NCBI RefSeq assembly: GCF_005845215.1
Contig: NZ_SPHO01000017.1
Coordinates: 1-64,000, forward strand
Direction: 5' to 3'
From: Clostridium sp. 1001271st1 H5
Lineage (GTDB): Bacteria; Bacillota; Clostridia; Lachnospirales; Lachnospiraceae
DNA length: 64,000 nucleotides
Positions 1 to 64,000 of this stretch are shown here, in pieces. A model generated the notes under the pieces. The model did no database searches and had not been told where the DNA came from. It saw only the letters and a program-made list of their open reading frames with translations. The position numbers and the translations under genes were made by a program. Within the stretch, counting starts at the first letter, position 1; the number at the start of each line of letters is the position of its first letter.

Positions 1-123
1 AGGTTCTAACCCATGGCTTAGCACCATTTTTTTAGTTCAACTCCGAAAGACAGGTTTCATATGTCGTCAATATCGTTTCCCGCCAGTAATGTAAAGTCTA
101 TGTAAATTATGTGTAAAATTTCT

Positions 124-158
124 CCCGGAGATACATATATTTACAATTAATCTCCGGG
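124..158 (-). terminator. Hairpin downstream of the discoidin-like gene
   Basis: Nine-base arms CCCGGAGAT (124-132) and ATCTCCGGG (150-158) enclose a 17-base AT-rich loop. On the minus strand the hairpin is followed by GAGAAATTTT, a weak T-rich tail. It lies about 80 bases past the stop of the leftward gene at 241, so a terminator for that gene is the simplest reading. The large loop and poor T-tract limit confidence. Confidence 0.4.
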
Positions 159-240
159 ACGGAACCGCAGTATTATCCGATTATTGAGTATATTGTTTTT
201 CCATTTTCATACTGATTTTCCAAAAGCGGGCAGGAACGCC

Positions 241-1041
241 TTAACGGGCGGCCTCATGTTCCCGGCCATAGACCTCAATCTGTGTCAGGGCAGGGAAGGG
301 AGAGGGGTCGTCCGCCTTGATGAGCTGACCAAAGGTAAGCCATGTAATGCCTTTGCGCTCCAGACTGATGATGTGGGGTTCCACGCTCTTTTCAAGCTCC
401 ACTGTCTCAGAGGTTCCGTCTGAAAAGGTAAATGTCACCCTTTCCCACCAGTTGTCATGAGGGAAGTCCGCCCTGGTATAGAGGACAATCCGGTCAAAAT
501 CAACGGGACGGCCGAACTCCAGTGTCATTTGGGCATCATCCTGCATATTGATTCCCCATGACTCATAGGGCCATTTTCCGTGGGACAGGTTCGCCGTCAC
601 CCCGTCAATGGCGTTGCGGGCCGCAAACACAGCCTCTCCCCTTGTCTCAACATTGGCGTGGGCATGGGGATAAAAGCCCTGGCCCTTGTGCTGGTCCATG
701 ACGTTCTTTGCCAGGTTGCGGTAGGAGCTAATCTCATAGTCCAAGGCATAGCGCACTGTCAGATAGTGGCGCTCCCCTGTAAATGACTTAGGGTTATAGG
801 ATGTCTTGCCCTCTGCGAAGGGAACCTCATAGACCAGCTCATCTCCGGCCGCGTAAATGAATGACTCGTCCATGGTATCATCCACACGCATGATATAGAA
901 ACAGTTCTTTTCCGGCAGGGAGAATATAATCCTGTCTCCCTCCCCGTATTCGCCCTTCCACGCCAGGACAGCCTGTTCTTTTCCTGCGGCCTCTGCCTTC
1001 ACCGCACCGTTTTTATCCTTTACTGTAATCTGCATTCCCAT
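241..1041 (-). CDS. Discoidin / F5-8 type C-like carbohydrate-binding protein
   Basis: A 266-residue protein with no signal peptide or membrane segment, so probably cytoplasmic. The C-terminal half looks like a galactose-binding (F5/8 type C) beta-sandwich: an ARNAIDG motif near residue 142, then TLEFGRPVDFDRIVLYTR, a DNWWERVTFTFSDG stretch and a terminal ALTQIEVYGRE strand. These are hallmarks of discoidin-type sugar-binding modules. The N-terminal half resembles no catalytic domain I recognise. The ATG at 1041 is preceded by AAAGGAG. It is a single-gene unit, divergent from the KamA-like gene. A sugar-binding role is a family-level inference; the ligand is unknown. Confidence 0.6.
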   Translation of the reverse strand: MGMQITVKDKNGAVKAEAAGKEQAVLAWKGEYGEGDRIIFSLPEKNCFYIMRVDDTMDESFIYAAGDELVYEVPFAEGKTSYNPKSFTGERHYLTVRYALDYEISSYRNLAKNVMDQHKGQGFYPHAHANVETRGEAVFAARNAIDGVTANLSHGKWPYESWGINMQDDAQMTLEFGRPVDFDRIVLYTRADFPHDNWWERVTFTFSDGTSETVELEKSVEPHIISLERKGITWLTFGQLIKADDPSPFPALTQIEVYGREHEAAR

Positions 1042-1265
1042 GTATATCGCACACTCCTTTTATATCAATTTTTCAGGTTCTTTCATTCTACCATGGAGCG
1101 CCGTGGAATACCATATACAAAAAAGTTTAAATGATATAAAATTTTAAGCTGAATTTTAAGCTTTGCCGAATATTCTATTATTTACAAAATTTTTACTTTT
1201 TATTCATCCGGGCAGCTGTTTCTGATGTTATAATAGAAAAAATAATGAATGAAGGGGATGATTGG

Positions 1266-2357
1266 ATGAATTGGAATGAAACACTGAGAAACAACGTAAC
1301 CCGCGCCGAGGAACTGAGAACGTATATGAGGCTTAGCAGCCAGGAGGAGGAACACATGACCCGAATCCTGGAACTCTTTCCCATGACAGTCCCAAGATAC
1401 TATCTGTCCCTCATTGACTGGAACAATCCGGAACAGGACCCAGTGTTCAGGATGTCCATTCCCTCCATTCGTGAAACCGACCTGTCCGGGGACTTTGATA
1501 CCAGCGGGGAAGCGGACAACACCGTGCTTCCCGGCCTGCAGCACAAATATATGCAGACAGCGCTTATCCTGTCCACCCACCGGTGCGCCATGTATTGCAG
1601 GCATTGTTTCCGCAAACGGCTGGTGGGAATATCCGATGGCGAGACAGCCGGAAACGTGGATGAGATGGGTGCCTACATCGGTTCCCACCCGGAAATCACC
1701 AATGTGCTCATTTCCGGCGGGGATTCCTTTCTGAACAGCAACCAAACCATACGCCGGTATCTGGAGGTGTTCAGCTCCATCAGCCATCTGGACTTAATCC
1801 GTTTCGGCACCCGCACTCCTGTGGTGCTTCCCATGCGGATTTACGATGACCCGGAACTTCTGGATATTCTGGCCTCCTATGCAAAAATCAAGCAAATCTA
1901 TGTGGTGACCCAGTTTAACCATTCAAATGAGCTGACTCCCGAGGCAGTAAAAGCCGTCCGGTGCCTGAATGAGGCAGGCGTCATAGTAAAAAACCAGACC
2001 GTACTTTTAAAAGGAATCAATGACAACGTGCGGATACTTGGAAACCTTCTAAAGGACCTGACAAGATACGGCGTCATTCCCTATTACATTTTCCAGTGCC
2101 GTCCCGTATCCGGTGTAAAGGGCCAGTTCCAGGTTCCCCTGGCAGAAGGCTGCCGTATTGTGGAGGGGGCTAAGAACATGCAGAACGGACAGGGCAAATG
2201 CATCCGCTACGCCATGTCCCATGTCACCGGCAAAATCGAAATCCTGGGTCTTATGGAGGATGGAAAAATGCTTTTTAAATATCATCAGGCAAAATACGAA
2301 AAAGACCGGGGACGTATTTTCAGCAAGGAGCTGGCGCCGGGGCAGGCCTGGCTGTAA
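1266..2357 (+). CDS. KamA-family radical SAM protein (lysine 2,3-aminomutase-like)
   Basis: A 363-residue radical SAM enzyme. C107, C111 and C114 form the CxxxCxxC cluster motif inside CAMYCRHCFRKR, the signature of the lysine 2,3-aminomutase group. The N-terminal helical part (LFPMTVPRYYLSLID, DPVFRMSIPS) also matches that group. The C-terminus differs: the PGGGGK-type segment carrying the PLP-binding lysine of true aminomutases is not visible, and the protein is shorter than the roughly 416 residues of KamA. Substrate and reaction are therefore open. I chose the ATG at 1266 because AAGGGG sits eight bases upstream; an in-frame ATG at 1245 lies upstream of that site. A TATAAT at 1229-1234 could be the -10 element. 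Confidence 0.8.
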   Translation: MNWNETLRNNVTRAEELRTYMRLSSQEEEHMTRILELFPMTVPRYYLSLIDWNNPEQDPVFRMSIPSIRETDLSGDFDTSGEADNTVLPGLQHKYMQTALILSTHRCAMYCRHCFRKRLVGISDGETAGNVDEMGAYIGSHPEITNVLISGGDSFLNSNQTIRRYLEVFSSISHLDLIRFGTRTPVVLPMRIYDDPELLDILASYAKIKQIYVVTQFNHSNELTPEAVKAVRCLNEAGVIVKNQTVLLKGINDNVRILGNLLKDLTRYGVIPYYIFQCRPVSGVKGQFQVPLAEGCRIVEGAKNMQNGQGKCIRYAMSHVTGKIEILGLMEDGKMLFKYHQAKYEKDRGRIFSKELAPGQAWL

Positions 2358-2368
2358 GGCAGAGCCGG

Positions 2369-2516
2369 GCCGCGGGGCGGTAGCTGAGCCGCGGGGCGGT
2401 AGCTGACCCGCGGGCCGGTAGCTGGGCCGCGGGCCGGTAGCTGGGCCGCGGGCGAAAGCTGGGCCGCGGGCGGTAGCTGGGCCGCGGGCGGTAGCTGGGC
2501 CGCGGGCGGTAGCTGA
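2369..2516. repeat. Eight-copy GC-rich tandem repeat (18-19 bp unit)
   Basis: Eight head-to-tail copies of a unit close to GCCGCGGGCGGTAGCTGG begin 11 bases after the KamA-like stop codon. The first four copies are 19 bp and the last four 18 bp; they differ by one or two substitutions, and one copy reads CGAAAGCTGG. Each unit contains the palindromic cores CCGCGG and AGCT. The array ends about 20 bases before a terminator, so it should be transcribed as the 3' untranslated tail of the KamA-like mRNA. Confidence 0.9.
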
Positions 2517-2536
2517 GCTATGGGCAGACAATATCG

Positions 2537-2580
2537 AAGCCGCAGGACATATCCCGATATGGGGATGTCCTGCGGCTTTT
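2537..2580 (+). terminator. Rho-independent terminator of the KamA-like gene
   Basis: A perfect 14-bp stem, AAGCCGCAGGACAT (2537-2550) against ATGTCCTGCGGCTT (2565-2578), is followed by TTTTCTT on the plus strand. The minus-strand side lacks a T-tract, so it should act mainly on the rightward transcript, stopping it ahead of the convergent alcohol dehydrogenase gene. Confidence 0.85.
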
Positions 2581-2619
2581 CTTGTGCCATGGTTTTTATG
2601 CCATAGGCTGCTTATGTAT

Positions 2620-3768
2620 TTACATCAATGACAGATACAGGTTCTTGATATCTTCAAAGGACGGGTCCTTTGGATTGCCCGGACGGCAGGCGTCATCCAT
2701 TGCGGACTGTGACAGGAAATCCACATCCTCAGGCTTTACGATTTCCTTTAAGTCAGCCGGGATACCTACATCAGAGGACAGCTTCTTCACTGCGTCCACT
2801 GCTGCCTTGCGGTATTCATCCTCAGTCATGTTCTCAACGCCTTCTACGCCCATGGCAATGGCAATGTCTTTAAACTTGGTGCCGGTGCAGGGTGCATTGT
2901 ATTCCATAACCGTTGGCAGGATGATGGCATTGGCAACGCCGTGAGGGGTATCATATAAAGCGCCCAGTCCGTGAGCCATGGAGTGCACAATTCCCAGACC
3001 GCAGTTGGAGAATCCCATGCCGGTCAGATACTGGCCCAGAGCCATGCCTTCCCTGCCCTCAGGCTTGTTCTCCACCGCATCCCTCAGGCTGCGGGCAATG
3101 ACTTCAATGGCTTTTAAGTTAAACATGTCAGTCATCTCCCAGGCCCCCTTCGTGGTATAGCCCTCAATTGCATGGGTAAGGGCATCCATACCGGTGGCGG
3201 CTGTCAGTCCCTTTGGCATGGAGGACATCATTTCCGGGTCAACCACTGCCACAACCGGGATGTCATGGGTATCCACACATACGAATTTACGCTTTTTCTC
3301 CACATCCGTGATTACGTAGTTAATAGTAACTTCCGCCGCGGTGCCTGCCGTAGTGGGAACTGCAATAATCGGCACGGATGGATTCTTGGTGGGAGCAACG
3401 CCTTCCAGGCTTCTTACATCCTCAAATTCAGGGTTGGTGATGATGACGCCGATTGCCTTGGATGTATCCATGGAGGAACCTCCGCCAATGGCGATAATAT
3501 AGTCTGCGCCGGATGCTTTGAAAGCGGCAACGCCGGTCTGCACGTTCTCAATGGTTGGATTTGGTTTGATATTGGAATAAATCTCGTAGGCAAGTCCTGC
3601 ATCCTCCAGCACCTTTGTCACCTTGCAGGTTACATTGAACTTAATCAGGTCAGGGTCGGAACATACAAATGCTTTCTTAAAACCTCTTGCCTTTGCCTCA
3701 TTTGCAATCTCCTGGATTGCGCCTGCGCCATGATAGGATGTCTCGTTTAATACGATTCTGTTTGCCAT
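2620..3768 (-). CDS. fucO: Iron-containing alcohol dehydrogenase, lactaldehyde reductase (FucO) type
   Basis: A 382-residue group III alcohol dehydrogenase, the length of E. coli FucO and very similar to it along its whole span. FucO reduces L-lactaldehyde to 1,2-propanediol with NADH in fucose and rhamnose catabolism. The NAD-binding GGGSSMD motif is near residue 96. The expected iron ligands are all present: D195 and H199 (TGMDALTHAIEGY), H262 and H276 (VHSMAHGLG, DTPHGVAN). The start at 3768 has AAAGGAG upstream; a longer reading to 3816 lacks a ribosome site. No fucose or rhamnose genes are nearby, so the physiological substrate is inferred. A TATAAT at 3851-3856 (minus strand) with a weak -35 may be its promoter; the TetR gene upstream is a candidate regulator. 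Confidence 0.87.
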   Translation of the reverse strand: MANRIVLNETSYHGAGAIQEIANEAKARGFKKAFVCSDPDLIKFNVTCKVTKVLEDAGLAYEIYSNIKPNPTIENVQTGVAAFKASGADYIIAIGGGSSMDTSKAIGVIITNPEFEDVRSLEGVAPTKNPSVPIIAVPTTAGTAAEVTINYVITDVEKKRKFVCVDTHDIPVVAVVDPEMMSSMPKGLTAATGMDALTHAIEGYTTKGAWEMTDMFNLKAIEVIARSLRDAVENKPEGREGMALGQYLTGMGFSNCGLGIVHSMAHGLGALYDTPHGVANAIILPTVMEYNAPCTGTKFKDIAIAMGVEGVENMTEDEYRKAAVDAVKKLSSDVGIPADLKEIVKPEDVDFLSQSAMDDACRPGNPKDPSFEDIKNLYLSLM

Positions 3769-3873
3769 GATTCTCTTCTCCTTTACTTTGACGGTACGCC
3801 GCCGGCCCCATATCATGTGTCAGCGGATTTGCTTGGTTGCTTTTGTTAATATTATAACAACACGGAATTTAAA

Positions 3874-3904
3874 ATAAAAGTGACAAACATCCCTGTCTGT
3901 CACT
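3874..3904 (-). terminator. Rho-independent terminator of the TetR gene
   Basis: A 24-bp near-palindrome (3880-3903; GTGACA at one end, TGTCAC at the other) folds on the minus strand into a 10-bp stem with one G-U pair and a GGGA tetraloop. It is followed directly by TTTTATTTT. It lies 88 bases past the TetR stop codon. Confidence 0.75.
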
Positions 3905-3991
3905 TTCCTTAAAGGTTTGTGCAGTTTCACCATCTGGAATTATGCACAATTACTATTTTACGTCTCTGTTTCAACAGCAGATGTCCATGGA

Positions 3992-4558
3992 TTAAAGAAG
4001 CTTTAGTTTCTCAAAAACCTCCGCCAGCTTTGGCGGCATGGCTTCCACCAGCTTATCGGACATTTCCACGGGCGAGTCTTTCATTCCTCCCAAAACCCAC
4101 TTCACAGTCATGTATACGGAACCCTGGCAGTACATCTCCAGAAGGAACTGAAGCTCCTGGCCCAGGGGCTGGCTGGTCTTCCTGGCAATCAGGTCCGTAT
4201 AGAACTGCAGAATCAGTTCAAAATCATGTTCCTTCAGCGAGTTCCTGTCATCGGAGCGGAAGGCCTCTGTAAAAAACACCTTTTCATTGAGAATGAACTC
4301 AAACTTCTGTGTCAGGCTCTCTCCCACCGTGTGCCCCATGCCAATCTGCTCAAAAGACTGGAGCACCAGCTTATCAAAATACCAGTTTATCAGGTCGTAT
4401 TTGTCCAGAAAGTTCCGGTAAAAGGTCTGCCGGGTCACACCGCAGCCCTCCACAATGTTCTTGACCGTAATCTTATCCACGGGCGCTGTCTTCATGCACT
4501 CCTTGACGGATTCTGCCAGCTTGTATTTTGTTTTCTCCTGCTTTCCTGTTACGGCCAT
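3992..4558 (-). CDS. TetR/AcrR-family transcriptional regulator (DhaS-like)
   Basis: A 188-residue one-domain regulator. Residues 10-55 form a TetR helix-turn-helix: a first helix KYKLAESVKECM, then KITVKNIVEGCGVTRQTFYRNFLDKYDLINWYF, where VTRQTFYRNF is the recognition helix. The remaining all-helical part is a dimer/ligand domain of the DhaS type, including a C-terminal WVLGGMKDSPVEM segment. It lies immediately upstream of, and on the same strand as, the fucO-like gene, separated by a terminator, so it may regulate that gene or an unlinked target. The ATG is preceded by GAGGAATATC. Confidence 0.8.
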   Translation of the reverse strand: MAVTGKQEKTKYKLAESVKECMKTAPVDKITVKNIVEGCGVTRQTFYRNFLDKYDLINWYFDKLVLQSFEQIGMGHTVGESLTQKFEFILNEKVFFTEAFRSDDRNSLKEHDFELILQFYTDLIARKTSQPLGQELQFLLEMYCQGSVYMTVKWVLGGMKDSPVEMSDKLVEAMPPKLAEVFEKLKLL

Positions 4559-4637
4559 GATATTCCTCCTGAGGCAGGTACTGCATAGTGAGGCCCTGGT
4601 ACCTGTGTCCTTTTGTAACTATCTCTTCACGCCAGCA

Positions 4638-4668
4638 GGCAGTGCAGCCATAGTCCTGCTGCACTGCC
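4638..4668. other. Perfect 11-bp inverted repeat between divergently functioning units
   Basis: GGCAGTGCAGC (4638-4648) and GCTGCACTGCC (4658-4668) flank a nine-base loop. The site lies between the end of the secreted repeat protein gene (4711) and the TetR start (4558). No T-tract follows on either strand, so it is not a standard terminator. It could be a weak terminator, an mRNA 3'-end structure or a leader element of the TetR gene. Confidence 0.5.
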
Positions 4669-4710
4669 CGCTGCTTCTATGGACAGTATATCAAATTTTC
4701 AGTCCGTCTT

Positions 4711-7572
4711 CTACCTGTTTTTGAAAATGCTTACCATTGCCTTCCACATCTGTACCAACACGTTCCACATCCGCCTTAAGGGGCTTTCCTTGGTCTTGGC
4801 CACTTCCGCGTCCGCAGTCTTGGCCGTGTCATCATCCACACTGATTTCATCGGTGCGCATGACAATCTGAAGTGTCTTAGGCGGTTTATTCCGGTCCGAA
4901 GTAAAGGATACCTTGTCTGCAGACGGGTCCATGAACAGGAAACGGTTATCTGTATCAAACTTATCCAGCTCATTGTCAATAGTATCCTTCATGGTGCGTC
5001 CTGCCTGGCGCATCACTGTGGTGCTGTCCAGGATGTTCAGGCTCTTATCCAGAAGTTCCATGCTGCCGCGCAGACTGTCTCTGGCAGCCGCGTCAAAATC
5101 ATCACTGCTTTCTTTTAGTGTGTTCTGGATGATGGTCATTGTGCTGATTCCGCTGTTCAGGGCGTCGGTGGTGCGGCGCACCAGTTCCTGGGAATCATCC
5201 AGGGCTGTCTGGAGGTCCGGATAATATACATCCAGAGAATCGTTGAGAGCCTTCAAATCCTCAATCAGATAATCCATGTTGTCAACTATCTCTGCACTGT
5301 ATTTTGCTGAATCAGATGTATCGTCCATCAGATTTGACATCTTCACTGTCAATGATTTGCTCTGGGCTGATAAATCCTTGAGGACCTCTACCTTTTCATA
5401 CAGGGACTGTTCAATGGTTGCCGCTGCATCCGCCGGATTGGGACTGCTTAACAGCGGGGCGCTCTTTTTCTCTATGGACGCGCCTGCCATCAAACCGGAC
5501 AAGCCGGACTTTCCTGTATGCTTTGCGGAACCAATGACTGTACCTGCATCCGGGGTACTGCTGCCGGTATTTCCATCTGCAGATGAACCTCCGCTGGTGC
5601 TGCTGCCTTCGGCTGTGCCTCCGCCGGTACTTCCGCTTTCGGTGCTCCCGCTTCCGCCGGTACTTCCGCTTTCGGTGCTCCCGCTTCCTCCGGCACTTCC
5701 GCCTTTGGTGCTCCCGCTTCCGCCGGTACTCCCGCCTTCGGTGCTCCCGCTTCCGCTGGTATTTCCACTTTCGGCTGTGCCTCCGCCGGTACTCCCACCT
5801 TCGTTCCCGCTTCCGCCGGTATTTCCGCTTTCGGTGTTTCCGCTTCCTCCGGTACTTCCGCTTTCGGTGTTTCCGCCTCCGCCGGTATTTCCGTTTTCGG
5901 TATTTCCGCTTCCGCCGGTACTCCCGCTTTCGGTGCTCCCGCCTCCGCCAATACTTCCGCTTTCGGTGTTTCCGCCTCCGCCGGTACTTCCATTTTCGGT
6001 ATTTCCGCTTCCGCCGGTACTCCCGCCTCCGCCGGTACTTCCGCTTTCGGTGTTTCCGCCTCCGCCGGTACTTCCGCTTTCGGTATTTCCGCTTCCGCCG
6101 GTACTCCCGCTTTCAGTCCCGTTTCCGCCGGCACCTCCATCTGGATTATCCTTCCCATCCTCACTGCTGCCGGAATTTCCGCTGCCCTGGTCATTCCCCT
6201 GACCATTGTCCTGGCTGCTATTCTGGTCACTTCCCTGGCTGCCGCCTCCGCCGGAGGATGAATGGCTTCCACCGCCGGAAGTTCCATAATCTGCATCATC
6301 CATGTCTTCCAGCTCTTCCGCATCCAGTTCCTCATCATAAAGTCTTCTGGCCTTGGCGCTGGAACTCTTATACAGGCTGAGATACGTAAGCAGCGTGTCC
6401 TGGGATGCCTGAAGCTGTGTGTCCAGTGCCATAATGGATTCCATGGTCTTCTGAAGCTCCGGCAGGTCGCTGCTGATACCCCCTGCGCTGTTTTCAATGT
6501 TCTTAAGTCTGGTCTGCAGCTTTCTCAAGGGGTCCTGCATGTCTCCCAATGTATTGACAATATCATTCATGCTGCTGTGAACCACTTCAGCACAGTCCTT
6601 GGCTGTCTGCAGGTGCGGAATCATGGTATCCATCTGCTGTGACACGGATGTAAGCGCTGCCAGTGTCTGGTCATTTCCGGCCAGTATGCTGTCCTTGGAA
6701 TTGCTCCACTTCTGTCTGGCGTTATCCGCTGAATCCATGCCCTGGCGAACCTGGTTCACACCCTGCCGCATGTTCTCCACAGACTCAGCCATCTGCTCCA
6801 GGCTGTCGTAAAGCTCATCTCCCGCATCCTGCCAGGTATCCTTGGCTTCCTTCAGGTCCTTGATATGCTCCAAATCCTCAACCGTTCCCGGCACCATGGC
6901 CATAATGACACCTATGGTCTCAAAGCTGTCCGTACCGATGCGCACCGTATAATCCCCATCCTCGCCCGGAAGGGCTGTAAATACCACAGCCGTGGTATCC
7001 CCCAGGTTCTGGGTCTGGGAGCCTTCCGCCTCCACACTGTAGCATTTACTCATATCCACAGGCACAGCCACCATGAGCATCATATTGTTGCGGTAATACT
7101 CCCTGGCATTGTCACTGGGCTCTGCCTTCACATTGATTTCAATAAGCCCGGAAGCCCCTGCCAGCTTATCGCCGTCTGTGGGTACTCCGTTAAGCTTGTA
7201 GGATACGTCAAAATCCCAGGGCAGCACAATCCTGTCTTTATCCACAGCACATTTATAGTAAAATCTTCCTCTCTGGGCCTCCGGAAGCTTCCATGTGACG
7301 GTCCCGTTCCCCAGCACCGGTTCAATGCTGTTGGACATGTTAATCACAGCCCCATAGGTACCGTAATCCGTAAACTCGGTCTGTCCATTGAGGCCCACTC
7401 CCTTTACCACGTTAATCTTATCCACCCTGCCGTAATAATCCAGGTTCACATACATGGTTTCATCCACGTCAACGGTGGCTTCTGCTCCGTATGCTGGTAC
7501 GCCGCCGGTGCCGGTGCAAAGCATGACAAAGACCATTCCCGCTGCCATGATTCTCTTATAATTCATTCTCAT
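4711..7572 (-). CDS. Large secreted protein with Gly/Ser/Thr repeat tract, partner of the MMPL transporter
   Basis: A 953-residue exported protein with a signal peptide at residues 1-32 (basic start, hydrophobic AAGMVFVMLC, PAYGAEA cleavage region). Residues of about 33-215 form a beta-rich domain. After that come long helical stretches with DSADNARQKW- and LQTRLKNIE-like heptads, split by a roughly 190-residue low-complexity insert of GSTGG, GNTES and GGSGS units. A second helical region follows (SLYEKVEVLKDLSAQS, LIEDLKALNDSLD), and an amphipathic end WNVLVQMWKAMVSIF. The helical parts recall the extracytoplasmic segments of YhgE/Pip-like proteins. I chose the ATG at 7572, with GGAGG nine bases upstream; it overlaps the MMPL stop by 17 bases, implying translational coupling. 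No known function; likely an accessory of the transporter. Confidence 0.72.
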   Translation of the reverse strand: MRMNYKRIMAAGMVFVMLCTGTGGVPAYGAEATVDVDETMYVNLDYYGRVDKINVVKGVGLNGQTEFTDYGTYGAVINMSNSIEPVLGNGTVTWKLPEAQRGRFYYKCAVDKDRIVLPWDFDVSYKLNGVPTDGDKLAGASGLIEINVKAEPSDNAREYYRNNMMLMVAVPVDMSKCYSVEAEGSQTQNLGDTTAVVFTALPGEDGDYTVRIGTDSFETIGVIMAMVPGTVEDLEHIKDLKEAKDTWQDAGDELYDSLEQMAESVENMRQGVNQVRQGMDSADNARQKWSNSKDSILAGNDQTLAALTSVSQQMDTMIPHLQTAKDCAEVVHSSMNDIVNTLGDMQDPLRKLQTRLKNIENSAGGISSDLPELQKTMESIMALDTQLQASQDTLLTYLSLYKSSSAKARRLYDEELDAEELEDMDDADYGTSGGGSHSSSGGGGSQGSDQNSSQDNGQGNDQGSGNSGSSEDGKDNPDGGAGGNGTESGSTGGSGNTESGSTGGGGNTESGSTGGGGSTGGSGNTENGSTGGGGNTESGSIGGGGSTESGSTGGSGNTENGNTGGGGNTESGSTGGSGNTESGNTGGSGNEGGSTGGGTAESGNTSGSGSTEGGSTGGSGSTKGGSAGGSGSTESGSTGGSGSTESGSTGGGTAEGSSTSGGSSADGNTGSSTPDAGTVIGSAKHTGKSGLSGLMAGASIEKKSAPLLSSPNPADAAATIEQSLYEKVEVLKDLSAQSKSLTVKMSNLMDDTSDSAKYSAEIVDNMDYLIEDLKALNDSLDVYYPDLQTALDDSQELVRRTTDALNSGISTMTIIQNTLKESSDDFDAAARDSLRGSMELLDKSLNILDSTTVMRQAGRTMKDTIDNELDKFDTDNRFLFMDPSADKVSFTSDRNKPPKTLQIVMRTDEISVDDDTAKTADAEVAKTKESPLRRMWNVLVQMWKAMVSIFKNR
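5575..6140. repeat. Coding repeat tract (Gly-Ser-Thr-Glu-Asn repeats)
   Basis: Inside the secreted protein gene, a degenerate repeat with units of 24-36 bases on a multiple-of-three period encodes G-S-T-G-G and G-N-T-E-S-G blocks. On the plus strand the recurring words are CCGCCGGTACT and CCGCTTTCGG. Because the period is a multiple of three, all frames stay open and create long false ORFs on both strands. Such tracts change length easily by slippage. Confidence 0.85.
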
Positions 7573-9832
7573 CGCTTTCCACCTCCGCTGGTTCAAAATC
7601 TGTCCGTCTCAACGCAGACGCCTTATTGACTACGGCGCCTAATCCCGCCTTTATCAGTGCCTTCCGCTTTTCATGGCGCCGTTTCAGATGTTTCTGCAGG
7701 CGGTCCCACTCATTGCTGGTAATGATACGGTCAAAGAGCACCAGGAGAGCCGGCAGCACGGTCAGCACCAGAATTACGCTGAACAGCGCTCCTCGTCCAA
7801 TCAGGTGTCCCAGGTCCCCTATGGCCGCTGTGGTTGATATGAAATGTATAATATATCCCGCCAGTATGATGATGGTTCCCGAAGTAAAAATAGAGGGACA
7901 GGACAGCATCAGGGCCTGGATACACGCTTCCTTCTTCTCCATGGTTTTCCTGCAGGACACGTAGTTATTGGTCAGCAGTATGGAATAATCCACTGTGGCC
8001 CCCAGCTGGATGCTGCTCACTATGATATAACCCATGAACACCATGGTATCCCCTGCCAGATACGGCATGGCCATGTTAAGGAAGATTGCCGCCTCAATAG
8101 GCACCATGACAATCATTGGTATGGCAAAGGACCGGAAGCTGAACATGACAACCAGGAACACACCCAGCATGGATAACAAGTTCACCCTGGAGTTATCCGC
8201 TGTGATGGTGGTTTTAATATCCTGGGTGGAAGGCGTTTCCCCCACCAGATAGGAATTCTCCGGATAATACCGTTCCAGGATATCCCGGATTTCATCCGCT
8301 CCCTTAAATGCCTGTTCACTCTCTGTCTTTGTCCGTATGTAAATGAGCATCCTGCAGTAATCCTTTGTGTGAAGCTCACTGGTAATGGAATAGGGCAGGA
8401 AATCCTCCGGTATGCCCTCCGGCAGTGTATTGGACAGGGAGGTCACACTCTTTACATAGGGAAGGTCCTCTATCTCATCGGACATTTCCCGCTCTGTCAC
8501 TGCCGAAGTATTGGGATACATGGCCAGCATCATGTTGCTTCGCCCAAATTCCCGGACAATTACCTGGTCGTCCGCATAGACCTGGGTTCCCTCGCTGGCC
8601 CCCACAGCACTGTTGCCGTACAGAAAATCATTCATTCCCTGGGCCACATAAGCAGGCGGCGCCAGAATCAGCATAATGATAAGGGATGCGTAGCGCACCC
8701 TGTAAACCCATTCGCTGAATTTCCGGAAGGGCGGAAGGAAGGGGCGGTGCCGTGTCTTATCATTCCACTTGGAAAACTTAAGAATCATGGCCGGCATAAA
8801 GAACAGCACGGTTATCAGGCTGAACACGATTCCCTTTGCCAGCACCAGACCCATATCGAACCCAATGGTAAACTTCATGGATACCAGTGCCAGGAACCCC
8901 ACCACGGTGGTCAGGCTGCTGGCAAATATGGAGTTGATGGCAGCGTCAATGGCATTGACCATGGCCTGCTCTTCTGAACAGCCCTTCTGTTTTTCCCTTG
9001 AAAATGCATCCAGAAGGAAAATAGAGTAGTCCATGGAGGTTGCCAGCTGCAGCACCATAGCCACATTGTTGGTCAGGAACGAGACTGTCCCAATAAAAAT
9101 ATTCGTGCCCCGGTTTAACAGAATGGCCACTCCCATTACCAGCAGGAAAAGGAAGGGCTCAGACCATGCCGTGGTGCTGATGCACAGAACCACAAATATC
9201 ATGATGACGGCAACGGTAAGAATGAGATTCATTTCGCTCTCCACATTTTCCGTCAGGGATTTATTCTGAACCGCCATTCCCACATAATATCCCTTATCTC
9301 CTGTGATGGCCTTCATCTCGTCAATGGCCTGGGATGTCTTCTTTGCCGTATCCCCCTCATCAAAGGTGATATCCATGACAGCGCAGCCGTCCTTGTAGTA
9401 GTCCTCAATGTCCTCCTGGCGTATAAAATCCTCGCCTGAATAGATATTCACCGTGCTGTCGCACCAGAGAATCTGGTCCACACCATCCACTGCTTCCAGC
9501 TTATCCTTATACTGCTTTGCCTCATACAGGCTCACATCCTTAATCATAAGCCTGGCAGTGCCCGGATAGCCGAATTCGTCCTCCATCAGGTCCAGCCCGA
9601 TACAGGACCTGGCTGATGCTGGCAGGTACTCTGTCAGGTCATAATTCACATTTACAAAGAGCATCGCTATCAGTGAAAAGACACACCCTGCCACAAATAC
9701 GCTCTCAATCCATCCTTTTTTATGTATGATAAATCTAGCCATGCGGAAGGAAAACTTATCCCCTGCCTGCATCTCCTGCCCTTTTACCCTGTGCATCCTG
9801 TCCTTTATCCTGCCAAACAGCTTCTGTCCCAT
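7556..9832 (-). CDS. MMPL/RND-family transporter
   Basis: A 758-residue integral membrane protein of the MMPL branch of the RND superfamily. It has two similar halves. Each carries one membrane helix, a large extracytoplasmic domain (about residues 65-190 and 430-550) and then five further helices. The RND proton-relay signature appears twice, as ATSMDYSIFLLDAF and LGATVDYSILLTNNY. Members export lipids, peptides or drugs with proton motive force. In monoderms they often sit beside TetR genes and coiled-coil partners, as here. The ATG at 9832 has AAGGAG upstream. Its 3' end overlaps the secreted repeat protein gene. Substrate unknown. Confidence 0.85.
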   Translation of the reverse strand: MGQKLFGRIKDRMHRVKGQEMQAGDKFSFRMARFIIHKKGWIESVFVAGCVFSLIAMLFVNVNYDLTEYLPASARSCIGLDLMEDEFGYPGTARLMIKDVSLYEAKQYKDKLEAVDGVDQILWCDSTVNIYSGEDFIRQEDIEDYYKDGCAVMDITFDEGDTAKKTSQAIDEMKAITGDKGYYVGMAVQNKSLTENVESEMNLILTVAVIMIFVVLCISTTAWSEPFLFLLVMGVAILLNRGTNIFIGTVSFLTNNVAMVLQLATSMDYSIFLLDAFSREKQKGCSEEQAMVNAIDAAINSIFASSLTTVVGFLALVSMKFTIGFDMGLVLAKGIVFSLITVLFFMPAMILKFSKWNDKTRHRPFLPPFRKFSEWVYRVRYASLIIMLILAPPAYVAQGMNDFLYGNSAVGASEGTQVYADDQVIVREFGRSNMMLAMYPNTSAVTEREMSDEIEDLPYVKSVTSLSNTLPEGIPEDFLPYSITSELHTKDYCRMLIYIRTKTESEQAFKGADEIRDILERYYPENSYLVGETPSTQDIKTTITADNSRVNLLSMLGVFLVVMFSFRSFAIPMIVMVPIEAAIFLNMAMPYLAGDTMVFMGYIIVSSIQLGATVDYSILLTNNYVSCRKTMEKKEACIQALMLSCPSIFTSGTIIILAGYIIHFISTTAAIGDLGHLIGRGALFSVILVLTVLPALLVLFDRIITSNEWDRLQKHLKRRHEKRKALIKAGLGAVVNKASALRRTDFEPAEVESDENEL

Positions 9833-9953
9833 ATTCCATGCTCCTTATGCCGCCGCCTCATGGCGGCCATGCCCCGCGGCCTTATACTTCCCTCTGCATT
9901 CCCGCTGACCGCGTTCCTGCCCCATACGCCCGCCGCTCTGCGCATTCCCCCGC

Positions 9954-10844
9954 CTACCGCATCAGAATCACCATAAAATACTGTTTCCCGTCCTTCTCCC
10001 TGTGAGCCATGCCCAGACGGCGGTAATATTCCATGGAATACTTCCGGTCGTTCTTGGACTGGCGGCGCTTATCCAGCTTTTCTTTTATTTTGTCAAATGC
10101 CTCTGATGCATCCCCGCAGTCCCTTACATACAGCTCCAGGCAGGAGGCATTCCTTCTGTAATTAATAAGGGAAAGGTAATCGTTAATAGTCCCCTCTCCG
10201 GGAATCCTGTCATCTGCATATCCCCCTTCCATGGCTCCGTCCAGTCTGTGGTCCGCCGCCTTGTTGAGGGCCATATCCATCTGAAAGCCTGCATACCGGT
10301 CATAAACACGGTGCATGTCACCGTCATATTCATCTTCGCGGTCAGGGTATTCCTCAAAATATAAATCCTTCTTTTCCTCATTGAGCTGGTCAAATAAATC
10401 CTGGGCCATATGGCCGTAGCATCCTGCATCGTAGGCCCCTCCGCCTGTATTCTCCACCCAGCCGGCTGAAACCAGGGCTCCCTGTGCTGAAAACTCATAT
10501 TTTCCATTATCCAGTATCAGCTCTCCCAGGTTCATGCCTCCGTCTTCATGGAAGTAATACCACTCTCCGTCCACCTCCCGCCAGCCGGCAGCCATGGCCC
10601 CGCTCTCGTCCATATAATAGGACCTTCCGTCCGCACTGAGCCACCCCTTATGTAAACTTCCGTCCTGGTCCAGCCAGTACCATTTTCCATCTGCCTGGTT
10701 CCAGCCCGGAACAAACGAAGCAGCCCTTGCCTGTGCCTGCTCCTGTGTCTGTTCCTCCGCCAGGGCCGTAACGGTCACGGACCCATCAAGGGCCCACAAA
10801 ACTCCCGCCGTAGCCAGAATCACTGCATATGTTCTATATTTCAT
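9954..10844 (-). CDS. Secreted protein with choline-binding-type repeats and a CAP-like C-terminal domain
   Basis: A 296-residue exported protein (signal peptide about 1-30). Residues 45-130 are four or five cell-wall-binding repeats of the choline-binding type: GWNQADGKWYWLDQDG, GWLSADGRSYYMDESG, GWREVDGEWYYFHEDGG. The C-terminal 160 residues include ALNKAADHRLDG, LINYRRNASCLELYV and YYRRLGMAHREKDGKQYFMVILM. This layout resembles a divergent CAP/SCP domain, with the usual conserved His/Glu set not clearly complete. It lies downstream of no gene on its strand and upstream of the MMPL gene with 120 bases between, so co-transcription is possible. It is likely tethered to wall polymers; the enzymatic role is unknown. 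Confidence 0.68.
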   Translation of the reverse strand: MKYRTYAVILATAGVLWALDGSVTVTALAEEQTQEQAQARAASFVPGWNQADGKWYWLDQDGSLHKGWLSADGRSYYMDESGAMAAGWREVDGEWYYFHEDGGMNLGELILDNGKYEFSAQGALVSAGWVENTGGGAYDAGCYGHMAQDLFDQLNEEKKDLYFEEYPDREDEYDGDMHRVYDRYAGFQMDMALNKAADHRLDGAMEGGYADDRIPGEGTINDYLSLINYRRNASCLELYVRDCGDASEAFDKIKEKLDKRRQSKNDRKYSMEYYRRLGMAHREKDGKQYFMVILMR

Positions 10845-10919
10845 GCCCCCTGCCCCCGTTTCTTATATATATATCTATTATACATCTTTTATACCGTTAA
10901 ACAACTTCTATTTTGTTAA

Positions 10920-10948
10920 TTGACTTTTGTTTATTTATTGACTATAAT
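10920..10948 (+). promoter_or_regulatory. Sigma-A-type promoter of the TetR gene
   Basis: TTGACT (10920-10925), a 17-base spacer and TATAAT (10943-10948) make a near-consensus promoter. It implies a leader of about 140 bases before the TetR start at 11097. Within that leader TGATTAA and TTAATCA (about 10978-11009) form an interrupted inverted repeat that could be an operator. Confidence 0.7.
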
Positions 10949-11096
10949 GGATTATAATAAATTATGGCAAAAATACAATGATTAATTTCCATTATTTTGA
11001 CGGTTAATCAACAAATTTACCATTTTTGTCTAGAATACAATTGTTAAATATTTGTAAATATGCGCAAACCTATATAAACAAAAGGAGGAACAGATA

Positions 11097-11687
11097 ATGG
11101 GCATGGAACCTGTGGACCGCCGGGTACGCAAGACCCGCAGACAGCTTCGCGAATGTCTAATAACATTGCTCAAGGAGAAAAAGGTCCAGGATATCACGGT
11201 CCGGGAGCTGACTGACATGGCCGACTTAAACCGTGGGACCTTTTATCTCCATTATAAGGATGTGTTTGACCTTCTGGAAAAAACAGAAGCAGAACTCCAG
11301 GAAGATTTCAACCAATTGGTCTGTAAGCACGGAGCTGTGGATTTAAAACAGCGTCCATCCGTCATATTCAATGAAATATATTCCTTAGTATATGATAATG
11401 CGGACCTGATTGAGATTCTTCTGGGTGAGAACGGAGACTTGAATTTTCTAAACCGTCTGAAACAGCTTATACGTGAAAAATGCCTGAAGGACTGGATGGA
11501 AGTATTCCGCTCCGGCAATGCTGCTGCTTTTGACGCCTTCTTCTCCTTCATCGTATCAGGGTGCATCGGCCTGGTACAGTACTGGCTCCAGACCGGCCTC
11601 AAAGAAACGCCGGAACAGATGGCAAAGCTGACAGAACACATCATTACCAAGGGAATTGGTGTCCTGGAAATCGACCCCTACGTATAA
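11097..11687 (+). CDS. TetR/AcrR-family transcriptional regulator
   Basis: A 196-residue regulator. The DNA-binding domain is at residues 10-55: RKTRRQLRECLITLLKEK, then ITVRELTDMADLNRGTFYLHYKDVFDLLE, with LNRGTFYLHY as the recognition helix. The C-terminal part (SFIVSGCIGLVQYWLQTG) is typical of the TetR_C_7/YxaF-like ligand domain. An AAAGGAGG sits before the ATG at 11097. It is divergent from the choline-binding-repeat and MMPL genes and is the obvious candidate to control them, or itself, through sites in the 250-base AT-rich intergenic region. Confidence 0.85.
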   Translation: MGMEPVDRRVRKTRRQLRECLITLLKEKKVQDITVRELTDMADLNRGTFYLHYKDVFDLLEKTEAELQEDFNQLVCKHGAVDLKQRPSVIFNEIYSLVYDNADLIEILLGENGDLNFLNRLKQLIREKCLKDWMEVFRSGNAAAFDAFFSFIVSGCIGLVQYWLQTGLKETPEQMAKLTEHIITKGIGVLEIDPYV

Positions 11688-11823
11688 TGCCGTCTGAACA
11701 GTTACCATTTCCTATAGATAATTTCTTAATATATAGTGTCATGTATGGCCATAAACCGGATGAATTTTTCTCCATGTTATGATATGATGGGAAATACATC
11801 ACAACAGAAAACAGGAGAATACA

Positions 11824-13056
11824 ATGGAAGCACGAATTGAATACAGCCCAAAAGCAATTGTCCGTATCCGCAAAGGGCAGGGACGTTCCCTGAAGGCCGG
11901 AGGCGCATGGATTTACGACAATGAGATAGAGAGTATCAGTGGAGCATTTGAAAACGGCGACATGGTGACAGTGGAGGACTTTGACGGATATCCCCTTGGC
12001 ACCGGCTTCATCAACACCCGGTCCAAGCTGACGGTCCGCATGATGTCCCGCAGGAAGGATACGGTCATTGACAGCGATTTTCTGGAAATGCGGGTACGCA
12101 ATGCCTGGGATTACAGGAAGGCGGTGACCGACACCTCCAGCTGCCGCGTCATATTCGGAGAGGCCGATTTTTTGCCCGGTATTGTCATAGACAAATTTTC
12201 AGATGTGCTGGTGGTGGAATCCCTGGCCCTGGGAATCGACCGCTTGAAGCCGGTCATTGTGGACAAGCTCAGAAAGGTCATGGCAGAGGACGGAGTAAAC
12301 ATCCGGGGCGTATACGAGCGCAGCGACGCCAAGGTCCGGCTGCAGGAGGGAATGGAGCGCCATAAAGGATTCATCGGAGAAGCATTTGACACCAAAGTGG
12401 AAATCCAGGAAAATGGGGTCCGGTATATGGTGGATGTGGAGGATGGCCAGAAAACCGGCTTCTTCCTGGACCAGAAGTACAACAGGCTGGCAGTCCAGAA
12501 TCTCTGCCGCCGCATCAAGCCGGAGCAGGTGCTGGACTGTTTCACCCACACCGGTTCCTTTGCCCTTAACGCCGGTCTGGCGGGGTCCGCTCATGTGCTG
12601 GGTGTAGACGCCTCGGAGCTGGCAGTAAACCAGGCCAGGGAAAATGCGGCCCTCAACGGTCTGACGAAGCAGGTTCAGTTTGAGTGTGCCGATGTCTTCG
12701 ACCTTCTTCCCAGGCTGGAGCAGGAAGGCAATAAATACGACGTGGTTATCCTGGACCCGCCTGCATTTACGAAGTCCAGAAATTCCATTAAAAATGCAGT
12801 CAAGGGCTACCGCGAAATCAACCTGAGAGGCATGAAGCTGGTTAAGGACGGCGGCTATCTGGCCACCTGCTCCTGCTCCCACTTCATGGACCCGGAACTG
12901 TTTACCAAAACCATACGGGAGGCAGCCGGCAATGTACACAAGCGGCTCAGACAGGTGGAGTACAGGACCCAGGCAGCAGACCATCCCATTTTGTGGGCAG
13001 CGGATGAGTCCTATTATTTGAAATTTTATATTTTTCAGGTTTGCGATGAGAAGTAG
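11824..13056 (+). CDS. rlmI: Class I rRNA large-subunit methyltransferase, RlmI/RlmK-like
   Basis: A 410-residue SAM-dependent methyltransferase. The N-terminus (about 1-85) is a PUA-type RNA-binding domain (IRKGQGRSLKAGGAWIYDNEI). A linker domain is followed by a Rossmann methyltransferase fold from about 195: VLDCFTHTGSFALNAG is the SAM-binding motif I and VVILDPPAFTKSR is motif IV. The CSCSH segment carries the cysteines expected of an m5C methyltransferase. E. coli RlmI methylates C1962 of 23S rRNA; that specificity is inferred for this protein. The ATG at 11824 follows AGGAG. It is a single gene with its own terminator. Confidence 0.85.
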   Translation: MEARIEYSPKAIVRIRKGQGRSLKAGGAWIYDNEIESISGAFENGDMVTVEDFDGYPLGTGFINTRSKLTVRMMSRRKDTVIDSDFLEMRVRNAWDYRKAVTDTSSCRVIFGEADFLPGIVIDKFSDVLVVESLALGIDRLKPVIVDKLRKVMAEDGVNIRGVYERSDAKVRLQEGMERHKGFIGEAFDTKVEIQENGVRYMVDVEDGQKTGFFLDQKYNRLAVQNLCRRIKPEQVLDCFTHTGSFALNAGLAGSAHVLGVDASELAVNQARENAALNGLTKQVQFECADVFDLLPRLEQEGNKYDVVILDPPAFTKSRNSIKNAVKGYREINLRGMKLVKDGGYLATCSCSHFMDPELFTKTIREAAGNVHKRLRQVEYRTQAADHPILWAADESYYLKFYIFQVCDEK

Positions 13057-13067
13057 GTTATAATATG

Positions 13068-13132
13068 AAAAATCCCTGAATACCGGTTTGATATGAAATA
13101 TGAGTCATTTCCGGTGTTTCAGGGATTTTTCT
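13068..13132 (+). terminator. Terminator of the methyltransferase gene
   Basis: AAAAATCCCTGAA (13068-13080) pairs with TTTCAGGGATTTTT (13117-13130), with an inner CCGG/CCGG pairing, and ends in a T-rich run. It lies 12 bases past the methyltransferase stop. Confidence 0.85.
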
Positions 13133-13259
13133 TTTATTTTCCATGAACATAAGAACGAAAAAACGGATAAACTATAAGTGAGACAGTAAGATAAAAGACC
13201 CATTATTCCATGTTAACAGCTGTATCTTTATCAATGTACATTGATAGAAAGGACCTGAC

Positions 13260-13406
13260 ATGATTATACTTATCATATTCCTCATACTGACTGTTCTGTC
13301 CATACTGGTCTGCTGCTTTGTGGCAGGCTCAGCACCCTATGACAGGGAGGCTGACGATGAAGCACAGCTGGAATTTCTCCGCAAATACAGGGAGTCCAGA
13401 AAATAG
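13260..13406 (+). CDS. Small single-pass membrane protein, 48 residues
   Basis: An open frame of 48 codons starts at ATG 13260, with GAAAGGA six to seven bases upstream, and ends with TAG at 13404-13406. Residues 1-23 are a single hydrophobic helix (IILIIFLILTVLSILVCCF). The rest is a short charged tail rich in Arg, Glu and Asp, ending in RKYRESRK. The good ribosome site, the strong hydrophobic/charged split and the lack of overlap with another gene support a real small membrane protein. Function unknown. Confidence 0.6.
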   Translation: MIILIIFLILTVLSILVCCFVAGSAPYDREADDEAQLEFLRKYRESRK

Positions 13407-13432
13407 GAAAAAAGAAAGCCGCAAATCCCCTG

Positions 13433-13730
13433 CTATGCACGGTATCTGCCATTCTTCCGCAAATGCCGCACATAGCACACGGTAAAGAATATGATTCCAT
13501 AAACCGATGCCGCCGGCACAGCAAGACCAATATCAAAGAGACTGGCACCCTCTTTCAGACTGAACAGGTAGGACAGAGGAACCCTGATAAGGAAGGAAGC
13601 AGTGATGCCATGGAACATTATGGCCAGCGACATGCCATGGCCGTTAAAATAGCCGATGTAGCTGAATACCAGGCAGGTAAGGATGGCTTCAAAGCTGTAG
13701 CCCTTAGATATTCTACGAGAGTATGAAGAA
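13433..13730 (-). pseudogene. C-terminal remnant of a MATE-family efflux protein
   Basis: Reading leftwards from about 13730, roughly 97 residues match the last three helices of MATE multidrug/Na+ antiporters: a KGYSFEAILTCLVFSYIGYFNG helix, then IMFHGITASFLIRVPLSYLFS, then FDIGLAVPAASVYGIIFF and a basic end VRHLRKNGRYRA. A complete family member has about 450 residues and twelve helices; the other three quarters are missing. The open frame extends a further 33 codons to 13828 with unrelated sequence. The break point is about 13.73 kb, close to the AT-rich capsule block. Confidence 0.65.
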
Positions 13731-13828
13731 AAGTCTGTAGATAAGATTCTTCTATGATAATAAAGGGTGAAAAGTCTCAAAATGGGCTTTTCGCCCTTGC
13801 TATATATATAACAGTTACAAAAAGGCAT

Positions 13829-14104
13829 ATCAACAGCAGGCGGTAAATCCGCCTGTTATTCGGTCATGTTCGATTACTCCGGAAGCCGTCCTTCGTACAT
13901 GATACTTAATTCGCCATACACTTGAGCCCAGTGCCGGATGGCTGTGGTCTACTCACAACTTCCACATGAGACAAAAATACTAACAAAAATGCTACTGCTC
14001 TATATCCCTGAAGCGTAATAATTTTATTTTTTTGCAACTGTCATTAAACCAACTCTCCGTTGTTTATTAACTTAATCATGAATCTTATTTATCTTTCTAT
14101 TTAT
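13829..14104. other. Non-coding junction next to the capsule locus
   Basis: No gene is supported here. A hairpin CAGGCGG/CCGCCTG lies at 13837-13855. A GC-rich stretch at about 13870-13970 carries stops in all frames and is not recognisable; it may be decayed mobile or coding DNA. From about 13980 the sequence becomes AT-rich, like the capsule genes to its right. Confidence 0.4.
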
Positions 14105-15526
14105 TCAGTGAATAGAAATAATTCTGTCAACTATGTTAGTTGTAGATTTACCTTTGACAACTTTTATTAACTCTAATCTTCCACCCCTGGCTTCAACTAT
14201 ATCTCTTCCAACAACTTCATTTGGTTTATAATCATTTCCCTTTACCAAAACATCCGGTTGTATCACTTTAATCAATTCATATGGAGTATCTTCATCAAAT
14301 AAAATAACATAATCTACATATTCTAATGCGCATAATATCTCCGCTCGCTCACGCTCAGTATTAATTGGACGATTATCACCTTTTAATCTTTTTACCGAAC
14401 TATCACTATTTAATCCTACAATAAGCAAATCACCTAATTTAGATGCTTCCTGTAAATATCTAATGTGACCTACATGTAGAATATCGAAACATCCATTTGT
14501 AAAAACAATTTGCCTTTTTTCATGAATTTTTCTTATATCTTTTGCTTTTTTATAATCAACCAGCTTGTGAATCACCCCTTCTTTTTCATTCCTAACAACC
14601 TCGAGAACTTCATCCACATAAACGGCTGATGTACCTACTTTAGCCACCTGTAAACCAGCCGCATAATTAGCAATTTCAACGGCCCTTTTTAGGTCCATAT
14701 TATTTGCAGCACATGCACATAAATAGGATATCGTTGTATCTCCCGCACCTGTCACATCAAATACTTCTTTGCCTACTGAATTTACTATAAAAACTTCTTT
14801 ATCTCCCACCAATCTCATCCCCTTTGAGCCACAAGTTGCCAAGACAAATTGGCATGCTGAATTTCTCCTCAATTCCTGAGATGCAATAATTATTTCTTCT
14901 TCAGTTTCGACTGGAAGCCCAGTCAACACATGAAGTTCCTTTTGATTGGGTTTTAATAAATAGGCCCCTTTATATTTAGCAACATTAGAATCTTTTACAT
15001 CTATAAAAACCTTAATTCCGACTTCTTTAGCAATCTTTATAACCCCCTGTGTAAAATCATATGTAAGTAATCCTTTCAAATAATCTGAAAAAACCACCAA
15101 ATCGAACTGACCAATTTCATCTTTTAGCATAAGTAAAAATTTCTCACATTCCTCTGAGGTTATAGAAAAAGTATCCTCTTCATCCAGTCTCATTACTTGT
15201 TGATTATTACTGGCAATAAAACGAACTTTTGTAGTTGTATGGCGTTTTGTCCGAATAACAAATCGGGTATCTATAGATGCATCTTTTAGCTTTCGGATAA
15301 TTTCTGCACCTACGCTGTCGTCACCAATTATTGTCATCATTGAAACTTGTTGATTGGCTGCAATTAAATTGGCTGCGACATTAGCAGCTCCCCCAAGTAC
15401 ATTTCTCTCAGATTTTTTCATGAAAATCGGCACTGGTGCCTCCGGTGATATTCTATTGACCTCGCCCTCATAGTAAACATCCATCATAACATCACCAATT
15501 ACTAAAATACGCTTTGAATCAATCAT
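14105..15526 (-). CDS. hldE: Bifunctional heptose 7-phosphate kinase / heptose 1-phosphate nucleotidyltransferase
   Basis: A 473-residue two-domain enzyme of full HldE length. Residues 1-315 are a PfkB-type sugar kinase: NVLGGAANVAANL near residue 42 and catalytic GAGDTTISYL near 260. Residues 335-473 are a nucleotidyltransferase with the TNGCFDILHVGH motif. HldE phosphorylates D-glycero-D-manno-heptose 7-phosphate at C1 and, after dephosphorylation by GmhB, adds a nucleotide to give ADP-heptose. GmhA and GmhB are not in the window. The ATG overlaps the flippase stop by four bases, making it the last gene of the AT-rich capsule block. Its pairing with the GT9 protein argues for heptose in the glycan. 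Confidence 0.87.
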   Translation of the reverse strand: MIDSKRILVIGDVMMDVYYEGEVNRISPEAPVPIFMKKSERNVLGGAANVAANLIAANQQVSMMTIIGDDSVGAEIIRKLKDASIDTRFVIRTKRHTTTKVRFIASNNQQVMRLDEEDTFSITSEECEKFLLMLKDEIGQFDLVVFSDYLKGLLTYDFTQGVIKIAKEVGIKVFIDVKDSNVAKYKGAYLLKPNQKELHVLTGLPVETEEEIIIASQELRRNSACQFVLATCGSKGMRLVGDKEVFIVNSVGKEVFDVTGAGDTTISYLCACAANNMDLKRAVEIANYAAGLQVAKVGTSAVYVDEVLEVVRNEKEGVIHKLVDYKKAKDIRKIHEKRQIVFTNGCFDILHVGHIRYLQEASKLGDLLIVGLNSDSSVKRLKGDNRPINTERERAEILCALEYVDYVILFDEDTPYELIKVIQPDVLVKGNDYKPNEVVGRDIVEARGGRLELIKVVKGKSTTNIVDRIISIH

Positions 15527-16950
15527 TTTTTACCTCTTCTTCTAAAAAAACCTAACAAGATTTTTCTCAATTCATCTGACCCCAGTGTTATTGTATCCTG
15601 AAATGATAATTTCATCTCTTGGTGAGCCTTTCTTGTCCAAGACCAGGCATTATATACCCCCTGACTTATCAATTGAGACCCGATAAGTCCCCATACTCCC
15701 CAGTTAAAATAACCCATGCATATTATTGCTAACATAACACAGCCAATTGAAGACATCAGAAATGCTTTGACATATGGTATTCTGTTTGTACATGAAAAAT
15801 ATGATGTATAGCAATTTCTAAATTTTAAAATAAACTGGTATAACCCAATTCCTAACATTACGCTTATACTTACAACTGCTTCAGGGCGTATAAAACGAAG
15901 CAATGGTAAGCCAATCGTTACAGTAAAGAATAATCCTACTATGTTGAGAAATGTAAATGAAACAATTATCAAGGACATTGTTCTTTTTTCTTTCTCAGTA
16001 TCATTGTTAATGCATACTGATTGCAGTACTGGCTGATTTGCAGTATACATAACAGCTGAAATTTGTGAAATGGCTGATGCGATTTGAACTGCTAATGAAT
16101 ATGCGCCGGTTTGAGTTAAAGGCATATATAATGAATTAATAATGGTACAAGATTGATTAGCTAAATAATTTGATAGAGAAACCAAACCTTCACGCCATGC
16201 ATTGTGCCATACAACAAGAAAAATACTCTGTATCTCTTTTCTGGGTAAAAATACAGTTATTTTCTTCAGACCTTCTCCAATTCCTTTAAACCTGTAAAAT
16301 CTAATTTTAGCCAATTGGCGAAATAATGTACCATAAACTAAATAGGCCACACTTATACCCACTAATCCATATCCCAGCCAAAGAAGAAAGATTGTCAATA
16401 TTATTTGCGTAAGTCTTGATAAAACAGTAGCTTTATTAACGTCAGAGATAGCCCCAACTCCTCTTAAAAAGGAACCATAATAACCAAAGTACAGATTCAA
16501 AAAAATCGCAAGCGAATATATAAACCAAGAAATGACTGGTGTCTGTCCTTCTATAGAAAAAGATATATAGTCAATATATAGAGTTCCTATTGTTGATAAC
16601 AGAATAAATGCAAGTGATGCAAGCATTAAAAATACAATTCTACATGCCTTCATCGTTTCTTTCATTAGGTAAAAATTTGGTTTTGAAGACTCGGAACAAA
16701 TTATCCCATTTTTAATAAGCCTATCAGCCCCATTCCAACAATAATTTATATTTCGGGAAAATGTAGTTGAAAAGCCAAAATCAAATAATGTTGTGATTGC
16801 TGACAGACTTTGAAAAACTCCCCACAACCCAAAACTATTTCCATCTAAAAAATACATAACAAAAGGGGTCATAATTACATTTGCCAGCAAAGATAAAAAA
16901 ACTCCTGCATAACTCCATAGATAATCTTTATTTGTAATATGTATATTCAT
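15523..16950 (-). CDS. Wzx-like polysaccharide flippase
   Basis: A 475-residue membrane protein with 12-14 hydrophobic helices, of the polysaccharide transporter (MOP) superfamily. It opens with YLWSYAGVFLSLLANVIMTPFVMYFLDGNSFGLWGVFQSL, split here as in O-antigen and capsule flippases. It should move undecaprenyl-diphosphate-linked repeat units to the outer face of the membrane for polymerisation. It overlaps hldE by four bases and follows the Wzy-like gene after ten bases. Codon usage is very AT-rich. The family is clear from topology and position; the exact glycan is not. Confidence 0.78.
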   Translation of the reverse strand: MNIHITNKDYLWSYAGVFLSLLANVIMTPFVMYFLDGNSFGLWGVFQSLSAITTLFDFGFSTTFSRNINYCWNGADRLIKNGIICSESSKPNFYLMKETMKACRIVFLMLASLAFILLSTIGTLYIDYISFSIEGQTPVISWFIYSLAIFLNLYFGYYGSFLRGVGAISDVNKATVLSRLTQIILTIFLLWLGYGLVGISVAYLVYGTLFRQLAKIRFYRFKGIGEGLKKITVFLPRKEIQSIFLVVWHNAWREGLVSLSNYLANQSCTIINSLYMPLTQTGAYSLAVQIASAISQISAVMYTANQPVLQSVCINNDTEKEKRTMSLIIVSFTFLNIVGLFFTVTIGLPLLRFIRPEAVVSISVMLGIGLYQFILKFRNCYTSYFSCTNRIPYVKAFLMSSIGCVMLAIICMGYFNWGVWGLIGSQLISQGVYNAWSWTRKAHQEMKLSFQDTITLGSDELRKILLGFFRRRGKK

Positions 16951-16960
16951 AAATTATCTT

Positions 16961-18217
16961 TTAACCTTTTCTATATCTTCTTTTAAAAGCCATATCCACA
17001 TATTTACAAAAATATGCGCAAAATAACATCGCCCATATAGAAGCTCCACTATGCCTAGTGAAAATTTCAACTACCACCATCAAATACACAACAAATATAG
17101 ATAATGAAAGTATCCGGGATGATTCTAATTCTTTGTTTTCCATTAAACGTTTCGTAATCAGAAGGTTTATCAATACATATATAAATAACATTGTAATCCC
17201 ACCAATAAAAGTTATCTCTAAAAGTTGATTGTGAGAATGAACAACTCCCCGCAGTCCATACATTATGGTTCTAGTACCATTATCTAATATCCCATTTCCA
17301 TATATTATCTTTTCCTGAATATATTTTAAAGTCTTAGGCCAAATTATAACTCTATATGATAAGTTTCCGGACTTCCCTAACCACCCCAACACCGTCATCC
17401 CCAAGGTCGAATTAACCAACCATGCAGTCATAAATATAAACATTATATTTGCAAGCAAAACCACTAATAAATAATTTCTCATATTAAATACTTTTTCAAA
17501 TTTAAACAAATTCAAAAGCAAAAAAAACAATAAAACAATTACGCCAACAAGAAGCATCATATTGTGGGATATTATCGTCTCGACACAACATGTTAAAACC
17601 AATAAAATCATTCTCACTTTCTGACTACGATATTTATAATTTATCCATTCGAAGCACATCACAGGTAAAATATAATACTGAAAGGAGCTTTTATATCCAA
17701 AAATCCAGGCTAAATATGAATTATTTGATTCTACATAGTACATACCTGTTGGGTAAAGAATCATACATATCAGATTAACATAAATCCAAAATTCCAAGAT
17801 AAGTAAAAAGCTGTTAATGACTAAATCTATATCATTTTTAATAGAATCAATAATTAAACAAGTCATCACACATGGCATAAATGAAATATATGCCTGAACT
17901 AAATTTCCGTTATTAGCAATGGTTGTTACAAAAGCATCCATAACAAATAAGATAGTAACCAGAGCTAATTTTTCAATTTTCTTATGATTTGACTTAAGTA
18001 ACCAAATCAAACCAATTATAATAAATACAACTGTTCGGAAATATAGATAAACCAAATTATAAAAAAAAGGGTGCAACGATAATAATCCTTCTGGTGATAT
18101 TAAAGGAAAAATCAAAAACATCAAAATAATCTGTGTATATGTTATATTTATTTTAAATATTGCTTTAAATCTTTTAGTTTCCAGTTTCATTACATCAAAT
18201 CCATCCTCCCTAATCAT
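16961..18217 (-). CDS. O-antigen/capsule polymerase (Wzy-like) membrane protein
   Basis: A 418-residue protein with about ten to twelve hydrophobic helices and a longer extracytoplasmic loop around residues 285-325 (GNLSYRVIIWPKTLKYIQ, YGNGILDNGTRTI, RGVVHSHNQLLEITFIGG). The HSHNQLLE motif in that loop matches Wzy/WaaL-type polymerases and ligases. It should link repeat units into the polymer. No ribosome site precedes the start at 18217. The in-frame ATG at 18190 has GGAGG about 14 bases upstream and may be the true start. Confidence 0.75.
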   Translation of the reverse strand: MIREDGFDVMKLETKRFKAIFKINITYTQIILMFLIFPLISPEGLLSLHPFFYNLVYLYFRTVVFIIIGLIWLLKSNHKKIEKLALVTILFVMDAFVTTIANNGNLVQAYISFMPCVMTCLIIDSIKNDIDLVINSFLLILEFWIYVNLICMILYPTGMYYVESNNSYLAWIFGYKSSFQYYILPVMCFEWINYKYRSQKVRMILLVLTCCVETIISHNMMLLVGVIVLLFFLLLNLFKFEKVFNMRNYLLVVLLANIMFIFMTAWLVNSTLGMTVLGWLGKSGNLSYRVIIWPKTLKYIQEKIIYGNGILDNGTRTIMYGLRGVVHSHNQLLEITFIGGITMLFIYVLINLLITKRLMENKELESSRILSLSIFVVYLMVVVEIFTRHSGASIWAMLFCAYFCKYVDMAFKRRYRKG

Positions 18218-18229
18218 AATCGTGTTATG

Positions 18230-19420
18230 CTAATTATTTGGCATAGTGATTTCAGATAAAAAAACATCTATTTGTTCAATAATCTGTTCCACTCTGATTT
18301 CAGCTACACAGTCATAACTTTTATGATTTGTAAGGGTCATTTTGCAACTAGAATTTGGCATCAAATCAATAACTTTGCCACAATTCTCACATGGTAATTT
18401 AGTTTCACAAAATATTGGTACCGGGATATTTTTGTCGGCTATATCCAAAATATATGGATAAAATCTTTTATATTGCCATTTTCCAACTATACAAATCGCC
18501 TTTACACCTGTAGCCGCAGCTATATGAACCGAAGCGCTATCATTTCCTATGACAAATCTAGCTGAGGCAATAATATTCACCCATTCTTGATAGTTGGTTT
18601 TACCTGTCAAATTTATAGTTCTGCCTTCAGCATGAACTTTTCCGATTATATACTCTGTATCCTCTAAGTCAGATTTTGCTCCTACAAAAATGATGGTTAA
18701 ATCAGTCATCTTTTCAATATAGTTAGCTAAAGCGACAAAACGGTCTTTGGCATATTTTTTGCCTGCTTCTGATGCGCCAACCGCAAAAACACAATAGAAT
18801 TTTGCATATTTAAAGCAAGATTCTTTTTTTATAACAGGAATTCCAGTTTTATATTCACAATCTCCTAAAAATGACATTATTCTTTTGAATCTGCAAAATT
18901 CCATTTCCGTTTTATCTACAACTATAGTGTCGCTATATGCCAATCTTCTAAAAAGATTACTAATTCTTCTCCCTTTGATAATCATATCGTCTCTTACGGC
19001 CAGTTTATACTTACCATTAATACAGCCAACCAATTTATCACCTTTATGTTTTGGCAAAGGATTTAGAACATATTCATATTTTTTGTTCTTAAAATAATGC
19101 AGTACACGCATCATATCCAATAATTCTGTATTCTTTTTTTCGAAACATATATCCAGGACATTCAAATCATAAATTTCACAGCATTCCAAATAAAACTCTT
19201 TTACAAAAGACTTTGAAAAAAATAGGTCTACCGAGTACCCTTTCTCTTCATGCAAATATCTATTACATTCTTTTAAAAAATCCTGTACTAGAACTATGTC
19301 TCCAATAAGTCCATCAATAATAAGAAGAATACGTTTATTTTCTTCCTTTTTATGTAATAACATGCATAACATCTTTACATATACATATATGTTTGTTATA
19401 AATCTTCTAATAAAAATCAT
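18230..19420 (-). CDS. Glycosyltransferase family 9 (heptosyltransferase-like)
   Basis: A 396-residue GT-B enzyme. The N-terminal domain begins ILLIIDGLIGDIVLVQDFL, the usual acceptor-site G-IGD-V motif of GT9. The C-terminal donor domain has FAVGASEAGKKYAKDRFVAL and GNDSASVHIAAATGVKAI, the family's nucleotide-sugar signature. A Cys cluster (LPCENCGKVID, SSCKM, YDC) ends the protein as in other GT9 members. GT9 enzymes mostly transfer heptose from ADP-heptose, which fits HldE at the end of the same operon. A hydrophobic N-terminal stretch (IFIRRFITNIYVYVKMLCML) may anchor it to the membrane. Confidence 0.82.
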   Translation of the reverse strand: MIFIRRFITNIYVYVKMLCMLLHKKEENKRILLIIDGLIGDIVLVQDFLKECNRYLHEEKGYSVDLFFSKSFVKEFYLECCEIYDLNVLDICFEKKNTELLDMMRVLHYFKNKKYEYVLNPLPKHKGDKLVGCINGKYKLAVRDDMIIKGRRISNLFRRLAYSDTIVVDKTEMEFCRFKRIMSFLGDCEYKTGIPVIKKESCFKYAKFYCVFAVGASEAGKKYAKDRFVALANYIEKMTDLTIIFVGAKSDLEDTEYIIGKVHAEGRTINLTGKTNYQEWVNIIASARFVIGNDSASVHIAAATGVKAICIVGKWQYKRFYPYILDIADKNIPVPIFCETKLPCENCGKVIDLMPNSSCKMTLTNHKSYDCVAEIRVEQIIEQIDVFLSEITMPNN

Positions 19421-19454
19421 TCCTACCTACCCAGCAAATCTTTATGTCAACACA

Positions 19455-20603
19455 TCAGACCATCAAAGATATATAAAACTCTTCCAACTTTTTTGCTTCA
19501 GTACAAATATCAAATCCAGCTTTTATTAATTGTTCTCCTGTGTTTCTTCTCTCTGGGATATTCTCAAGCTTAGAGAGTATTGTATCCGCCCACCCCTTTG
19601 CCCCAATACTTAATGGTATATATTCCAACAAATTCGTAACTTTAGCCTCTTTCGTCACACTGTCTGATACAAAAATTGGAAGTCCTGCTGCCTGAGCTTC
19701 TATTAAAACAAAGGCTAATCCCTCATATAGCGAAGGTAATAAAAAAATATCCATTGCCTGCATAAGGTCAGCAATATCATTTCTAACCCCCATAATCACA
19801 ATATCGTTGTTCAATCCAAGATGTTTAACTTTCTCCTCTACTTCATGCCTCAGCTCACCATCTCCTACCAGCCACAGCATTGTATTTCCATTTTTTTTGT
19901 GGATTTCATTAAAAATATCAATCAAAAATAATGGATTTTTTTGATTAGTTAATCGCCCCACGGTACCAAAAATTATCTTATCATTGGTTCGTAATAATTT
20001 CCTCTTCATCGGATTATATATATATTTGTTAATGTCGATTGCATTATTAATAACCTTGAATTTAGGACCTTGAACTGCCTTTTCGCTGTATAGGTATTCT
20101 CCAGCTTGTGTCGAACAAGCTAATAACCAGTTATCTTTTTCCACTATATATTTTTGGCAAGGTATACGAACAGTTTTTTTTATTTGTTTTTTTATAAAAG
20201 AACTGTATTCTATTGGAGACTTAGTATTATGTGAATGACCTATACATATATTTTTTTTATGGCACATGCATGTAATACAAGTATTCACAAACAAATTACT
20301 TGAATTAATATGAATAATATGATATCTATTATCTTCAAAGTATCTGCGTAATTCTTTTATCAAACTGTAATACTCTTTAAAACCGTTATTATTTCGCTTC
20401 ATCACATGTAACGTAGTAATCTTTGAATCCCTAAGCACTGAACTGCCCATTTTAGATGCCAGCGAATTTTCACCGCAATATAAAAAATCGAATCTCACCT
20501 TTTCATGATTCATATGTGAATAAAACGAATATAAAAAATTGGCAATTCCACTAAATGTTCCATCTCCTATTGTTATTTGAAGTACTCTAACTGGCCATTC
20601 CAT
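19455..20603 (-). CDS. Glycosyltransferase family 4 protein
   Basis: A 382-residue GT-B glycosyltransferase. The N-terminal Rossmann domain starts VRVLQITIGDGTFSGIANFLYSF. The C-terminal domain holds IIFGTVGRLTNQKNP near 215 and the family's ExxxxxxxE signature in YEGLAFVLIEAQAAGLP near 310. It resembles EpsF/CapM enzymes that add a hexose to the lipid-linked repeat unit on the cytoplasmic face. AAAGGTGAG lies upstream of the ATG at 20603. Donor and linkage cannot be read from sequence. Confidence 0.82.
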   Translation of the reverse strand: MEWPVRVLQITIGDGTFSGIANFLYSFYSHMNHEKVRFDFLYCGENSLASKMGSSVLRDSKITTLHVMKRNNNGFKEYYSLIKELRRYFEDNRYHIIHINSSNLFVNTCITCMCHKKNICIGHSHNTKSPIEYSSFIKKQIKKTVRIPCQKYIVEKDNWLLACSTQAGEYLYSEKAVQGPKFKVINNAIDINKYIYNPMKRKLLRTNDKIIFGTVGRLTNQKNPLFLIDIFNEIHKKNGNTMLWLVGDGELRHEVEEKVKHLGLNNDIVIMGVRNDIADLMQAMDIFLLPSLYEGLAFVLIEAQAAGLPIFVSDSVTKEAKVTNLLEYIPLSIGAKGWADTILSKLENIPERRNTGEQLIKAGFDICTEAKKLEEFYISLMV

Positions 20604-20613
20604 AAATTATTTC

Positions 20614-21516
20614 TCACCTTTCATACGTTCCCATCACATCTATAACAGAATCATAAAGTGTATACCTGGGGTTCCACTTTGTATGATTCATGAACAGACT
20701 TGAATCCATTCCTGACCAAAGCTCAATATTTTGTTTTTCAAGTTTTATTTCTGGAACACCATAGCCTAACTGTATAGCGGCGCTTGCTATAATATTCGCA
20801 ACCTCAATTAAATTATATGTTTTTCTATTCCACCCTAAATTATAAACTCTATCCCACCCCTCCTTACTAAATAGTAATGTAACGATTCCAGCAGCAGCAT
20901 CTCTAGCGTCAATAAAAGAAAAAATTTGTTCTCCACCTCTTAAATAAATTGTTCCATTTAAAGCCTGATTACACAATGCTTTAATAAAACTGCTGCTTTG
21001 TGCTACTTTATCCAATCTAACATTAGTATAATCCTTTACTTTCGAATCAAAAAAACACTTATTAAAAATAATTTCTGTCGCATATTTGGCCATTGTATAA
21101 TGGTTGTCTGGCGCTGGACCCATACCTTCATATCGTATTTCCTTAACTGAACCATATATTCCTTGAGTTGAAACGTTTATAACACGTTTTACATTCATGC
21201 ATAACAATCGGTCAAATATCTTTAAGCTGTAGTCAATACTCGCTGCAATTTCTTTTTCAGGTCTCAGCCTCCGTGAAAATGCAAGATGTATACACCCATA
21301 TATTTCAGAAACAATACTACTATTTGAAAGGAAATCCTCATTTGACAAAAAAGTAATCCTTTCCTTTCCAGCTATTTCTTCTTGTTCCAACACAGCCTTC
21401 AATCTATCCTCTGATGATGCAATAGCTAAAATATCATAGTCTGTTGTTTTTATTAATATTTTGATTATTTTCGCCCCCAACATTCCATTAGCGCCCGTCA
21501 ATAATATCTTTTTCAT
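20614..21516 (-). CDS. NAD-dependent epimerase/dehydratase (extended SDR)
   Basis: A 300-residue extended short-chain dehydrogenase. The nucleotide-binding motif is GANGMLGAKI at residues 8-17. The catalytic Tyr and Lys are in HYTMAKYATE, with the Ser/Thr in NVSTQGIYG. Family members epimerise, dehydrate or reduce nucleotide sugars. Here the enzyme sits between two ATP-grasp genes and a glycosyltransferase, so it probably makes or finishes an activated sugar of the repeat unit. Which sugar is unknown. Confidence 0.77.
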   Translation of the reverse strand: MKKILLTGANGMLGAKIIKILIKTTDYDILAIASSEDRLKAVLEQEEIAGKERITFLSNEDFLSNSSIVSEIYGCIHLAFSRRLRPEKEIAASIDYSLKIFDRLLCMNVKRVINVSTQGIYGSVKEIRYEGMGPAPDNHYTMAKYATEIIFNKCFFDSKVKDYTNVRLDKVAQSSSFIKALCNQALNGTIYLRGGEQIFSFIDARDAAAGIVTLLFSKEGWDRVYNLGWNRKTYNLIEVANIIASAAIQLGYGVPEIKLEKQNIELWSGMDSSLFMNHTKWNPRYTLYDSVIDVMGTYER

Positions 21517-21583
21517 TTAAAACATTACACTCCTCCATTTCTTAAAAATTTGAAATATTGTTATGTATCCGTATTCTGCATCT

Positions 21584-22915
21584 TTACAAACAATAGTCCA
21601 GTTTATGAAGAACTTCCTGTGTATCATGAGGTGTTAAAATTATGTTGTTCCCATCTAAATCATAAATTTTATATAATTCATTCACCTTATCAATTCTTTC
21701 AATCAATTCCTCTTTTGTATCAGCATATAAATGTATTCTGGTAGTATCTTGTACTAAAGTACCTGCCGAATCTTCTGGAATTGTATCGCCAACTCTATTT
21801 CGTCTCGCAATATGAATTAACCAAGGATAGCTCTCCAATGCTTCAATCCCCCCAAAGCCACCTATAGTAGCTCCCGGCTGTCCTAAAACATTAAGTGTCG
21901 CATACCATCGCTTAAATCTAGGGTTGAAGTGTGTTTTCTTTCCCATACTACCTGTTAAAGCAAATTCCATCAATCTTTCAAATGTATTGAAATCATTCTC
22001 ATACTCAAGAATTTGATATGTCTTACATCCATTTAGTCTTATTCCCGCCTCATAGCAAAAAAGTTCATCTCCGTTTATAATCGCCTGTATAAACAAGGAC
22101 CCATTTTTTATACCTATTTCTTTTAACATATTGAGAATTATATTGTTATATTTTTGCAAAAATAGTGGTGTATAGCGTGAAGGATAAATATATAAATCCG
22201 GTGCCTTAGTGGCACTTTTTTGTGTAGTGTTAAAATATCTATCATGAATAGCCGCTAATTGTATATCTCCATTCTGGGCTATATATGTCAAATTAATTTC
22301 ATCATAAGGAAGGTACTGTTCAACAATAACATCCCCTGATTTTGACAATCTTTTTGCCTTTTGGAAACCCTTTTCTAATTCCACTGCAGAATAGCAAGGC
22401 GTAACGCCTACAGAACTTGAGCCGTCCACAGGCTTAATAATTACAGGATAGTCTATATCTGATTCTCGAATATCCTTTATACTAGTAATAAAATATTCCT
22501 TTGGAACAGGAACACCATATTTTATACACATTTGCTTAAAATATTTTTTATTTGTACTCATCCGAAGCTGATTAACTGTAAATGGTACTGGTTTCTGAAG
22601 TTTATCACCAATTCTGCTGACAACCGGTCCCAATCGCTCATTGAACGCAGATATAATTCCATCATATCCTTCATTTATAAAAAGCTTAACTATTGCGTCT
22701 TCATCGACTGCACTAACATCATGTACATAATCCGCCAGCCCTTTTACATACGTATTTTTATTATAATCTGCCACCCCTACCTTCACCCTATTACGATGCG
22801 CCAAATGAATCAAATCAGCTGTAGTATTTATACCACCTAATAATAATATTTTCTTATCGCATAAACTAACATCCAACATTGTTTTCGACCGCCCTTCCAC
22901 GATTATCCTTGCCAT
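21584..22915 (-). CDS. ATP-grasp ligase
   Basis: A 443-residue ATP-grasp enzyme, the larger of two adjacent ones. The N-terminal pre-ATP-grasp domain begins KKILLLGGINTTADLIHLA. The ATP-grasp core spans about 115-330: YPVIIKPVDGSSSVGV is the P-loop-like segment and GDVIVEQYLPYDEINLT follows. A 100-residue C-terminal region (GFGGIEALESYPWL, TRIHLYADTKEELIERI) recalls the lid domain of carbamoyl-phosphate-synthase-type ligases. ATP-grasp enzymes join a carboxylate to an amine or similar nucleophile through an acyl phosphate. A role in attaching an amino acid or acyl group to an amino sugar of the glycan is inferred. No strong ribosome site precedes 22915; ATG at 22879 is an alternative. Confidence 0.77.
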   Translation of the reverse strand: MARIIVEGRSKTMLDVSLCDKKILLLGGINTTADLIHLAHRNRVKVGVADYNKNTYVKGLADYVHDVSAVDEDAIVKLFINEGYDGIISAFNERLGPVVSRIGDKLQKPVPFTVNQLRMSTNKKYFKQMCIKYGVPVPKEYFITSIKDIRESDIDYPVIIKPVDGSSSVGVTPCYSAVELEKGFQKAKRLSKSGDVIVEQYLPYDEINLTYIAQNGDIQLAAIHDRYFNTTQKSATKAPDLYIYPSRYTPLFLQKYNNIILNMLKEIGIKNGSLFIQAIINGDELFCYEAGIRLNGCKTYQILEYENDFNTFERLMEFALTGSMGKKTHFNPRFKRWYATLNVLGQPGATIGGFGGIEALESYPWLIHIARRNRVGDTIPEDSAGTLVQDTTRIHLYADTKEELIERIDKVNELYKIYDLDGNNIILTPHDTQEVLHKLDYCL

Positions 22916-22930
22916 TTTTTTGACAGCTTA

Positions 22931-23899
22931 TCAATCTAACTGATATATCTCATACCGCTTTGCATAGTGCTTACCATAAGTAATCTTTCCAAAGTCACAA
23001 ATCTTACTGTCCGCTATCATCAATGCATTTAATACAAGATTACAACCTGCCATACATGTAAACCCACAACCAGCAGAAAACCTTGGATTTATTTCAATAA
23101 TTTTATAACCCATATTTGTCAAAAAAAATTCAGCATTAACAACGCCATGTAAATTTAGACTTAACATTAAATCGTTACATATAGATTTGAGTATTTCATC
23201 ATTTACTATTTCCACCGCAATACCACATCCGTTACCATTTCGTAGAAGCTCCTTTCGCTGGACCTGCTCTTTTTGTCCTGTTGCTGAATTTCTGATGAGG
23301 TCTACTGTAAAAATAGTTCCTTCAGTATACTTCTGAATCACATAAGCGTTAGGCTTATATCCAGTACCTGTAATAAACTCTTCTGCCATCCTTTTTGAAT
23401 CAAATCTTCTACAATCATTACTAGCTCTTCCTTCAACAGGCTTAATATAGATTGGAAACTCCTCTTCGGGAATATTTTCTAATCTATCAAATGTTTTAAT
23501 ATACAATTCCGGAAACTCTTTATGTATGTAAGATACAAATCTATCCTTATAATGACAGCATTCCACCAGGTCATAATTTGGAATGCACAAACGCACTCCT
23601 ATCTCATAAAATAAATCTCTGTGATTTGATAGGTTAACAACCTCTTCATCTATTGTTGGGAAATAAAAATTCACCTTTTTCTTTTTACAGAAATCTAGAA
23701 CAAAACATACAAAACCTTTAAAATTTTCTATCGCAGAAGGAAAACTATAAAATTCATTTACATCTTTTGCAGTTGCAACCTCATTTCGTGGAAAAATATC
23801 AGCTCCTATAATGTAGTATTCATTCGTCTCTTTCAACTTTGAAATAATTGTTGTTGATGCCATTGTCCCTATTGCCGTAACGAGAACAACTGATTTCAT
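22931..23899 (-). CDS. ATP-grasp ligase, second copy
   Basis: A 322-residue ATP-grasp enzyme, carbamoyl-phosphate-synthase-like in layout but not a duplicate of its neighbour. Residues 1-100 form the pre-ATP-grasp fold (SVVLVTAIGTMASTTIISKL). Then come FPIYIKPVEGRASNDCRRF near 150, YVIQKYTEGTIFTVDLI near 190 and the metal-binding end NAEFFLTNMGYKIIEINPRFSAG near 260. The E-N-P-R motif is intact, so the enzyme should be active. Its start overlaps the sugar transferase stop by four bases. It probably acts on the same substituent pathway as the adjacent ATP-grasp and epimerase; the substrate is unknown. Confidence 0.77.
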   Translation of the reverse strand: MKSVVLVTAIGTMASTTIISKLKETNEYYIIGADIFPRNEVATAKDVNEFYSFPSAIENFKGFVCFVLDFCKKKKVNFYFPTIDEEVVNLSNHRDLFYEIGVRLCIPNYDLVECCHYKDRFVSYIHKEFPELYIKTFDRLENIPEEEFPIYIKPVEGRASNDCRRFDSKRMAEEFITGTGYKPNAYVIQKYTEGTIFTVDLIRNSATGQKEQVQRKELLRNGNGCGIAVEIVNDEILKSICNDLMLSLNLHGVVNAEFFLTNMGYKIIEINPRFSAGCGFTCMAGCNLVLNALMIADSKICDFGKITYGKHYAKRYEIYQLD

Positions 23900-24732
23900 A
23901 CAATGTCTCCATTCACTAAACTATTTTCAATGCTGCGGGCATAACGCTCTTTGTATTTATTCATACTAATGGCAAAACCATCTTTATCATAACCAATAAA
24001 ATAACTCACACCTTGTCCTTTGGCTTGACCTTCTCGCTTCTTCAAATCGAAAACCATCTTTACCAGCAGACAACACATTTTAATATCTGTCATGAAGCTC
24101 ACATTTTCGATATACCATATATCGTTTTCATAAGTGTGATGGTATTTACATAAATCATCGTCAGTAACCTTAATAACACGTGGACATTCCAAACCAGGCC
24201 TCAATGCTGTCCTTTGTTTGTGTCTATCCGTCATTCTTTCATATATAAAAACAGGTGATGGTCTTGGACCTATAATTGACATATCGCCTTTTAACACGCT
24301 CCAAAAGTTAAGAAGCTCATCCAAAGAATATTTTCTCATTATACGTCCAAACTTTGTCACCCGCTGAGATGGTGGAAGCAACCTTCCATTCTCATCTTTT
24401 TTTTCATTCATATTTCTAAACTTAACCATGATAAATTGTTTTCCATGTCTGCCAATGCGTGTCTGTTTATAAAAAATAGGATGTCCCACATCAAAAAATG
24501 TACAGAGAGCAAAGACAACATTAAGCGGCAACAAAATAATTACTAATGGCAAAGAAATCAAAATATCTAGAATTCTTTTAATATATCGAGTATACAAAGT
24601 ATCTTTAGGACATACAGGTCGTGCTATCTCATTAGCATGAGAGAGATTCTCTTTACGAAGATGTTCCACAATACACTCTTCTTCAAATGAAAACAAATTT
24701 TTGTTTCCAACTATCGTTTCATCGGATATCAT
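23896..24732 (-). CDS. Undecaprenyl-phosphate phosphoglycosyl transferase (bacterial sugar transferase)
   Basis: A 278-residue monotopic phosphoglycosyl transferase that would start each repeat unit by moving a sugar phosphate onto undecaprenyl phosphate. A 50-residue N-terminal extension precedes YIKRILDILISLPLVIILLP, the reentrant membrane helix. The catalytic core has FMVKFRNMNE-like sequence, then RKYSLDELLNFWSVLKGDMSIIGPRP with the conserved Asp-Glu pair, and RPGLECPRVIKV. It is of the short PglC/WcaJ C-terminal kind without the four-helix N-terminal domain. It follows the cupin gene after one base, consistent with one operon. Confidence 0.85.
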   Translation of the reverse strand: MISDETIVGNKNLFSFEEECIVEHLRKENLSHANEIARPVCPKDTLYTRYIKRILDILISLPLVIILLPLNVVFALCTFFDVGHPIFYKQTRIGRHGKQFIMVKFRNMNEKKDENGRLLPPSQRVTKFGRIMRKYSLDELLNFWSVLKGDMSIIGPRPSPVFIYERMTDRHKQRTALRPGLECPRVIKVTDDDLCKYHHTYENDIWYIENVSFMTDIKMCCLLVKMVFDLKKREGQAKGQGVSYFIGYDKDGFAISMNKYKERYARSIENSLVNGDIV

Positions 24733-24733
24733 T

Positions 24734-25168
24734 TTACAACCCTTTCTTACCAGTCATTATTTCGATATACTGTTTGAAATCTCTAATATATTCAGTTTGG
24801 TCATAATGCTCACTACATAATACCAGTAAAACCGAATCTTCACTGAAATCATACATTTCCTTCCAAAGCATATTGGGAAGATATAAGCCTATATAGGGTC
24901 TGTTAAGATAATGGACTATTTCATTACCCTTACCATCCATAATCCTAACTTTACTGGTTCCTGCCACGTTTATTAGAACAAATTCTGTTTTTAGATTTGC
25001 ATGCTGACCTCGTACAACATCGTCTGACGAACCATAGATAAAGAAGATTCTTTTGATATCGAAAGGAACATCATAATTTCCCTCAGCAATAACCATGTTC
25101 CCTCTAAGGTCACCTTTTTTCGTAAATTCAAGCATTTTCACCTGACTTAAGATTGTTTCTTTCTCCAT
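24734..25168 (-). CDS. WxcM/FdtA-like cupin, putative dTDP-sugar 3,4-ketoisomerase
   Basis: A 144-residue single-domain cupin matching the FdtA/QdtA/WxcM group: FDIKRIFFIYGSSDDVVRGQHANLK, then TEFVLINVAGTSKVRI, RPYIGLYLPNMLWKEMYDF and VLLVLCSEHYDQTEYIRD. FdtA-type enzymes convert dTDP-4-keto-6-deoxyglucose to the 3-keto isomer for the following aminotransferase, which is the next gene upstream. The usual RGxHAH motif reads RGQHAN, so its second His is replaced by Asn; activity or substrate may differ. The ATG at 25168 is preceded by AAGGGGG ten bases away; a TTG at 25174 is possible. Confidence 0.77.
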   Translation of the reverse strand: MEKETILSQVKMLEFTKKGDLRGNMVIAEGNYDVPFDIKRIFFIYGSSDDVVRGQHANLKTEFVLINVAGTSKVRIMDGKGNEIVHYLNRPYIGLYLPNMLWKEMYDFSEDSVLLVLCSEHYDQTEYIRDFKQYIEIMTGKKGL

Positions 25169-25198
25169 TCTCAAAATGCCCCCTTAACCAATTTTTAA

Positions 25199-26293
25199 CT
25201 ATGAGAATCTATTTATCACCTCTATAACTGTCTGAATTTCATTATCAGTCATTCCATTATATAGAGGTAAACTTAAAACTTCCTTTGCATATCGTTCTGT
25301 TATCGGATAATCCCCCTCTTTAAACCCCAAGTATCTATAACATTCTTGCATATGCGGTGGTATTGGATAGTGAATGATTGCGCCTATTCCTTGTGACGCG
25401 AGTAAACATCTTAATTCGTCTCTTTTTTCACAATGAATTACATATTGATGATAAACATGTGTTGCACCAGTTCTTACTTCAGGTTTTTTAATCAATGCAT
25501 TCGTTATTCCTTCATTGTACTTCTTAGCTATATTCTTACGTTCTGTAGTTAACTCTTCTAAGTGTGAGAGTTTTATGCGTAACAAACCAGCTTGTATCTC
25601 GTCTAGTCGAGAATTGTAACCTATGTATTTATTGTAATAGCGTTTCTCGCTTCCGTAATTCCGAAGAATTCTAACCTCATCAGCCAAATCAGCATCATTC
25701 GTAATTATCGCTCCTCCATCTCCAAACGCCCCCAAATTCTTTGATGGATAAAATGAAAAACATCCAAAATCGCCAAATGTACCTGTTTGTCTCTCTTCCC
25801 ACATCGCACCATGTGACTGTGCACAATCTTCAACCACCCTCAAATTATATTTTTTAGCCACTTTCATTATAGAAGTCATATTGCTTGCCTGCCCATATAA
25901 ATGCACTACAAGAATAGCTTTGGTTCTATCTGTAATTGCAGATTCCAGCCTTGAGGCATCAATTAAGTCGTATTCATCCGGTTCAATAAATACTGGTGTT
26001 GCACCGTTCATGGTAATTCCCATAATGCTTGCGATATATGTATTTCCCTGGACTAATACTTCATCTTCCGGACCAATCTTTAAAGCCCTAAAAGCAATCT
26101 GTAACGCATCAAGACCGCTCGCCAAACCTCTACAGTATCTAGCATTAGCATAAGCAGCAAATTCATTTTCGAATGCTTCTACCTGTTTTCCTAGTACATA
26201 CCAGCCAGATTGAAGTACCTCAATTGCCTTCGCCTCATATTCTTCCCTATACTTTTCATACCCTCTATCAAGTCGTTGCTGTGGAATATTCAT
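25199..26293 (-). CDS. DegT/DnrJ/EryC1-family sugar aminotransferase (FdtB-like)
   Basis: A 364-residue PLP-dependent aminotransferase that adds an amino group to a keto-sugar nucleotide. The active-site segment reads VEDCAQSHGAMWE, then GCFSFYPSKNLGAFGDGGAI, where the Lys of SKNLG forms the PLP imine. Substrate-loop motifs GYNSRLDEIQAGLLRIKL and YHQYVIHC fit the VioA/FdtB subgroup. With the neighbouring ketoisomerase-like cupin it predicts a 3-amino-3,6-dideoxyhexose; the dTDP-glucose enzymes RmlA and RmlB must be elsewhere. The ATG follows AAAGGGAGA. It is the first gene of the AT-rich block, which ends abruptly just upstream. Confidence 0.85.
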   Translation of the reverse strand: MNIPQQRLDRGYEKYREEYEAKAIEVLQSGWYVLGKQVEAFENEFAAYANARYCRGLASGLDALQIAFRALKIGPEDEVLVQGNTYIASIMGITMNGATPVFIEPDEYDLIDASRLESAITDRTKAILVVHLYGQASNMTSIMKVAKKYNLRVVEDCAQSHGAMWEERQTGTFGDFGCFSFYPSKNLGAFGDGGAIITNDADLADEVRILRNYGSEKRYYNKYIGYNSRLDEIQAGLLRIKLSHLEELTTERKNIAKKYNEGITNALIKKPEVRTGATHVYHQYVIHCEKRDELRCLLASQGIGAIIHYPIPPHMQECYRYLGFKEGDYPITERYAKEVLSLPLYNGMTDNEIQTVIEVINRFS

Positions 26294-26482
26294 ACTAATT
26301 CTCCCTTTTCTTTGGTCGTTTTAAAACACATGAAATAAGCATTCTATTTTGGGCTTAAAATATTTTTCTGCCATCTGTACAAAATTGAAGATTTGTTGGA
26401 CTTCCTCCAATTCACTACGCACAGCAGAAACTTGTAAGTTATCTTTATTTATTATTTTTCTCCATGCATCTTTCTGTAAAGA

Positions 26483-26517
26483 CCGGGGGCGCGGCCTTCG
26501 CCATCTATTACCCCCGG
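26483..26517 (-). terminator. Structured hairpin after the Ser-rich secreted protein gene
   Basis: CCGGGGG (26483-26489) pairs with CCCCCGG (26511-26517), with an inner GGC/GCC pairing. On the minus strand it follows the stop of the gene at 26538 by about 20 bases and is followed by TCTTTAC. The T-tract is weak, so read-through into the aminotransferase gene is possible. Confidence 0.5.
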
Positions 26518-26537
26518 CCAGCATTTAGTTAATGCTG

Positions 26538-27257
26538 CTACTTATACACCACCGATAACGTCCCAGACCCCGGAACACTTACAGCCACCGTCTTAGTAAC
26601 CGGGTCCACCTTGACAGCCGGAATCAACTGCCACTGCCCTGTCGCATTGTTATAGAACAATAACTGTACGTTACTGATATTTGCAACCAGATTTGGCACA
26701 TACAGGGAAACCTCTACAGGACCTGTCTTAACAGCGCCTGTAGCAGCATCCTTTGTAATGATTGCGTGTGTTCCTGTCAAGGCATTAAAGCCCGTCAGGT
26801 CCACGCCCTGTACAACCTCATTTAACGGCTTTCCTGCATTGATATCATTAATAGCTGATACCACATCTGAAGGAAGACCTGCGGTTGCTGCCTCACTGTC
26901 TGCAAATGCAACAGCAGTATCGCCGATAACAGCCTCTCCCTTGGAATTGGTTGTTACCTGCTGTCCTGTGGTTGTTACTGTGTCTACTGCAACGCCAATT
27001 GTGCTGCCGGTTGGGCTTGCACTGGTTGTTGCACCTGTAGTCTTGACGCCAGTAGCTGACACAGTTACTGTGGTGTTGGACTTTGAGCTTGTAGTGCTCT
27101 TGTTGCTGCTGGACGAGCCGATGGAACCACTGCCATCGCTTCCGCTGGATGAACTTATGGAACCATTGCTGGACGCACTGCCTGCCGCGAACGCCCATAC
27201 AGGCTGTGAAGCCAAAGCAACTGCCAGCACTAAAGCTGCTATGCATTTCTTTTTCAT
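26538..27257 (-). CDS. Secreted Ser/Thr-rich protein of the capsule locus
   Basis: A 239-residue exported protein with a Sec signal peptide (MKKKC start, hydrophobic AALVLAVALAS, cleavage after AFAA). Residues 28-95 are a Ser/Gly/Thr-rich linker. The remainder (GEAVIGDTAVAFADSE onward) is a small beta-rich domain ending GTLSVVYK at the very C-terminus. I chose ATG 27257 with GAAGGA just upstream; a GTG at 27266 is the longer option. It sits between the CpsBCD/LCP genes and the sugar-biosynthetic genes on the same strand. It matches no family I know; a surface or matrix protein exported with the glycan is a guess. Confidence 0.65.
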   Translation of the reverse strand: MKKKCIAALVLAVALASQPVWAFAAGSASSNGSISSSSGSDGSGSIGSSSSNKSTTSSKSNTTVTVSATGVKTTGATTSASPTGSTIGVAVDTVTTTGQQVTTNSKGEAVIGDTAVAFADSEAATAGLPSDVVSAINDINAGKPLNEVVQGVDLTGFNALTGTHAIITKDAATGAVKTGPVEVSLYVPNLVANISNVQLLFYNNATGQWQLIPAVKVDPVTKTVAVSVPGSGTLSVVYK

Positions 27258-27406
27258 ATCCTTCACCTCTCCTTTCTCTCCTAAGAGTAGTTATATTCAA
27301 TAAACAGCATGGTTTCATGCTGGATATTGCATGTTTACACACACTGGCTGCCAGATGCCGCCCATTTTCCTTCCGAACACCGGATACTGCGGCGTTTCAT
27401 CCCCGC

Positions 27407-28516
27407 TTACCCAATCTCCCGGTAAAATAATTCCAGCAGTATGGGTATCAGTGCTTCCCGGTCCGCATAAAATTCATCAAACCGAAGGGTTACCACACCT
27501 TCCCCGGGAACCGTGTAGAAATCCTCATCCCCCAGTTTTCCCCCCGCCACTGCGTCCATGGCAACTTTCAGATACTGGTCCTTAGTCATATTAGTGACCA
27601 TGTATTCCTGAATCCTATCAAACAGCCTTACCACCAGGCCGCTGTCCTGAGCCGAATGCTTCTGGACAGCCTGGAAAAACCCTTTTATATACTGTTGCTG
27701 CTGGTCCATACGATACAATGCTGAGTGTTCCACATTCGTATCCCGGTAGCGGACAAACACTTCCGCCTGCTTCCCTTTCAGTGTTACAGTTTCCCCCTTT
27801 GCCAGAGCTGGGTCCCGTGTTTCCATTCCACCTGTCTCAATGGTTACGGTGACTCCCCCTATTTCATCATTCAGCACAGGGATGACACTGGTATCAGCTG
27901 CCATATACCATTCTATCTCTAATCCTCCCATTAATTCTGATACTGCGTCCACCATATATTGACAGCTTTTCTCTCTCCCATCACCATAAGCATAAGCCAG
28001 CGTCAGGTGCTGCACATCTTTCCCCAGCTCATTTCCCCTCAAATCAGTAAGCATAATATCAGTCATTGTATCCCGGGGTATCATCAATATCTTTATGGTA
28101 TTCCTCGCCGTATCCTGGGCTATAAGAAATAACCCGTCCGCCTGTCCGCCAAATCCCGTGGTGGTCTTCTCGGTCATCTCTCCCGACCGGTCCACGCCAA
28201 TACACAGGATGGCCTTCACATAGCTGTTGCGTCTGTACTGTTTTCCGTCATATTCAACCACGTCCCTGTCAAAGAGACATTCGTCCCATTGCCCGCTGAC
28301 CTGCCTGTTGTCCTGACTGTTATCCTGACCATTTTCCTGACTGCTTCCCTGACCATTTCCCAGGTCTGCATAATTCCTGGCTGCAATCTCCGCTTCAAGG
28401 ATTTTCCTGTTCCGGTACAGATTCATCCCCGTCCATATGAAACAAGTCAGTGAAATTGCTGCTGCCCCCACAGCAGCCCTGCACAGTGCCCGCTTATGGT
28501 TTCGAAACCAACTCAT
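27407..28516 (-). CDS. LytR-CpsA-Psr (LCP) family glycopolymer transferase
   Basis: A 369-residue membrane-anchored protein with one N-terminal helix (AAVGAAAISLTCFIWTGM, about 15-32). The LCP domain is at about 105-270. It includes LCIGVDRSGEM, GQADGLFLIAQDT with the conserved Asp, IKILMIPRDTMTDI with the pyrophosphate-binding Arg-Asp, LTLAYAYGDG and IGGVTVTIE. LCP enzymes attach undecaprenyl-linked polymers to peptidoglycan. It overlaps the CpsD gene by four bases and is thus part of the cps regulatory block. A Gln/Asn/Gly/Asp-rich segment (about 45-75) separates the helix from the domain. Confidence 0.87.
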   Translation of the reverse strand: MSWFRNHKRALCRAAVGAAAISLTCFIWTGMNLYRNRKILEAEIAARNYADLGNGQGSSQENGQDNSQDNRQVSGQWDECLFDRDVVEYDGKQYRRNSYVKAILCIGVDRSGEMTEKTTTGFGGQADGLFLIAQDTARNTIKILMIPRDTMTDIMLTDLRGNELGKDVQHLTLAYAYGDGREKSCQYMVDAVSELMGGLEIEWYMAADTSVIPVLNDEIGGVTVTIETGGMETRDPALAKGETVTLKGKQAEVFVRYRDTNVEHSALYRMDQQQQYIKGFFQAVQKHSAQDSGLVVRLFDRIQEYMVTNMTKDQYLKVAMDAVAGGKLGDEDFYTVPGEGVVTLRFDEFYADREALIPILLELFYREIG

Positions 28517-29253
28517 ACCTCTGCCTTCTCGTACCTGTCATATTTACCGTAATGACCGTATTTGGAATATTTCCCGTATTTGCCATAGCGCCCATAGTAT
28601 TTGCTGTAATATCCGTTGCGTTCCATGCTCACCTTGTTAAGCACAACCCCAAGAATTCGGCATCCGCTTTTTTCCAGCTGCCCCTTAACCCTCTGCTCCA
28701 GACGGTAGCTTATGGACCCGCTCTCAACTACCATCACCGCTCCGTCACATTGGCGGGCCACGATTGCCCCATCTATCAGGTTGGCCATAGGAGGCGTGTC
28801 AATGATGACATAGTCATACAGCTCCCGCAGCTTGCATATCATATCTCCAAATAAGCTTTCTTCCAAAAGTTCCGCCGGATTGGGCGAATAGGGTCCTGCA
28901 AATATAATGCTGAGATTTTCTATATTTGTATCATAAAGAACATGCTCCAGAGACCGCTGTCCGCTTAAGTACTGTGACAGACCGGCCACCTCCCGTTCCA
29001 GCTGATAACGGGAAACCAGAACGGATTTGCGGATGTCAGCATCTATCATCACTACTCTCTTTCCAATCTGGGACAGAGAGGATGCCAGGGCAAATGTGAT
29101 ATCACTTTTTCCTTCATCAGGAAGAGAGCTGGTCAGCATAATTGTCTTGATGCCGTTTCCGCAGAACTGTATATTGGTCCTCAATGTCTTGATGGCTTCA
29201 TTATAGTGATAGTCATCCTTCATCTCCCTGTTTAATGCAACAAACTGTCTCAT
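28513..29253 (-). CDS. CpsD/CapB-type bacterial tyrosine kinase
   Basis: A 246-residue BY-kinase. Walker A is SSLPDEGKSDITFALA, with Asp where most relatives have Thr. Walker A' is VVMIDADIRKS and Walker B is YVIIDTPPM. The last 30 residues are a tyrosine cluster (repeated YGKY and YSKY units), the usual autophosphorylation tail. It works with the membrane protein CpsC, encoded just upstream with a four-base overlap, to control polymer length and export. CpsB, further upstream, should be the opposing phosphatase. Confidence 0.88.
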   Translation of the reverse strand: MRQFVALNREMKDDYHYNEAIKTLRTNIQFCGNGIKTIMLTSSLPDEGKSDITFALASSLSQIGKRVVMIDADIRKSVLVSRYQLEREVAGLSQYLSGQRSLEHVLYDTNIENLSIIFAGPYSPNPAELLEESLFGDMICKLRELYDYVIIDTPPMANLIDGAIVARQCDGAVMVVESGSISYRLEQRVKGQLEKSGCRILGVVLNKVSMERNGYYSKYYGRYGKYGKYSKYGHYGKYDRYEKAEV

Positions 29254-30035
29254 GACACATGGCCTCCCCTTTTCTTCTTTCTGGATTTCCCTACTGTCGG
29301 CTTATTCCTTGATTTAGAGGAAATCATGGCCTCCTTATCCTCAGGCTTTTCCCCCTCCCGTTCCGGTACAGATGCCAGGACAGATAACCCAAGGTACTTT
29401 GTAACATCTTCCTCAGTGCGGATTGTATCATTCATAACCACATTCACAGTGATAACGCCGCATACAAGTACGGCTCCCAGCAGACCGCCAATCAAAGCAT
29501 TCTTTACGTTGCTGGGACTTGATTTGAGTATGGGAACCTCACCCTCTTCAATCAGTTTAGGAGGCACCATCTCCATAATATCCCCAATATAATCAGAGGA
29601 TGTGGTTGCAATCTTGTCTGCGATTAGCTTTGCCATGGCTGGGTCCGGGTCCTCCACAGAGATGGAAAGGATTCGTGTGTCCTGAGGATTGTCAATGGTG
29701 ACTTTTTCTACTAAATCTTTATATGTAAGGTCCAGTTCCATATCTTCAATGACCTGGCCCAGAACCCTTCTGCTTGTCACGATGATTTTATAATCCTTGG
29801 TCAGCTGGCTTCCTATCTGAAGGTCAGCCAGTGATGTCAGCGTGGTTTCTTTTGAGAGAATATAAACCATTGCAGTGGACTTATACTGCGGGGTAAGTAC
29901 AAATGCGCTGAATGCGCCTGCCACTCCTCCAAACAATATAATGGTTCCCAATATAAACCATATCTTGCGCCGGAACTCCCCCAGCAATTCCAAGAGGTCT
30001 ATCTCAATCTCGTTGTCATCATACGTCTTTTCCAT
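29250..30035 (-). CDS. CpsC/Wzz-type chain-length determinant and kinase activator
   Basis: A 261-residue membrane protein with the Wzz layout: a cytoplasmic start EIDLLELLGEFRRKIW, a first helix about 30-52, an extracytoplasmic domain (QYKSTAMVYILSKE onward) and a second helix near 185-205 (ALIGGLLGAVLVCGVITVNVV). A basic cytoplasmic tail ends SRNKPTVGKSRKKKRGG. In Gram-positives this protein activates the separate CpsD kinase through its C-terminal tail. It overlaps the kinase gene by four bases. Confidence 0.85.
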   Translation of the reverse strand: MEKTYDDNEIEIDLLELLGEFRRKIWFILGTIILFGGVAGAFSAFVLTPQYKSTAMVYILSKETTLTSLADLQIGSQLTKDYKIIVTSRRVLGQVIEDMELDLTYKDLVEKVTIDNPQDTRILSISVEDPDPAMAKLIADKIATTSSDYIGDIMEMVPPKLIEEGEVPILKSSPSNVKNALIGGLLGAVLVCGVITVNVVMNDTIRTEEDVTKYLGLSVLASVPEREGEKPEDKEAMISSKSRNKPTVGKSRKKKRGGHVS

Positions 30036-30101
30036 GCGTCTTCCTGTTCTCCTGTTTTCTTAATCATGTTATCTTACCGTGCTATCTTTTCAGTATTCGT
30101 A

Positions 30102-30812
30102 CTATCTTTTTAGTATTATTTTCTTCGCATTCCCCCGCAGCAGGCTGTGGAGCCTGCGCCCCTCCAGATGTCTGACCAACCAGCGAAAGCTCTCCTCAAT
30201 ATCCGGCTTTCTATAGTCCATACGGTGCATATCAGTTCCCAGGCAAAAAATTCTGCCCTCCATAACCTGTCTCCTGCACCAGCGGACCTCTTTATCCCAT
30301 ATACCCTTTCCATTCAGACTGCTAAAATTCATCTGCAGCCTGCAGTCGCATTGTGCCAATTCCGACAGGTTGGCCCCTTCTCTCAGACATTCATAACGTT
30401 CCACATGGGCTATAATTGGTATATATCTGGCCATGGTCAGTTTCCTTATTGCCTGGTACATCTTCTCATAGGGCACCTGGGGGTCAAATTCCACCAGCAC
30501 ATATTGGCTTTCCTCTAAAGTAAGGGCCTTCCCTGTCCTGAGATGGTCCACCAATCCTTCGTGATAATAGGTCTCCTGTCCCAGGCCCGTCATGAAATCC
30601 GGCGCGATTTTCTGTGCTTCCTCCTTCAGACGTTCCGACAGTTCATACAGATTGGAAGGTAAACCGCGCCTGGAGTAGTGAGGTGTGGCTAATATGTACC
30701 GGATTCCCTGCCTGTAGGATTCTTCCAGCATCCTCCTGCTCTCATCCCAATCCCTGGAACCGTCATCAATTCCCGGAAGGATATGTGCATGCATATCAAT
30801 GATTCCCGTCAT
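30102..30812 (-). CDS. CpsB/CapC-type metal-dependent tyrosine phosphatase (PHP fold)
   Basis: A 236-residue PHP-family phosphatase. Metal-binding motifs are IIDMHAHILPGIDDGS at residues 4-19, ATPHYSRRG near 41, PIIAHVERYE near 133 and CLGTDMHRM near 190. CpsB enzymes remove phosphate from the tyrosine tail of CpsD and so regulate capsule assembly. The ATG overlaps the upstream regulator's stop by four bases (ATGA), which links the regulator and the cps genes in one transcript. Confidence 0.87.
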   Translation of the reverse strand: MTGIIDMHAHILPGIDDGSRDWDESRRMLEESYRQGIRYILATPHYSRRGLPSNLYELSERLKEEAQKIAPDFMTGLGQETYYHEGLVDHLRTGKALTLEESQYVLVEFDPQVPYEKMYQAIRKLTMARYIPIIAHVERYECLREGANLSELAQCDCRLQMNFSSLNGKGIWDKEVRWCRRQVMEGRIFCLGTDMHRMDYRKPDIEESFRWLVRHLEGRRLHSLLRGNAKKIILKR

Positions 30813-31267
30813 ATCATCACCCCATTATATTTCCGGTACAGGTTTTTCAGATAGGGCATCATGTCCTCAGCCCATATATATTCAGGCATATAGCTTCCGG
30901 AAAACAGTGTGATATACTCCGGATTTCCCTTGATGAATTCATAAAAATCACAGGCAAACTGCTCTGTATCCACCGCATAGCTGCCTCGTTTTTTTATCAG
31001 TATTTTCTCAATTCCATATTCCATCAGACTCATTCGAAGACGATAATATACAACCCTTAAATTGTTTTTCGCCGTGCTCTCTTTAATGTTTTCATACAGC
31101 AGATACGTCATCTGGGATAAGGAAACACTGCTTCCACGTTTTTCGACCATGATTGCAAGCATCTCTTTTGCTTTGCTGCTGGGAAAATAAACCATTTTAC
31201 CGTTTACATAAACATCAAATCCGTCAAAGGTCTTTATAAATATAGTTGCATTCTCCGTTTCTGCCAT
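30809..31267 (-). CDS. Receiver-less SARP/OmpR-type winged-helix regulator
   Basis: A 152-residue protein built of a winged-helix DNA-binding domain (IKTFDGFDVYVNGKMVYF, SSKAKEMLAIMVEKRG, STAKNNLRVVYYRLRMSLMEYGI). A C-terminal helical extension with SGSYMPEYIWAED follows. This is the output half of Lachnospiraceae SARP-like response regulators without a receiver domain. The start at 31267 was chosen because it aligns exactly with the N-terminus of the paralogue at 31888-32358 and has GGGAG upstream; a longer frame reaches 31342. Direct coupling to CpsB suggests it controls the capsule operon. Confidence 0.73.
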   Translation of the reverse strand: MAETENATIFIKTFDGFDVYVNGKMVYFPSSKAKEMLAIMVEKRGSSVSLSQMTYLLYENIKESTAKNNLRVVYYRLRMSLMEYGIEKILIKKRGSYAVDTEQFACDFYEFIKGNPEYITLFSGSYMPEYIWAEDMMPYLKNLYRKYNGVMI

Positions 31268-31545
31268 CAGCGTTATTTCTCCCGTTATTTCAAGCCGCAT
31301 ACCACTGTTCTTTGTAAGGATATACCACTCAATTGCTTTCAAATTCGTTACAAAACCGTTTCAATATGTAATAAAATGGGATTTTTGTCATTTTATGTAT
31401 AATTTTCATATATTTTAGCAATCTATAAATTGCATAAAACTAACGCCAGTCTCATGACGTTACCAGACATGCAGGCAGAATTATATGAATCATTTAATAA
31501 CAAAGGATATATAACATGAACAGGAAACCAGGAATAAAATTCAAA

Positions 31546-31573
31546 AAACCACATAATCCAAATTATGTGGTTT
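31546..31573 (-). terminator. Perfect 12-bp hairpin with T-tract (minus strand)
   Basis: AAACCACATAAT (31546-31557), loop of four, ATTATGTGGTTT (31562-31573). Read leftwards it continues into TTTGAATTTTATT. It could be a second terminator for the upstream regulator or an attenuator in the leader of the cps operon, about 280 bases ahead of the first gene. Confidence 0.55.
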
Positions 31574-31833
31574 ATCTTAGATGTGTTTAAACCTCAATAT
31601 GCTTTTCCTTAATTTGTTCCATTCTTGACAGAATCAATCTCCATGCCATCTCCATACATCAGTCTCTCCCCATGTACACAGTCACCCCATACACTGAAAT
31701 CTAAGTTTCATGTGTTGAATCATCATATCATTATTACCAATTCCTGCCAATCTGAGGGGGGACACAAACCCCGGAAGAATGCATTTATACCGTCATATCA
31801 TGAAACTGGTCATATGATTTCATTTAATACAAC

Positions 31834-31866
31834 AAAAAAGAGGCATCCATTACGGAACACCTCTTT
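31834..31866 (-). terminator. Terminator of the upstream SARP-like regulator
   Basis: AAAGAGG (31837-31843) pairs with CCTCTTT (31860-31866); on the minus strand the stem is followed by a run of Ts. It starts 22 bases past the stop codon of the regulator at 31888. Confidence 0.7.
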
Positions 31867-31887
31867 CTGAATACTGGTCAACCACTC

Positions 31888-32358
31888 TTATTTAAATTTA
31901 TCCCCCGATTCCCCTTCATCAAAATAATCCCTTATCAAATTCGACAGCGTAACCTCTGCCCAGCTATACTCCGGCATATACTCCCCAACAAAAAAGTTAG
32001 ACGCCCCCTTGACCTGCCGGACCATATCGTAGCTGTCGCAGACCACTGCTTCCTTATTAACGGCATAGGTTCCCCTGCCCTTTACAACGATTTTCTCAAT
32101 CCCATATTTCTTCAGGGTCTGCTTCAGTCTATGCCACGCTAAATGGACCGCCTGCTTGGCTGCAGTCTCATCCCGTTCTCCTTCATTTAAAATTTCAGCC
32201 AGGTGAGATAATGTTACTTCCTTACCGCTCCAGTCCACAAGTACTGCGAGAAGTTCTTTGGCTTTGCTGCTGGAAAAGTATATCAGCTCACCTTTATAAT
32301 ACAAATCAAACCCACCAAAGGTTTTTACATATACCTTATCCGACGTTATATCAAACAT
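31888..32358 (-). CDS. Receiver-less SARP/OmpR-type winged-helix regulator, paralogue
   Basis: A 156-residue protein clearly paralogous to the regulator at 30809-31267: VKTFGGFDLYYKGELIYFSSSKAKELLAVLVD, then AAKQAVHLAWHRLKQTLKKYGIEKIVVKGRGTYAV, and VGEYMPEYSWAEVTL at the end. It has the winged helix and C-terminal extension but no receiver or sensor domain, so its signal is unknown. It lies upstream of the cps operon, separated by 620 bases and terminators, and may activate that operon. AGGTGAG precedes the ATG. Confidence 0.73.
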   Translation of the reverse strand: MFDITSDKVYVKTFGGFDLYYKGELIYFSSSKAKELLAVLVDWSGKEVTLSHLAEILNEGERDETAAKQAVHLAWHRLKQTLKKYGIEKIVVKGRGTYAVNKEAVVCDSYDMVRQVKGASNFFVGEYMPEYSWAEVTLSNLIRDYFDEGESGDKFK

Positions 32359-32505
32359 GACTCATGCTCACCTATCATCCCATATTCAAAGAGAATCACC
32401 TTCTCTTTGTCTCCTCCGCAACCATCAGGGCCTACCTATATGTTAACATAAATGTCATTGCAAGACCAGTTGTATACATACTAAAATGCAAATAATGCCC
32501 CTCCT

Positions 32506-32533
32506 ATTTTACCTAAAATACGTAAATTTTCAA
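32506..32533 (-). promoter_or_regulatory. Possible promoter of the SARP-like regulator
   Basis: On the minus strand TTGAAA (32528-32533), a 16-base spacer and TAAAAT (32506-32511) resemble a sigma-A promoter. It would give a leader of about 140 bases containing the 9-bp hairpin at 32387-32409. AT-rich surroundings make chance matches common. Confidence 0.35.
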
Positions 32534-32585
32534 CTGGTTTATTTTATTTACTTTTTTAATCCGTTCTTCCAAGGTTTGTAACCCG

Positions 32586-32640
32586 CCATAGTAAAAAGAA
32601 AGGCCCCGTTCAATCCCCGGAGCCTCTCTTTTCACTATGG
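32586..32640. terminator. Long palindromic terminator of the purine operon
   Basis: A 55-base imperfect palindrome: CCATAGT (32586-32592) pairs with ACTATGG (32634-32640), and the inner arms pair AAAGAAAGGCCCCG against CCGGAGCCTCTCTTT. Both strands carry T-runs within the stem arms. It lies about 120 bases past the last xanthine dehydrogenase gene. Confidence 0.7.
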
Positions 32641-32761
32641 TCTTTGGTATCTTATCCTAAAACCCTTATATATCCAGGTGCTGACCGCAGCTTCCTCAGG
32701 GCTGCCGCCTTCACCACACCTGCGTTTTAATGCCTTCTTTGCGTTCCGGATACATCCCCCC

Positions 32762-33247
32762 TTATTTCCCCACTACCTTATACGTCTCCTCCACAATCCG
32801 TTCCATGGCGTTAAGGATGTTTTCATATCCCGTGCACCTGCACAGATGTCCGGATATGAGCTTGCGCAGTTCATCGCGGTTATACCGCTTTCCGGTACCT
32901 ACAATCTCCACCGCTGTCATGATTAATCCCGGCGTACAGAAGCCGCACTGTACGGCTGCTTCCTCGATAAATGCCTTCTGGATGGGACTCAGTTCGCCGT
33001 TTGGCCCCTTTAACCCTTCCACGGTCATGATACTGCGGCCTTCCGCCCACATGGTCAGGTAGATGCAGCTGTCTATGGCCTCTCCGTCCACCAGCACCGT
33101 GCAGGCGCCGCACTCTCCTACTTCACAGCCCTTTTTCACGCTGGTCAGCCCCAGACGGTTCCGCAGGGTTTCCAGTAGGGATTCTCTTGGGTCCACTGCC
33201 AACTCCACTTCTTTTCCATTAACAGTCATATGCACAATATTAAGCAT
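32762..33247 (-). CDS. Xanthine dehydrogenase-type [2Fe-2S] small subunit
   Basis: A 161-residue iron-sulfur subunit of a molybdenum hydroxylase. Residues 1-75 are a plant-type ferredoxin domain with cluster cysteines C41, C46, C49 and C61 (GCEVGECGACTVL). The second domain holds C101, C104, C136 and C138 (CGFCTPG and CRCTGY). It passes electrons from the molybdenum site to FAD. The start at 33247 follows GGAGG and overlaps the FAD-subunit gene by eight bases; an upstream in-frame start lacks a ribosome site. It is the last of three subunit genes and of the purine operon. Confidence 0.9.
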   Translation of the reverse strand: MLNIVHMTVNGKEVELAVDPRESLLETLRNRLGLTSVKKGCEVGECGACTVLVDGEAIDSCIYLTMWAEGRSIMTVEGLKGPNGELSPIQKAFIEEAAVQCGFCTPGLIMTAVEIVGTGKRYNRDELRKLISGHLCRCTGYENILNAMERIVEETYKVVGK

Positions 33248-34127
33248 CCCACTCACCTCCTGCATTGATTACGGCCTGCCTTACGGCACGTCTGCCCAGC
33301 TCTTCCACCAGCTGAAGCCGGAACTCCTTGGAAGCCCTCCAGCTGGAACGAGGATTTACTTCCTCCAGAGCACCCTTTCCCACAGCCTGGGCCAGGGCCT
33401 CCCCTGTCTCCATTCCCTTTACAGCCTCCTCTGTCTTATGACAGCGGATTGGGGTGGGCGCAGCCACGCCGTATCCCAGACGGATATCCTGGATGTGTTT
33501 CTTATCCTCTGACAGCTTCACGCTGACAGCGCATCCCAGGGTGGCAATCTCCATGGCGTTCCTCTTGCCATATTTAATGTAATGTCCGCCGTAGCCCTGG
33601 TAGTTCTCTTTCTTTATCCGGATGGCCGTCAGAACTTCGTCATGGTTCCTCACAGTCCTTCCCGGTCCTGTGTACCACTGGCTGATGGGCACCTCCCTGA
33701 CGCCGTCCGGCCCCTTAAGGACCAAAACCGCGTCCAGACAGCACAGGCTGCTGGCACTGTCGGCGCTGGTCACGCCATTGCACACATTGCCGCCAATGGT
33801 CCCGATATTGCGCAGCTGGGGACCGCCTGCCATATCCACTGCATCTCCCAGCATGGGAATGTGCTTCTGTATGATGCTGTTATTGGTTATATGGGAAAAT
33901 GTGGTGGCCGGGCCAATGACAATGGTTCCGTCCTCCTCCATTCTTATGCCTTCCAGTTCCTTAATTCCGTGAATGCTTACCAGGGAACAGCCTGCCAGCT
34001 TTCCTTCCCTGATTTTTATCAGCACATCGCTGCCTCCGGAGATGACCACTGCCTCAGGGTCTTCCACTAGGGCGCGCACCGCATCTTCCACATCTGCTGC
34101 CTGATAAAATTTTTCTATATCATACAT
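33240..34127 (-). CDS. Xanthine dehydrogenase-type FAD-binding subunit
   Basis: A 295-residue FAD subunit of the CoxM/XdhB family. FAD-binding motifs are VISGGSDVLIKIREGKL near residue 28 and TIGGNVCNGVTSADSASSL near 112. The C-terminal CO-dehydrogenase-flavoprotein domain follows (GYGVAAPTPIRC). It accepts electrons from the iron-sulfur subunit and passes them to NAD or another acceptor. It lies 18 bases after the molybdenum subunit gene and overlaps the small-subunit gene. Confidence 0.88.
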   Translation of the reverse strand: MYDIEKFYQAADVEDAVRALVEDPEAVVISGGSDVLIKIREGKLAGCSLVSIHGIKELEGIRMEEDGTIVIGPATTFSHITNNSIIQKHIPMLGDAVDMAGGPQLRNIGTIGGNVCNGVTSADSASSLCCLDAVLVLKGPDGVREVPISQWYTGPGRTVRNHDEVLTAIRIKKENYQGYGGHYIKYGKRNAMEIATLGCAVSVKLSEDKKHIQDIRLGYGVAAPTPIRCHKTEEAVKGMETGEALAQAVGKGALEEVNPRSSWRASKEFRLQLVEELGRRAVRQAVINAGGEWDA

Positions 34128-34145
34128 GCTGTTTCACCGCCCTTT

Positions 34146-36434
34146 CTATATTAATCCTGCTTCTTTGAAATGCTTCACCATCTTCTGCGGGTCCATGGGC
34201 AGACTGTCCACTGCCACGCCTGTGGCGTTCAGCACAGCGTTGCGCACAGCCGGCGCAACTGGTATGGCCGGCGGCTCGCCAAGCGCCTTGTTTCCAAAGG
34301 GACCTGTGGGGTCGTCTAACTCTACAAAAAGCGCGTTTAAATCCGGCGTATCCATAGCTGTCGGAAGCTTATAGTCCAGCAGGTTATCGTTTAAGGGTCT
34401 TCCCTTTGCATCAAAGAGCAGTTCCTCGCTGAGGCCGTATCCCAGACCCATGCTCATGCCGCCGTGTACCTGGGCGGCTGCCAGCTTGGGGTTAATCAGT
34501 TTTCCGCTGTCGTGTACATTGACTATGTTGGTCACCTTCACCTTGCCCAAAGGCATATCCACTTCCACCTCCGCGAAGCAGACTCCGGTGGCAAATGTAT
34601 TGATTTTGCAATGGCTGGTGGCCTCTGCCGTAATATGTACAGAGCGGTCCAGGCTGTAAAATGCCGTGGTGGCCAGCTCCTCCATGGGAAGCAGCTGCTT
34701 TCCGGTCTCCTTATCCACAATGTGGTTATCCTCCACATCCAGAGTATCCTGGGGCATCTTCAGCATATATGCAGCGTAATCCAGTATCTTTTCCTTAAAT
34801 ATAGCGCCTGTTTTTTTCACTGCCATGCCGCTGACATAGGTCTGTCTGGAAGCATAAGCGCCGGTGTCAAAGGGACTTACGTCCGTATCCTGGGTGGACA
34901 GAATATTTACCTTGTCCTCCGTAATGCCCGTTACCTCCGCTGCCATCTGGGTGAACACGGTATCAGCGCCCTGGCCGATTTCCGTTGCGCCCATCTGCAG
35001 CTGCATGGAGCCGTCCTGGTTCAATATCATGCGGCAGGCCGCTGTTTCCAGGGATATGGGATATACGCCTGTCTTATAACAAAAAATTGCCATTCCGATT
35101 CCCTTGCGCACAGTTCCTGTCTGGTTCTCATATTCCTTCCGTTTCTCATCCCAATGGATGAATTCCCGTCCCTTTTCCATGCATTCTGCCAGTCCGTATG
35201 TATTGCATTTCACATGGGTGTGAGGGTCTTCGTAACCCGGCCTCATACAGTTCTTCTTTCTGAATTCCAGAGGGTCCATGCCGAGGGCCAGAGCCAGGTC
35301 GTCTGCCATGCATTCTGCCGCGAACGCAGCCTGGGGGATTCCATATCCCCTCATGGCGCCTCCTGTGGCCAGGTTGGTGTACACGGTCCAGGCATCGGAT
35401 TCCAGCACCTTTTCATCCTTGTAAATCTGCTTGAATTCATTGGATGAGTTGGCTACAATGGCATGGGCATGGGATGCATACCCGCCCTGGTTGGAATATG
35501 CCTCCAGTTTCCTGGCGACCAGGGTGCCGTCCTTCCTGGCAGCTGCCTTTACCTTGAATTCAATGGCGTGGCGCACTCTGGTGCAGCCCAGGGTTTCTTC
35601 CCTGGATATCTCCATCCTTACGCCCCGTCCTCCCACCTGGGTGGTAAGGAATGCATTTAAGGGCTCGTAGAGCACATCCTGCTTGTTGCCGAAGCCTCCG
35701 CCGATATAGGGCTTAATGACACGGATACGGCCCATGGGAAGTCCCAGCGCCTGGCTGATAACACGCCGCACAATATGGGGTATCTGGGTAGAGGTTGTGA
35801 CAATAATTCTTCCCTTTTCCATATAGGCAAATGAAATGGGCGTCTCTATATGGCAGTGCTGTACGCTCTGGGTCCGGTAGTCCTTCTCTATCTCCACCAG
35901 CTCCTCCGCCTTCACTGCTTCCCCATAGGTCCCCTGGCCCACCACAAAGGAGGAATGGGCAATGACATTTCCCGGCTTTTCATCGTGAAGCTGTGCAGCC
36001 CCCTCTGCCATGGCATCCTCCACAGTCAGCAGGGGGGCGTATTCCTCATACTCCACCTTCACCAGCCTGGCTGCCCTGGCTGCCGCGATTTCATCCTCTG
36101 CTATGACAGCGGCAATATCATCGCCGTAAACCCGCACCCTTGTATTGAGCAGTTTCCTGTCCGCAATATCCTGATGGGCCGTTTCCACGGACCATGGATG
36201 GCCGGGGGTGGGGAACTGGATATCCGGTACATCGAAGCAGGTGACTATCTTCACTACCCCCGGCACCTTCTGTGCTTCTTCCAAATCAAAGCTTTTTACC
36301 ACGCCGTTGGCGATGGTGCTGCGTATAACCTTTGCCACCAGAAGTCCCTGGGGCTCTAAATCGGCTGTATACCTGGCACTGCCTGTGACCTTATCAAATG
36401 CGTCAACGCGGGTCATGTTTTTACCAATTCCCAT
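34146..36434 (-). CDS. Xanthine dehydrogenase-type molybdenum-binding subunit
   Basis: A 762-residue molybdopterin subunit with the expected aldehyde-oxidase/xanthine-dehydrogenase layout. It has an N-terminal domain (VDAFDKVTGSARYTADL), KPYIGGGFGNKQD, GGAMRGYGIPQAAFAAE near 360, MGATEIGQGADTVFTQMAAEV near 480 and a C-terminal GMSMGLGYGLSEELLF. It should hydroxylate hypoxanthine or xanthine; a related purine is possible. The ATG at 36434 has AAGGAGG upstream; a longer reading begins with TTG. The operon partners, guanine deaminase and a purine permease, support a purine substrate. Mo-cofactor maturation genes are not in the window. Confidence 0.88.
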   Translation of the reverse strand: MGIGKNMTRVDAFDKVTGSARYTADLEPQGLLVAKVIRSTIANGVVKSFDLEEAQKVPGVVKIVTCFDVPDIQFPTPGHPWSVETAHQDIADRKLLNTRVRVYGDDIAAVIAEDEIAAARAARLVKVEYEEYAPLLTVEDAMAEGAAQLHDEKPGNVIAHSSFVVGQGTYGEAVKAEELVEIEKDYRTQSVQHCHIETPISFAYMEKGRIIVTTSTQIPHIVRRVISQALGLPMGRIRVIKPYIGGGFGNKQDVLYEPLNAFLTTQVGGRGVRMEISREETLGCTRVRHAIEFKVKAAARKDGTLVARKLEAYSNQGGYASHAHAIVANSSNEFKQIYKDEKVLESDAWTVYTNLATGGAMRGYGIPQAAFAAECMADDLALALGMDPLEFRKKNCMRPGYEDPHTHVKCNTYGLAECMEKGREFIHWDEKRKEYENQTGTVRKGIGMAIFCYKTGVYPISLETAACRMILNQDGSMQLQMGATEIGQGADTVFTQMAAEVTGITEDKVNILSTQDTDVSPFDTGAYASRQTYVSGMAVKKTGAIFKEKILDYAAYMLKMPQDTLDVEDNHIVDKETGKQLLPMEELATTAFYSLDRSVHITAEATSHCKINTFATGVCFAEVEVDMPLGKVKVTNIVNVHDSGKLINPKLAAAQVHGGMSMGLGYGLSEELLFDAKGRPLNDNLLDYKLPTAMDTPDLNALFVELDDPTGPFGNKALGEPPAIPVAPAVRNAVLNATGVAVDSLPMDPQKMVKHFKEAGLI

Positions 36435-36463
36435 GGTGTGCTCTACCTCCTTATCTTGAATGC

Positions 36464-36490
36464 GCAAACGCCTGTATACCAGGCGTCTGC
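36464..36490 (-). other. Intercistronic hairpin between permease and molybdenum-subunit genes
   Basis: On the minus strand 11-base arms (36464-36474 and 36480-36490) pair fully, with one G-U pair and a five-base loop. No T-run follows, so it is more likely an mRNA stability or processing element than a terminator. The downstream ribosome site starts about 20 bases later. Confidence 0.5.
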
Positions 36491-36509
36491 ATTATATATG
36501 TGACACGTT

Positions 36510-37904
36510 TTAAATTAATACATATTTAAGAACAAACAGTACTGCCAGAATGTACATCAGAAGGCTGATTTTCTTCTCCTTTGCATGGCCTGTTGCCACA
36601 TTGATAACCACGTAGGAGATAACGCCCATTGCGATACCTTCGGAAATGCTGTACATGAAAGGCATGGCGATGATAGCGATGTAGCTTGGGATTGCCTCTG
36701 TAAAGTCGTTGAAGTCAATCTTCAGGATGGAGCTAATCATCAGGAAACCTACGATAATCAGAGCCGGAGCCGTTGCAAAGGACGGAATGGCTAAGAAAAT
36801 CGGTGACAGGAACAGGGACAGTCCGAAGAAAATAGCTGCCACTACGGCTGTAAGGCCTGTTCTTCCGCCTTCAGCAACGCCGGAAGCGCTCTCAACGAAT
36901 GTGGTGGTGGTAGAGGTACCGAATACAGCGCCCAGGGAGGTACCGACGGCATCAGACAGAAGAGCGCCTCTGATATTAGGAAGCTTTCCGTCCTTATCCA
37001 GCATATTGGCCTTGGATGCAACGCCAATCAGTGTTCCCAGGGTATCGAACATATCCACAAACAGGAATGCAAACATGATGGTTACGAAGTTTAAGGACAG
37101 GATGCCGCTGAAATCCATCTTAAAGAAGGTGGGAGCCATGCTCTGGATACCGAAACCGCTGGAGAAATCAGGCAGTACGCTGAACATTCCCAGCTCTGCA
37201 TTTGGCTGGTACAGCCCGGTCACTTCGCAGATAATACCCAAAATCCATGTGATGAGAATACCCCAGAGGATGTTTCCCTTTACGTTCTTAACAACCAGGA
37301 TACCGGTGATAAGGACACCAACCAGGGCCAGCAATACAGTGATTCCAACCGAGTTAAATGTTCCTGCTTCCAGAGAGCCTTTGAATGAAAATACAGATAC
37401 AAGAGTGGCGCTCTCCACCACGATTTTAGCGTTCTGCAAACCGATGAATGCAATGAAAAGTCCGATACCTGCGGATACTGCATGTTTCAGATTCATGGGA
37501 ATGGCGTTGAAAATGGCTTCACGCACATTGGTAAGGGACAGTGCAATGAAGATAAGACCTTCCACGAATACGGCTGCCAGAGCCATCTGCCAGGTATAAC
37601 CCATCTGGAGTACTACGGTGTAAGCAAAGTAAGCATTCAGTCCCATGCCGGGCGCCAGCACAAAGGGATAATTGGCAAATGCGGCCATCAGCAGGGTGGC
37701 AACCAGGGATGCAAGGGCGGTGGCTGTAAAGACAGCACCTCTGTCCATTCCCGTGGCGCTCAGGATGTTCGGGTTCACTGCAAGGATATAGGCCATTGTC
37801 ATGAATGTAGTAATACCGGCAATGATTTCTGTCTTGACATCTGTGTGATTTTCCGATAGGTGAAATACTTTTTCCAGGAATCCCTGATTTGATTTGTTCT
37901 CCAT
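36510..37904 (-). CDS. NCS2-family purine permease (AzgA/PbuG-like)
   Basis: A 464-residue integral membrane protein with about 12-14 helices. It has ITTFMTMAYILAVNPNIL near the start, NYPFVLAPGMGLNAYFAY near 80, and the AzgA-type motif GTSTTTTFVESASGVAEGGRTG near 325. These place it in the hypoxanthine/guanine/adenine branch of NCS2 rather than the uracil/xanthine branch. It imports purine bases by proton symport. GGAGGTATG lies before the ATG. Position between guanine deaminase and xanthine dehydrogenase, behind a guanine riboswitch, supports guanine or hypoxanthine as substrate. Confidence 0.87.
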   Translation of the reverse strand: MENKSNQGFLEKVFHLSENHTDVKTEIIAGITTFMTMAYILAVNPNILSATGMDRGAVFTATALASLVATLLMAAFANYPFVLAPGMGLNAYFAYTVVLQMGYTWQMALAAVFVEGLIFIALSLTNVREAIFNAIPMNLKHAVSAGIGLFIAFIGLQNAKIVVESATLVSVFSFKGSLEAGTFNSVGITVLLALVGVLITGILVVKNVKGNILWGILITWILGIICEVTGLYQPNAELGMFSVLPDFSSGFGIQSMAPTFFKMDFSGILSLNFVTIMFAFLFVDMFDTLGTLIGVASKANMLDKDGKLPNIRGALLSDAVGTSLGAVFGTSTTTTFVESASGVAEGGRTGLTAVVAAIFFGLSLFLSPIFLAIPSFATAPALIIVGFLMISSILKIDFNDFTEAIPSYIAIIAMPFMYSISEGIAMGVISYVVINVATGHAKEKKISLLMYILAVLFVLKYVLI

Positions 37905-38030
37905 ACTTCATACCTCCTTGAATTCTTACCTATAGTTTTCCGCTGTTTCTATTTAAAAGAACGGTACCCCTTTCCGTTCCTTTTGTACTTATTCAGTTTT
38001 CATTTAAAACATGTACCGTTATATGTTCCA

Positions 38031-39302
38031 TTAAAATATTTTGTTTCCGGCCACATACTTGGCGTCAATGTGGCGCTCATCCGACAGATAGATAAACCGC
38101 TCCAGCCGTTCCTTCAGGCTCAGAGGCTGAGGATGCTTAAGGCTTTCGTCGTTCAGCACCAGTACATCCATCTCATAGCCTTCCTCAAAACTTCCGGCCT
38201 TTCCGAAGAACCCGCCTCCGCCTTTTGTTCCCAGGTAAAATGCCTCCTCCGCCGTAAGGGGCTTCAGTGTTTCATCCACCAGCCTCCAGCGCAGCTTTGA
38301 CACCTGGATGGCGTCGGCCATGGCCCTGAATACGGACTCTCCCGCACCTCCGGCCACATCGGTTCCCAGTCCTGTGGGGATTCCCTGCTCCAGATATGCC
38401 CTGACAGGCGCAATGCCCGAGGACAGGTTGGTGTTGGACTGCGGACAATGGGCCACGTATACGCCGTTGTCCCTCATCCTCCGGATTTCCTGTTCCGGCG
38501 GCCATACGCAGTGAGCCATAATGGTCTTCACGCCATTGCCGAACATGCCGAAATGGTCATATGCGTCGCCGTAAAACTCAGACCACGGGCACAGTTCCTT
38601 CACCCAGTCAATCTCTCCCTTGTTTTCCGACAGATGGGACTGGACCGGAAGTTCATACTCAATCTGAATCTTCCTGAGCTCTTCCATCAATGTGTCGGAG
38701 CAGGTGGGAATGAACCTTGGCGTAAGGATGGGAACCGTGTTCCTGTACCTTCCCTTTATGTCCTCCAGCCACTGCCTGGTTTCCCTCAGGGATTCCTCTG
38801 TCTCCTCCACCAGGATATCCGGGCTGTTCCGGTCCATGTTGACCTTGCCTACCATGGTCTTAAGTCCGGTGTCCTCCATCAAATCCATGAGAAGCTCCGT
38901 GGCCTCCCTGTGCATGGTTGCAAATATACAAGCCCTTGTGGTTGCACTGTGTTTCATGTTTTCCGCAAATATGGTATATGCCTTCCTGGCGTACTCCATA
39001 TCGCTGTACTTGGCCTCTTCAGGAAATGTCCGCGTGTTCAGCCATTCCAACAGTTCAAGGTCCATACCTAGTCCCCTGAATGAATACTGCGGGGCATGGA
39101 GATGAAGGTCCGTAAGACCCGGCACAATCAGCCTGTCTCCATAATCCGTCAGAGGAAATCCTGCATACATCTGCGGAAGCTCTTTGTACACGCCGGCTGA
39201 TTTGCCATCCGTACATACCAGATATCCCTGCTCCACACATATCAGTGTGCGGGAATCCTGGCTGTAGCAGATATTGCCTTTTAATACAAAATTCTCTGCC
39301 AT
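38031..39302 (-). CDS. guaD: Guanine deaminase
   Basis: A 423-residue amidohydrolase that would convert guanine to xanthine and ammonia. Metal ligands appear in LTDLHLHAPQYSFRGLGMD near residue 66, LPVQSHLSENKGEIDWV near 215, IMAHCVWPPEQEI near 262 and GLGTDVAGG near 313. The LHLHAPQ and LLEWLNTRTFP segments are typical of GuaD rather than of other amidohydrolases. AAGGAGG sits before the ATG. It is the first gene of the purine operon, directly behind the guanine riboswitch, so its product feeds xanthine to the downstream dehydrogenase. Confidence 0.9.
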   Translation of the reverse strand: MAENFVLKGNICYSQDSRTLICVEQGYLVCTDGKSAGVYKELPQMYAGFPLTDYGDRLIVPGLTDLHLHAPQYSFRGLGMDLELLEWLNTRTFPEEAKYSDMEYARKAYTIFAENMKHSATTRACIFATMHREATELLMDLMEDTGLKTMVGKVNMDRNSPDILVEETEESLRETRQWLEDIKGRYRNTVPILTPRFIPTCSDTLMEELRKIQIEYELPVQSHLSENKGEIDWVKELCPWSEFYGDAYDHFGMFGNGVKTIMAHCVWPPEQEIRRMRDNGVYVAHCPQSNTNLSSGIAPVRAYLEQGIPTGLGTDVAGGAGESVFRAMADAIQVSKLRWRLVDETLKPLTAEEAFYLGTKGGGGFFGKAGSFEEGYEMDVLVLNDESLKHPQPLSLKERLERFIYLSDERHIDAKYVAGNKIF

Positions 39303-39398
39303 ATGCTCCTCCTTTTCCGTGATACGCCGGTAACCGGCGCATCCTTGTATTCACCCGTACAGCGGCGGGCCCGGGCTTTCATATGCATTTTTGCACAC

Positions 39399-39468
39399 AA
39401 AAAAACCACCGCTGTTCCTAAGGCTCCACATCAGCCTGTCTCCGGCGCCCCGGGCAGTACCTGATGTG
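39399..39468 (-). terminator. Putative riboswitch expression platform (competing terminator)
   Basis: On the minus strand GCGGTGGTT, just before seven Ts (39399-39405), can pair with AACTACCGT in the aptamer's P3 arm and L3 loop (about 39487-39496). A hairpin CACATCAG/CTGATGTG with an inner CCGG/CCGG lies between and would shorten the loop. If this terminator forms only when the aptamer is unfolded, ligand binding would allow transcription of the operon. The pairing is read by eye and not energy-checked. Confidence 0.45.
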
Positions 39469-39537
39469 AAAACTTATAGTCAACTATTACGGTAGTTGGT
39501 AGAAACGCTCAACCTATCTTGAGCATATATAAGTTTT
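39469..39537 (-). promoter_or_regulatory. Guanine-type purine riboswitch aptamer
   Basis: On the minus strand the three-stem purine aptamer is complete. P1 is a perfect 10-bp stem AAAACTTATA/TATAAGTTTT. P2 is GCTCAA/TTGAGC with loop GATAGG, and P3 is CAACTA/TAGTTG with loop CCGTAA. The J2/3 core reads GTTTCTAC and J3/1 reads ACTAT, with the C that selects guanine over adenine. Both loops are six bases, one shorter than the usual seven, if the closing pairs form. It precedes guaD, the purine permease and xanthine dehydrogenase. Confidence 0.88.
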
Positions 39538-39582
39538 GAATACTTATACGTCTATTCAATTGTGTCATCTTCTGACATCTTG

Positions 39583-39612
39583 AGTCTATCACATTAGACA
39601 ACTTAATGTCAA
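39583..39612 (-). promoter_or_regulatory. Promoter of the purine operon
   Basis: TTGACA (39607-39612, minus strand), an 18-base spacer and TAGACT (39583-39588) preceded by TGA, which gives an extended -10. The predicted start near 39576 lies about 40 bases ahead of the riboswitch aptamer. Confidence 0.65.
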
Positions 39613-39796
39613 TATATCTTGTGCTTTTTGTGCATTTTCTACATTTTGTCTAAATATTTTGGCAGATATATGAAATCCCTCCCTTTTCTTTGTGCGAAAC
39701 CAATATTCTTTCAAAAATATAACGGTGCAGTCTGATGCAGGATTCTAATATAGGATATTCTGTTCCGGGAAATTCAGCCCCTGAGAAGCAGCGCTG

Positions 39797-39848
39797 AAAA
39801 AATGCCCTGGAAACCGCTGAAAGCCGCAGCTATTCCAAGGCATTTTTT
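39797..39848. terminator. Terminator downstream of ktrA
   Basis: AAAAAATGCC (39797-39806) pairs with GGCATTTTTT (39839-39848), with an inner GGAA/TTCC pairing. T-runs flank it on both strands. It lies about 30 bases past the ktrA stop codon. Confidence 0.75.
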
Positions 39849-39876
39849 CACGCAAACAATACCGCACCATTTCCCT

Positions 39877-40551
39877 CTACCGGACCAAATCATCTGCCAG
39901 ACCCTTAATCTTCTCCCGTTCCCCAATCACAATCACGGTGTCATCATCCTGGAACACATAGTCCGGGCTGACATCGGTGGTCAGCCATCCGCCTCTGGTA
40001 ATGGCGATGATGTTAATGCCATACCGGTTCCTCAGCTGGGCGTCCCGCACAGACTGGCCTGTGAGCTTTCTGGTGGTCTTTATTTCGGATATATCCACAT
40101 TCTGGTCCAGCTCAAAGAGATTGAATATGCGCTTAGAGATAAGCCTCCTTGCCAGACGGACCGCCATATCCTTTTCCGGATATACCACCTGGGCTCCGAT
40201 TTTCTCCAGAATTTCTCCCTGTTCCGGACTGTTGGCCTTGGCCACCACCTGAGGCACGCCCAGATTGATTACATTGAGAGTGGTGAGGATACTCACATCC
40301 ACCTTATCGCCAATGCAGACCACCACCACATCGCAGTTTTGTATTCCTGTCTCCCGAAGCGTCTCCTTCTGCAAATCCTTTACCACATACGCGTGTTCCG
40401 TATAAGTCCTGGCCTGCCGTATCTTTTCCTCGCTGCGGTCCAGCACCATAAGCTCCTTATCCGCCTCTGCCAGGGTTGACGCCAGGGCGCTTCCAAACCG
40501 TCCCAGACCTATGATTCCATAGGACATTGCCTCTGTCTGTTTTCGTGCCAT
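39877..40551 (-). CDS. ktrA: KtrA/TrkA-type potassium channel gating subunit
   Basis: A 224-residue RCK protein that sits as a ring under the KtrB channel and gates it. Residues about 10-130 are an RCK_N Rossmann domain beginning GIIGLGRFGSALA with the nucleotide-binding GxGxxG, and conserved DRSEEKI. The C-terminal RCK_C domain (about 140-220) binds a regulatory ligand, often c-di-AMP. The ATG at 40551 has GAGGAGG upstream; the longer frame to 40572 does not. It follows ktrB with about 100 bases between. Confidence 0.87.
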   Translation of the reverse strand: MARKQTEAMSYGIIGLGRFGSALASTLAEADKELMVLDRSEEKIRQARTYTEHAYVVKDLQKETLRETGIQNCDVVVVCIGDKVDVSILTTLNVINLGVPQVVAKANSPEQGEILEKIGAQVVYPEKDMAVRLARRLISKRIFNLFELDQNVDISEIKTTRKLTGQSVRDAQLRNRYGINIIAITRGGWLTTDVSPDYVFQDDDTVIVIGEREKIKGLADDLVR

Positions 40552-40656
40552 ACTAAAACCTCCTCTATCCATTCAAAATGTGCTTATTATTTAATTTCAT
40601 AAATGTTTAAAATGCTTTGTCAGGTATGCCATCCCATACCTGTCAAAGCTCCGCTT

Positions 40657-41949
40657 TTATCCGATGGAAATGCTTCCCTCTGCATAGGAAACTGATTTCG
40701 TGGGCTTGAATACCCAGATTGTTACGATGGTTAATGGTCCCAGTCTGCCGATATACATCACCAGTACCTCCAGAAGCTTGCTGAGGGAGCTGAGTCCCGG
40801 CGTTATGCCGGTGGACAGGCCCACGGTGCCGAAGGCGGACGTGATTTCAAACAGGATATCCTCAAAGGGAATGGCCGGTTCCAGGATACACATGAAAAAG
40901 GTTCCAAGACACACCACCAGGGCCGACAGGGCCGTCACAATGGCGGCCTTGTAAAATGCCTCCTGGGGAATCCGGTAATGGAAGGCATGCGGCTCCTCAT
41001 TGCAGGCCGCGCCTTTTATAGTGTGAAACAGGGTAAACAGTGTGCTGGTCTTGATACCGCCGCCCGTGGAACCCGGCGAAGCTCCGATGAACATGAGCAG
41101 GGCCACGGTCAGCAGACCGGCTGAGGTAAATTCTCCCAGGGGAAAGGTGGAAAAGCCGGCTGTCCTGGCAGATACACTGGTAAAGAATGCGCCCAGCCAT
41201 GTGATGTCCTCTGTCAGCCAAATCAGGATTGTCCCGGATACCAGAAGAATCAGGGTGGTCACAATCACTGCCTTGGAGTGGAGACACAGCTTCTTAAAGG
41301 ACCGGTTCTTCACCAGGTCCATGATTACCAGAAATCCCAGGCCTCCGAATATAATCAGTCCGGCTGTGGTCAGATTCAGCAGCACATTGTCCTGATATCC
41401 CGTCAGATTCTTCAGCCCTCCCAGGATGTCAAAGCCTGAATTGTTAAATGCAGCCACAGAGTGGAACAGACTGATTCCCAGGGCCTTAAAAGGCGGATAA
41501 TCCCTGGAAAATACCAGGAAGCTGAGGACTGCCCCCACCCCCTCAAAACAAAGAGTGGTCATCAGTACGTTTCTCACCAGGCAGACGATTCCCCTGCCCG
41601 AATCCAGGTTAAGTGCTTCCTTTACCAGAAGCCGTTCCTTTAAATTCACCCTCCTGCCAAGGGCCAGAATCACACCCACGCCCACAGAGGTCACCCCCAG
41701 CCCGCCAATCTGAATCAGCAGGGCTACCACGGTCTGGCCCAGAGCCGTGTAGGTATCGGCTGTATCCACGGCAATCAGGCCAGTGACGCACACAGCGCTG
41801 GTGGATGTAAACAGGGCATCCACATAATGAAGCTTTACTCCCGGCTTTACGCACACCGGCAGCATCAGTAAAAAAGAACCTGTAAGGATAACAGCCAGGA
41901 AACCAATGGCAATGATTCTGGCCGGAGACTGCCTTTCCAGATACTTCAT
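40657..41949 (-). CDS. ktrB: KtrB/TrkH-type potassium channel subunit
   Basis: A 430-residue integral membrane potassium uptake protein. Four repeated membrane-pore-membrane units are visible. Selectivity-filter loops include STSAVCVTGLIAVDT, AFNNSGFDIL, SARTAGFSTFPL and ITSAFGTVGLSTGIT, each with the conserved pore Gly. The STGGGIKTSTLF segment is the gating-region motif of the family. It pairs with KtrA, and the divergent KdpDE-like genes suggest control by potassium or turgor. The ATG follows AGGAGGTG. Confidence 0.88.
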   Translation of the reverse strand: MKYLERQSPARIIAIGFLAVILTGSFLLMLPVCVKPGVKLHYVDALFTSTSAVCVTGLIAVDTADTYTALGQTVVALLIQIGGLGVTSVGVGVILALGRRVNLKERLLVKEALNLDSGRGIVCLVRNVLMTTLCFEGVGAVLSFLVFSRDYPPFKALGISLFHSVAAFNNSGFDILGGLKNLTGYQDNVLLNLTTAGLIIFGGLGFLVIMDLVKNRSFKKLCLHSKAVIVTTLILLVSGTILIWLTEDITWLGAFFTSVSARTAGFSTFPLGEFTSAGLLTVALLMFIGASPGSTGGGIKTSTLFTLFHTIKGAACNEEPHAFHYRIPQEAFYKAAIVTALSALVVCLGTFFMCILEPAIPFEDILFEITSAFGTVGLSTGITPGLSSLSKLLEVLVMYIGRLGPLTIVTIWVFKPTKSVSYAEGSISIG

Positions 41950-42020
41950 GTAATCACCTCCTAGTGCCTTCAGCTTACCACTAAGGGCATAAAGCAGGTA
42001 TAACGGAACCAGCTCCGGTA

Positions 42021-42080
42021 TAAAGATTATGTAAAGATTCTATAAAGATACAGTCATTTATTTCAAAGATATGGTATACT
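42021..42080 (+). promoter_or_regulatory. Three 11-bp-spaced direct repeats and -10 element ahead of kdpD-like gene
   Basis: TAAAGATT (42021), TAAAGATT (42032) and TAAAGATA (42043) repeat exactly every 11 bases. A TATACT (42075-42080) follows with no good -35, as in promoters activated by OmpR-family regulators, whose sites are direct repeats on one face of the helix. The region also lies upstream of the divergent ktrB gene. KdpE, encoded downstream, is the natural candidate to bind. Confidence 0.6.
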
Positions 42081-42114
42081 GTCCAGGTAGACAATGAAGG
42101 AGGTTTTTCAATCC

Positions 42115-43647
42115 ATGACCCGTTCCCGCATTCTTGACATCCTAAAGACCGCAGCAGTTCTGGCCGCAGCCACTGCCATCGGATTCCTGCTGGAATCCCT
42201 GGGCCTGTCCCAGGCCAATATCATTACCGTATATATTCTGGGAGTCCTGGTGGTGGCGGCAGTCACAGCCAGCCGCTGGTACAGCATCAGCGCATCCCTG
42301 GCCAGCGTACTGCTGTTCAATTACATATTTACAGAGCCCATGTTCGTCCTGAAGGCAGAGGACGCCGGCACCCAGCTGACCCTGCTGATTACGTTCCTGG
42401 CAGCCGTATTCACCAGCTCCTACACGGTGCAGATTAAGGAAAAGGCCAGGCTTTCCCAACAGGATGCCTACCGCTCCAGTGTAATTCTGGACACCAGCCA
42501 GCTGCTCCAGAAAGCAGCCACCCCGGCAGATATCCTGTCCTGCACCGCCCGGCAGCTGAACAAGCTGCTTAAGAGGGATATCACCTGCTTTGAACAGGAT
42601 GGCGCCGGACTTAAGTCCCCTCTGTGTTTCCGTGAGTACTCATCCCCGGTAACAGGGCGCGGTCCGTCCCCGGACACCTTAGAGGAACTGACCGCTGCCC
42701 GGAGATGCTTTCAGGAAGGGAAGGAAACAGGGGCTTCCACCGGTCTGTTCCCCTCTGCAGCCTACCATTTTCTGCCTCTCCAAAGCTCCGGTGCTGTTTA
42801 CGGCGTCATAGGCATCCTGGCGGGTGATACGCCTCCCGGCGACTTTGAAAACAGCATGGCCGTGGCCATCACAGGCCAGTGCTCCATGGCGCTGGAAAAA
42901 GAATATATTTCCAGGAAGCGGGAGGAGGAGGCAGCCATGGCCCGGGCTGAACAGCTCAGAAGCAATCTGCTGCGCTCCATTTCCCACGACCTGCGCACCC
43001 CTCTCACCAGCATTTCCGGCAATGCCGGGGTCCTGATGAGCGACGGCGAAAGCCTTGCAGCCGAACACCGGAACCGGATATACAGGGACATATACGATGA
43101 TTCCATGTGGCTTATCAATCTGGTGGAAAACCTTTTGTCCATCACCCGCATGGAGGGGCAGGGCGTCCACCTGCACATGGAAACCGAGTTGCTGGAGGAA
43201 GTCATAGACGAAGCAATGCGCCATATCAACCGGCGCCACGAACACCACACCATCAAGGTAAAGCAGGAAGGGGACTATATTCTGGCCGACATGGACGCCA
43301 GGCTAATCATACAGGTCATAACCAACCTGGTGGACAATGCCGTCAAGTACACGCCGGAGGGTTCCGTCATCACGGTGAACAGCCGCCAGGAGGGCGGCTC
43401 TGCTGTCATTGATGTCAGTGACAACGGGCCCGGAATCCCCGATGAGTCAAAGGAAAAGATTTTTGAGATGTTCTACACCACCGGCCACAAATCCGCGGAC
43501 GGAAAGCGCGGCATGGGGCTGGGACTGCCCCTTTGCAGGGCTATACTGAGCGCCCACAAGGGCACCATAGAAGTATTGGACAACAAACCCGCCGGAAGCA
43601 TTTTCCGGCTTATCTTACCAGCCAAGGAGGTATCCTTACATGAATAA
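42115..43647 (+). CDS. KdpD-like sensor histidine kinase, short form
   Basis: A 510-residue membrane kinase matching the C-terminal half of KdpD. Residues 1-105 are the DUF4118 four-helix domain (SLGLSQANIITVYILGVLVVAA), about 130-265 a GAF-like domain, and 280-345 HisKA with H291 in RSISHDLRTPLTSISG. Residues 385-505 are HATPase_c (NLVDNAVKYTPEG, DNGPGIP, GMGLGLPLC). The N-terminal KdpD/Usp domains of full-length KdpD are absent. The ATG at 42115 has AAGGAGG upstream; the frame opens at 42094, inside that site. It overlaps the response regulator gene by eight bases. No kdpFABC genes are present; the divergent ktrBA genes are the likely output. Confidence 0.85.
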   Translation: MTRSRILDILKTAAVLAAATAIGFLLESLGLSQANIITVYILGVLVVAAVTASRWYSISASLASVLLFNYIFTEPMFVLKAEDAGTQLTLLITFLAAVFTSSYTVQIKEKARLSQQDAYRSSVILDTSQLLQKAATPADILSCTARQLNKLLKRDITCFEQDGAGLKSPLCFREYSSPVTGRGPSPDTLEELTAARRCFQEGKETGASTGLFPSAAYHFLPLQSSGAVYGVIGILAGDTPPGDFENSMAVAITGQCSMALEKEYISRKREEEAAMARAEQLRSNLLRSISHDLRTPLTSISGNAGVLMSDGESLAAEHRNRIYRDIYDDSMWLINLVENLLSITRMEGQGVHLHMETELLEEVIDEAMRHINRRHEHHTIKVKQEGDYILADMDARLIIQVITNLVDNAVKYTPEGSVITVNSRQEGGSAVIDVSDNGPGIPDESKEKIFEMFYTTGHKSADGKRGMGLGLPLCRAILSAHKGTIEVLDNKPAGSIFRLILPAKEVSLHE

Positions 43648-44338
43648 GCCATCCATCCTGATTATAGAGGATGACAAAGCAGTGAAAAACCTCATCGCCA
43701 CTACCCTGGAGGTGCACGATTACCATTATACATGGGCGGATAAGGGGGAACAGGGCATACTGACCGCTGCCTCCCAGAGACCGGACATCATTCTGCTGGA
43801 TTTGGGGCTTCCGGATATGGACGGAGTGGATGTGATTCTCAAAATCCGTTCCTGGACCAATACCCCCATCATTGTCATCAGCGCCAGAAGCGAGGACAGC
43901 GACAAGATAGCTGCCCTGGATGCCGGAGCCGACGACTATCTGACCAAGCCGTTTTCCGTGGATGAACTTCTGGCCAGACTCCGTTCCACCCAGAGACGGT
44001 TAAGCTACATGCAGTCCCTGGAGGAGGTGCAGACATCCCTGTTTACCAACGGCGGGCTGACCATTGACTATGCGGCCGGATGCGCCTGCCTGGACGGGGA
44101 GGAGCTGCACCTGACCCCCTATGAGTACAAGCTCCTCTGCCTCCTTGCCCACAATGCGGGAAAGGTCCTGACCCATTCCTACATAACCAGGGAAATATGG
44201 GGCGCTGCCTGGGAAGGGGACGTTGCCTCCCTCCGCGTCTTTATGGCCTCCCTGCGCAAGAAGATAGAAAAAAATCCCTCACAGCCCCAGTACATCCAGA
44301 CCCACGTGGGAGTGGGGTACCGGATGCTGAAGCAGTAA
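43640..44338 (+). CDS. KdpE-like response regulator (OmpR family)
   Basis: A 232-residue response regulator. The receiver domain has the acidic pair in ILIIEDDKAV, phosphoacceptor D54 in IILLDLGLPDMDG and the conserved Lys in YLTKPFSVDELLARL. The C-terminal winged helix is typical of the OmpR/KdpE family (HLTPYEYKLLCLLAHNAGKVLTH, split, and VGVGYRMLKQ at the end). It is coupled to the kinase gene by an eight-base overlap. The 11-bp direct repeats upstream of the pair fit an OmpR-type binding site and suggest autoregulation. Confidence 0.87.
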   Translation: MNKPSILIIEDDKAVKNLIATTLEVHDYHYTWADKGEQGILTAASQRPDIILLDLGLPDMDGVDVILKIRSWTNTPIIVISARSEDSDKIAALDAGADDYLTKPFSVDELLARLRSTQRRLSYMQSLEEVQTSLFTNGGLTIDYAAGCACLDGEELHLTPYEYKLLCLLAHNAGKVLTHSYITREIWGAAWEGDVASLRVFMASLRKKIEKNPSQPQYIQTHVGVGYRMLKQ

Positions 44339-44363
44339 GGGATTCTTAGAACCGCAATATCAT

Positions 44364-45464
44364 TTATGTCATAAAGCCTTTTAAAGCCCAGTCATATGTG
44401 TCCATGGCCTGCTGGAAGCCCACGTCTGCCCGTTCCCTGGCAGCCGCGGCATCCATGTAGGCCGCTTTTGCCTCCAGATATTCCTGGCGTGACAGCATTC
44501 CCAGGGCCAGCTTGTTGGATGCCGCCTGAAATGCGGCTTCCTGGGACGCCATAGATGTAGAAGCGCTGGTCCAGAGTGTCTGGCTGGCCAGGACTTCCTG
44601 GTACAGGGTATCCATCTGGCCGTACATTGCCTCCTCACTCTGATGGATATCCCTCTGACGGGCGTGGAGTTCCTTGTTGGAGCTGGCTCCCCCGCTCCTC
44701 TGTTCCCTCAGGGAATAATTGTTTCCCAGTGCGCGCCATTTGTCGGTGCTGCCGCCCATTTCCAGGACCCGGTCCGGCTGCGGCGCGGGCATGGGGCCAA
44801 TTTCTGCCTGGGAGCCTTCCGGATACCCGGTCAGGATAAACAATTCCTTCTTCACCCGTTCCATCTCATCCCGTACAGCCTTTGCCTTGGCAGCCGCTGC
44901 ATCAGCCTCCTTACCCGCCTGGTCCGCCTGGGCCCCAGAAGCGCTTCCTGCCTGTACCTGGCGCTGCAGCTTCTCATACTGGCTCTGTTTCCACTCAGCC
45001 TGCGCCAAGGCAGCCTCCTGGTCCGCCTTAAGGGTATTGTAGGTGCCCATCAGGTTCTGGGCCGTCCAGAGCACGGTGTCCTCCATCCTGCGCAGGGACA
45101 TGGATGCCGAACTGCCCTGGGCCGAACGAATCTGCTTATCCATATCCTTGGCAGCATCCTCCAGTGTCTTGGCCTGGGCCCGGTACTGGCTGGCGCCGTC
45201 CATGTCCCCCTCCTTCTCCAAATCCTCAGCTTCTTCTCTCAGAAGCCGTCTGGTTTCCATGATATCCTGCCTGGCGTTCTCATACCGCGCCAGCCGGCTG
45301 TCATACCGGGCCTGTTCCATCTGTATCTGGGGACTGTAGGCTTTTACCAGTGTCTCCAGTTCCTCATAGCGGATGACGTCCGGCATTTCCTCTGCACGAA
45401 CCTCAAGGGGATACATGCCTGCAAGGAGAATGCAGATGCAGAGCAGAACACATTTTTTCATCAT
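44364..45464 (-). CDS. TolC-like secreted coiled-coil protein (second)
   Basis: A 366-residue exported protein with a signal peptide (MMKKCVLLCICILLAGMY, cleavage after VRAEE). The rest is almost wholly helical, in two halves. The first (IRYEELETLVKAYSPQIQMEQARYDSRL) matches the start of TolC/outer-membrane efflux repeats. The second has the family's ASNKLALGMLSRQEYLEAKAAY motif. The beta-barrel strands that cross an outer membrane are not apparent. It is the last gene of the MacAB-like operon, three bases after its relative. A cell-wall-spanning adaptor is a plausible but unproven role in a monoderm. Confidence 0.7.
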   Translation of the reverse strand: MMKKCVLLCICILLAGMYPLEVRAEEMPDVIRYEELETLVKAYSPQIQMEQARYDSRLARYENARQDIMETRRLLREEAEDLEKEGDMDGASQYRAQAKTLEDAAKDMDKQIRSAQGSSASMSLRRMEDTVLWTAQNLMGTYNTLKADQEAALAQAEWKQSQYEKLQRQVQAGSASGAQADQAGKEADAAAAKAKAVRDEMERVKKELFILTGYPEGSQAEIGPMPAPQPDRVLEMGGSTDKWRALGNNYSLREQRSGGASSNKELHARQRDIHQSEEAMYGQMDTLYQEVLASQTLWTSASTSMASQEAAFQAASNKLALGMLSRQEYLEAKAAYMDAAAARERADVGFQQAMDTYDWALKGFMT

Positions 45465-45467
45465 ACC

Positions 45468-46667
45468 CTATGCCCCCTCTGTCTGTGCAAGGCCGTTGAC
45501 CGCCCACCTGTAATCCTCCAGGGCCTGCCTGTACTTAAGCCCTGCTGTGTCGCATGCGGACTGGCTGGCGGCCATGGTTCCCTGCTGCTGTGTGTATTCA
45601 TTTTTGGAAATCATACCCAGACTGTATTTGCGCTCCGCTGTAAGAGCGCCGGTGCGGGCCAGCTCCAGCTCGCCTGCAGCCTGTTCATAGTCAGCCCTGG
45701 CCTGCTCCAACAGCTTATACCTGGCCTCCACATCCGCCTCAATCTGCCTGCGTCCTGTCTCCACCTTCTGATTCATCACATCCCACTGGGTTCCGTTCCC
45801 TGTAAACGTAAGACGGCGCTCATTGGCAGTCTGGGTGTAGTTCTGTTCCAGGGCCCTTTCCTTATCCAGCTCCAGGTCTATCCGGTCCATTTCATCTGCA
45901 TCCGGCACAGGCACTTCCCTGATATCCGGCTGGGCGTCGTGGTCCCATCCGGTCATGACGCACAGCTCCCTGCGCAGTCCGTCCCGTTCCCTGTCATTGG
46001 TCTTAAGGGCTGCCTGGGCCGCCTCCATCTTTTCCCGGGCCGCCAGCAGCTCAGCCTCTGTGGCCATGCCCTGTCCTGCCTTCACTGCCATGGCTTCATA
46101 CTTTGACCTGGTCTGGTTCACATCCTCCTCCAGGGCAGGGCGCGCCTTGGCCTTCTGCCAGTAGGATATCATCTTTGTCTGGGCATCTTTTACAAGGACG
46201 GCCTCCTGCCTGTCATATTCCAGCTTTTTCACCCGTCCGTCCTCGTTCTGGGAGTCTGCCAGCTCCTGGTTCTGTTCCGCCTGAAGGCGGGCATTTATGG
46301 CTCCCACCGCTGTTCCCGCATATGCCGGCTGGTCTTCATTGACACTATCCATCATCTTGTCGCTGGAATCATAAAGCCTGTCGGCAATGTCCTGATAGGC
46401 ATTCTTCATTTCATCATGGTCCTTACCCCTGTATTCATCGTATTCCAGGCGGTTATTAATGACCGTGGCATTGTACTCATGTATCAGGTCAGCCAGTTCC
46501 CCGTATTCCAGCACATCGTCCCTCAGCGCAGCCCATTTTTCCGCAGAATAGGCAAACTCCGGGCTGGCCCATGCCGTTGCCGGCCCAAGTATGCCCGGAA
46601 CCGGGGCCAGCATCAGGGCCAGGCCCACGGCTCCTGCCTTTTTCCATGTACCGTTTATCCGTCTCAC
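45468..46667 (-). CDS. TolC-like secreted coiled-coil protein (first)
   Basis: A 399-residue exported, mostly helical protein with a signal peptide (GAVGLALMLAPVPGILGPATAWA). As in TolC relatives there are two similar helical halves. The C-terminal one has AERKYSLGMISKNEYTQQQGTMAASQ, parallel to the SRQEYLEAK segment of its neighbour, so the two genes are diverged paralogues. No membrane-spanning barrel segment is evident. It lies between the MacB-like permease gene and the second TolC-like gene on the same strand. Confidence 0.7.
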   Translation of the reverse strand: MRRINGTWKKAGAVGLALMLAPVPGILGPATAWASPEFAYSAEKWAALRDDVLEYGELADLIHEYNATVINNRLEYDEYRGKDHDEMKNAYQDIADRLYDSSDKMMDSVNEDQPAYAGTAVGAINARLQAEQNQELADSQNEDGRVKKLEYDRQEAVLVKDAQTKMISYWQKAKARPALEEDVNQTRSKYEAMAVKAGQGMATEAELLAAREKMEAAQAALKTNDRERDGLRRELCVMTGWDHDAQPDIREVPVPDADEMDRIDLELDKERALEQNYTQTANERRLTFTGNGTQWDVMNQKVETGRRQIEADVEARYKLLEQARADYEQAAGELELARTGALTAERKYSLGMISKNEYTQQQGTMAASQSACDTAGLKYRQALEDYRWAVNGLAQTEGA

Positions 46668-46757
46668 TTGCTTTCCTCCTGTCTGATTCTTGGTTTCCCT
46701 GGCGGGATTTGGATTTCCCCTGCTTCGGCTCCAGGTTTCCGCTGATGAAATTCCCGC

Positions 46758-47969
46758 CTATTCATAGCGCAGCGCATCTATAGGGTCTGCCTTTGCCGCC
46801 TTGGAGGCAGGGTACAGCCCAAAGAAAATGCCGACCACGGCTGAGAATGACACCGCGACCACAATAACCCCTGGTTTTATGACAACTGCAAATCCCAGCA
46901 GCAGACCGCCCAGGGATACGGTTCCCACTCCCAGTATGACTCCGATGATGCCGCCGCAGGCTGACAGGATGGCCGATTCCGTCAAAAACTGGACCAGCAC
47001 ATCCCCGGTCCTTGCGCCCAGGGCTTTCCGGATACCGATTTCCCTGGTGCGCTCCGTCACGGACACCAGCATGATGTTCATGATGCCGATGCCGCCTACC
47101 AGCAGTGAGATGGCTGCAATGCCGCCCACTGCCATGGACAGGTTGCCCATCATGCTGTCCACCGAGGTCATTTCCTGCATGGCCGTGTACATGTACATAT
47201 CCTCCGGCTCCCTGCCGTGCATCTTGGCCGCATACGCCTTAAACTGGCTGAAGAACTGGTCCAGGTTCACATCGTCCTTTGCATACACATGGAGCTGGTA
47301 AAAATAGTCATTGGGCCAGGTCAGAAGGGTATAGGGTATGAAGGCCGACCCCTTGTCACTGCTGCCGCCCATCATCAGGGCCTGAAGGGCGTTTTGTTCC
47401 TTGCGGTACACGCCCACCACCGTAAAGTCATCGGTGGAGCCATATAAAGTGGTGCGGAAGGACCGTCCCACTGCATTCTCAGTGCCGAACAGCATCTGGG
47501 CGCTCTTGGTGTCCATGACCACATTCTTTCTTCTGCCCAGGATATCCCCCTGGTTGAGGTAACGGCCGTACACCACGTTCACCGGCTGGACGTCCTGGTA
47601 ATTGTAGTCAATTCCCTGATAATCAAATTTAATCTTTGTCCGCTTGTACTCCGCATCGCTGCTGGTATAGGCGTTGCTGTCTATATAGGCAATCTGGTCC
47701 TTAAAGGCCTCCCTGGCCCGTTCCATCTCATCCAGGGTAAAATAATCGCTCTGCCGCGTATCATCCAGCCAGTAACCAACGGAAACATAGGCCTGGGTAA
47801 TACCCACGTCCTTATACAAATCCGAGAAAAGCCCCCGCATGGTATCTCCAATGGATACAATGGCTATGACGGAACCAATGCCGATAATGATTCCCAGCAT
47901 GGTCAGGGCGGAACGCATCTTATTGGAACGGATGGCTGAAAATGCCATTTTCATATTTTCAATCAGCAT
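46758..47969 (-). CDS. MacB/FtsX-type ABC transporter permease
   Basis: A 403-residue permease with the MacB topology: one N-terminal helix (ALTMLGIIIGIGSVIAIVSIGD), a large extracytoplasmic domain (about 45-270) and three C-terminal helices (MSLLVGGIGIMNIMLVSVTERTREIGIRKALGAR and onward). The ERTREIGIRKALGA motif contacts the ATPase. MacB works by mechanotransmission with a MacA adaptor rather than by moving substrate through the membrane. The ATG at 47969, with GGAGG upstream, overlaps the ATPase gene by 11 bases; a longer frame reaches 48014. Confidence 0.87.
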   Translation of the reverse strand: MLIENMKMAFSAIRSNKMRSALTMLGIIIGIGSVIAIVSIGDTMRGLFSDLYKDVGITQAYVSVGYWLDDTRQSDYFTLDEMERAREAFKDQIAYIDSNAYTSSDAEYKRTKIKFDYQGIDYNYQDVQPVNVVYGRYLNQGDILGRRKNVVMDTKSAQMLFGTENAVGRSFRTTLYGSTDDFTVVGVYRKEQNALQALMMGGSSDKGSAFIPYTLLTWPNDYFYQLHVYAKDDVNLDQFFSQFKAYAAKMHGREPEDMYMYTAMQEMTSVDSMMGNLSMAVGGIAAISLLVGGIGIMNIMLVSVTERTREIGIRKALGARTGDVLVQFLTESAILSACGGIIGVILGVGTVSLGGLLLGFAVVIKPGVIVVAVSFSAVVGIFFGLYPASKAAKADPIDALRYE

Positions 47970-48750
47970 CCTGCTCCCCTCCCTTCCCCTTCTCTGAGGC
48001 GCCGCGGGCTGCATTCAGCCTGTCGCTCTGTATCTGTCCGTCGCTGAACCGTATGATACGGTGGGCAAAGGCAGCTATATCCTCCTCATGGGTGACCAGC
48101 ACCACGGTGGCCCCTTCCTGGTGAAGCCTGGAAAACAGCTCCATGATTTCCACCGAGGATGCGGTGTCCAGGTTTCCTGTGGGCTCGTCTGCCAGAATCA
48201 GAGGCGGTTCATTGGCCAGGGCCCTGGCTATGGCGACCCTCTGCCTCTGGCCTCCGGACAGCTCGTTGGGCATGTGTTCCTTCCTTGCCCCCAGTCCCAC
48301 CCGTTCCAAAAGCATCTGGGCCCTGGCCGCCCGTTTGGCTTTGGGCACCCTGGCATAGGTCATGGGAAGCTCCACATTCTTTAGGGCCGATGTCCTGGAT
48401 ATCAGATTAAAGGACTGGAATACAAACCCTATTTTCCGGTTCCTGATATCGGAGAGCTGATCCGGCGTCATGTCCGCCACATCAATGCCGTCCAGGTAAT
48501 AGTGTCCCAGGGTAGGACGGTCCAGACACCCAAGTATATTCATCAGGGTGGACTTTCCGGACCCGGAGTGTCCCATAATGGCCACAAACTCCCCCCGCTC
48601 AATGGTAAGGTTTATCTTTTTAAGTCCCAGTACCTTGATGGCGCCGGTATCATATATCTTCACCAGGTTCTCCAGCTTAATCAGAGGTCCGTCACAGACC
48701 ATTTCCTGCGTCTGCCTGTCCCTGTGCAAAAACTTTATCCACTTATTCAT
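47959..48750 (-). CDS. MacB-type ABC transporter ATP-binding protein
   Basis: A 263-residue ATPase of the LolD/MacB group. Walker A is [11 protein letters not shown], the Q-loop [10 protein letters not shown], the signature [15 protein letters not shown] and Walker [13 protein letters not shown]; the switch His is in VLVTHE. In E. coli MacB the ATPase is fused to the permease, while here they are separate, translationally coupled genes. An acidic, Gly/Ala-rich tail ([13 protein letters not shown]) ends the protein. Confidence 0.9.
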
Positions 48751-48763
48751 ACAGCGCCTCCTG

Positions 48764-50185
48764 CTACTGGGTAATCAGCACGGCTGCGCCGTCCACCAGA
48801 TGCGGGCCCGGATTGGTGATAACCTGCATCCCTTCTTCCAGCACCGTATCGTCCGTGGGGATAACCTCCACCACCACGTCGCCGTCCACGCCCGTGGTCA
48901 CAGGTATACGTCTGACCTTCATATCCTGCACAATGGCTATGTATGTCACTTCCCCGTCGTCAAAAAGTGCCGATGAAGGAACCGTGAACACATCCTTTGC
49001 CTCCCTGATTAAAAGTTCCGCCTTTGCCGTGATTCCTGCGATGAGCTTCGAGCTTCCGCCGTCCACCCGTATGGTGGTGGGGATAACCCGCTCCGTGGAG
49101 CCGCCGCCCTTTTCCTCGCCTGTGGGCGATATCTTTATAACCTGGCCTTCCGCTGTCTCTCCGTCCAGGATATCTGCTGTGATGGTCGCCATCTGACCTA
49201 CCTTTACCTTGCCGATGGAAAACTCGCTTACCTTGATTTCCAGTTCCAGCTGCTCCAGGTTCTCGATGCTGAGAATGGGCTTATCATCCTCCACCTTATC
49301 CGCAAACTGACCCACCTTGGAATTGACACGGACCACGGTGCCGTCAATGGTGCTCTTTATCTGGGTATTATCCAGTTCTTCTTTTTTCTTCTCCAGGTCA
49401 AAGGCTGCGTTCTGTATCTGGATACCGTAGGACGCGTCAGCAACACCACGCCCGTTTTCCACCGTGTAGCCCTCCATCTGCCTTCTGGCGTCATTCAGTG
49501 CATTGGCGCTGGCTTCCAGCTCCATCTGGGAGATGTCTCCTGTGGCAAAAAGCTGGCTGTTCCTGCTGTGGTCCAGGCTGGCCTTCTGGAAATCCTGGAC
49601 TGCCTTTTCGTATCCCAGGGCTGCCTCTTTATCCTTTTCCTGCTTATTAGCCACCGCAAGGTCGTAGGCGTTCTGGGCAATCTGCACCTCCCGTTCCAGG
49701 TCCGTGCTGTCCACAACAGCCAGTACCTGTCCCTTTGTAACGGTATCCCCTTCCTTTACATTCATGGCCGTGATTTCCGCATGGATATTGGACACCACGT
49801 CCACGCTGTCTGTGCCTGATACAGGACCGCTGACCGTAAGCTTTTCCTGAATATCCTGCTTTGAAAGGGACATTACGGCAACCGGAATTCCCATCTCCTT
49901 CTTTCCCCCGGACATACGGGAGAAACCGAATAAAACCACTGCCGCCAGTATCAGGACCGTGATTATCTTCCGCTTCCGGCTGAACCCCTTAAAGCGCCGG
50001 ACAGGATGAAAGCCTCCCTCCGATGCCCCGTTTCCGGCCTTATGCTTTTTCTTCTTTTTCTTACCGTTTCCTTCCGGCTCCGGAGCCATCAGCTCCTCCA
50101 CACGGCGGTCAATCTCCTCTGCCTCCGGCACGCCCTCCAAAACCTGGACTTCCTCAGAATCACCAGCTTTTTTCTCTGTTCCCAT
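48764..50185 (-). CDS. MacA/HlyD-type membrane-fusion adaptor
   Basis: A 473-residue adaptor of the efflux system. A cytoplasmic N-terminus of about 75 residues is rich in Glu and carries a run of six lysines. One membrane helix follows (IITVLILAAVVLFGF, about 75-95). Next are a lipoyl/biotinyl-like half-motif (SNIHAEITAMNVKEGDTVTKGQVLAVVD), a long coiled-coil hairpin (about 150-270), the second half-motif (STIDGTVVRVNSKVGQ) and a beta-barrel domain. It is the first gene of the MacAB-TolC-like operon. The long cytoplasmic start is unusual for MacA. Confidence 0.85.
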   Translation of the reverse strand: MGTEKKAGDSEEVQVLEGVPEAEEIDRRVEELMAPEPEGNGKKKKKKHKAGNGASEGGFHPVRRFKGFSRKRKIITVLILAAVVLFGFSRMSGGKKEMGIPVAVMSLSKQDIQEKLTVSGPVSGTDSVDVVSNIHAEITAMNVKEGDTVTKGQVLAVVDSTDLEREVQIAQNAYDLAVANKQEKDKEAALGYEKAVQDFQKASLDHSRNSQLFATGDISQMELEASANALNDARRQMEGYTVENGRGVADASYGIQIQNAAFDLEKKKEELDNTQIKSTIDGTVVRVNSKVGQFADKVEDDKPILSIENLEQLELEIKVSEFSIGKVKVGQMATITADILDGETAEGQVIKISPTGEEKGGGSTERVIPTTIRVDGGSSKLIAGITAKAELLIREAKDVFTVPSSALFDDGEVTYIAIVQDMKVRRIPVTTGVDGDVVVEVIPTDDTVLEEGMQVITNPGPHLVDGAAVLITQ

Positions 50186-50209
50186 GACTCCCTCCTTAAT
50201 GCCTGCTCA

Positions 50210-50262
50210 AACTGTATTATTTATATTAATACAGTTATATCACACATGGCATACTTATACAA
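50210..50262 (-). promoter_or_regulatory. Promoter with overlapping perfect palindrome ahead of the efflux operon
   Basis: On the minus strand TTGTAT (50257-50262), 17 bases and TATAAC (50234-50239) form a sigma-A promoter. AACTGTATTA (50210-50219) and TAATACAGTT (50227-50236) make a perfect 10-bp inverted repeat with a seven-base centre that covers the edge of the -10 and the start site. That placement suits a repressor operator. The cognate regulator is not encoded beside it. Confidence 0.6.
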
Positions 50263-50401
50263 CAAAAATAAACACCAATACCACTGTTGTTCATTTAATA
50301 AGGCTATTATAGAGGTTTCCCATAAATATTTCATCCAGTATTTTCATAACATTTCATAAATGAAAACGAAAGATTTACTTAAGGATGGAATCCGGCCATG
50401 G

Positions 50402-50448
50402 AAAAAAGGCGGCCGGACCCTGTATCCCAGGTATTTCCTGCCGCCTTT
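50402..50448 (-). terminator. Terminator of the arginine operon (after argD)
   Basis: On the minus strand AAAGGCGGC pairs with GCCGCCTTTTTT across 50402-50448, ending in six Ts. It lies about 95 bases past the argD stop codon. Confidence 0.75.
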
Positions 50449-50541
50449 GACGGGTGGGACGTATTCCTCCGCCCCAGTCTATTCCTCACAATGCAATCTG
50501 TTTCCTGCCATGCAATCTATTCTTCCCCTGCAATCTCATTC

Positions 50542-51777
50542 TTACCCTGCAATTGCTGCCCTGAGGCGTTTCATCATCTCGTCCACATCCGCCCTTTCAA
50601 TCACCAGGGGCGGAACAAAACGGATGATGTTGGCCCCGGCGCTGATTAATACCAGCTTCTGCTCCAACAATGCTTTGGACACAATGGGGCCTGCCGGTAC
50701 CGAGAACTCCAGTCCCTGAATCAATCCCCTTCCCCGGTGTCCCCTGATGCAATCCAGCTCCTCTGCCAGCTCCTCCAGCTTCTCGTAGAGATAGGCGCCA
50801 ATCTCCTTTACATGGTCCGTGATACGGCGCTTCTCAAAAATATCCAGAACCGCGCTGGCTCCCGCTGTCACCAGTGGATTGCCGCCATAGGTGGTGCCGT
50901 GGTCCCCCGGCACCATGGCCCCGGCTGCCCGGCCCCATGCCAGGAAGGCGCCTATGGGCAGGCCGTTTCCCAGGGCCTTGGCCACTGTCATCACATCCGG
51001 TTTCACACCGTAATGCTGCCAGGCAAACATTTCTCCGGAACGGCCCATGCCGCACTGGATTTCATCCAGTATCAGCAGCAGGTCGTGTTCATCGCACAGG
51101 GCCCTGACGCCTTTTATGAATTCCTCCGTAGCCGGATAGATGCCTCCCTCTCCCTGGATGGTTTCCATAATTACCGCACAGGTCTTGCTGTTAATCAGCT
51201 TTTTTACGCTGTCCAAATCATTGAAATCAGCAAAGCGGATTCCCGGAACAAGGGGCTTAAAAGGCTCCTGGTAATGGGCATTGCCTGTAACGGACAGGGC
51301 TCCCAGGCTTCTTCCGTGGAAGGAATGATTCATGGCAATGATTTCCCCTGTCATGTCCGGCTCTGCATCCCCGCACCCGTCGCAGCCGTCTCCCATGGTT
51401 TCATGGAGTTTGTTGTAATGATAGCGCTTTGCAATCTTAAGAGCCCCCTCAATGGCCTCGGTGCCGCTGTTGGTAAAGAACACCTTATCCATCTGGGATG
51501 CCTGAAGCAGCTTTTCACCTGCATCAATAGAGGGCTGGTTGTAGAACAGGTTGGAGATATGGGTCAGCCTGTGCAGCTGGTCCTCCACTGCCTTTGTATA
51601 CTCCTCATCCCCATATCCCAGCGCCATGACCGCAATGCCCGCGCCAAAATCCAGGTACTCCCTGCCCTCTGTATCGTAGAGCTTCACTCCCTCCCCGTGG
51701 TCAAACACCACAGGGAACCGGTTATATACCTTATAAAGGGCCTGTTCCGCCCGTTCAATCAACTGTTTCTCAGCCAT
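50542..51777 (-). CDS. argD: Acetylornithine aminotransferase
   Basis: A 411-residue class III PLP aminotransferase that converts N-acetylglutamate semialdehyde to N-acetylornithine. Motifs: [20 protein letters not shown] near 100, [28 protein letters not shown] near 225 and [16 protein letters not shown] with the PLP lysine. An insert at about 124-144 contains [11 protein letters not shown], a CxxC-type pair that usual ArgD proteins lack between KIAKRY and [11 protein letters not shown]. The start at 51777 follows GAGAGG and overlaps the argB stop by eight bases; a longer frame reaches 51822. Confidence 0.9.
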
Positions 51778-52660
51778 GATAATACCTCTCGTCTTCTTGG
51801 GAATTATAGATAGCGGTTCCAATACCCTTGTCGGTAAAGATTTCCAGCAGCAGACAGTGTGGGATACGGCCGTCCAGGATATGCACCCTGGATACGCCGT
51901 TCTTTATGGCATTGATGCAGTTTTGAAGTTTGGGAAGCATTCCGCCGCCCAGCATTCCGCTGTCCACAAAGCTCTGGGCCTCCTCCACCGTCATCTCGGA
52001 TATAAGGGAGGACTTATCCTCGTAGTCCTTATATACGCCCTCCACATCCGTGAGGAAGGCCAGCTTTTCCGCCTCCACGGCCGTGGCAATGGCGCAGGCC
52101 GCGTCGTCCGCATTGATGTTGTAGCTGAGGAAATCCTCATCAAAGCCAATGGGGCAGATAATGGGCAGGAAATCCTTTTCCAGCAAATCATAAATGATTT
52201 TGGGATTCACTTCCTCCACGTCGCCCACAAACCCGATGTCCTCGCCGCCGGCATATTTCTTATGGCATTTAAGCATCATTCCGTCCTTGCCGCTGATTCC
52301 CACCGCCTTGATGCCCAGCTCATTGACCAGCTGCACCAGGCTCTTATTCACCTTATTGAGAACCATCTCGGCAATCTCCATGGTAGGTTCATCCGTGACC
52401 CTGAGACCGTTTTTAAACTGGGCCTCCATCCCCACCTTGCCCACCCAGCGGCTGATTTCCTTCCCGCCTCCGTGTACAATAATGGGCTTAAAGCCAACCA
52501 GCTTAAGCAGTACCACATCCTGAATCACCTTTTTCTTAAGTTCCTCATCCACCATGGCGCTTCCGCCGTATTTCACCACCACGATTTTCCTGTTAAAACG
52601 CTGGATATAGGGCAGTGCCTCAATGAGCACCGCCGCCTTCTGCATAGGTTCCAAATTCAT
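51770..52660 (-). CDS. argB: Acetylglutamate kinase
   Basis: A 296-residue amino-acid kinase that phosphorylates N-acetylglutamate. Motifs: VVKYGGSAM near 28, [14 protein letters not shown] near 60, [12 protein letters not shown] near 125 and [29 protein letters not shown] near 185. The length and the presence of an N-terminal helix ([17 protein letters not shown]) are typical of arginine-inhibited hexameric ArgB. It is preceded by AGAGGAG and by the 65-bp repeat region that separates it from argJ. Confidence 0.92.
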
Positions 52661-52675
52661 TCACATACTCCTCTC

Positions 52676-52740
52676 GTTATGAGCACTTAGCGCCTGTCCT
52701 TTAGGCGCTTACGTGCGATACATGACGCTGGCACTTAGCG
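52676..52740. repeat. 65-bp direct repeat, copy 1
   Basis: The first of two 65-bp copies between argB and argJ; the second lies at 52771-52835 and differs at two positions. Each copy contains the hairpin GCGCCT/AGGCGC, GTGCGATACATGACGC, and an AGCACTTAGCG word near each end, one of them GGCACTTAGCG. It begins 16 bases upstream of argB. Confidence 0.92.
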
Positions 52741-52770
52741 AGGTCTTCCACGAGCTTAGTGCAGCGGCCC

Positions 52771-52835
52771 GTTATGAGCACTTAGCGCCTGTCTTTTAGG
52801 CGCTTACGTGCGATACATGACGCTGGCACTCAGCG
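52771..52835. repeat. 65-bp direct repeat, copy 2
   Basis: The second copy, starting 95 bases from the first, with C-to-T and T-to-C changes at two positions. The 30-base spacer includes an inverted, shorter AGCTTAGTGCAGC version of the end motif. It ends seven bases from the argJ stop, so the pair fills the whole argJ-argB gap. Confidence 0.92.
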
Positions 52836-52841
52836 CCCATA

Positions 52842-54086
52842 TTATGAACGGTAATCCGCATTAATCCTGACATAATCAAAGGTCAGGTCGCAGCCCCATG
52901 CAGTGGCATGGGCGTCCCCCATCCCGATATCGGCCACAGCGGTCACCTCCGGCTCTGACAGAATCCGGGTGGCCTGTTCCTCGCTGTAGTCCACGGCCAC
53001 GCCGTCCTTTATAATCTGCATCTTCCCTGCCGCGCTCTCAAAATACAGGTCCACTTTTTCCGGGTCAAACTGTGCCCCTGAGTAGCCCATGGCGCAGAGT
53101 ATCCTGCCCCAGTTGGCGTCATGGCCAAAGATAGCTGCCTTGGTAAGGCTGGAACAGATTACAGACTTAGCCAGGACCTTAGCCTGTTCCTTTGTCTCAG
53201 CTCCCACCACCTTTACCTCAAACAGCGCGGTGCAGCCCTCGCCGTCGCCCGCCATTTTTTTGGCCAATGTCTCGTTCACAATCCTTAATGCCCGGCAGAA
53301 AGTCTGGTAATCCTCATCCTTTGTTGTGATTTCCCTGTTGCCTGCCAGCCCGTTTGCCAGAAGAAGGACCGTGTCATTGGTGGAGGTATCCCCGTCCACG
53401 GAAATCATGTTGTATGTATCCTGGATGTCCTGGCTCAGGGCCTCCTGGAGCAATTCCTTGCTGATGGCCGCATCCGTTGTCACAAAGCTTAACATGGTGC
53501 ACATGTTGGGGTGAATCATGCCGGAGCCCTTGCACATGCCGCCCATGGTCACGGTGGCTCCCCCCAGTTCAAACCGGACAGCCACCTCCTTGTTCTTTGT
53601 ATCCGTTGTCATGATGGCCCTGGATGCCTTGGTTCCGCTCTCCAGGCTCTTGTCCAGCAGCGGAGCCATGGCCATGACTCCCGCCGTAATCCTGTCCATG
53701 GGCAGCTGCATGCCAATGACTCCCGTGGATGCCACCAGGACGCTTTCAGCGGGAATTCCCAGGGCAAGGGCCGCCGCATCGGCTGTCTGCCCGCAGTATC
53801 CCATGCCCTCCTCTCCGGTGCAGGCATTGGCAATTCCCGCGTTAATGACCACCGCCTGGGCAGGAGCCCCGCTTGTAACCTGGTTTTTATCCCATTTAAC
53901 AGGAGCTGCCTTCACAATATTGGTGGTGAAGGTGCCTGCCGACTTACAGGGCTCCTGGCTGTAAATCATTGCCATGTCCTGACGGTCCCTGTATTTGATT
54001 CCGGCTGCCGCAGAAGCAGCCTGGAAGCCCTTGGCAGCCGTGACGCCGCCGGTTATAATTTTGATTCCCATACTTGACTCATCCAT
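52842..54086 (-). CDS. argJ: Bifunctional ornithine acetyltransferase / N-acetylglutamate synthase
   Basis: A 414-residue ArgJ that moves the acetyl group from N-acetylornithine to glutamate and may also acetylate glutamate from acetyl-CoA. The precursor cleaves itself at Thr197 in MCKGSGMIHPNMCTML, giving alpha and beta chains; the residue before the nucleophile is Cys where Ala is usual. Other motifs: VINAGIANACTGEEG near 80, ASTGVIGMQLPMDRI near 119 and HDANWGRILCAMGYSG near 300. The ATG at 54086 has GGAGG ten bases upstream; a longer frame reaches 54113. Confidence 0.9.
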   Translation of the reverse strand: MDESSMGIKIITGGVTAAKGFQAASAAAGIKYRDRQDMAMIYSQEPCKSAGTFTTNIVKAAPVKWDKNQVTSGAPAQAVVINAGIANACTGEEGMGYCGQTADAAALALGIPAESVLVASTGVIGMQLPMDRITAGVMAMAPLLDKSLESGTKASRAIMTTDTKNKEVAVRFELGGATVTMGGMCKGSGMIHPNMCTMLSFVTTDAAISKELLQEALSQDIQDTYNMISVDGDTSTNDTVLLLANGLAGNREITTKDEDYQTFCRALRIVNETLAKKMAGDGEGCTALFEVKVVGAETKEQAKVLAKSVICSSLTKAAIFGHDANWGRILCAMGYSGAQFDPEKVDLYFESAAGKMQIIKDGVAVDYSEEQATRILSEPEVTAVADIGMGDAHATAWGCDLTFDYVRINADYRS

Positions 54087-54170
54087 CTCTCTGGTTCCTC
54101 CATTTATCTCCATACCTTTATGTCATATGGCGGTGCGCCGGCCTATGTACCGGTGCGCCGCCGTGTTATC

Positions 54171-54635
54171 TTACCGCACAAAACGGGTGATGTTTTCCTC
54201 ATTCAGTATGAATTCGTATGTATTCACATCCTCCCGTTCCCGCCACCCGATTCCCTGCCAGAAGGCGTTTCCCACCTCGTTATCCTTAAATGCAATCAGG
54301 CTGATTTTGCTGACTCCTTCCTTCTGCAGGGCCTCCATGGCAGTGCGCACCATACGGTATCCAACGCCGTGCTTCCTGTATCCCGGCGCCACGCACACGT
54401 GATAAAAACAGCCGGTCCTGCCGTCATGGCCGCAGAGGATGTTTCCTATGATATGTCCGTTCTGGACAGCCACCACGCTGGTAGTGGGATTCCTTCTGAG
54501 GAAGCGCTCCACCCCCTCCCGGGAATCGTCAATGCTTCTGATTCCAAAGCCCTTGATTTCTGTCCACAGGTCGTAAACCTGGTCATAATCCGCTATGGTC
54601 ATTTCGCGGATAAGGATATCCATCGTACCTGCCAT
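54171..54635 (-). CDS. GNAT-family N-acetyltransferase (YpeA-like)
   Basis: A 154-residue acetyltransferase with one GNAT domain. The acetyl-CoA loop is CVAPGYRKHGVGYRMVRTAMEAL near 85-108, preceded by YHV; NAFWQGIGWRERED near 130 is motif B. The start MDILIREMTIADYDQVYDLW and GHDGRTGCFYHV parallel E. coli YpeA. It is inserted between argC and argJ on the same strand, so an arginine-pathway or ornithine-type substrate is possible, though ArgJ already recycles acetyl groups. AAAGGA precedes ATG 54635; ATG 54623 is an alternative start. Confidence 0.78.
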   Translation of the reverse strand: MAGTMDILIREMTIADYDQVYDLWTEIKGFGIRSIDDSREGVERFLRRNPTTSVVAVQNGHIIGNILCGHDGRTGCFYHVCVAPGYRKHGVGYRMVRTAMEALQKEGVSKISLIAFKDNEVGNAFWQGIGWREREDVNTYEFILNEENITRFVR

Positions 54636-54706
54636 GTTTTCATGTTTCCTTTCTTTTTCCCTCTGTTATTCTCTCAGGGGTGTCCTTAAACCAGCCTCCC
54701 GGACCA

Positions 54707-55747
54707 TCAGGGGAACATGGGAATCTGCTTCAGTCCCGTATTCTCCGGCAGGCCGAACATCAGGTTCATGTTCTGGATGGCCTGGCCCGCTGCTCCCTTA
54801 ACCATGTTGTCAATGGCTCCCATCATCACCACCCGGCTGGTCCTGGGGTCTATCTTAAAATTCACGTCCGCAAAATTACTTCCCTCCACCCAGCGGGTCT
54901 GGGGAACCACATCCTTATCCAGGACACGGACAAAATATTCATCTGCATAATATTTGTCGTACACAGCCTTTACCTCCTCGTAGGACACTTCCCTTGTAAG
55001 GGAGGCGTAGGCTGTCACCAGGATGCCGCGGTTCATGGGCACCAGGTGAGGGGTAAAGCTGATGGTTACCGGCTTTCCCGCCGCATAGGACAGCTGTTCC
55101 TCAATCTCCGGCGTATGTCTGTGGGAGGCCACGCCGTAAGCCTTAATGTTTTCATTGACCTCACAGTACAGGCTGTCCACCTTGCTGCCCCTGCCCGCGC
55201 CGGATGTACCGGACTTGGCGTCGATGATGATGGTATCAGGGTCAATGAGCCCTTCCTTTACCAATGGATATACTGACAGGAAGGAACAGGTGGGGAAACA
55301 TCCCGGATTGGCAATGAGCCTGGCCTTCTTCACCTTTTCCCGGTTGATTTCAGGCAGTCCGTAAACGGCTTCACCGATGAACCCGGGGGATGCATGGGTC
55401 AGCTTATACCATTTTTCGTAAACCGACACATCCTTAATACGGAAATCAGCACTTAAATCAATGACCTTTACCTTAGATAATATGTCTTCGTCCACCAGGG
55501 ATGCGCACAGGCCCTGGGGCGTTGCGGTAAACACCACGTCCACCTGGTCTGCCAGCGCCTTCATATTATCATCCATACAAGCATTGTCCACGATTTGGAA
55601 CATGTTCTGGTAAATGGATGCATATTTCTGGTCTATGTAGCTTCTGGAACCATACCATTTAATCTCTATGTCATCCCTCTGGAGCAGGAGCCTTGCCAGC
55701 TCTCCTCCCGCATATCCTGTGGAACCAATGATACCTGCCTTAATCAT
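54707..55747 (-). CDS. argC: N-acetyl-gamma-glutamyl-phosphate reductase
   Basis: A 346-residue dehydrogenase for the third arginine step. The NADP motif is AGIIGSTGYAGGELARLL at residues 4-21. The catalytic Cys is in IANPGCFPTCS near 150, and the conserved His lies in ASHRHTPEIEEQL near 210. GTSGAGRGSKVDSL is the substrate loop. The ATG at 55747 has AAGGAG eight bases upstream; an ATG six bases earlier is too close to that site. It is the first gene of the leftward arginine operon. Confidence 0.92.
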   Translation of the reverse strand: MIKAGIIGSTGYAGGELARLLLQRDDIEIKWYGSRSYIDQKYASIYQNMFQIVDNACMDDNMKALADQVDVVFTATPQGLCASLVDEDILSKVKVIDLSADFRIKDVSVYEKWYKLTHASPGFIGEAVYGLPEINREKVKKARLIANPGCFPTCSFLSVYPLVKEGLIDPDTIIIDAKSGTSGAGRGSKVDSLYCEVNENIKAYGVASHRHTPEIEEQLSYAAGKPVTISFTPHLVPMNRGILVTAYASLTREVSYEEVKAVYDKYYADEYFVRVLDKDVVPQTRWVEGSNFADVNFKIDPRTSRVVMMGAIDNMVKGAAGQAIQNMNLMFGLPENTGLKQIPMFP

Positions 55748-55866
55748 ATCCATATCTCCTTATATTTATAAATATTGGCTGCTGCCTTCATTATAGTCAG
55801 TTTTTCTTTAAATGAAAAGAAGCATTTCCATGAACCTTATTTTCCGGTCCCCTTATGGATTTCATA

Positions 55867-55895
55867 ATTATACATTATAAATGCATAATATGCAA
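55867..55895 (-). promoter_or_regulatory. argC promoter with ARG-box-like palindrome
   Basis: On the minus strand TTGCAT (55890-55895), 17 bases and TATAAT (55867-55872) form a strong promoter. The 13-bp perfect palindrome TGCATAATATGCA (55882-55894) overlaps the -35 and spacer. Short AT-rich palindromes in this position suit ArgR binding; no argR gene is in the window. Confidence 0.6.
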
Positions 55896-55922
55896 CATCT
55901 TTTAAATATTTTTATTTAGTGC

Positions 55923-55951
55923 TTGCATTTTATCACATAATGTTGTATATT
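55923..55951 (+). promoter_or_regulatory. argG promoter
   Basis: TTGCAT (55923-55928), 17 bases, TATATT (55946-55951). The expected start is about 35 bases ahead of the argG ATG at 55995. It lies 27 bases from the divergent argC promoter, so one regulator bound between could act on both. Confidence 0.65.
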
Positions 55952-55994
55952 TATGAAAGTTCAATCAGTACAGCAATCTCAGGAGGATATTAAT

Positions 55995-57227
55995 ATGAAA
56001 GAAAAAGTAGTTTTAGCTTATTCCGGCGGACTGGATACCACCGCAATCATTCCGTGGTTAAAGGAGCATTTTGGTTATGAAGTCATCTGCTGCTGCATTG
56101 ACTGCGGCCAGGGCAGTGAATTGGACGGCCTGGATGAGAGAGCCAAATTATCCGGGGCTTCCAAATTATATATTGAAGATTTAGTGGATGATTTCTGTGA
56201 CAACTACATCATGCCCTGTGTAAAGGCAAATGCAGTATATGAAAACAAATACCTCTTAGGCACCTCCATGGCCCGTCCTGCCATTGCCAAGAGACTGGTT
56301 GAGATTGCACGCAAGGAAGGCGCCTCAGCCATCTGCCACGGCGCCACCGGCAAGGGCAATGACCAAATCCGCTTTGAGCTGGGCATCAAGGCCCTGGCTC
56401 CGGACATCAAAATCATTGCTCCATGGCGTATGACCGATGTATGGACCATGCAGTCCAGGGAGGATGAGATTGAATACTGCAAGCAGCACGGCATTGACCT
56501 GCCCTTCTCAGCAGACAGCAGCTACAGCCGCGACAGGAACTTATGGCATATCAGCCATGAAGGCCTGGAGCTGGAGGACCCGTCACAGGAGCCCAATTAC
56601 GAGCACCTGCTTGTGCTTGGCGTAACGCCTGAAAAGGCGCCGGACCAAGGCGAGTACGTGACCATGACCTTTGAGAAAGGCGTTCCCACCAGCGTGAACG
56701 GACAGAAAATGAAGGTTTCCGATATCATCCGCAAGCTAAATGAGCTGGGCGGAAAACACGGCATCGGCATTGTGGATATCGTGGAAAACCGCGTGGTGGG
56801 CATGAAGTCCCGCGGCGTGTATGAGACGCCAGGCGGAACCATTCTTATGGAAGCCCACCAGCAGCTGGAAGAACTTGTATTAGACCGCGCCACCATGGAG
56901 ACTAAGAAAACCATGGCCGACAAGATGGCGCAGATTGTTTACGAGGGCAAGTGGTTCACGCCTCTGCGCGAGGCTGTTCAGGCATTTGTGGAGTCCACCC
57001 AGGAATATGTGACAGGCGAAGTGAAATTCAAACTGTATAAGGGCAACATCATCAAGGCCGGAACCACATCCCCATACTCCTTATACAGCGAATCCCTGGC
57101 TTCCTTCACCACAGGCGACCTGTATGACCATCATGACGCAGACGGCTTCATCACCCTGTTCGGACTGCCCCTTAAGGTCAGGGCCATGAAAATGGCTGAG
57201 GTGGAATCCGCCAAAAAGGGCCAGTAA
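55995..57227 (+). CDS. argG: Argininosuccinate synthase
   Basis: A 410-residue ATP-dependent ligase joining citrulline and aspartate. The PP-loop is [16 protein letters not shown] with the motif at residues 8-17. [29 protein letters not shown] near 92 and [15 protein letters not shown] near 115 are diagnostic. LYSESLASF is near the C-terminus. The ATG at 55995 has AGGAGG eight bases upstream; the longer frame to 55953 overlaps the promoter. It is divergent from argC; argF and argH are not in the window. Confidence 0.93.
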
Positions 57228-57247
57228 ATACGGCGTAAACAGAAAAG

Positions 57248-57290
57248 AAATGCCCCGGAGAGGTTGGATATTTCCAGCTCCGGGGCATTT
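57248..57290. terminator. Terminator between argG and the fusion lipoprotein gene
   Basis: AAATGCCCCGGAG (57248-57260) pairs perfectly with CTCCGGGGCATTT (57278-57290). It is followed by TTCTTTCC on the plus strand and by TTTCTTTTC on the minus strand, so it can serve both converging genes. Confidence 0.85.
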
Positions 57291-57323
57291 TTCTTTCCTG
57301 CTTCTATAAGGTATTTAACCGCA

Positions 57324-59585
57324 TTAATCCAGATGTATCCTGTTTTTCTCCACATCCAGCCCTTCCGGCATATTGATAATCCGAATCCTTCCGTCGGTGG
57401 TAACCGGCTCAAGCACCCCGTTTACACTGTGGCTTTCTATATAGGCAATCACAGCATCAATAATATTGGGCTGGTTCCTGGCCCAGTCCGTTATCTGCTG
57501 GTACTGCTGGTCATAGGCGTCCGTGTTCAGGTCAAAAAGCCGGCAGGCCGCCTCATTCTCCGGGTCAAATGTCTGGTAGACGGCAATGCCCTGGGGAAGC
57601 GCGGCAGGTTTATCCGGCGGAAGTATGGTGAATGCATCCCAGCTGTCGCTGCCCCCCAGCTCATAATCAGTGGTCGTGACCGTATACCAGGCCTCCGGGT
57701 CCACCGGCTCTCCGTTTGACAGGCGCACATCGCTGATTTCAGCCTTTCCCCCATATGCATTTTCCTCCACAGGCTCATAGGTAATGGTATAGGTAAAGCC
57801 GGAGGGTATCACCATGCCGCCGAACACGCCGGACTGGTCCGACCGCACTGCGTCAGTCAGGTTGTTGGTGGAAAGAATGGATATCAGGTTGGCGCCCTTG
57901 CAGCGCACGGTAATAACATGGTTGTTCAGACCATAGAGCATGGATGTGGCCAAATCAGACTCTGTTATCTCCCCTGCCTCCAGCTCCGCTGTCAGGGTGC
58001 CTGCATTGATGGCTGCCAGGTCTGCGCCTGTGTACTGGCGCAGGGCATCGGCCAGCAGGTTCCCCAGGGCTGATTCATTGGAACGTGAAAATATGCGCAC
58101 ATAATTGTACGCCTTATCTGTTTTTCCTATGACATGGTCCGGCACCTGGTAACGGTTTTTTCCTGTGGTGCGGTACTCCTCCAGTGCATCCAGCATCCCT
58201 TCGGTGCCGCCGACTTTCATGTAGGAGCTGGCTCCCTCCAGACCGGCATAATACTTCTGGCCGCACAGGTAATGGCGCAGGGCAAAGGTAAACAAATCTG
58301 AACCGTAAAACTGGTACGGGTTCTTTACAATGGAATTTTCCGTAAGGCACTGGTAAAACTCAGGATGGGTATCCTGAAAATAATCGTATTTTAATGTGTC
58401 ATCCCGGCGGTAATAGGTGGTTGCGCCCACCGGAACCGTAGCACTGTAATATTCCGGCGCAAACTCCGTGGAGGCCACATATTCCAGATACAGGCGGCAG
58501 GCCTTTAGGACAGCCTCGTCTGTGATGTTCGCATTGATTCCCAGGTACCAGTCTCCATTGGTGGCCAGCCAGCGGTCCTCCTTTGTGCGGCCCATATAGG
58601 GTATGAATACAAAATCCCGGGCAGGCACCCATACCTGCCTGCCGTTCTTTTCAATTTTATAGCTTGGGACACCGTTCACATCCTTTATTTTTTCCTCAAA
58701 ATGCATTGCGTAATCAACGTAGCTCACTGAGCACATGACTGCGTTTCCCCGAACCACTTCCCGCAGGTTCTGTTTGCTGCTCATCAGGAAGTCGCCGTTC
58801 TGGTACAGCCCAAGGCCTTCCAGCTCCTCAATCCCCCTGAGAACACGGGCAAAGGCCGGATTTTCAAAGGATACCTCCGCCGGATTATTCCGGTACCGGT
58901 TCAGCCACTGCACATATTCACTGTCCGTGTAAGCATCCAGCAGAAAGGGCATGGCCACCACTGCCGCAGCGTCATTGTAAAGCATCCCGAACGCATAGGC
59001 CCGCACCCCTGTCTCCTCCCTCTGCGCCTGAATCTGGCGGCAGAGTTCCATGAACTCCTCCTGGGTCCGGGGCATGCTGTATCCCAAATCCGTCAACAGC
59101 TGCTGATTCACCATCAGCCCTGAGATGTATCCGTTGCCCACAGGCAGCGCATACACCTTCCCCCCTACCTCTGCATCATTCAGGGCGCTAATCATGTAAT
59201 TCTTCAAAAACGGTTCCGATGTCAAATCCTTCAGATAACCGCTCTGGACATAGGTATAATAATCCTGTGTATAGAGGATTTCCGGTCCCCCTCCGCTGCG
59301 CACGGCTGACAGCTGGGCATTTTCCATCTTAGGTCCGATTTCATAGGTGCTTTCTATTTTCACATCCGGCATGGTGCGGTGGATATATGCCTCAGCCTGC
59401 TCCGTATTGATGTTCTCACCCATGGTATTGTACACGTGAAGCACCACCGGCTCCTCAGCCGGCGCAGACCCGCTCTGCTGCTTCTTATCCTCTGTGGCCG
59501 CAGTATCGCCCGGAGCCCCGCATCCGGTTGCAGCCCATATCAGCAGCAGTCCCAGAAGCAGCCCGATTCCCACCTGTTTCTTCAT
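57324..59585 (-). CDS. Lipoprotein fusing a sugar-type solute-binding domain to a 5'-nucleotidase C-terminal domain
   Basis: A 753-residue lipoprotein with lipobox AATGC and lipidated C22. Residues of about 45-430 form an ABC-type extracellular solute-binding domain (family 1): VLHVYNTMGENINTEQAEAYI, GGPEILYTQDYYTYVQSGYL, VYALPVGNGYISGLMVN, WYLGINANITDEAVLKACRLY. Residues of about 490-660 match the 5'-nucleotidase C-terminal domain: SRSNESALGNLLADALRQYTGADLAAINAGTL, split, then NHVITVRCKGANLISIL and YELGGSDSWDAF. The N-terminal metallophosphoesterase domain of nucleotidases is missing, and the Arg of the usual NGGGIR motif is replaced. No ABC permease is nearby. It follows the hybrid kinase gene by 86 bases, so a sensory partner role is likely. 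The ATG at 59585 has AGAAGGA upstream. Confidence 0.75.
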   Translation of the reverse strand: MKKQVGIGLLLGLLLIWAATGCGAPGDTAATEDKKQQSGSAPAEEPVVLHVYNTMGENINTEQAEAYIHRTMPDVKIESTYEIGPKMENAQLSAVRSGGGPEILYTQDYYTYVQSGYLKDLTSEPFLKNYMISALNDAEVGGKVYALPVGNGYISGLMVNQQLLTDLGYSMPRTQEEFMELCRQIQAQREETGVRAYAFGMLYNDAAAVVAMPFLLDAYTDSEYVQWLNRYRNNPAEVSFENPAFARVLRGIEELEGLGLYQNGDFLMSSKQNLREVVRGNAVMCSVSYVDYAMHFEEKIKDVNGVPSYKIEKNGRQVWVPARDFVFIPYMGRTKEDRWLATNGDWYLGINANITDEAVLKACRLYLEYVASTEFAPEYYSATVPVGATTYYRRDDTLKYDYFQDTHPEFYQCLTENSIVKNPYQFYGSDLFTFALRHYLCGQKYYAGLEGASSYMKVGGTEGMLDALEEYRTTGKNRYQVPDHVIGKTDKAYNYVRIFSRSNESALGNLLADALRQYTGADLAAINAGTLTAELEAGEITESDLATSMLYGLNNHVITVRCKGANLISILSTNNLTDAVRSDQSGVFGGMVIPSGFTYTITYEPVEENAYGGKAEISDVRLSNGEPVDPEAWYTVTTTDYELGGSDSWDAFTILPPDKPAALPQGIAVYQTFDPENEAACRLFDLNTDAYDQQYQQITDWARNQPNIIDAVIAYIESHSVNGVLEPVTTDGRIRIINMPEGLDVEKNRIHLD

Positions 59586-59671
59586 AATCCTTCTCCCTCT
59601 TTCCCGGGTATTTTGTCCATCGCCATGGCAGCCCAGGGACCCATCCCCCATCCGGCTCCCCAGGCCGCCCC

Positions 59672-62600
59672 TTAGCCCAGCAGGCCCCGCAGCTCCTCCA
59701 TATTGATTGGCTTTGTCAGAACAGCTCCGAATCCTGCCCTGGCTGCCTCCGCCCGCACCTCATCCTCGCTGCTGGATGTAAATGCAAAGATTGGAATGGT
59801 TCCCGCGCTATTCTTGCGGCTGCCCCGGATAGCTGCCGCTGCCTCAAAACCGTTCATGACCGGCATATGCAAATCCAGCAGAATGGCGTCATATGTGCCG
59901 TCCATAGCATCAACATATGCCTCCAGGGCCTGGCGTCCGTTCTCCACGGCGTCCACCTGCTGGCCGTCCGCCCGTATCAGCTCCACTGCAATTTCCCGGT
60001 TCAGTTCATTGTCCTCTGCCAGCAGCAGCCGCAGACAGCGTCCCTCGCGCCGTACCCGCGCAATCTCCTTTGCCAGGATTGTGAAATCAATTGGCTTTGG
60101 AACAAAGCCGTTCATCCCTGCCTCAAGAGTCTCCCTGCGGTCCTCCTCAAAGGCATTGGCTGTCAGTGCGATAATGGGTATGGCTGCTGCCTGCGGGTGG
60201 CTGCTTCTCCGTATCCTGCGGGCTGCATCCAGCCCTCCCAGAACAGGCATCTGCAAATCCATGAGAATCACATCGTATGTATGCTCAGGAGCTTCCAGAA
60301 AACGGCTGCATCCCTCTTCCCCGTCCCTGGCGGTATCCACCTCTGCTCCCATAAGTCCTGAGAGCATTTCCACTGCGATTTCCAGATTGACTGCATTGTC
60401 CTCCACCACCAGCAGATGCATGCCCTTTAATACTCCGGCCAGCCCGCCGGACGTGTTCTCGCTCTGCCCCAGCATTCCGGTGATTTTCCGGTACAGGTTC
60501 ATCCTGAACAGCGGCAGGCTGATTGTATGGTTAAATCCCTTCTGTCTAAGTTCCTCAGACAGTTCCTGCTCATCCGGTTTCAGTCCCAGCAGCAAAAGGG
60601 TGCTGCCGCCCAAATCCCGCCTCAGTCCTTCTCCGGTTAATGCCTGGTCAAAACGCAGCATCTTATAGGGAAGAAATACCAGGGAAAACGGATGCCCTGC
60701 CGCCCTTTTCCCGGCTGCCAGGGACACTGCTGCCTGATAGTCTGTCTTCCAGGCTCCGTCCACACCGATTTCCTCCAGCTTTCTCACTGCATCCCGGCAT
60801 TTTACCTCGCTGCCCGGCTCGCCGATAACCAGCATGGCGCAGCCGGCTGCCAGCGGCACATGGCGGCTGCCCAGACGGATGGAAAGCTCAATGGTAAAGG
60901 TGGTGCCCTCACCCGGCTCGCTTTCCACGCGGATGGTGCCTCCCATCAGGTCCACAATGCGCTTGGTGATGGCCATGCCCAGGCCCGTGCCCTGGATTCC
61001 CTGGCTGTAGGAATTCTGGTCCCGCGAGAACATATCGAAAATCCGGCTCATATATTCCGGGCTCATACCCACGCCCGTATCGCTTACCTGAAACACGTAG
61101 CGGGCAAATGCAGGCTCCGGCGACTGCACTTCCGTGATATCCAGACGGATTTCCCCGTCCTTCGGCGTAAACTTTACGGCATTGCCCAGCACATTGGTAA
61201 GCACCTGGCCTAAGCGCACCGTGTCGCCGCACAGCAGTTCATGGGTGATATTCCAGACATTGACGTCAAAATGCTGGCTGCGCACACTTGTCTGGGACTG
61301 GGTCACCGTGACCACGCCGGACAGCCATTCGCCCAGCTCAAACTCAGTCTCGGCCAGCTGCATTTTGCCGGATTCAATTTTAGACATATCCAGCACATCG
61401 TTAATCAGCCCCAGCAGCAGCTTGGAGGAATTGGCGATTTTCTGAAGGCATTCCGTTACCTTCTTGCTGTCCTCCGGTGAATACAGAGCCAGGTTGGTCA
61501 GGCCGATTACAGCGTTCAGGGGCGTACGGATATCATGGCTCATGCTTGCCAGGAACGTGCTCTTGGCGGCATTGGCCCGCGCCTCGCTCTCCAGCGCCTC
61601 CTCCAGACGCCTGCGGGACTGTACCCGTTCCGTGATATCCTCCAGCGTCAGGGTGATAAAGCGCTGGCTGCTGTCCTGTTCCGCAATCAGATAGGCATTA
61701 AGGGACAGCACGATATCCTTGCGGGTGTCGGGGCGGGTAAAGCGCAGCTTCAGGCTGCCGCTGGCACACTCCCCCTTACGGATTCGGCTGATAAGGTCCA
61801 GAACCGCCTGGCGGTCGCTGTCATTGATACAGCATAAAAACTTTTCTTCTATGACATTTTCAAATGCATCCTCAATCCCCAGAACCTGGTCCGTATTGCG
61901 GGACGCATACTCAATGGCCCCGCTTGTACTGTCTGCAATGACAATGACATTGGGCACATAATGGGTCATAAGGGTGAAAATCCGGTCGCGGCGCACAGCT
62001 TCCCTGGATGCGTTGGCCCGCACCACAAATACCAGCATGATTACTATCACCAGAAACATACCCAGCATCAGCGCAATGATGAACACGGTCAGATGGATGG
62101 TTTCCTGGTTAATCTGCACTGCATCTGCCGTAATGTGGTCATAGGAAACACAGGAGATAAAATCCCATCCGGTTCCCGGAACCGGCGCATACACAAGCTC
62201 ATACCGGGAATCCCCGAAATAAATCTCGGCGCTGCCGCTTTTATCGTTCCTGAAATCCCACAGCACCCTGTCACAGTCCGTCCTGCCCTGGTCATCCGGA
62301 GTAAAGAATCCTGCATTTTTAGGATTTTCCTCAAAATATGTAAACAGATTTAGGGATTCCCCCAGCTCCTGGTTTACATGGGTGCGGGAGAGAATCAGAC
62401 CCGAATCAGTGGTAATCATATAGGACGCATTGTCCCCAAAGGTGGTGGAATCATAGAGGGACCGGAAGGAATCCTGGCTGTAGATGCCAATCAGTATGAC
62501 TGAGCCCGTACGGCAGGAAAATGCAACCACATCCTTGCCGGAAGCGCTGAACGGGTCTGATATAAAGCTGATTGCCTCCCCGTCCGGACTGGTCAGGCAG

Positions 62601-63040
62601 TCCACATATGCCTGGCTGGAATACAGGTTGATGGGTTTCACAGCCGTTCCCTCGCTGTACACGCCGCGGCCGGATTCATTCAGCAGCACACAGTAATCGA
62701 ATACGGACACCCTGTTAAAATCCCGGATATAACTGCGGTCCTCCTCACTGAGTCCGTCCATGGAGTCAAAGCCGTTCTCCTTCAAATCTTCGGACATGCC
62801 GATTCCCAGCACGCGTATCTCATGCTGGCAGTGATTGAATCCTTCTGTTGTTTTGGAAATCAGGGTATTGGTTGTCTCCTTCAGCGCAGAGATATTGGAA
62901 TTAATGATACGGTCATAGATGTCTCTGCGGTATCCTTCCAGAAAATAAGACAATGACAGGTAAAATACAATCGCGAGAGCGATGCAGACCGCTATGGTCG
63001 CAGGCAGAGAAAACTTATGTTTTTTTCGTATCTGTTTCAT
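59672..63040 (-). CDS. Hybrid sensor histidine kinase with dCache-like sensor and two receivers
   Basis: A 1122-residue membrane kinase. It has one helix (about 12-34), an extracytoplasmic dCache-like sensor (about 36-305), a second helix (about 315-342) and a PAS domain (about 355-470). HisKA follows with H502 in SMSHDIRTPLNAVIG, then HATPase_c (about 610-725: LGNAVKFTPKDG, DTGVGMSPE, GTGLGMAITK). Residues of about 740-865 look like a degenerate receiver with no phosphoacceptor. Two intact receivers end the protein: VVEDNAVN with VILMDLQMPVLGG, and LAEDNELN with AILLDLHMPVMNG. There is no HPt or DNA-binding domain, so signal output must pass to an unlinked protein. It is the first gene of a two-gene unit with the fusion lipoprotein. 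Confidence 0.87.
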   Translation of the reverse strand: MKQIRKKHKFSLPATIAVCIALAIVFYLSLSYFLEGYRRDIYDRIINSNISALKETTNTLISKTTEGFNHCQHEIRVLGIGMSEDLKENGFDSMDGLSEEDRSYIRDFNRVSVFDYCVLLNESGRGVYSEGTAVKPINLYSSQAYVDCLTSPDGEAISFISDPFSASGKDVVAFSCRTGSVILIGIYSQDSFRSLYDSTTFGDNASYMITTDSGLILSRTHVNQELGESLNLFTYFEENPKNAGFFTPDDQGRTDCDRVLWDFRNDKSGSAEIYFGDSRYELVYAPVPGTGWDFISCVSYDHITADAVQINQETIHLTVFIIALMLGMFLVIVIMLVFVVRANASREAVRRDRIFTLMTHYVPNVIVIADSTSGAIEYASRNTDQVLGIEDAFENVIEEKFLCCINDSDRQAVLDLISRIRKGECASGSLKLRFTRPDTRKDIVLSLNAYLIAEQDSSQRFITLTLEDITERVQSRRRLEEALESEARANAAKSTFLASMSHDIRTPLNAVIGLTNLALYSPEDSKKVTECLQKIANSSKLLLGLINDVLDMSKIESGKMQLAETEFELGEWLSGVVTVTQSQTSVRSQHFDVNVWNITHELLCGDTVRLGQVLTNVLGNAVKFTPKDGEIRLDITEVQSPEPAFARYVFQVSDTGVGMSPEYMSRIFDMFSRDQNSYSQGIQGTGLGMAITKRIVDLMGGTIRVESEPGEGTTFTIELSIRLGSRHVPLAAGCAMLVIGEPGSEVKCRDAVRKLEEIGVDGAWKTDYQAAVSLAAGKRAAGHPFSLVFLPYKMLRFDQALTGEGLRRDLGGSTLLLLGLKPDEQELSEELRQKGFNHTISLPLFRMNLYRKITGMLGQSENTSGGLAGVLKGMHLLVVEDNAVNLEIAVEMLSGLMGAEVDTARDGEEGCSRFLEAPEHTYDVILMDLQMPVLGGLDAARRIRRSSHPQAAAIPIIALTANAFEEDRRETLEAGMNGFVPKPIDFTILAKEIARVRREGRCLRLLLAEDNELNREIAVELIRADGQQVDAVENGRQALEAYVDAMDGTYDAILLDLHMPVMNGFEAAAAIRGSRKNSAGTIPIFAFTSSSEDEVRAEAARAGFGAVLTKPINMEELRGLLG

Positions 63041-63177
63041 CTGCCGTACCTCGCTTTTCCGGAAACCACATGACTTTGAATAGCTTTAACTATTATTATA
63101 TTATTGAGCGGCCCATTTGTCAATTTCACAAAACAGAGCCTCCCGCCGGCCGCATACTGCTTCATACTGCATAAAAC

Positions 63178-63226
63178 GGAAAACAGACCTGTGAAGAAAA
63201 AGCCTGTTCTCCACGGGTCTGTTTTT
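63178..63226. terminator. Terminator of the transketolase gene
   Basis: GAAAACAGACC (63178-63188) pairs with GGTCTGTTTTT (63216-63226), extended by a TGTG/CACG partial pairing. It carries T-runs on both strands and lies 16 bases past the transketolase stop codon on the minus strand. Confidence 0.75.
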
Positions 63227-63241
63227 GCTGCTCTTATATTT

Positions 63242-64000
63242 CTACAGCGACTTCACGGCTGCCACAACATTCTCAACCGTAAATCCGAATTTCTTAAAGA
63301 GCTGTCCGGCCGGTGCGCTGGCGCCAAAGCCTTTCATGGTCACTGTGGTTCCGTCAAGGCCCACATATCTGCCCCAGCCGAAATCGCCCAGTGCCTCTAC
63401 TGCAACTCTCTTTCTCACTGCCTTTGGAAGGACCTTCTCCTTGTAGTCCTCAGGCTGCTCCTCGAATACATCCATGCTCGGCATGCTGACAACGCGTACA
63501 TCCACGCCCTCTTTTGCCAGTTCAGCCTTTGCACCCACTGCCAGTTCCACCTCGGAACCAGTGGCAATGATGATGGCATCCGGAACTTCCTTCGCGGAAT
63601 CCTCCAGGATGTAGGCGCCCTTTAACGCCTCCTTGCTGGAGCCGGCCAGCTGGGGCAGGTTCTGCCTTGTGAGCACCAGGGCCGTGGGCGTCTTCCTGGA
63701 GGACACGGCGCTGTACCATGCGGCTGCTGTCTCCGTGGCGTCGGCCGGACGGTATACATGGAAATTAGGCATGGCGCGCAGCATGGCCAGCTGCTCGATA
63801 GGCTCATGGGTAGGTCCGTCCTCTCCCACGCCGATGCTGTCATGGGTAAACACAAAGGTAAGGGGCACGCCCATAAGCGCGGACAGCCTTGCCATTGGCT
63901 TTGTATAATCACTGAACACAAAGAAGGTGGACACGAACGCCCTCAGGCCGCCGTGAAGCATGAGGCCGTTTCCGATGGCGGACATGGCCAGCTCGCGCAC
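63242..64000 (-). CDS. tkt: Transketolase, C-terminal part (cut by the window edge)
   Basis: The last 252 residues of a transketolase; the gene runs off the right edge. The pyrimidine-binding domain holds FVFSDYTKPMARLSALM, THDSIGVGEDGPTHEPIEQLA and the thiamine-contacting DATETAAAW. The C-terminal domain follows (ALVLTRQNLPQLAGS, AIIIATGSEVELAVGAK, GWGRYVG). The enzyme moves two-carbon units between sugar phosphates in the pentose phosphate pathway. In a heptose context it also supplies sedoheptulose 7-phosphate, the precursor of the HldE pathway. There is no sign that this copy is truncated biologically. Confidence 0.92.
   Translation of the reverse strand: MRELAMSAIGNGLMLHGGLRAFVSTFFVFSDYTKPMARLSALMGVPLTFVFTHDSIGVGEDGPTHEPIEQLAMLRAMPNFHVYRPADATETAAAWYSAVSSRKTPTALVLTRQNLPQLAGSSKEALKGAYILEDSAKEVPDAIIIATGSEVELAVGAKAELAKEGVDVRVVSMPSMDVFEEQPEDYKEKVLPKAVRKRVAVEALGDFGWGRYVGLDGTTVTMKGFGASAPAGQLFKKFGFTVENVVAAVKSL

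Follow-up and report, generated by a model that had tools for sequence, protein, structure and literature searches.

A solute-binding/5'-nucleotidase C-terminal fusion lipoprotein paired with a hybrid sensor kinase: a probable three-component signalling module in Clostridia

Organization of the locus and domains of the two gene products

The window, i.e. the whole stretch of 64,000 nucleotides that was analysed, carries a gene for a hybrid sensor kinase and, behind it on the minus strand, a gene for a lipoprotein, with the following features:

57235..57305 (−): terminator-like hairpin between the lipoprotein gene and the convergent argG (−39.7 kcal/mol, z −8.1)
57324..59585 (−): lipoprotein gene, intact ORF, 753 aa with ATG 59585 as start; product proposed as the co-receptor that binds the ligand
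57627..58133 (−): 5'-nucleotidase C-terminal (substrate-recognition) domain, residues 485-653 of 753 aa (E 6.5e-24)
58440..59366 (−): solute-binding domain SBP_bac_8 (PF13416), residues 74-382 of 753 aa (E 1.2e-9)
59672..63040 (−): hybrid sensor kinase, intact ORF, 1122 aa (Pfam, hydropathy, motifs)
62105..62932 (−): extracytoplasmic dCache-like sensor part of the kinase, spanning residues 37-312 as deduced from the transmembrane positions; proposed lipoprotein docking site
63095..63123 (−): predicted promoter of the pair, with TTGACA and TATAAT 17 nt apart (12/12 consensus match), preceding the kinase gene

Judged from these elements, the two genes apparently form a bicistronic unit with promoter and terminator. 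Nine promoter-like sites were present in 57180-63300 (mean of shuffles, 5.5), and that of the pair was the only one above 9/12. None of 200 shuffles was as stable as the hairpin, which was absent from the output of a separate terminator scan. The neighbouring genes encode argininosuccinate synthase (argG) and transketolase, as assigned by Pfam. A MacB-like exporter, recognized by eye, is located at 46758-48750, about 8.6 kb from the pair. In keeping with the stated absence of an ABC permease, two MalF/MalG-type queries found no importer permease in positions 46001-64000 of the window or in the 66 fusion loci that were fetched.

At its longest, the lipoprotein ORF begins at 59651 and comprises 775 aa; ATG 59585, with a purine-rich stretch before it and a signal peptide with a lipobox after it, is the likely start. 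With this start, the gap to the kinase gene is exactly the 86 bases originally given. The signal peptide and lipobox Cys22 were read by eye; in the aligned fusions, the lipobox Cys column was invariant (43/43), and a simple lipobox pattern was found in 64 of 72 fusion ORFs. In the numbering of the 775-aa ORF, Pfam placed SBP_bac_8 at residues 96-404 (E 1.3e-9) and 5_nucleotid_C (PF02872) at residues 507-675 (E 6.9e-24). No third family appeared up to E 1, so the window lipoprotein is devoid of a metallophosphoesterase domain. The predicted fusion of a solute-binding domain with the C-terminal domain of 5'-nucleotidases, lacking the catalytic domain, is thus real according to Pfam, though the solute-binding part, announced as family 1, matches SBP_bac_8 and not SBP_bac_1. 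A frame or assembly artefact as the source of the fusion was rejected, since dozens of genomes have a single open frame in which the domains follow each other in this order.

In the kinase, hydropathy analysis revealed two transmembrane segments (TM1 8-36, TM2 313-346) enclosing about 276 aa, and a similar arrangement was seen in 62 of 69 partner rows. A weak PAS match (364-471, E 0.019) is followed by HisKA (492-558, E 3.7e-17) and HATPase (605-720, E 2.1e-31) domains identified by Pfam, and by two receivers (E 1.2e-43), one at 877-993 and the other, positioned by eye, at about 1003-1117. With its H-box (residue 501) and the Asp motifs of the receivers (924 and 1053), the protein combines HisKA, HATPase and receivers with phospho-acceptor motifs, as expected for a hybrid histidine kinase. 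NCBIfam matches of the kinase core include LuxQ and TorS, far below cut-off. Of the partner sensors, 36 of 64 matched dCache_1 at E 0.01 (best 5.6e-14), whereas the window kinase taken alone stayed below the Pfam cut-off (E 0.0022 for the whole protein, 0.00023 for the first 360 aa).

Conservation of the fusion and its kinase neighbour

Fusions and their neighbours were called at E 1e-3, using profiles and queries set up for this analysis. Within the bacterial family, a near full-length fusion occurred in 50 of the 397 genomes, including that of the window. Pfam at E 0.01 recognized 5_nucleotid_C in 36 and SBP_bac_8 in 30 of 43 fusions. This 43-row alignment excludes L108, in which a transporter-like frame located upstream runs into the fusion frame and the latter extends to the contig end, and the broken L086 copy. 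The L086 copy stems from the draft contig of one close relative (L010/L086), in which the fusion frame is interrupted.

A hybrid kinase on the same strand was found within 200 bases of 60 of the 72 fusions (window and seeds counted), on one side in 51 cases, in either gene order, and on both sides in nine. After dropping the window, the seeds and the genus loci, the ratio was 52/63. The held-out set, from which a 166-aa fragment called as a fusion (L216) was kept out, gave 9/11; Pfam at E 0.001 assigned the C-terminal domain and no SBP family at L216 and L218, and nothing at L217. The 12 unpaired fusions comprised one with a frame break in the kinase, two beside a Cache-GGDEF-EAL protein, two in tandem with a kinase-bearing fusion, four at contig ends and three partnerless within 200 bases; fusions with no nearby partner thus amounted to 3/72, and to 1/11 in the held-out set. 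In contrast, none of 20 true nucleotidase controls (each with PF00149 and PF02872) had a hybrid-kinase neighbour, nor did any of the 113 ORFs in the control loci that measure at least 250 aa. These controls are what remained of 21 'C-domain only' ORFs counted by script after removal of the broken L086 fragment. The pairing is therefore conserved in relatives, and none of the checks originally named as able to refute the proposal (artefact, permease partner, lack of conserved pairing) did so. The pairing also persists while the flanks change: on the flank to which names could be given, orthologous kinases with 90% and 77% identity have an L-fucose isomerase gene (L010) and an M20 peptidase gene (L084), compared with argG and transketolase in the window. 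A tandem-GntR-type regulator was located near 12 of the 66 fusion loci.

Among relatives consisting of the solute-binding protein (SBP) only, six (L018, L166, L168, L171, L172, L177) adjoin permeases, in stretches that also encode YesM-type kinases or AraC-type regulators. Two (L121, L181) are nested among the fusions, each with a hybrid-kinase partner, and further ones lie beside hybrid kinases (L169, L170, L173-L176, L179, L180), a sample that is not random because L121, L179, L180 and L181 were fetched for a nearby kinase match. As SBP-only proteins also partner hybrid kinases, pairing does not depend on the 5'-nucleotidase C-terminal domain.

In the genome of the window, the top three matches to the partner-sensor profile coincided with the three kinases that are paired with a fusion; one of these, L015, is absent from the profile. 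An alignment of the partner kinases omitted six out of 68 because their N-terminus was short or atypical. The profile matched 12 proteins in total. For five of them no SBP was found alongside, and four of these five were Cache-GGDEF or Cache-GGDEF-EAL proteins; the Cache sensor family is not private to the fusion-kinase pair. The two Cache-GGDEF-EAL partners mentioned above might consequently be chance neighbours. The same genome contained 22 matches to the window kinase at E 1e-50 and only three HPt matches.

Co-evolution was evaluated for 50 of 52 unambiguous pairs, two being missed by the H-box pattern. Distance matrices of the lipoproteins correlated weakly with those of the kinases (Spearman 0.33 for the sensor vs 0.30 for the catalytic core; partial correlation 0.21 vs 0.16; the sensor value was reached in 0/999 permutations), and the sensor is barely favoured over the catalytic core. 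Two AlphaFold models, each built on a two-row alignment, had mean pLDDT values of 41 and 32 and were unusable.

Putative ligands and mode of action

The C-terminal domains were compared with UshA at pocket positions R375, R379, R410, F429, F498 and D504 (purine clamp, phosphate- and ribose-binding). Roles of F429 and F498 are described in a section of PMC7922932. In 14 of the 43 aligned fusions R379, R410, F/Y at 429, Y at 498 and D504 are kept, and R375 is not. The window protein has R at 375 and 379, Y at 498 and T at 410; position 429 was L in two alignments and Y in a third, and no residue was aligned with D504. More divergent fusion clades keep the C-terminal domain, with the pocket residues gone. 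A nucleoside or sugar nucleotide, named among the original candidate ligands, is therefore supported for the pocket-keeping clade of relatives; the case is weaker for the window protein, where T replaces pocket arginine R410. For the former clade a sharp prediction follows, namely that the cells sense extracellular nucleotides or nucleosides.

We consider it likely that lipoprotein and hybrid kinase form a three-component signalling module in which the lipoprotein acts as ligand-binding co-receptor. Capture of a ligand and its presentation to the kinase, as first proposed, is the likeliest reading and has precedents. The lipoprotein would be anchored outside the membrane, and its MBP-like solute-binding domain would bind a small molecule; a second ligand, which in the pocket-keeping clade at least would resemble a nucleotide or nucleoside, is probably bound by the 5'-nucleotidase C-terminal domain. 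Once loaded, the lipoprotein would dock on the partner's Cache domain and change kinase autophosphorylation, and phosphate would pass via the kinase's own receivers to a regulator, for which the tandem-GntR-type protein near the pair is a candidate in a minority of relatives. In the two relatives with a Cache-GGDEF-EAL partner, the signal would go to cyclic-di-GMP. The distribution of the pair suggests that many related bacteria may sense extracellular molecules in this manner.

How the C-terminal domain contributes may be read in two ways. It is conceivable, if short of likely, that the SBP domain alone senses, and that the C-terminal domain is a scaffold holding or orienting the lipoprotein on the kinase. 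The divergent clades without pocket residues and the SBP-only partners of hybrid kinases fit this, whereas a pure scaffold would have no need of the five UshA pocket positions kept in 14/43 fusions. A scaffold function would be a version of the three-component explanation and no alternative to the pairing. We propose, as a tentative and rather doubtful extension, a family of extracellular two-input co-receptors with one ligand for the SBP domain and another for a nucleotidase domain retired from catalysis (e.g. a sugar plus a purine nucleotide or nucleoside). The lipoprotein would report both to one Cache receptor, and the output modules (hybrid kinase, cyclic-di-GMP enzyme) would be swapped under a sensing pair that stays the same. 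If true, Clostridia would sense extracellular nucleotides via an enzyme domain turned receptor.

Two other explanations deny the lipoprotein a co-receptor role. SBP_bac_8 proteins usually serve importers, and the protein might be an orphan transport SBP for permeases encoded elsewhere, with the kinase merely adjacent or its regulator. The permease-linked SBP-only relatives agree with this, as do two neighbouring SBP/kinase cases in Pseudomonas that showed no interaction according to an excerpt of PMC11113362. However, the lack of matches to two MalF/MalG-type permease queries throughout the 66 fusion loci and a pairing that survives both gene orders and changing flanks make it improbable. That the lipoprotein is a degenerate nucleotidase supplying its product to the kinase is suggested by the homology of its C-terminal domain to that of 5'-nucleotidases. 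We regard this as highly implausible: a metallophosphoesterase domain occurred in 0/43 fusions scanned but in 20/20 control enzymes, and the isolated C domain of Escherichia coli CpdB is reported as inactive in a section of PMC7922932.

Comparison with known systems

UshA, CpdB and CD73 share a homologous C-terminal substrate-recognition domain with the fusion, in which a solute-binding domain replaces the metallophosphoesterase, and no catalysis is expected. LuxP-LuxQ and TorT-TorS combine an SBP with a hybrid kinase, as does the window pair, but they are Gram-negative systems with other SBP families and are not known to have an added nucleotidase domain. In the Clostridium system XylFII-LytS (Li et al. 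2017), a permease-less SBP lipoprotein reportedly activates a kinase by attaching to the extracellular domain of the latter; this SBP is said to be single-domain, and SBP family and kinase class to differ from those of the window pair. The fusion family is large, and the literature searched, mostly open-access, contained no SBP/5'-nucleotidase-C fusion with a kinase. Only few SBP-activated kinases, about 10, have been characterised according to a passage of PMC9602780. The conserved lipoprotein offers one soluble protein per kinase whose ligand can be screened directly.

In CuaD-CuaS-CuaR of Ruminiclostridium cellulolyticum, CuaD binds sugar and CuaS, and the CuaDSR-bearing strain uses the sugar better, as stated in parts of PMC10384115. 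As in the window pair, the SBP gene of this clostridial system adjoins the sensor genes (PMC10384115). CuaDSR differs in having a separate response regulator, no hybrid kinase and a cellobiose importer regulon, and a 5'-nucleotidase domain is unmentioned in those parts of the paper. The fusion is best read as adding a second binding domain to a sensor of the CuaD-CuaSR or XylFII-LytS kind.

Gene pair and its recurrence

The pair is encoded on the minus strand between transketolase and argG genes and comprises the following features:

59672-63040, minus strand: hybrid kinase, ORF of 1122 aa
57324-59585, minus strand: lipoprotein, ORF of 753 aa counted from the likely start, 86 bases 3' of the kinase
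63123-63095, minus strand: putative sigma-70-type promoter, consensus match 12/12
57305-57235, minus strand: very stable hairpin (z -8.1), ahead of the convergent argG

Family searches of the lipoprotein identified SBP_bac_8 (E 1.3e-9) and 5_nucleotid_C (E 6.9e-24), and no third family up to E 1; the enzyme half of the 5'-nucleotidase is missing. In the kinase, HisKA, HATPase, and two receivers were found with all acceptor motifs present. Approximately 276 residues lie between its two membrane spans, and the sensor matched dCache_1 weakly (E 0.0022; 0.00023 with the N-terminal 360 aa alone). The transketolase gene is directly upstream (window 63242-64000); one is also found upstream of a kinase-less fusion (L193:3341-5326), which, with two loci, may be due to chance. 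Elsewhere in the window (14105-26293), an AT-rich island of ~31-35% GC versus ~46-53% on both flanks codes, by translation, for a heptose-type kinase/nucleotidyltransferase, a flippase, a polymerase-like membrane protein, glycosyltransferases, and a sugar transferase, and looks like an imported surface polysaccharide cluster.

Searches with the window protein revealed two fusions in other genera and one more in the window's own 6.5-Mb genome; a third fusion of this genome was spotted on reading its surroundings. All five adjoin a kinase, the one in L015 being interrupted by a frame break. The alignment of these five proteins was used as query for 17 genus and 397 family genomes; loci were chosen for fetching by match length and reach, and four loci of other families were added. 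For five genus loci (L083-L087), kinase matches nearby were already visible before fetching. ORFs matching both our solute-binding and our C-terminal profile (each at E 1e-3) were counted as fusions; together with the window and the seeds, 66 loci yielded 72 such ORFs.

A same-strand hybrid kinase was located within 200 bases of 60 of the 72 fusions (33 have it downstream, 18 upstream, and 9 on both sides). Excluding the window, seeds, and genus loci, the pairing amounted to 52/63, and to 16/23 among fusions fetched in the second round. The 12 unpaired fusions comprise the L015 case with its broken kinase frame, two whose partner is a Cache-GGDEF-EAL protein (L104, L105), two adjoining a second fusion that does have a kinase (L164, L187), four at or shortly before a contig end (L108, L185 twice, L196), and three that lack a partner within 200 bases (L193, L198, and one in L194, the closest same-strand kinase of the latter being ~600 bases away). 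A later profile search yielded 11 further near full-length matches, nine of them with an adjacent hybrid kinase; in L218 the kinase is followed by a separate receiver ORF, and no partner was found next door in L217. Two queries for MalF/MalG-type permeases gave no match in any of the 66 fusion stretches.

As controls served 20 nucleotidases from the same searches, all with PF00149 and PF02872. None had a hybrid kinase neighbor (0/20), and one (L141) adjoins a kinase of another type. Among ORFs of at least 250 aa in the control loci, 0/113 adjoin a hybrid kinase, compared with 56/335 other ORFs in the fusion loci, presumably mostly because these flank the very same kinases.

Near full-length fusions were listed by the profile search in at least 50 of the 397 family genomes, including the window's, a lower bound because each genome was scored by its best candidates. 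In a class sample of 291 genomes, four genomes of other families contained the fusion, in each case with a kinase adjoining it or its tandem copy. No additional full-length fusion was detected at E 1e-50 in a phylum-wide sample of 299 genomes.

Some loci are arranged differently. One kinase accompanies two tandem fusion lipoproteins in L164:5393-12386 and L187:5563-11979, and three fusions and two kinases form a row in L118:62-11265, as if the tandem fusions were alternative co-receptors for one receptor. At a contig end (L108:1643-4160), a transporter-like frame, EamA-like by eye, continues stop-free into the fusion frame, either a real fusion or an assembly effect.

Partner sensors and related solute-binding pairs

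An extracytoplasmic domain of ~240-280 residues bounded by two membrane spans was present in 62/69 partner rows. The N-termini of 62/68 kinases and two EAL partners were aligned, and 36 of these 64 matched dCache_1 at E 0.01. The best solved relative of the resulting profile was the chemoreceptor PctA (E 3.6e-4).

In the window's genome, the profile matched 12 proteins, the best three of which are the three fusion-paired kinases; the L015 kinase among them had not contributed to the profile. A same-strand solute-binding protein (SBP) or fusion lies alongside six of the 12, a seventh is encoded convergently to a fusion, and for five our queries found no SBP alongside. Among these five, four Cache proteins contain GGDEF, and three of the four contain EAL in addition; thus, the Cache family extends beyond the pair, and Cache-GGDEF-EAL proteins can also stand alone. 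These Cache-GGDEF-EAL or Cache-GGDEF proteins (L240:5566-7833, L241:4986-6863, L237:4389-6692, L239:5935-8160), with sensors similar to those of fusion partners and no SBP found alongside, include one (L240) downstream of a SIMPL-domain lipoprotein-like gene.

Single-domain SBP lipoproteins of the same genome directly adjoin Cache-type hybrid kinases in L174:5521-10133, L179:2807-7011, and L236:95-3549, with no permease match in these pairs. The fusion is a special case within this wider class of SBP-only lipoproteins adjoining hybrid kinases. Related small SBPs overlap the start of a second, fusion-adjoining hybrid kinase in L192:9077-9892, L194:2560-3375, L199:2551-3366, and L120:2508-3323, giving back-to-back SBP-kinase cassettes; the sole member scanned (L192) belongs to SBP_bac_3.

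Putative ligand pocket and domain history

According to PMC7922932, the purine in UshA is sandwiched by F429 and F498; for CD73, PMC7508162 assigns phosphate to R354 and R395, ribose to D506, and adenine to F417 and F500. In our alignment, the UshA positions R379, R410, 429-aromatic, 498-aromatic, and D504, not R375, are kept in 14/43 fusions. Both the window protein and its orthologue in L084 retain R at positions 375 and 379 and carry Y at 498, with T in place of R410; position 429 of the window protein is L in two alignments and Y in one. In the remaining clades, most pocket positions are gone. With most of the pocket kept in one clade and T at R410 in the window protein, nucleotide or nucleoside binding is a well-grounded prediction for that clade and a weaker one for the window protein.

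In a quick C-terminal-domain tree, one branch parts the 72 fusions from the 20 enzyme domains (SH-aLRT 96), consistent with a single recruitment of this domain, a reading that long branches render cautious; a FastTree run left the split without resolution. Fusions cluster in the solute-binding tree (support 0.86) with two SBP-only proteins (L121, L181) nested inside, which perhaps lost the C-terminal domain.

Proposed signaling and comparison with known systems

The pair is best explained as a three-component sensor in which the lipoprotein acts as the ligand-binding co-receptor, much as the original prediction had a lipoprotein presenting its ligand to the kinase. The lipoprotein would bind the ligand and dock onto the Cache domain of its partner, and the docked form would control the kinase and thereby the output. 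Receivers occupy the C-terminal end of the kinase, which has no output domain. Three HPt matches were found in the genome, one of them inside a 680-aa frame that is probably CheA. A related regulator of 460-520 aa is located nearby in 12/66 fusion loci versus 0/20 control loci (L017:12947-14401, L015:7245-8675, L014:8042-9598, L101:9502-10971, and others). All four regulators scanned contained two GntR helix-turn-helix stretches per chain, and in the window's genome such a regulator also adjoins the kinase of the SBP-only pairs in L174 and L179; none lies alongside the window pair. This tandem-GntR-type regulator is the best candidate for the output. In L104:5478-9675 and L105:5417-9625, a Cache-GGDEF-EAL protein adjoining the fusion lipoprotein replaces the kinase, which suggests cyclic-di-GMP as an alternative output there.

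In this scheme the pair would work like CuaD-CuaSR and XylFII-LytS, and it shares the genetic features of such systems. It differs from both by carrying an extra 5'-nucleotidase domain, by its hybrid kinase, and by a GGDEF-EAL partner in occasional cases.
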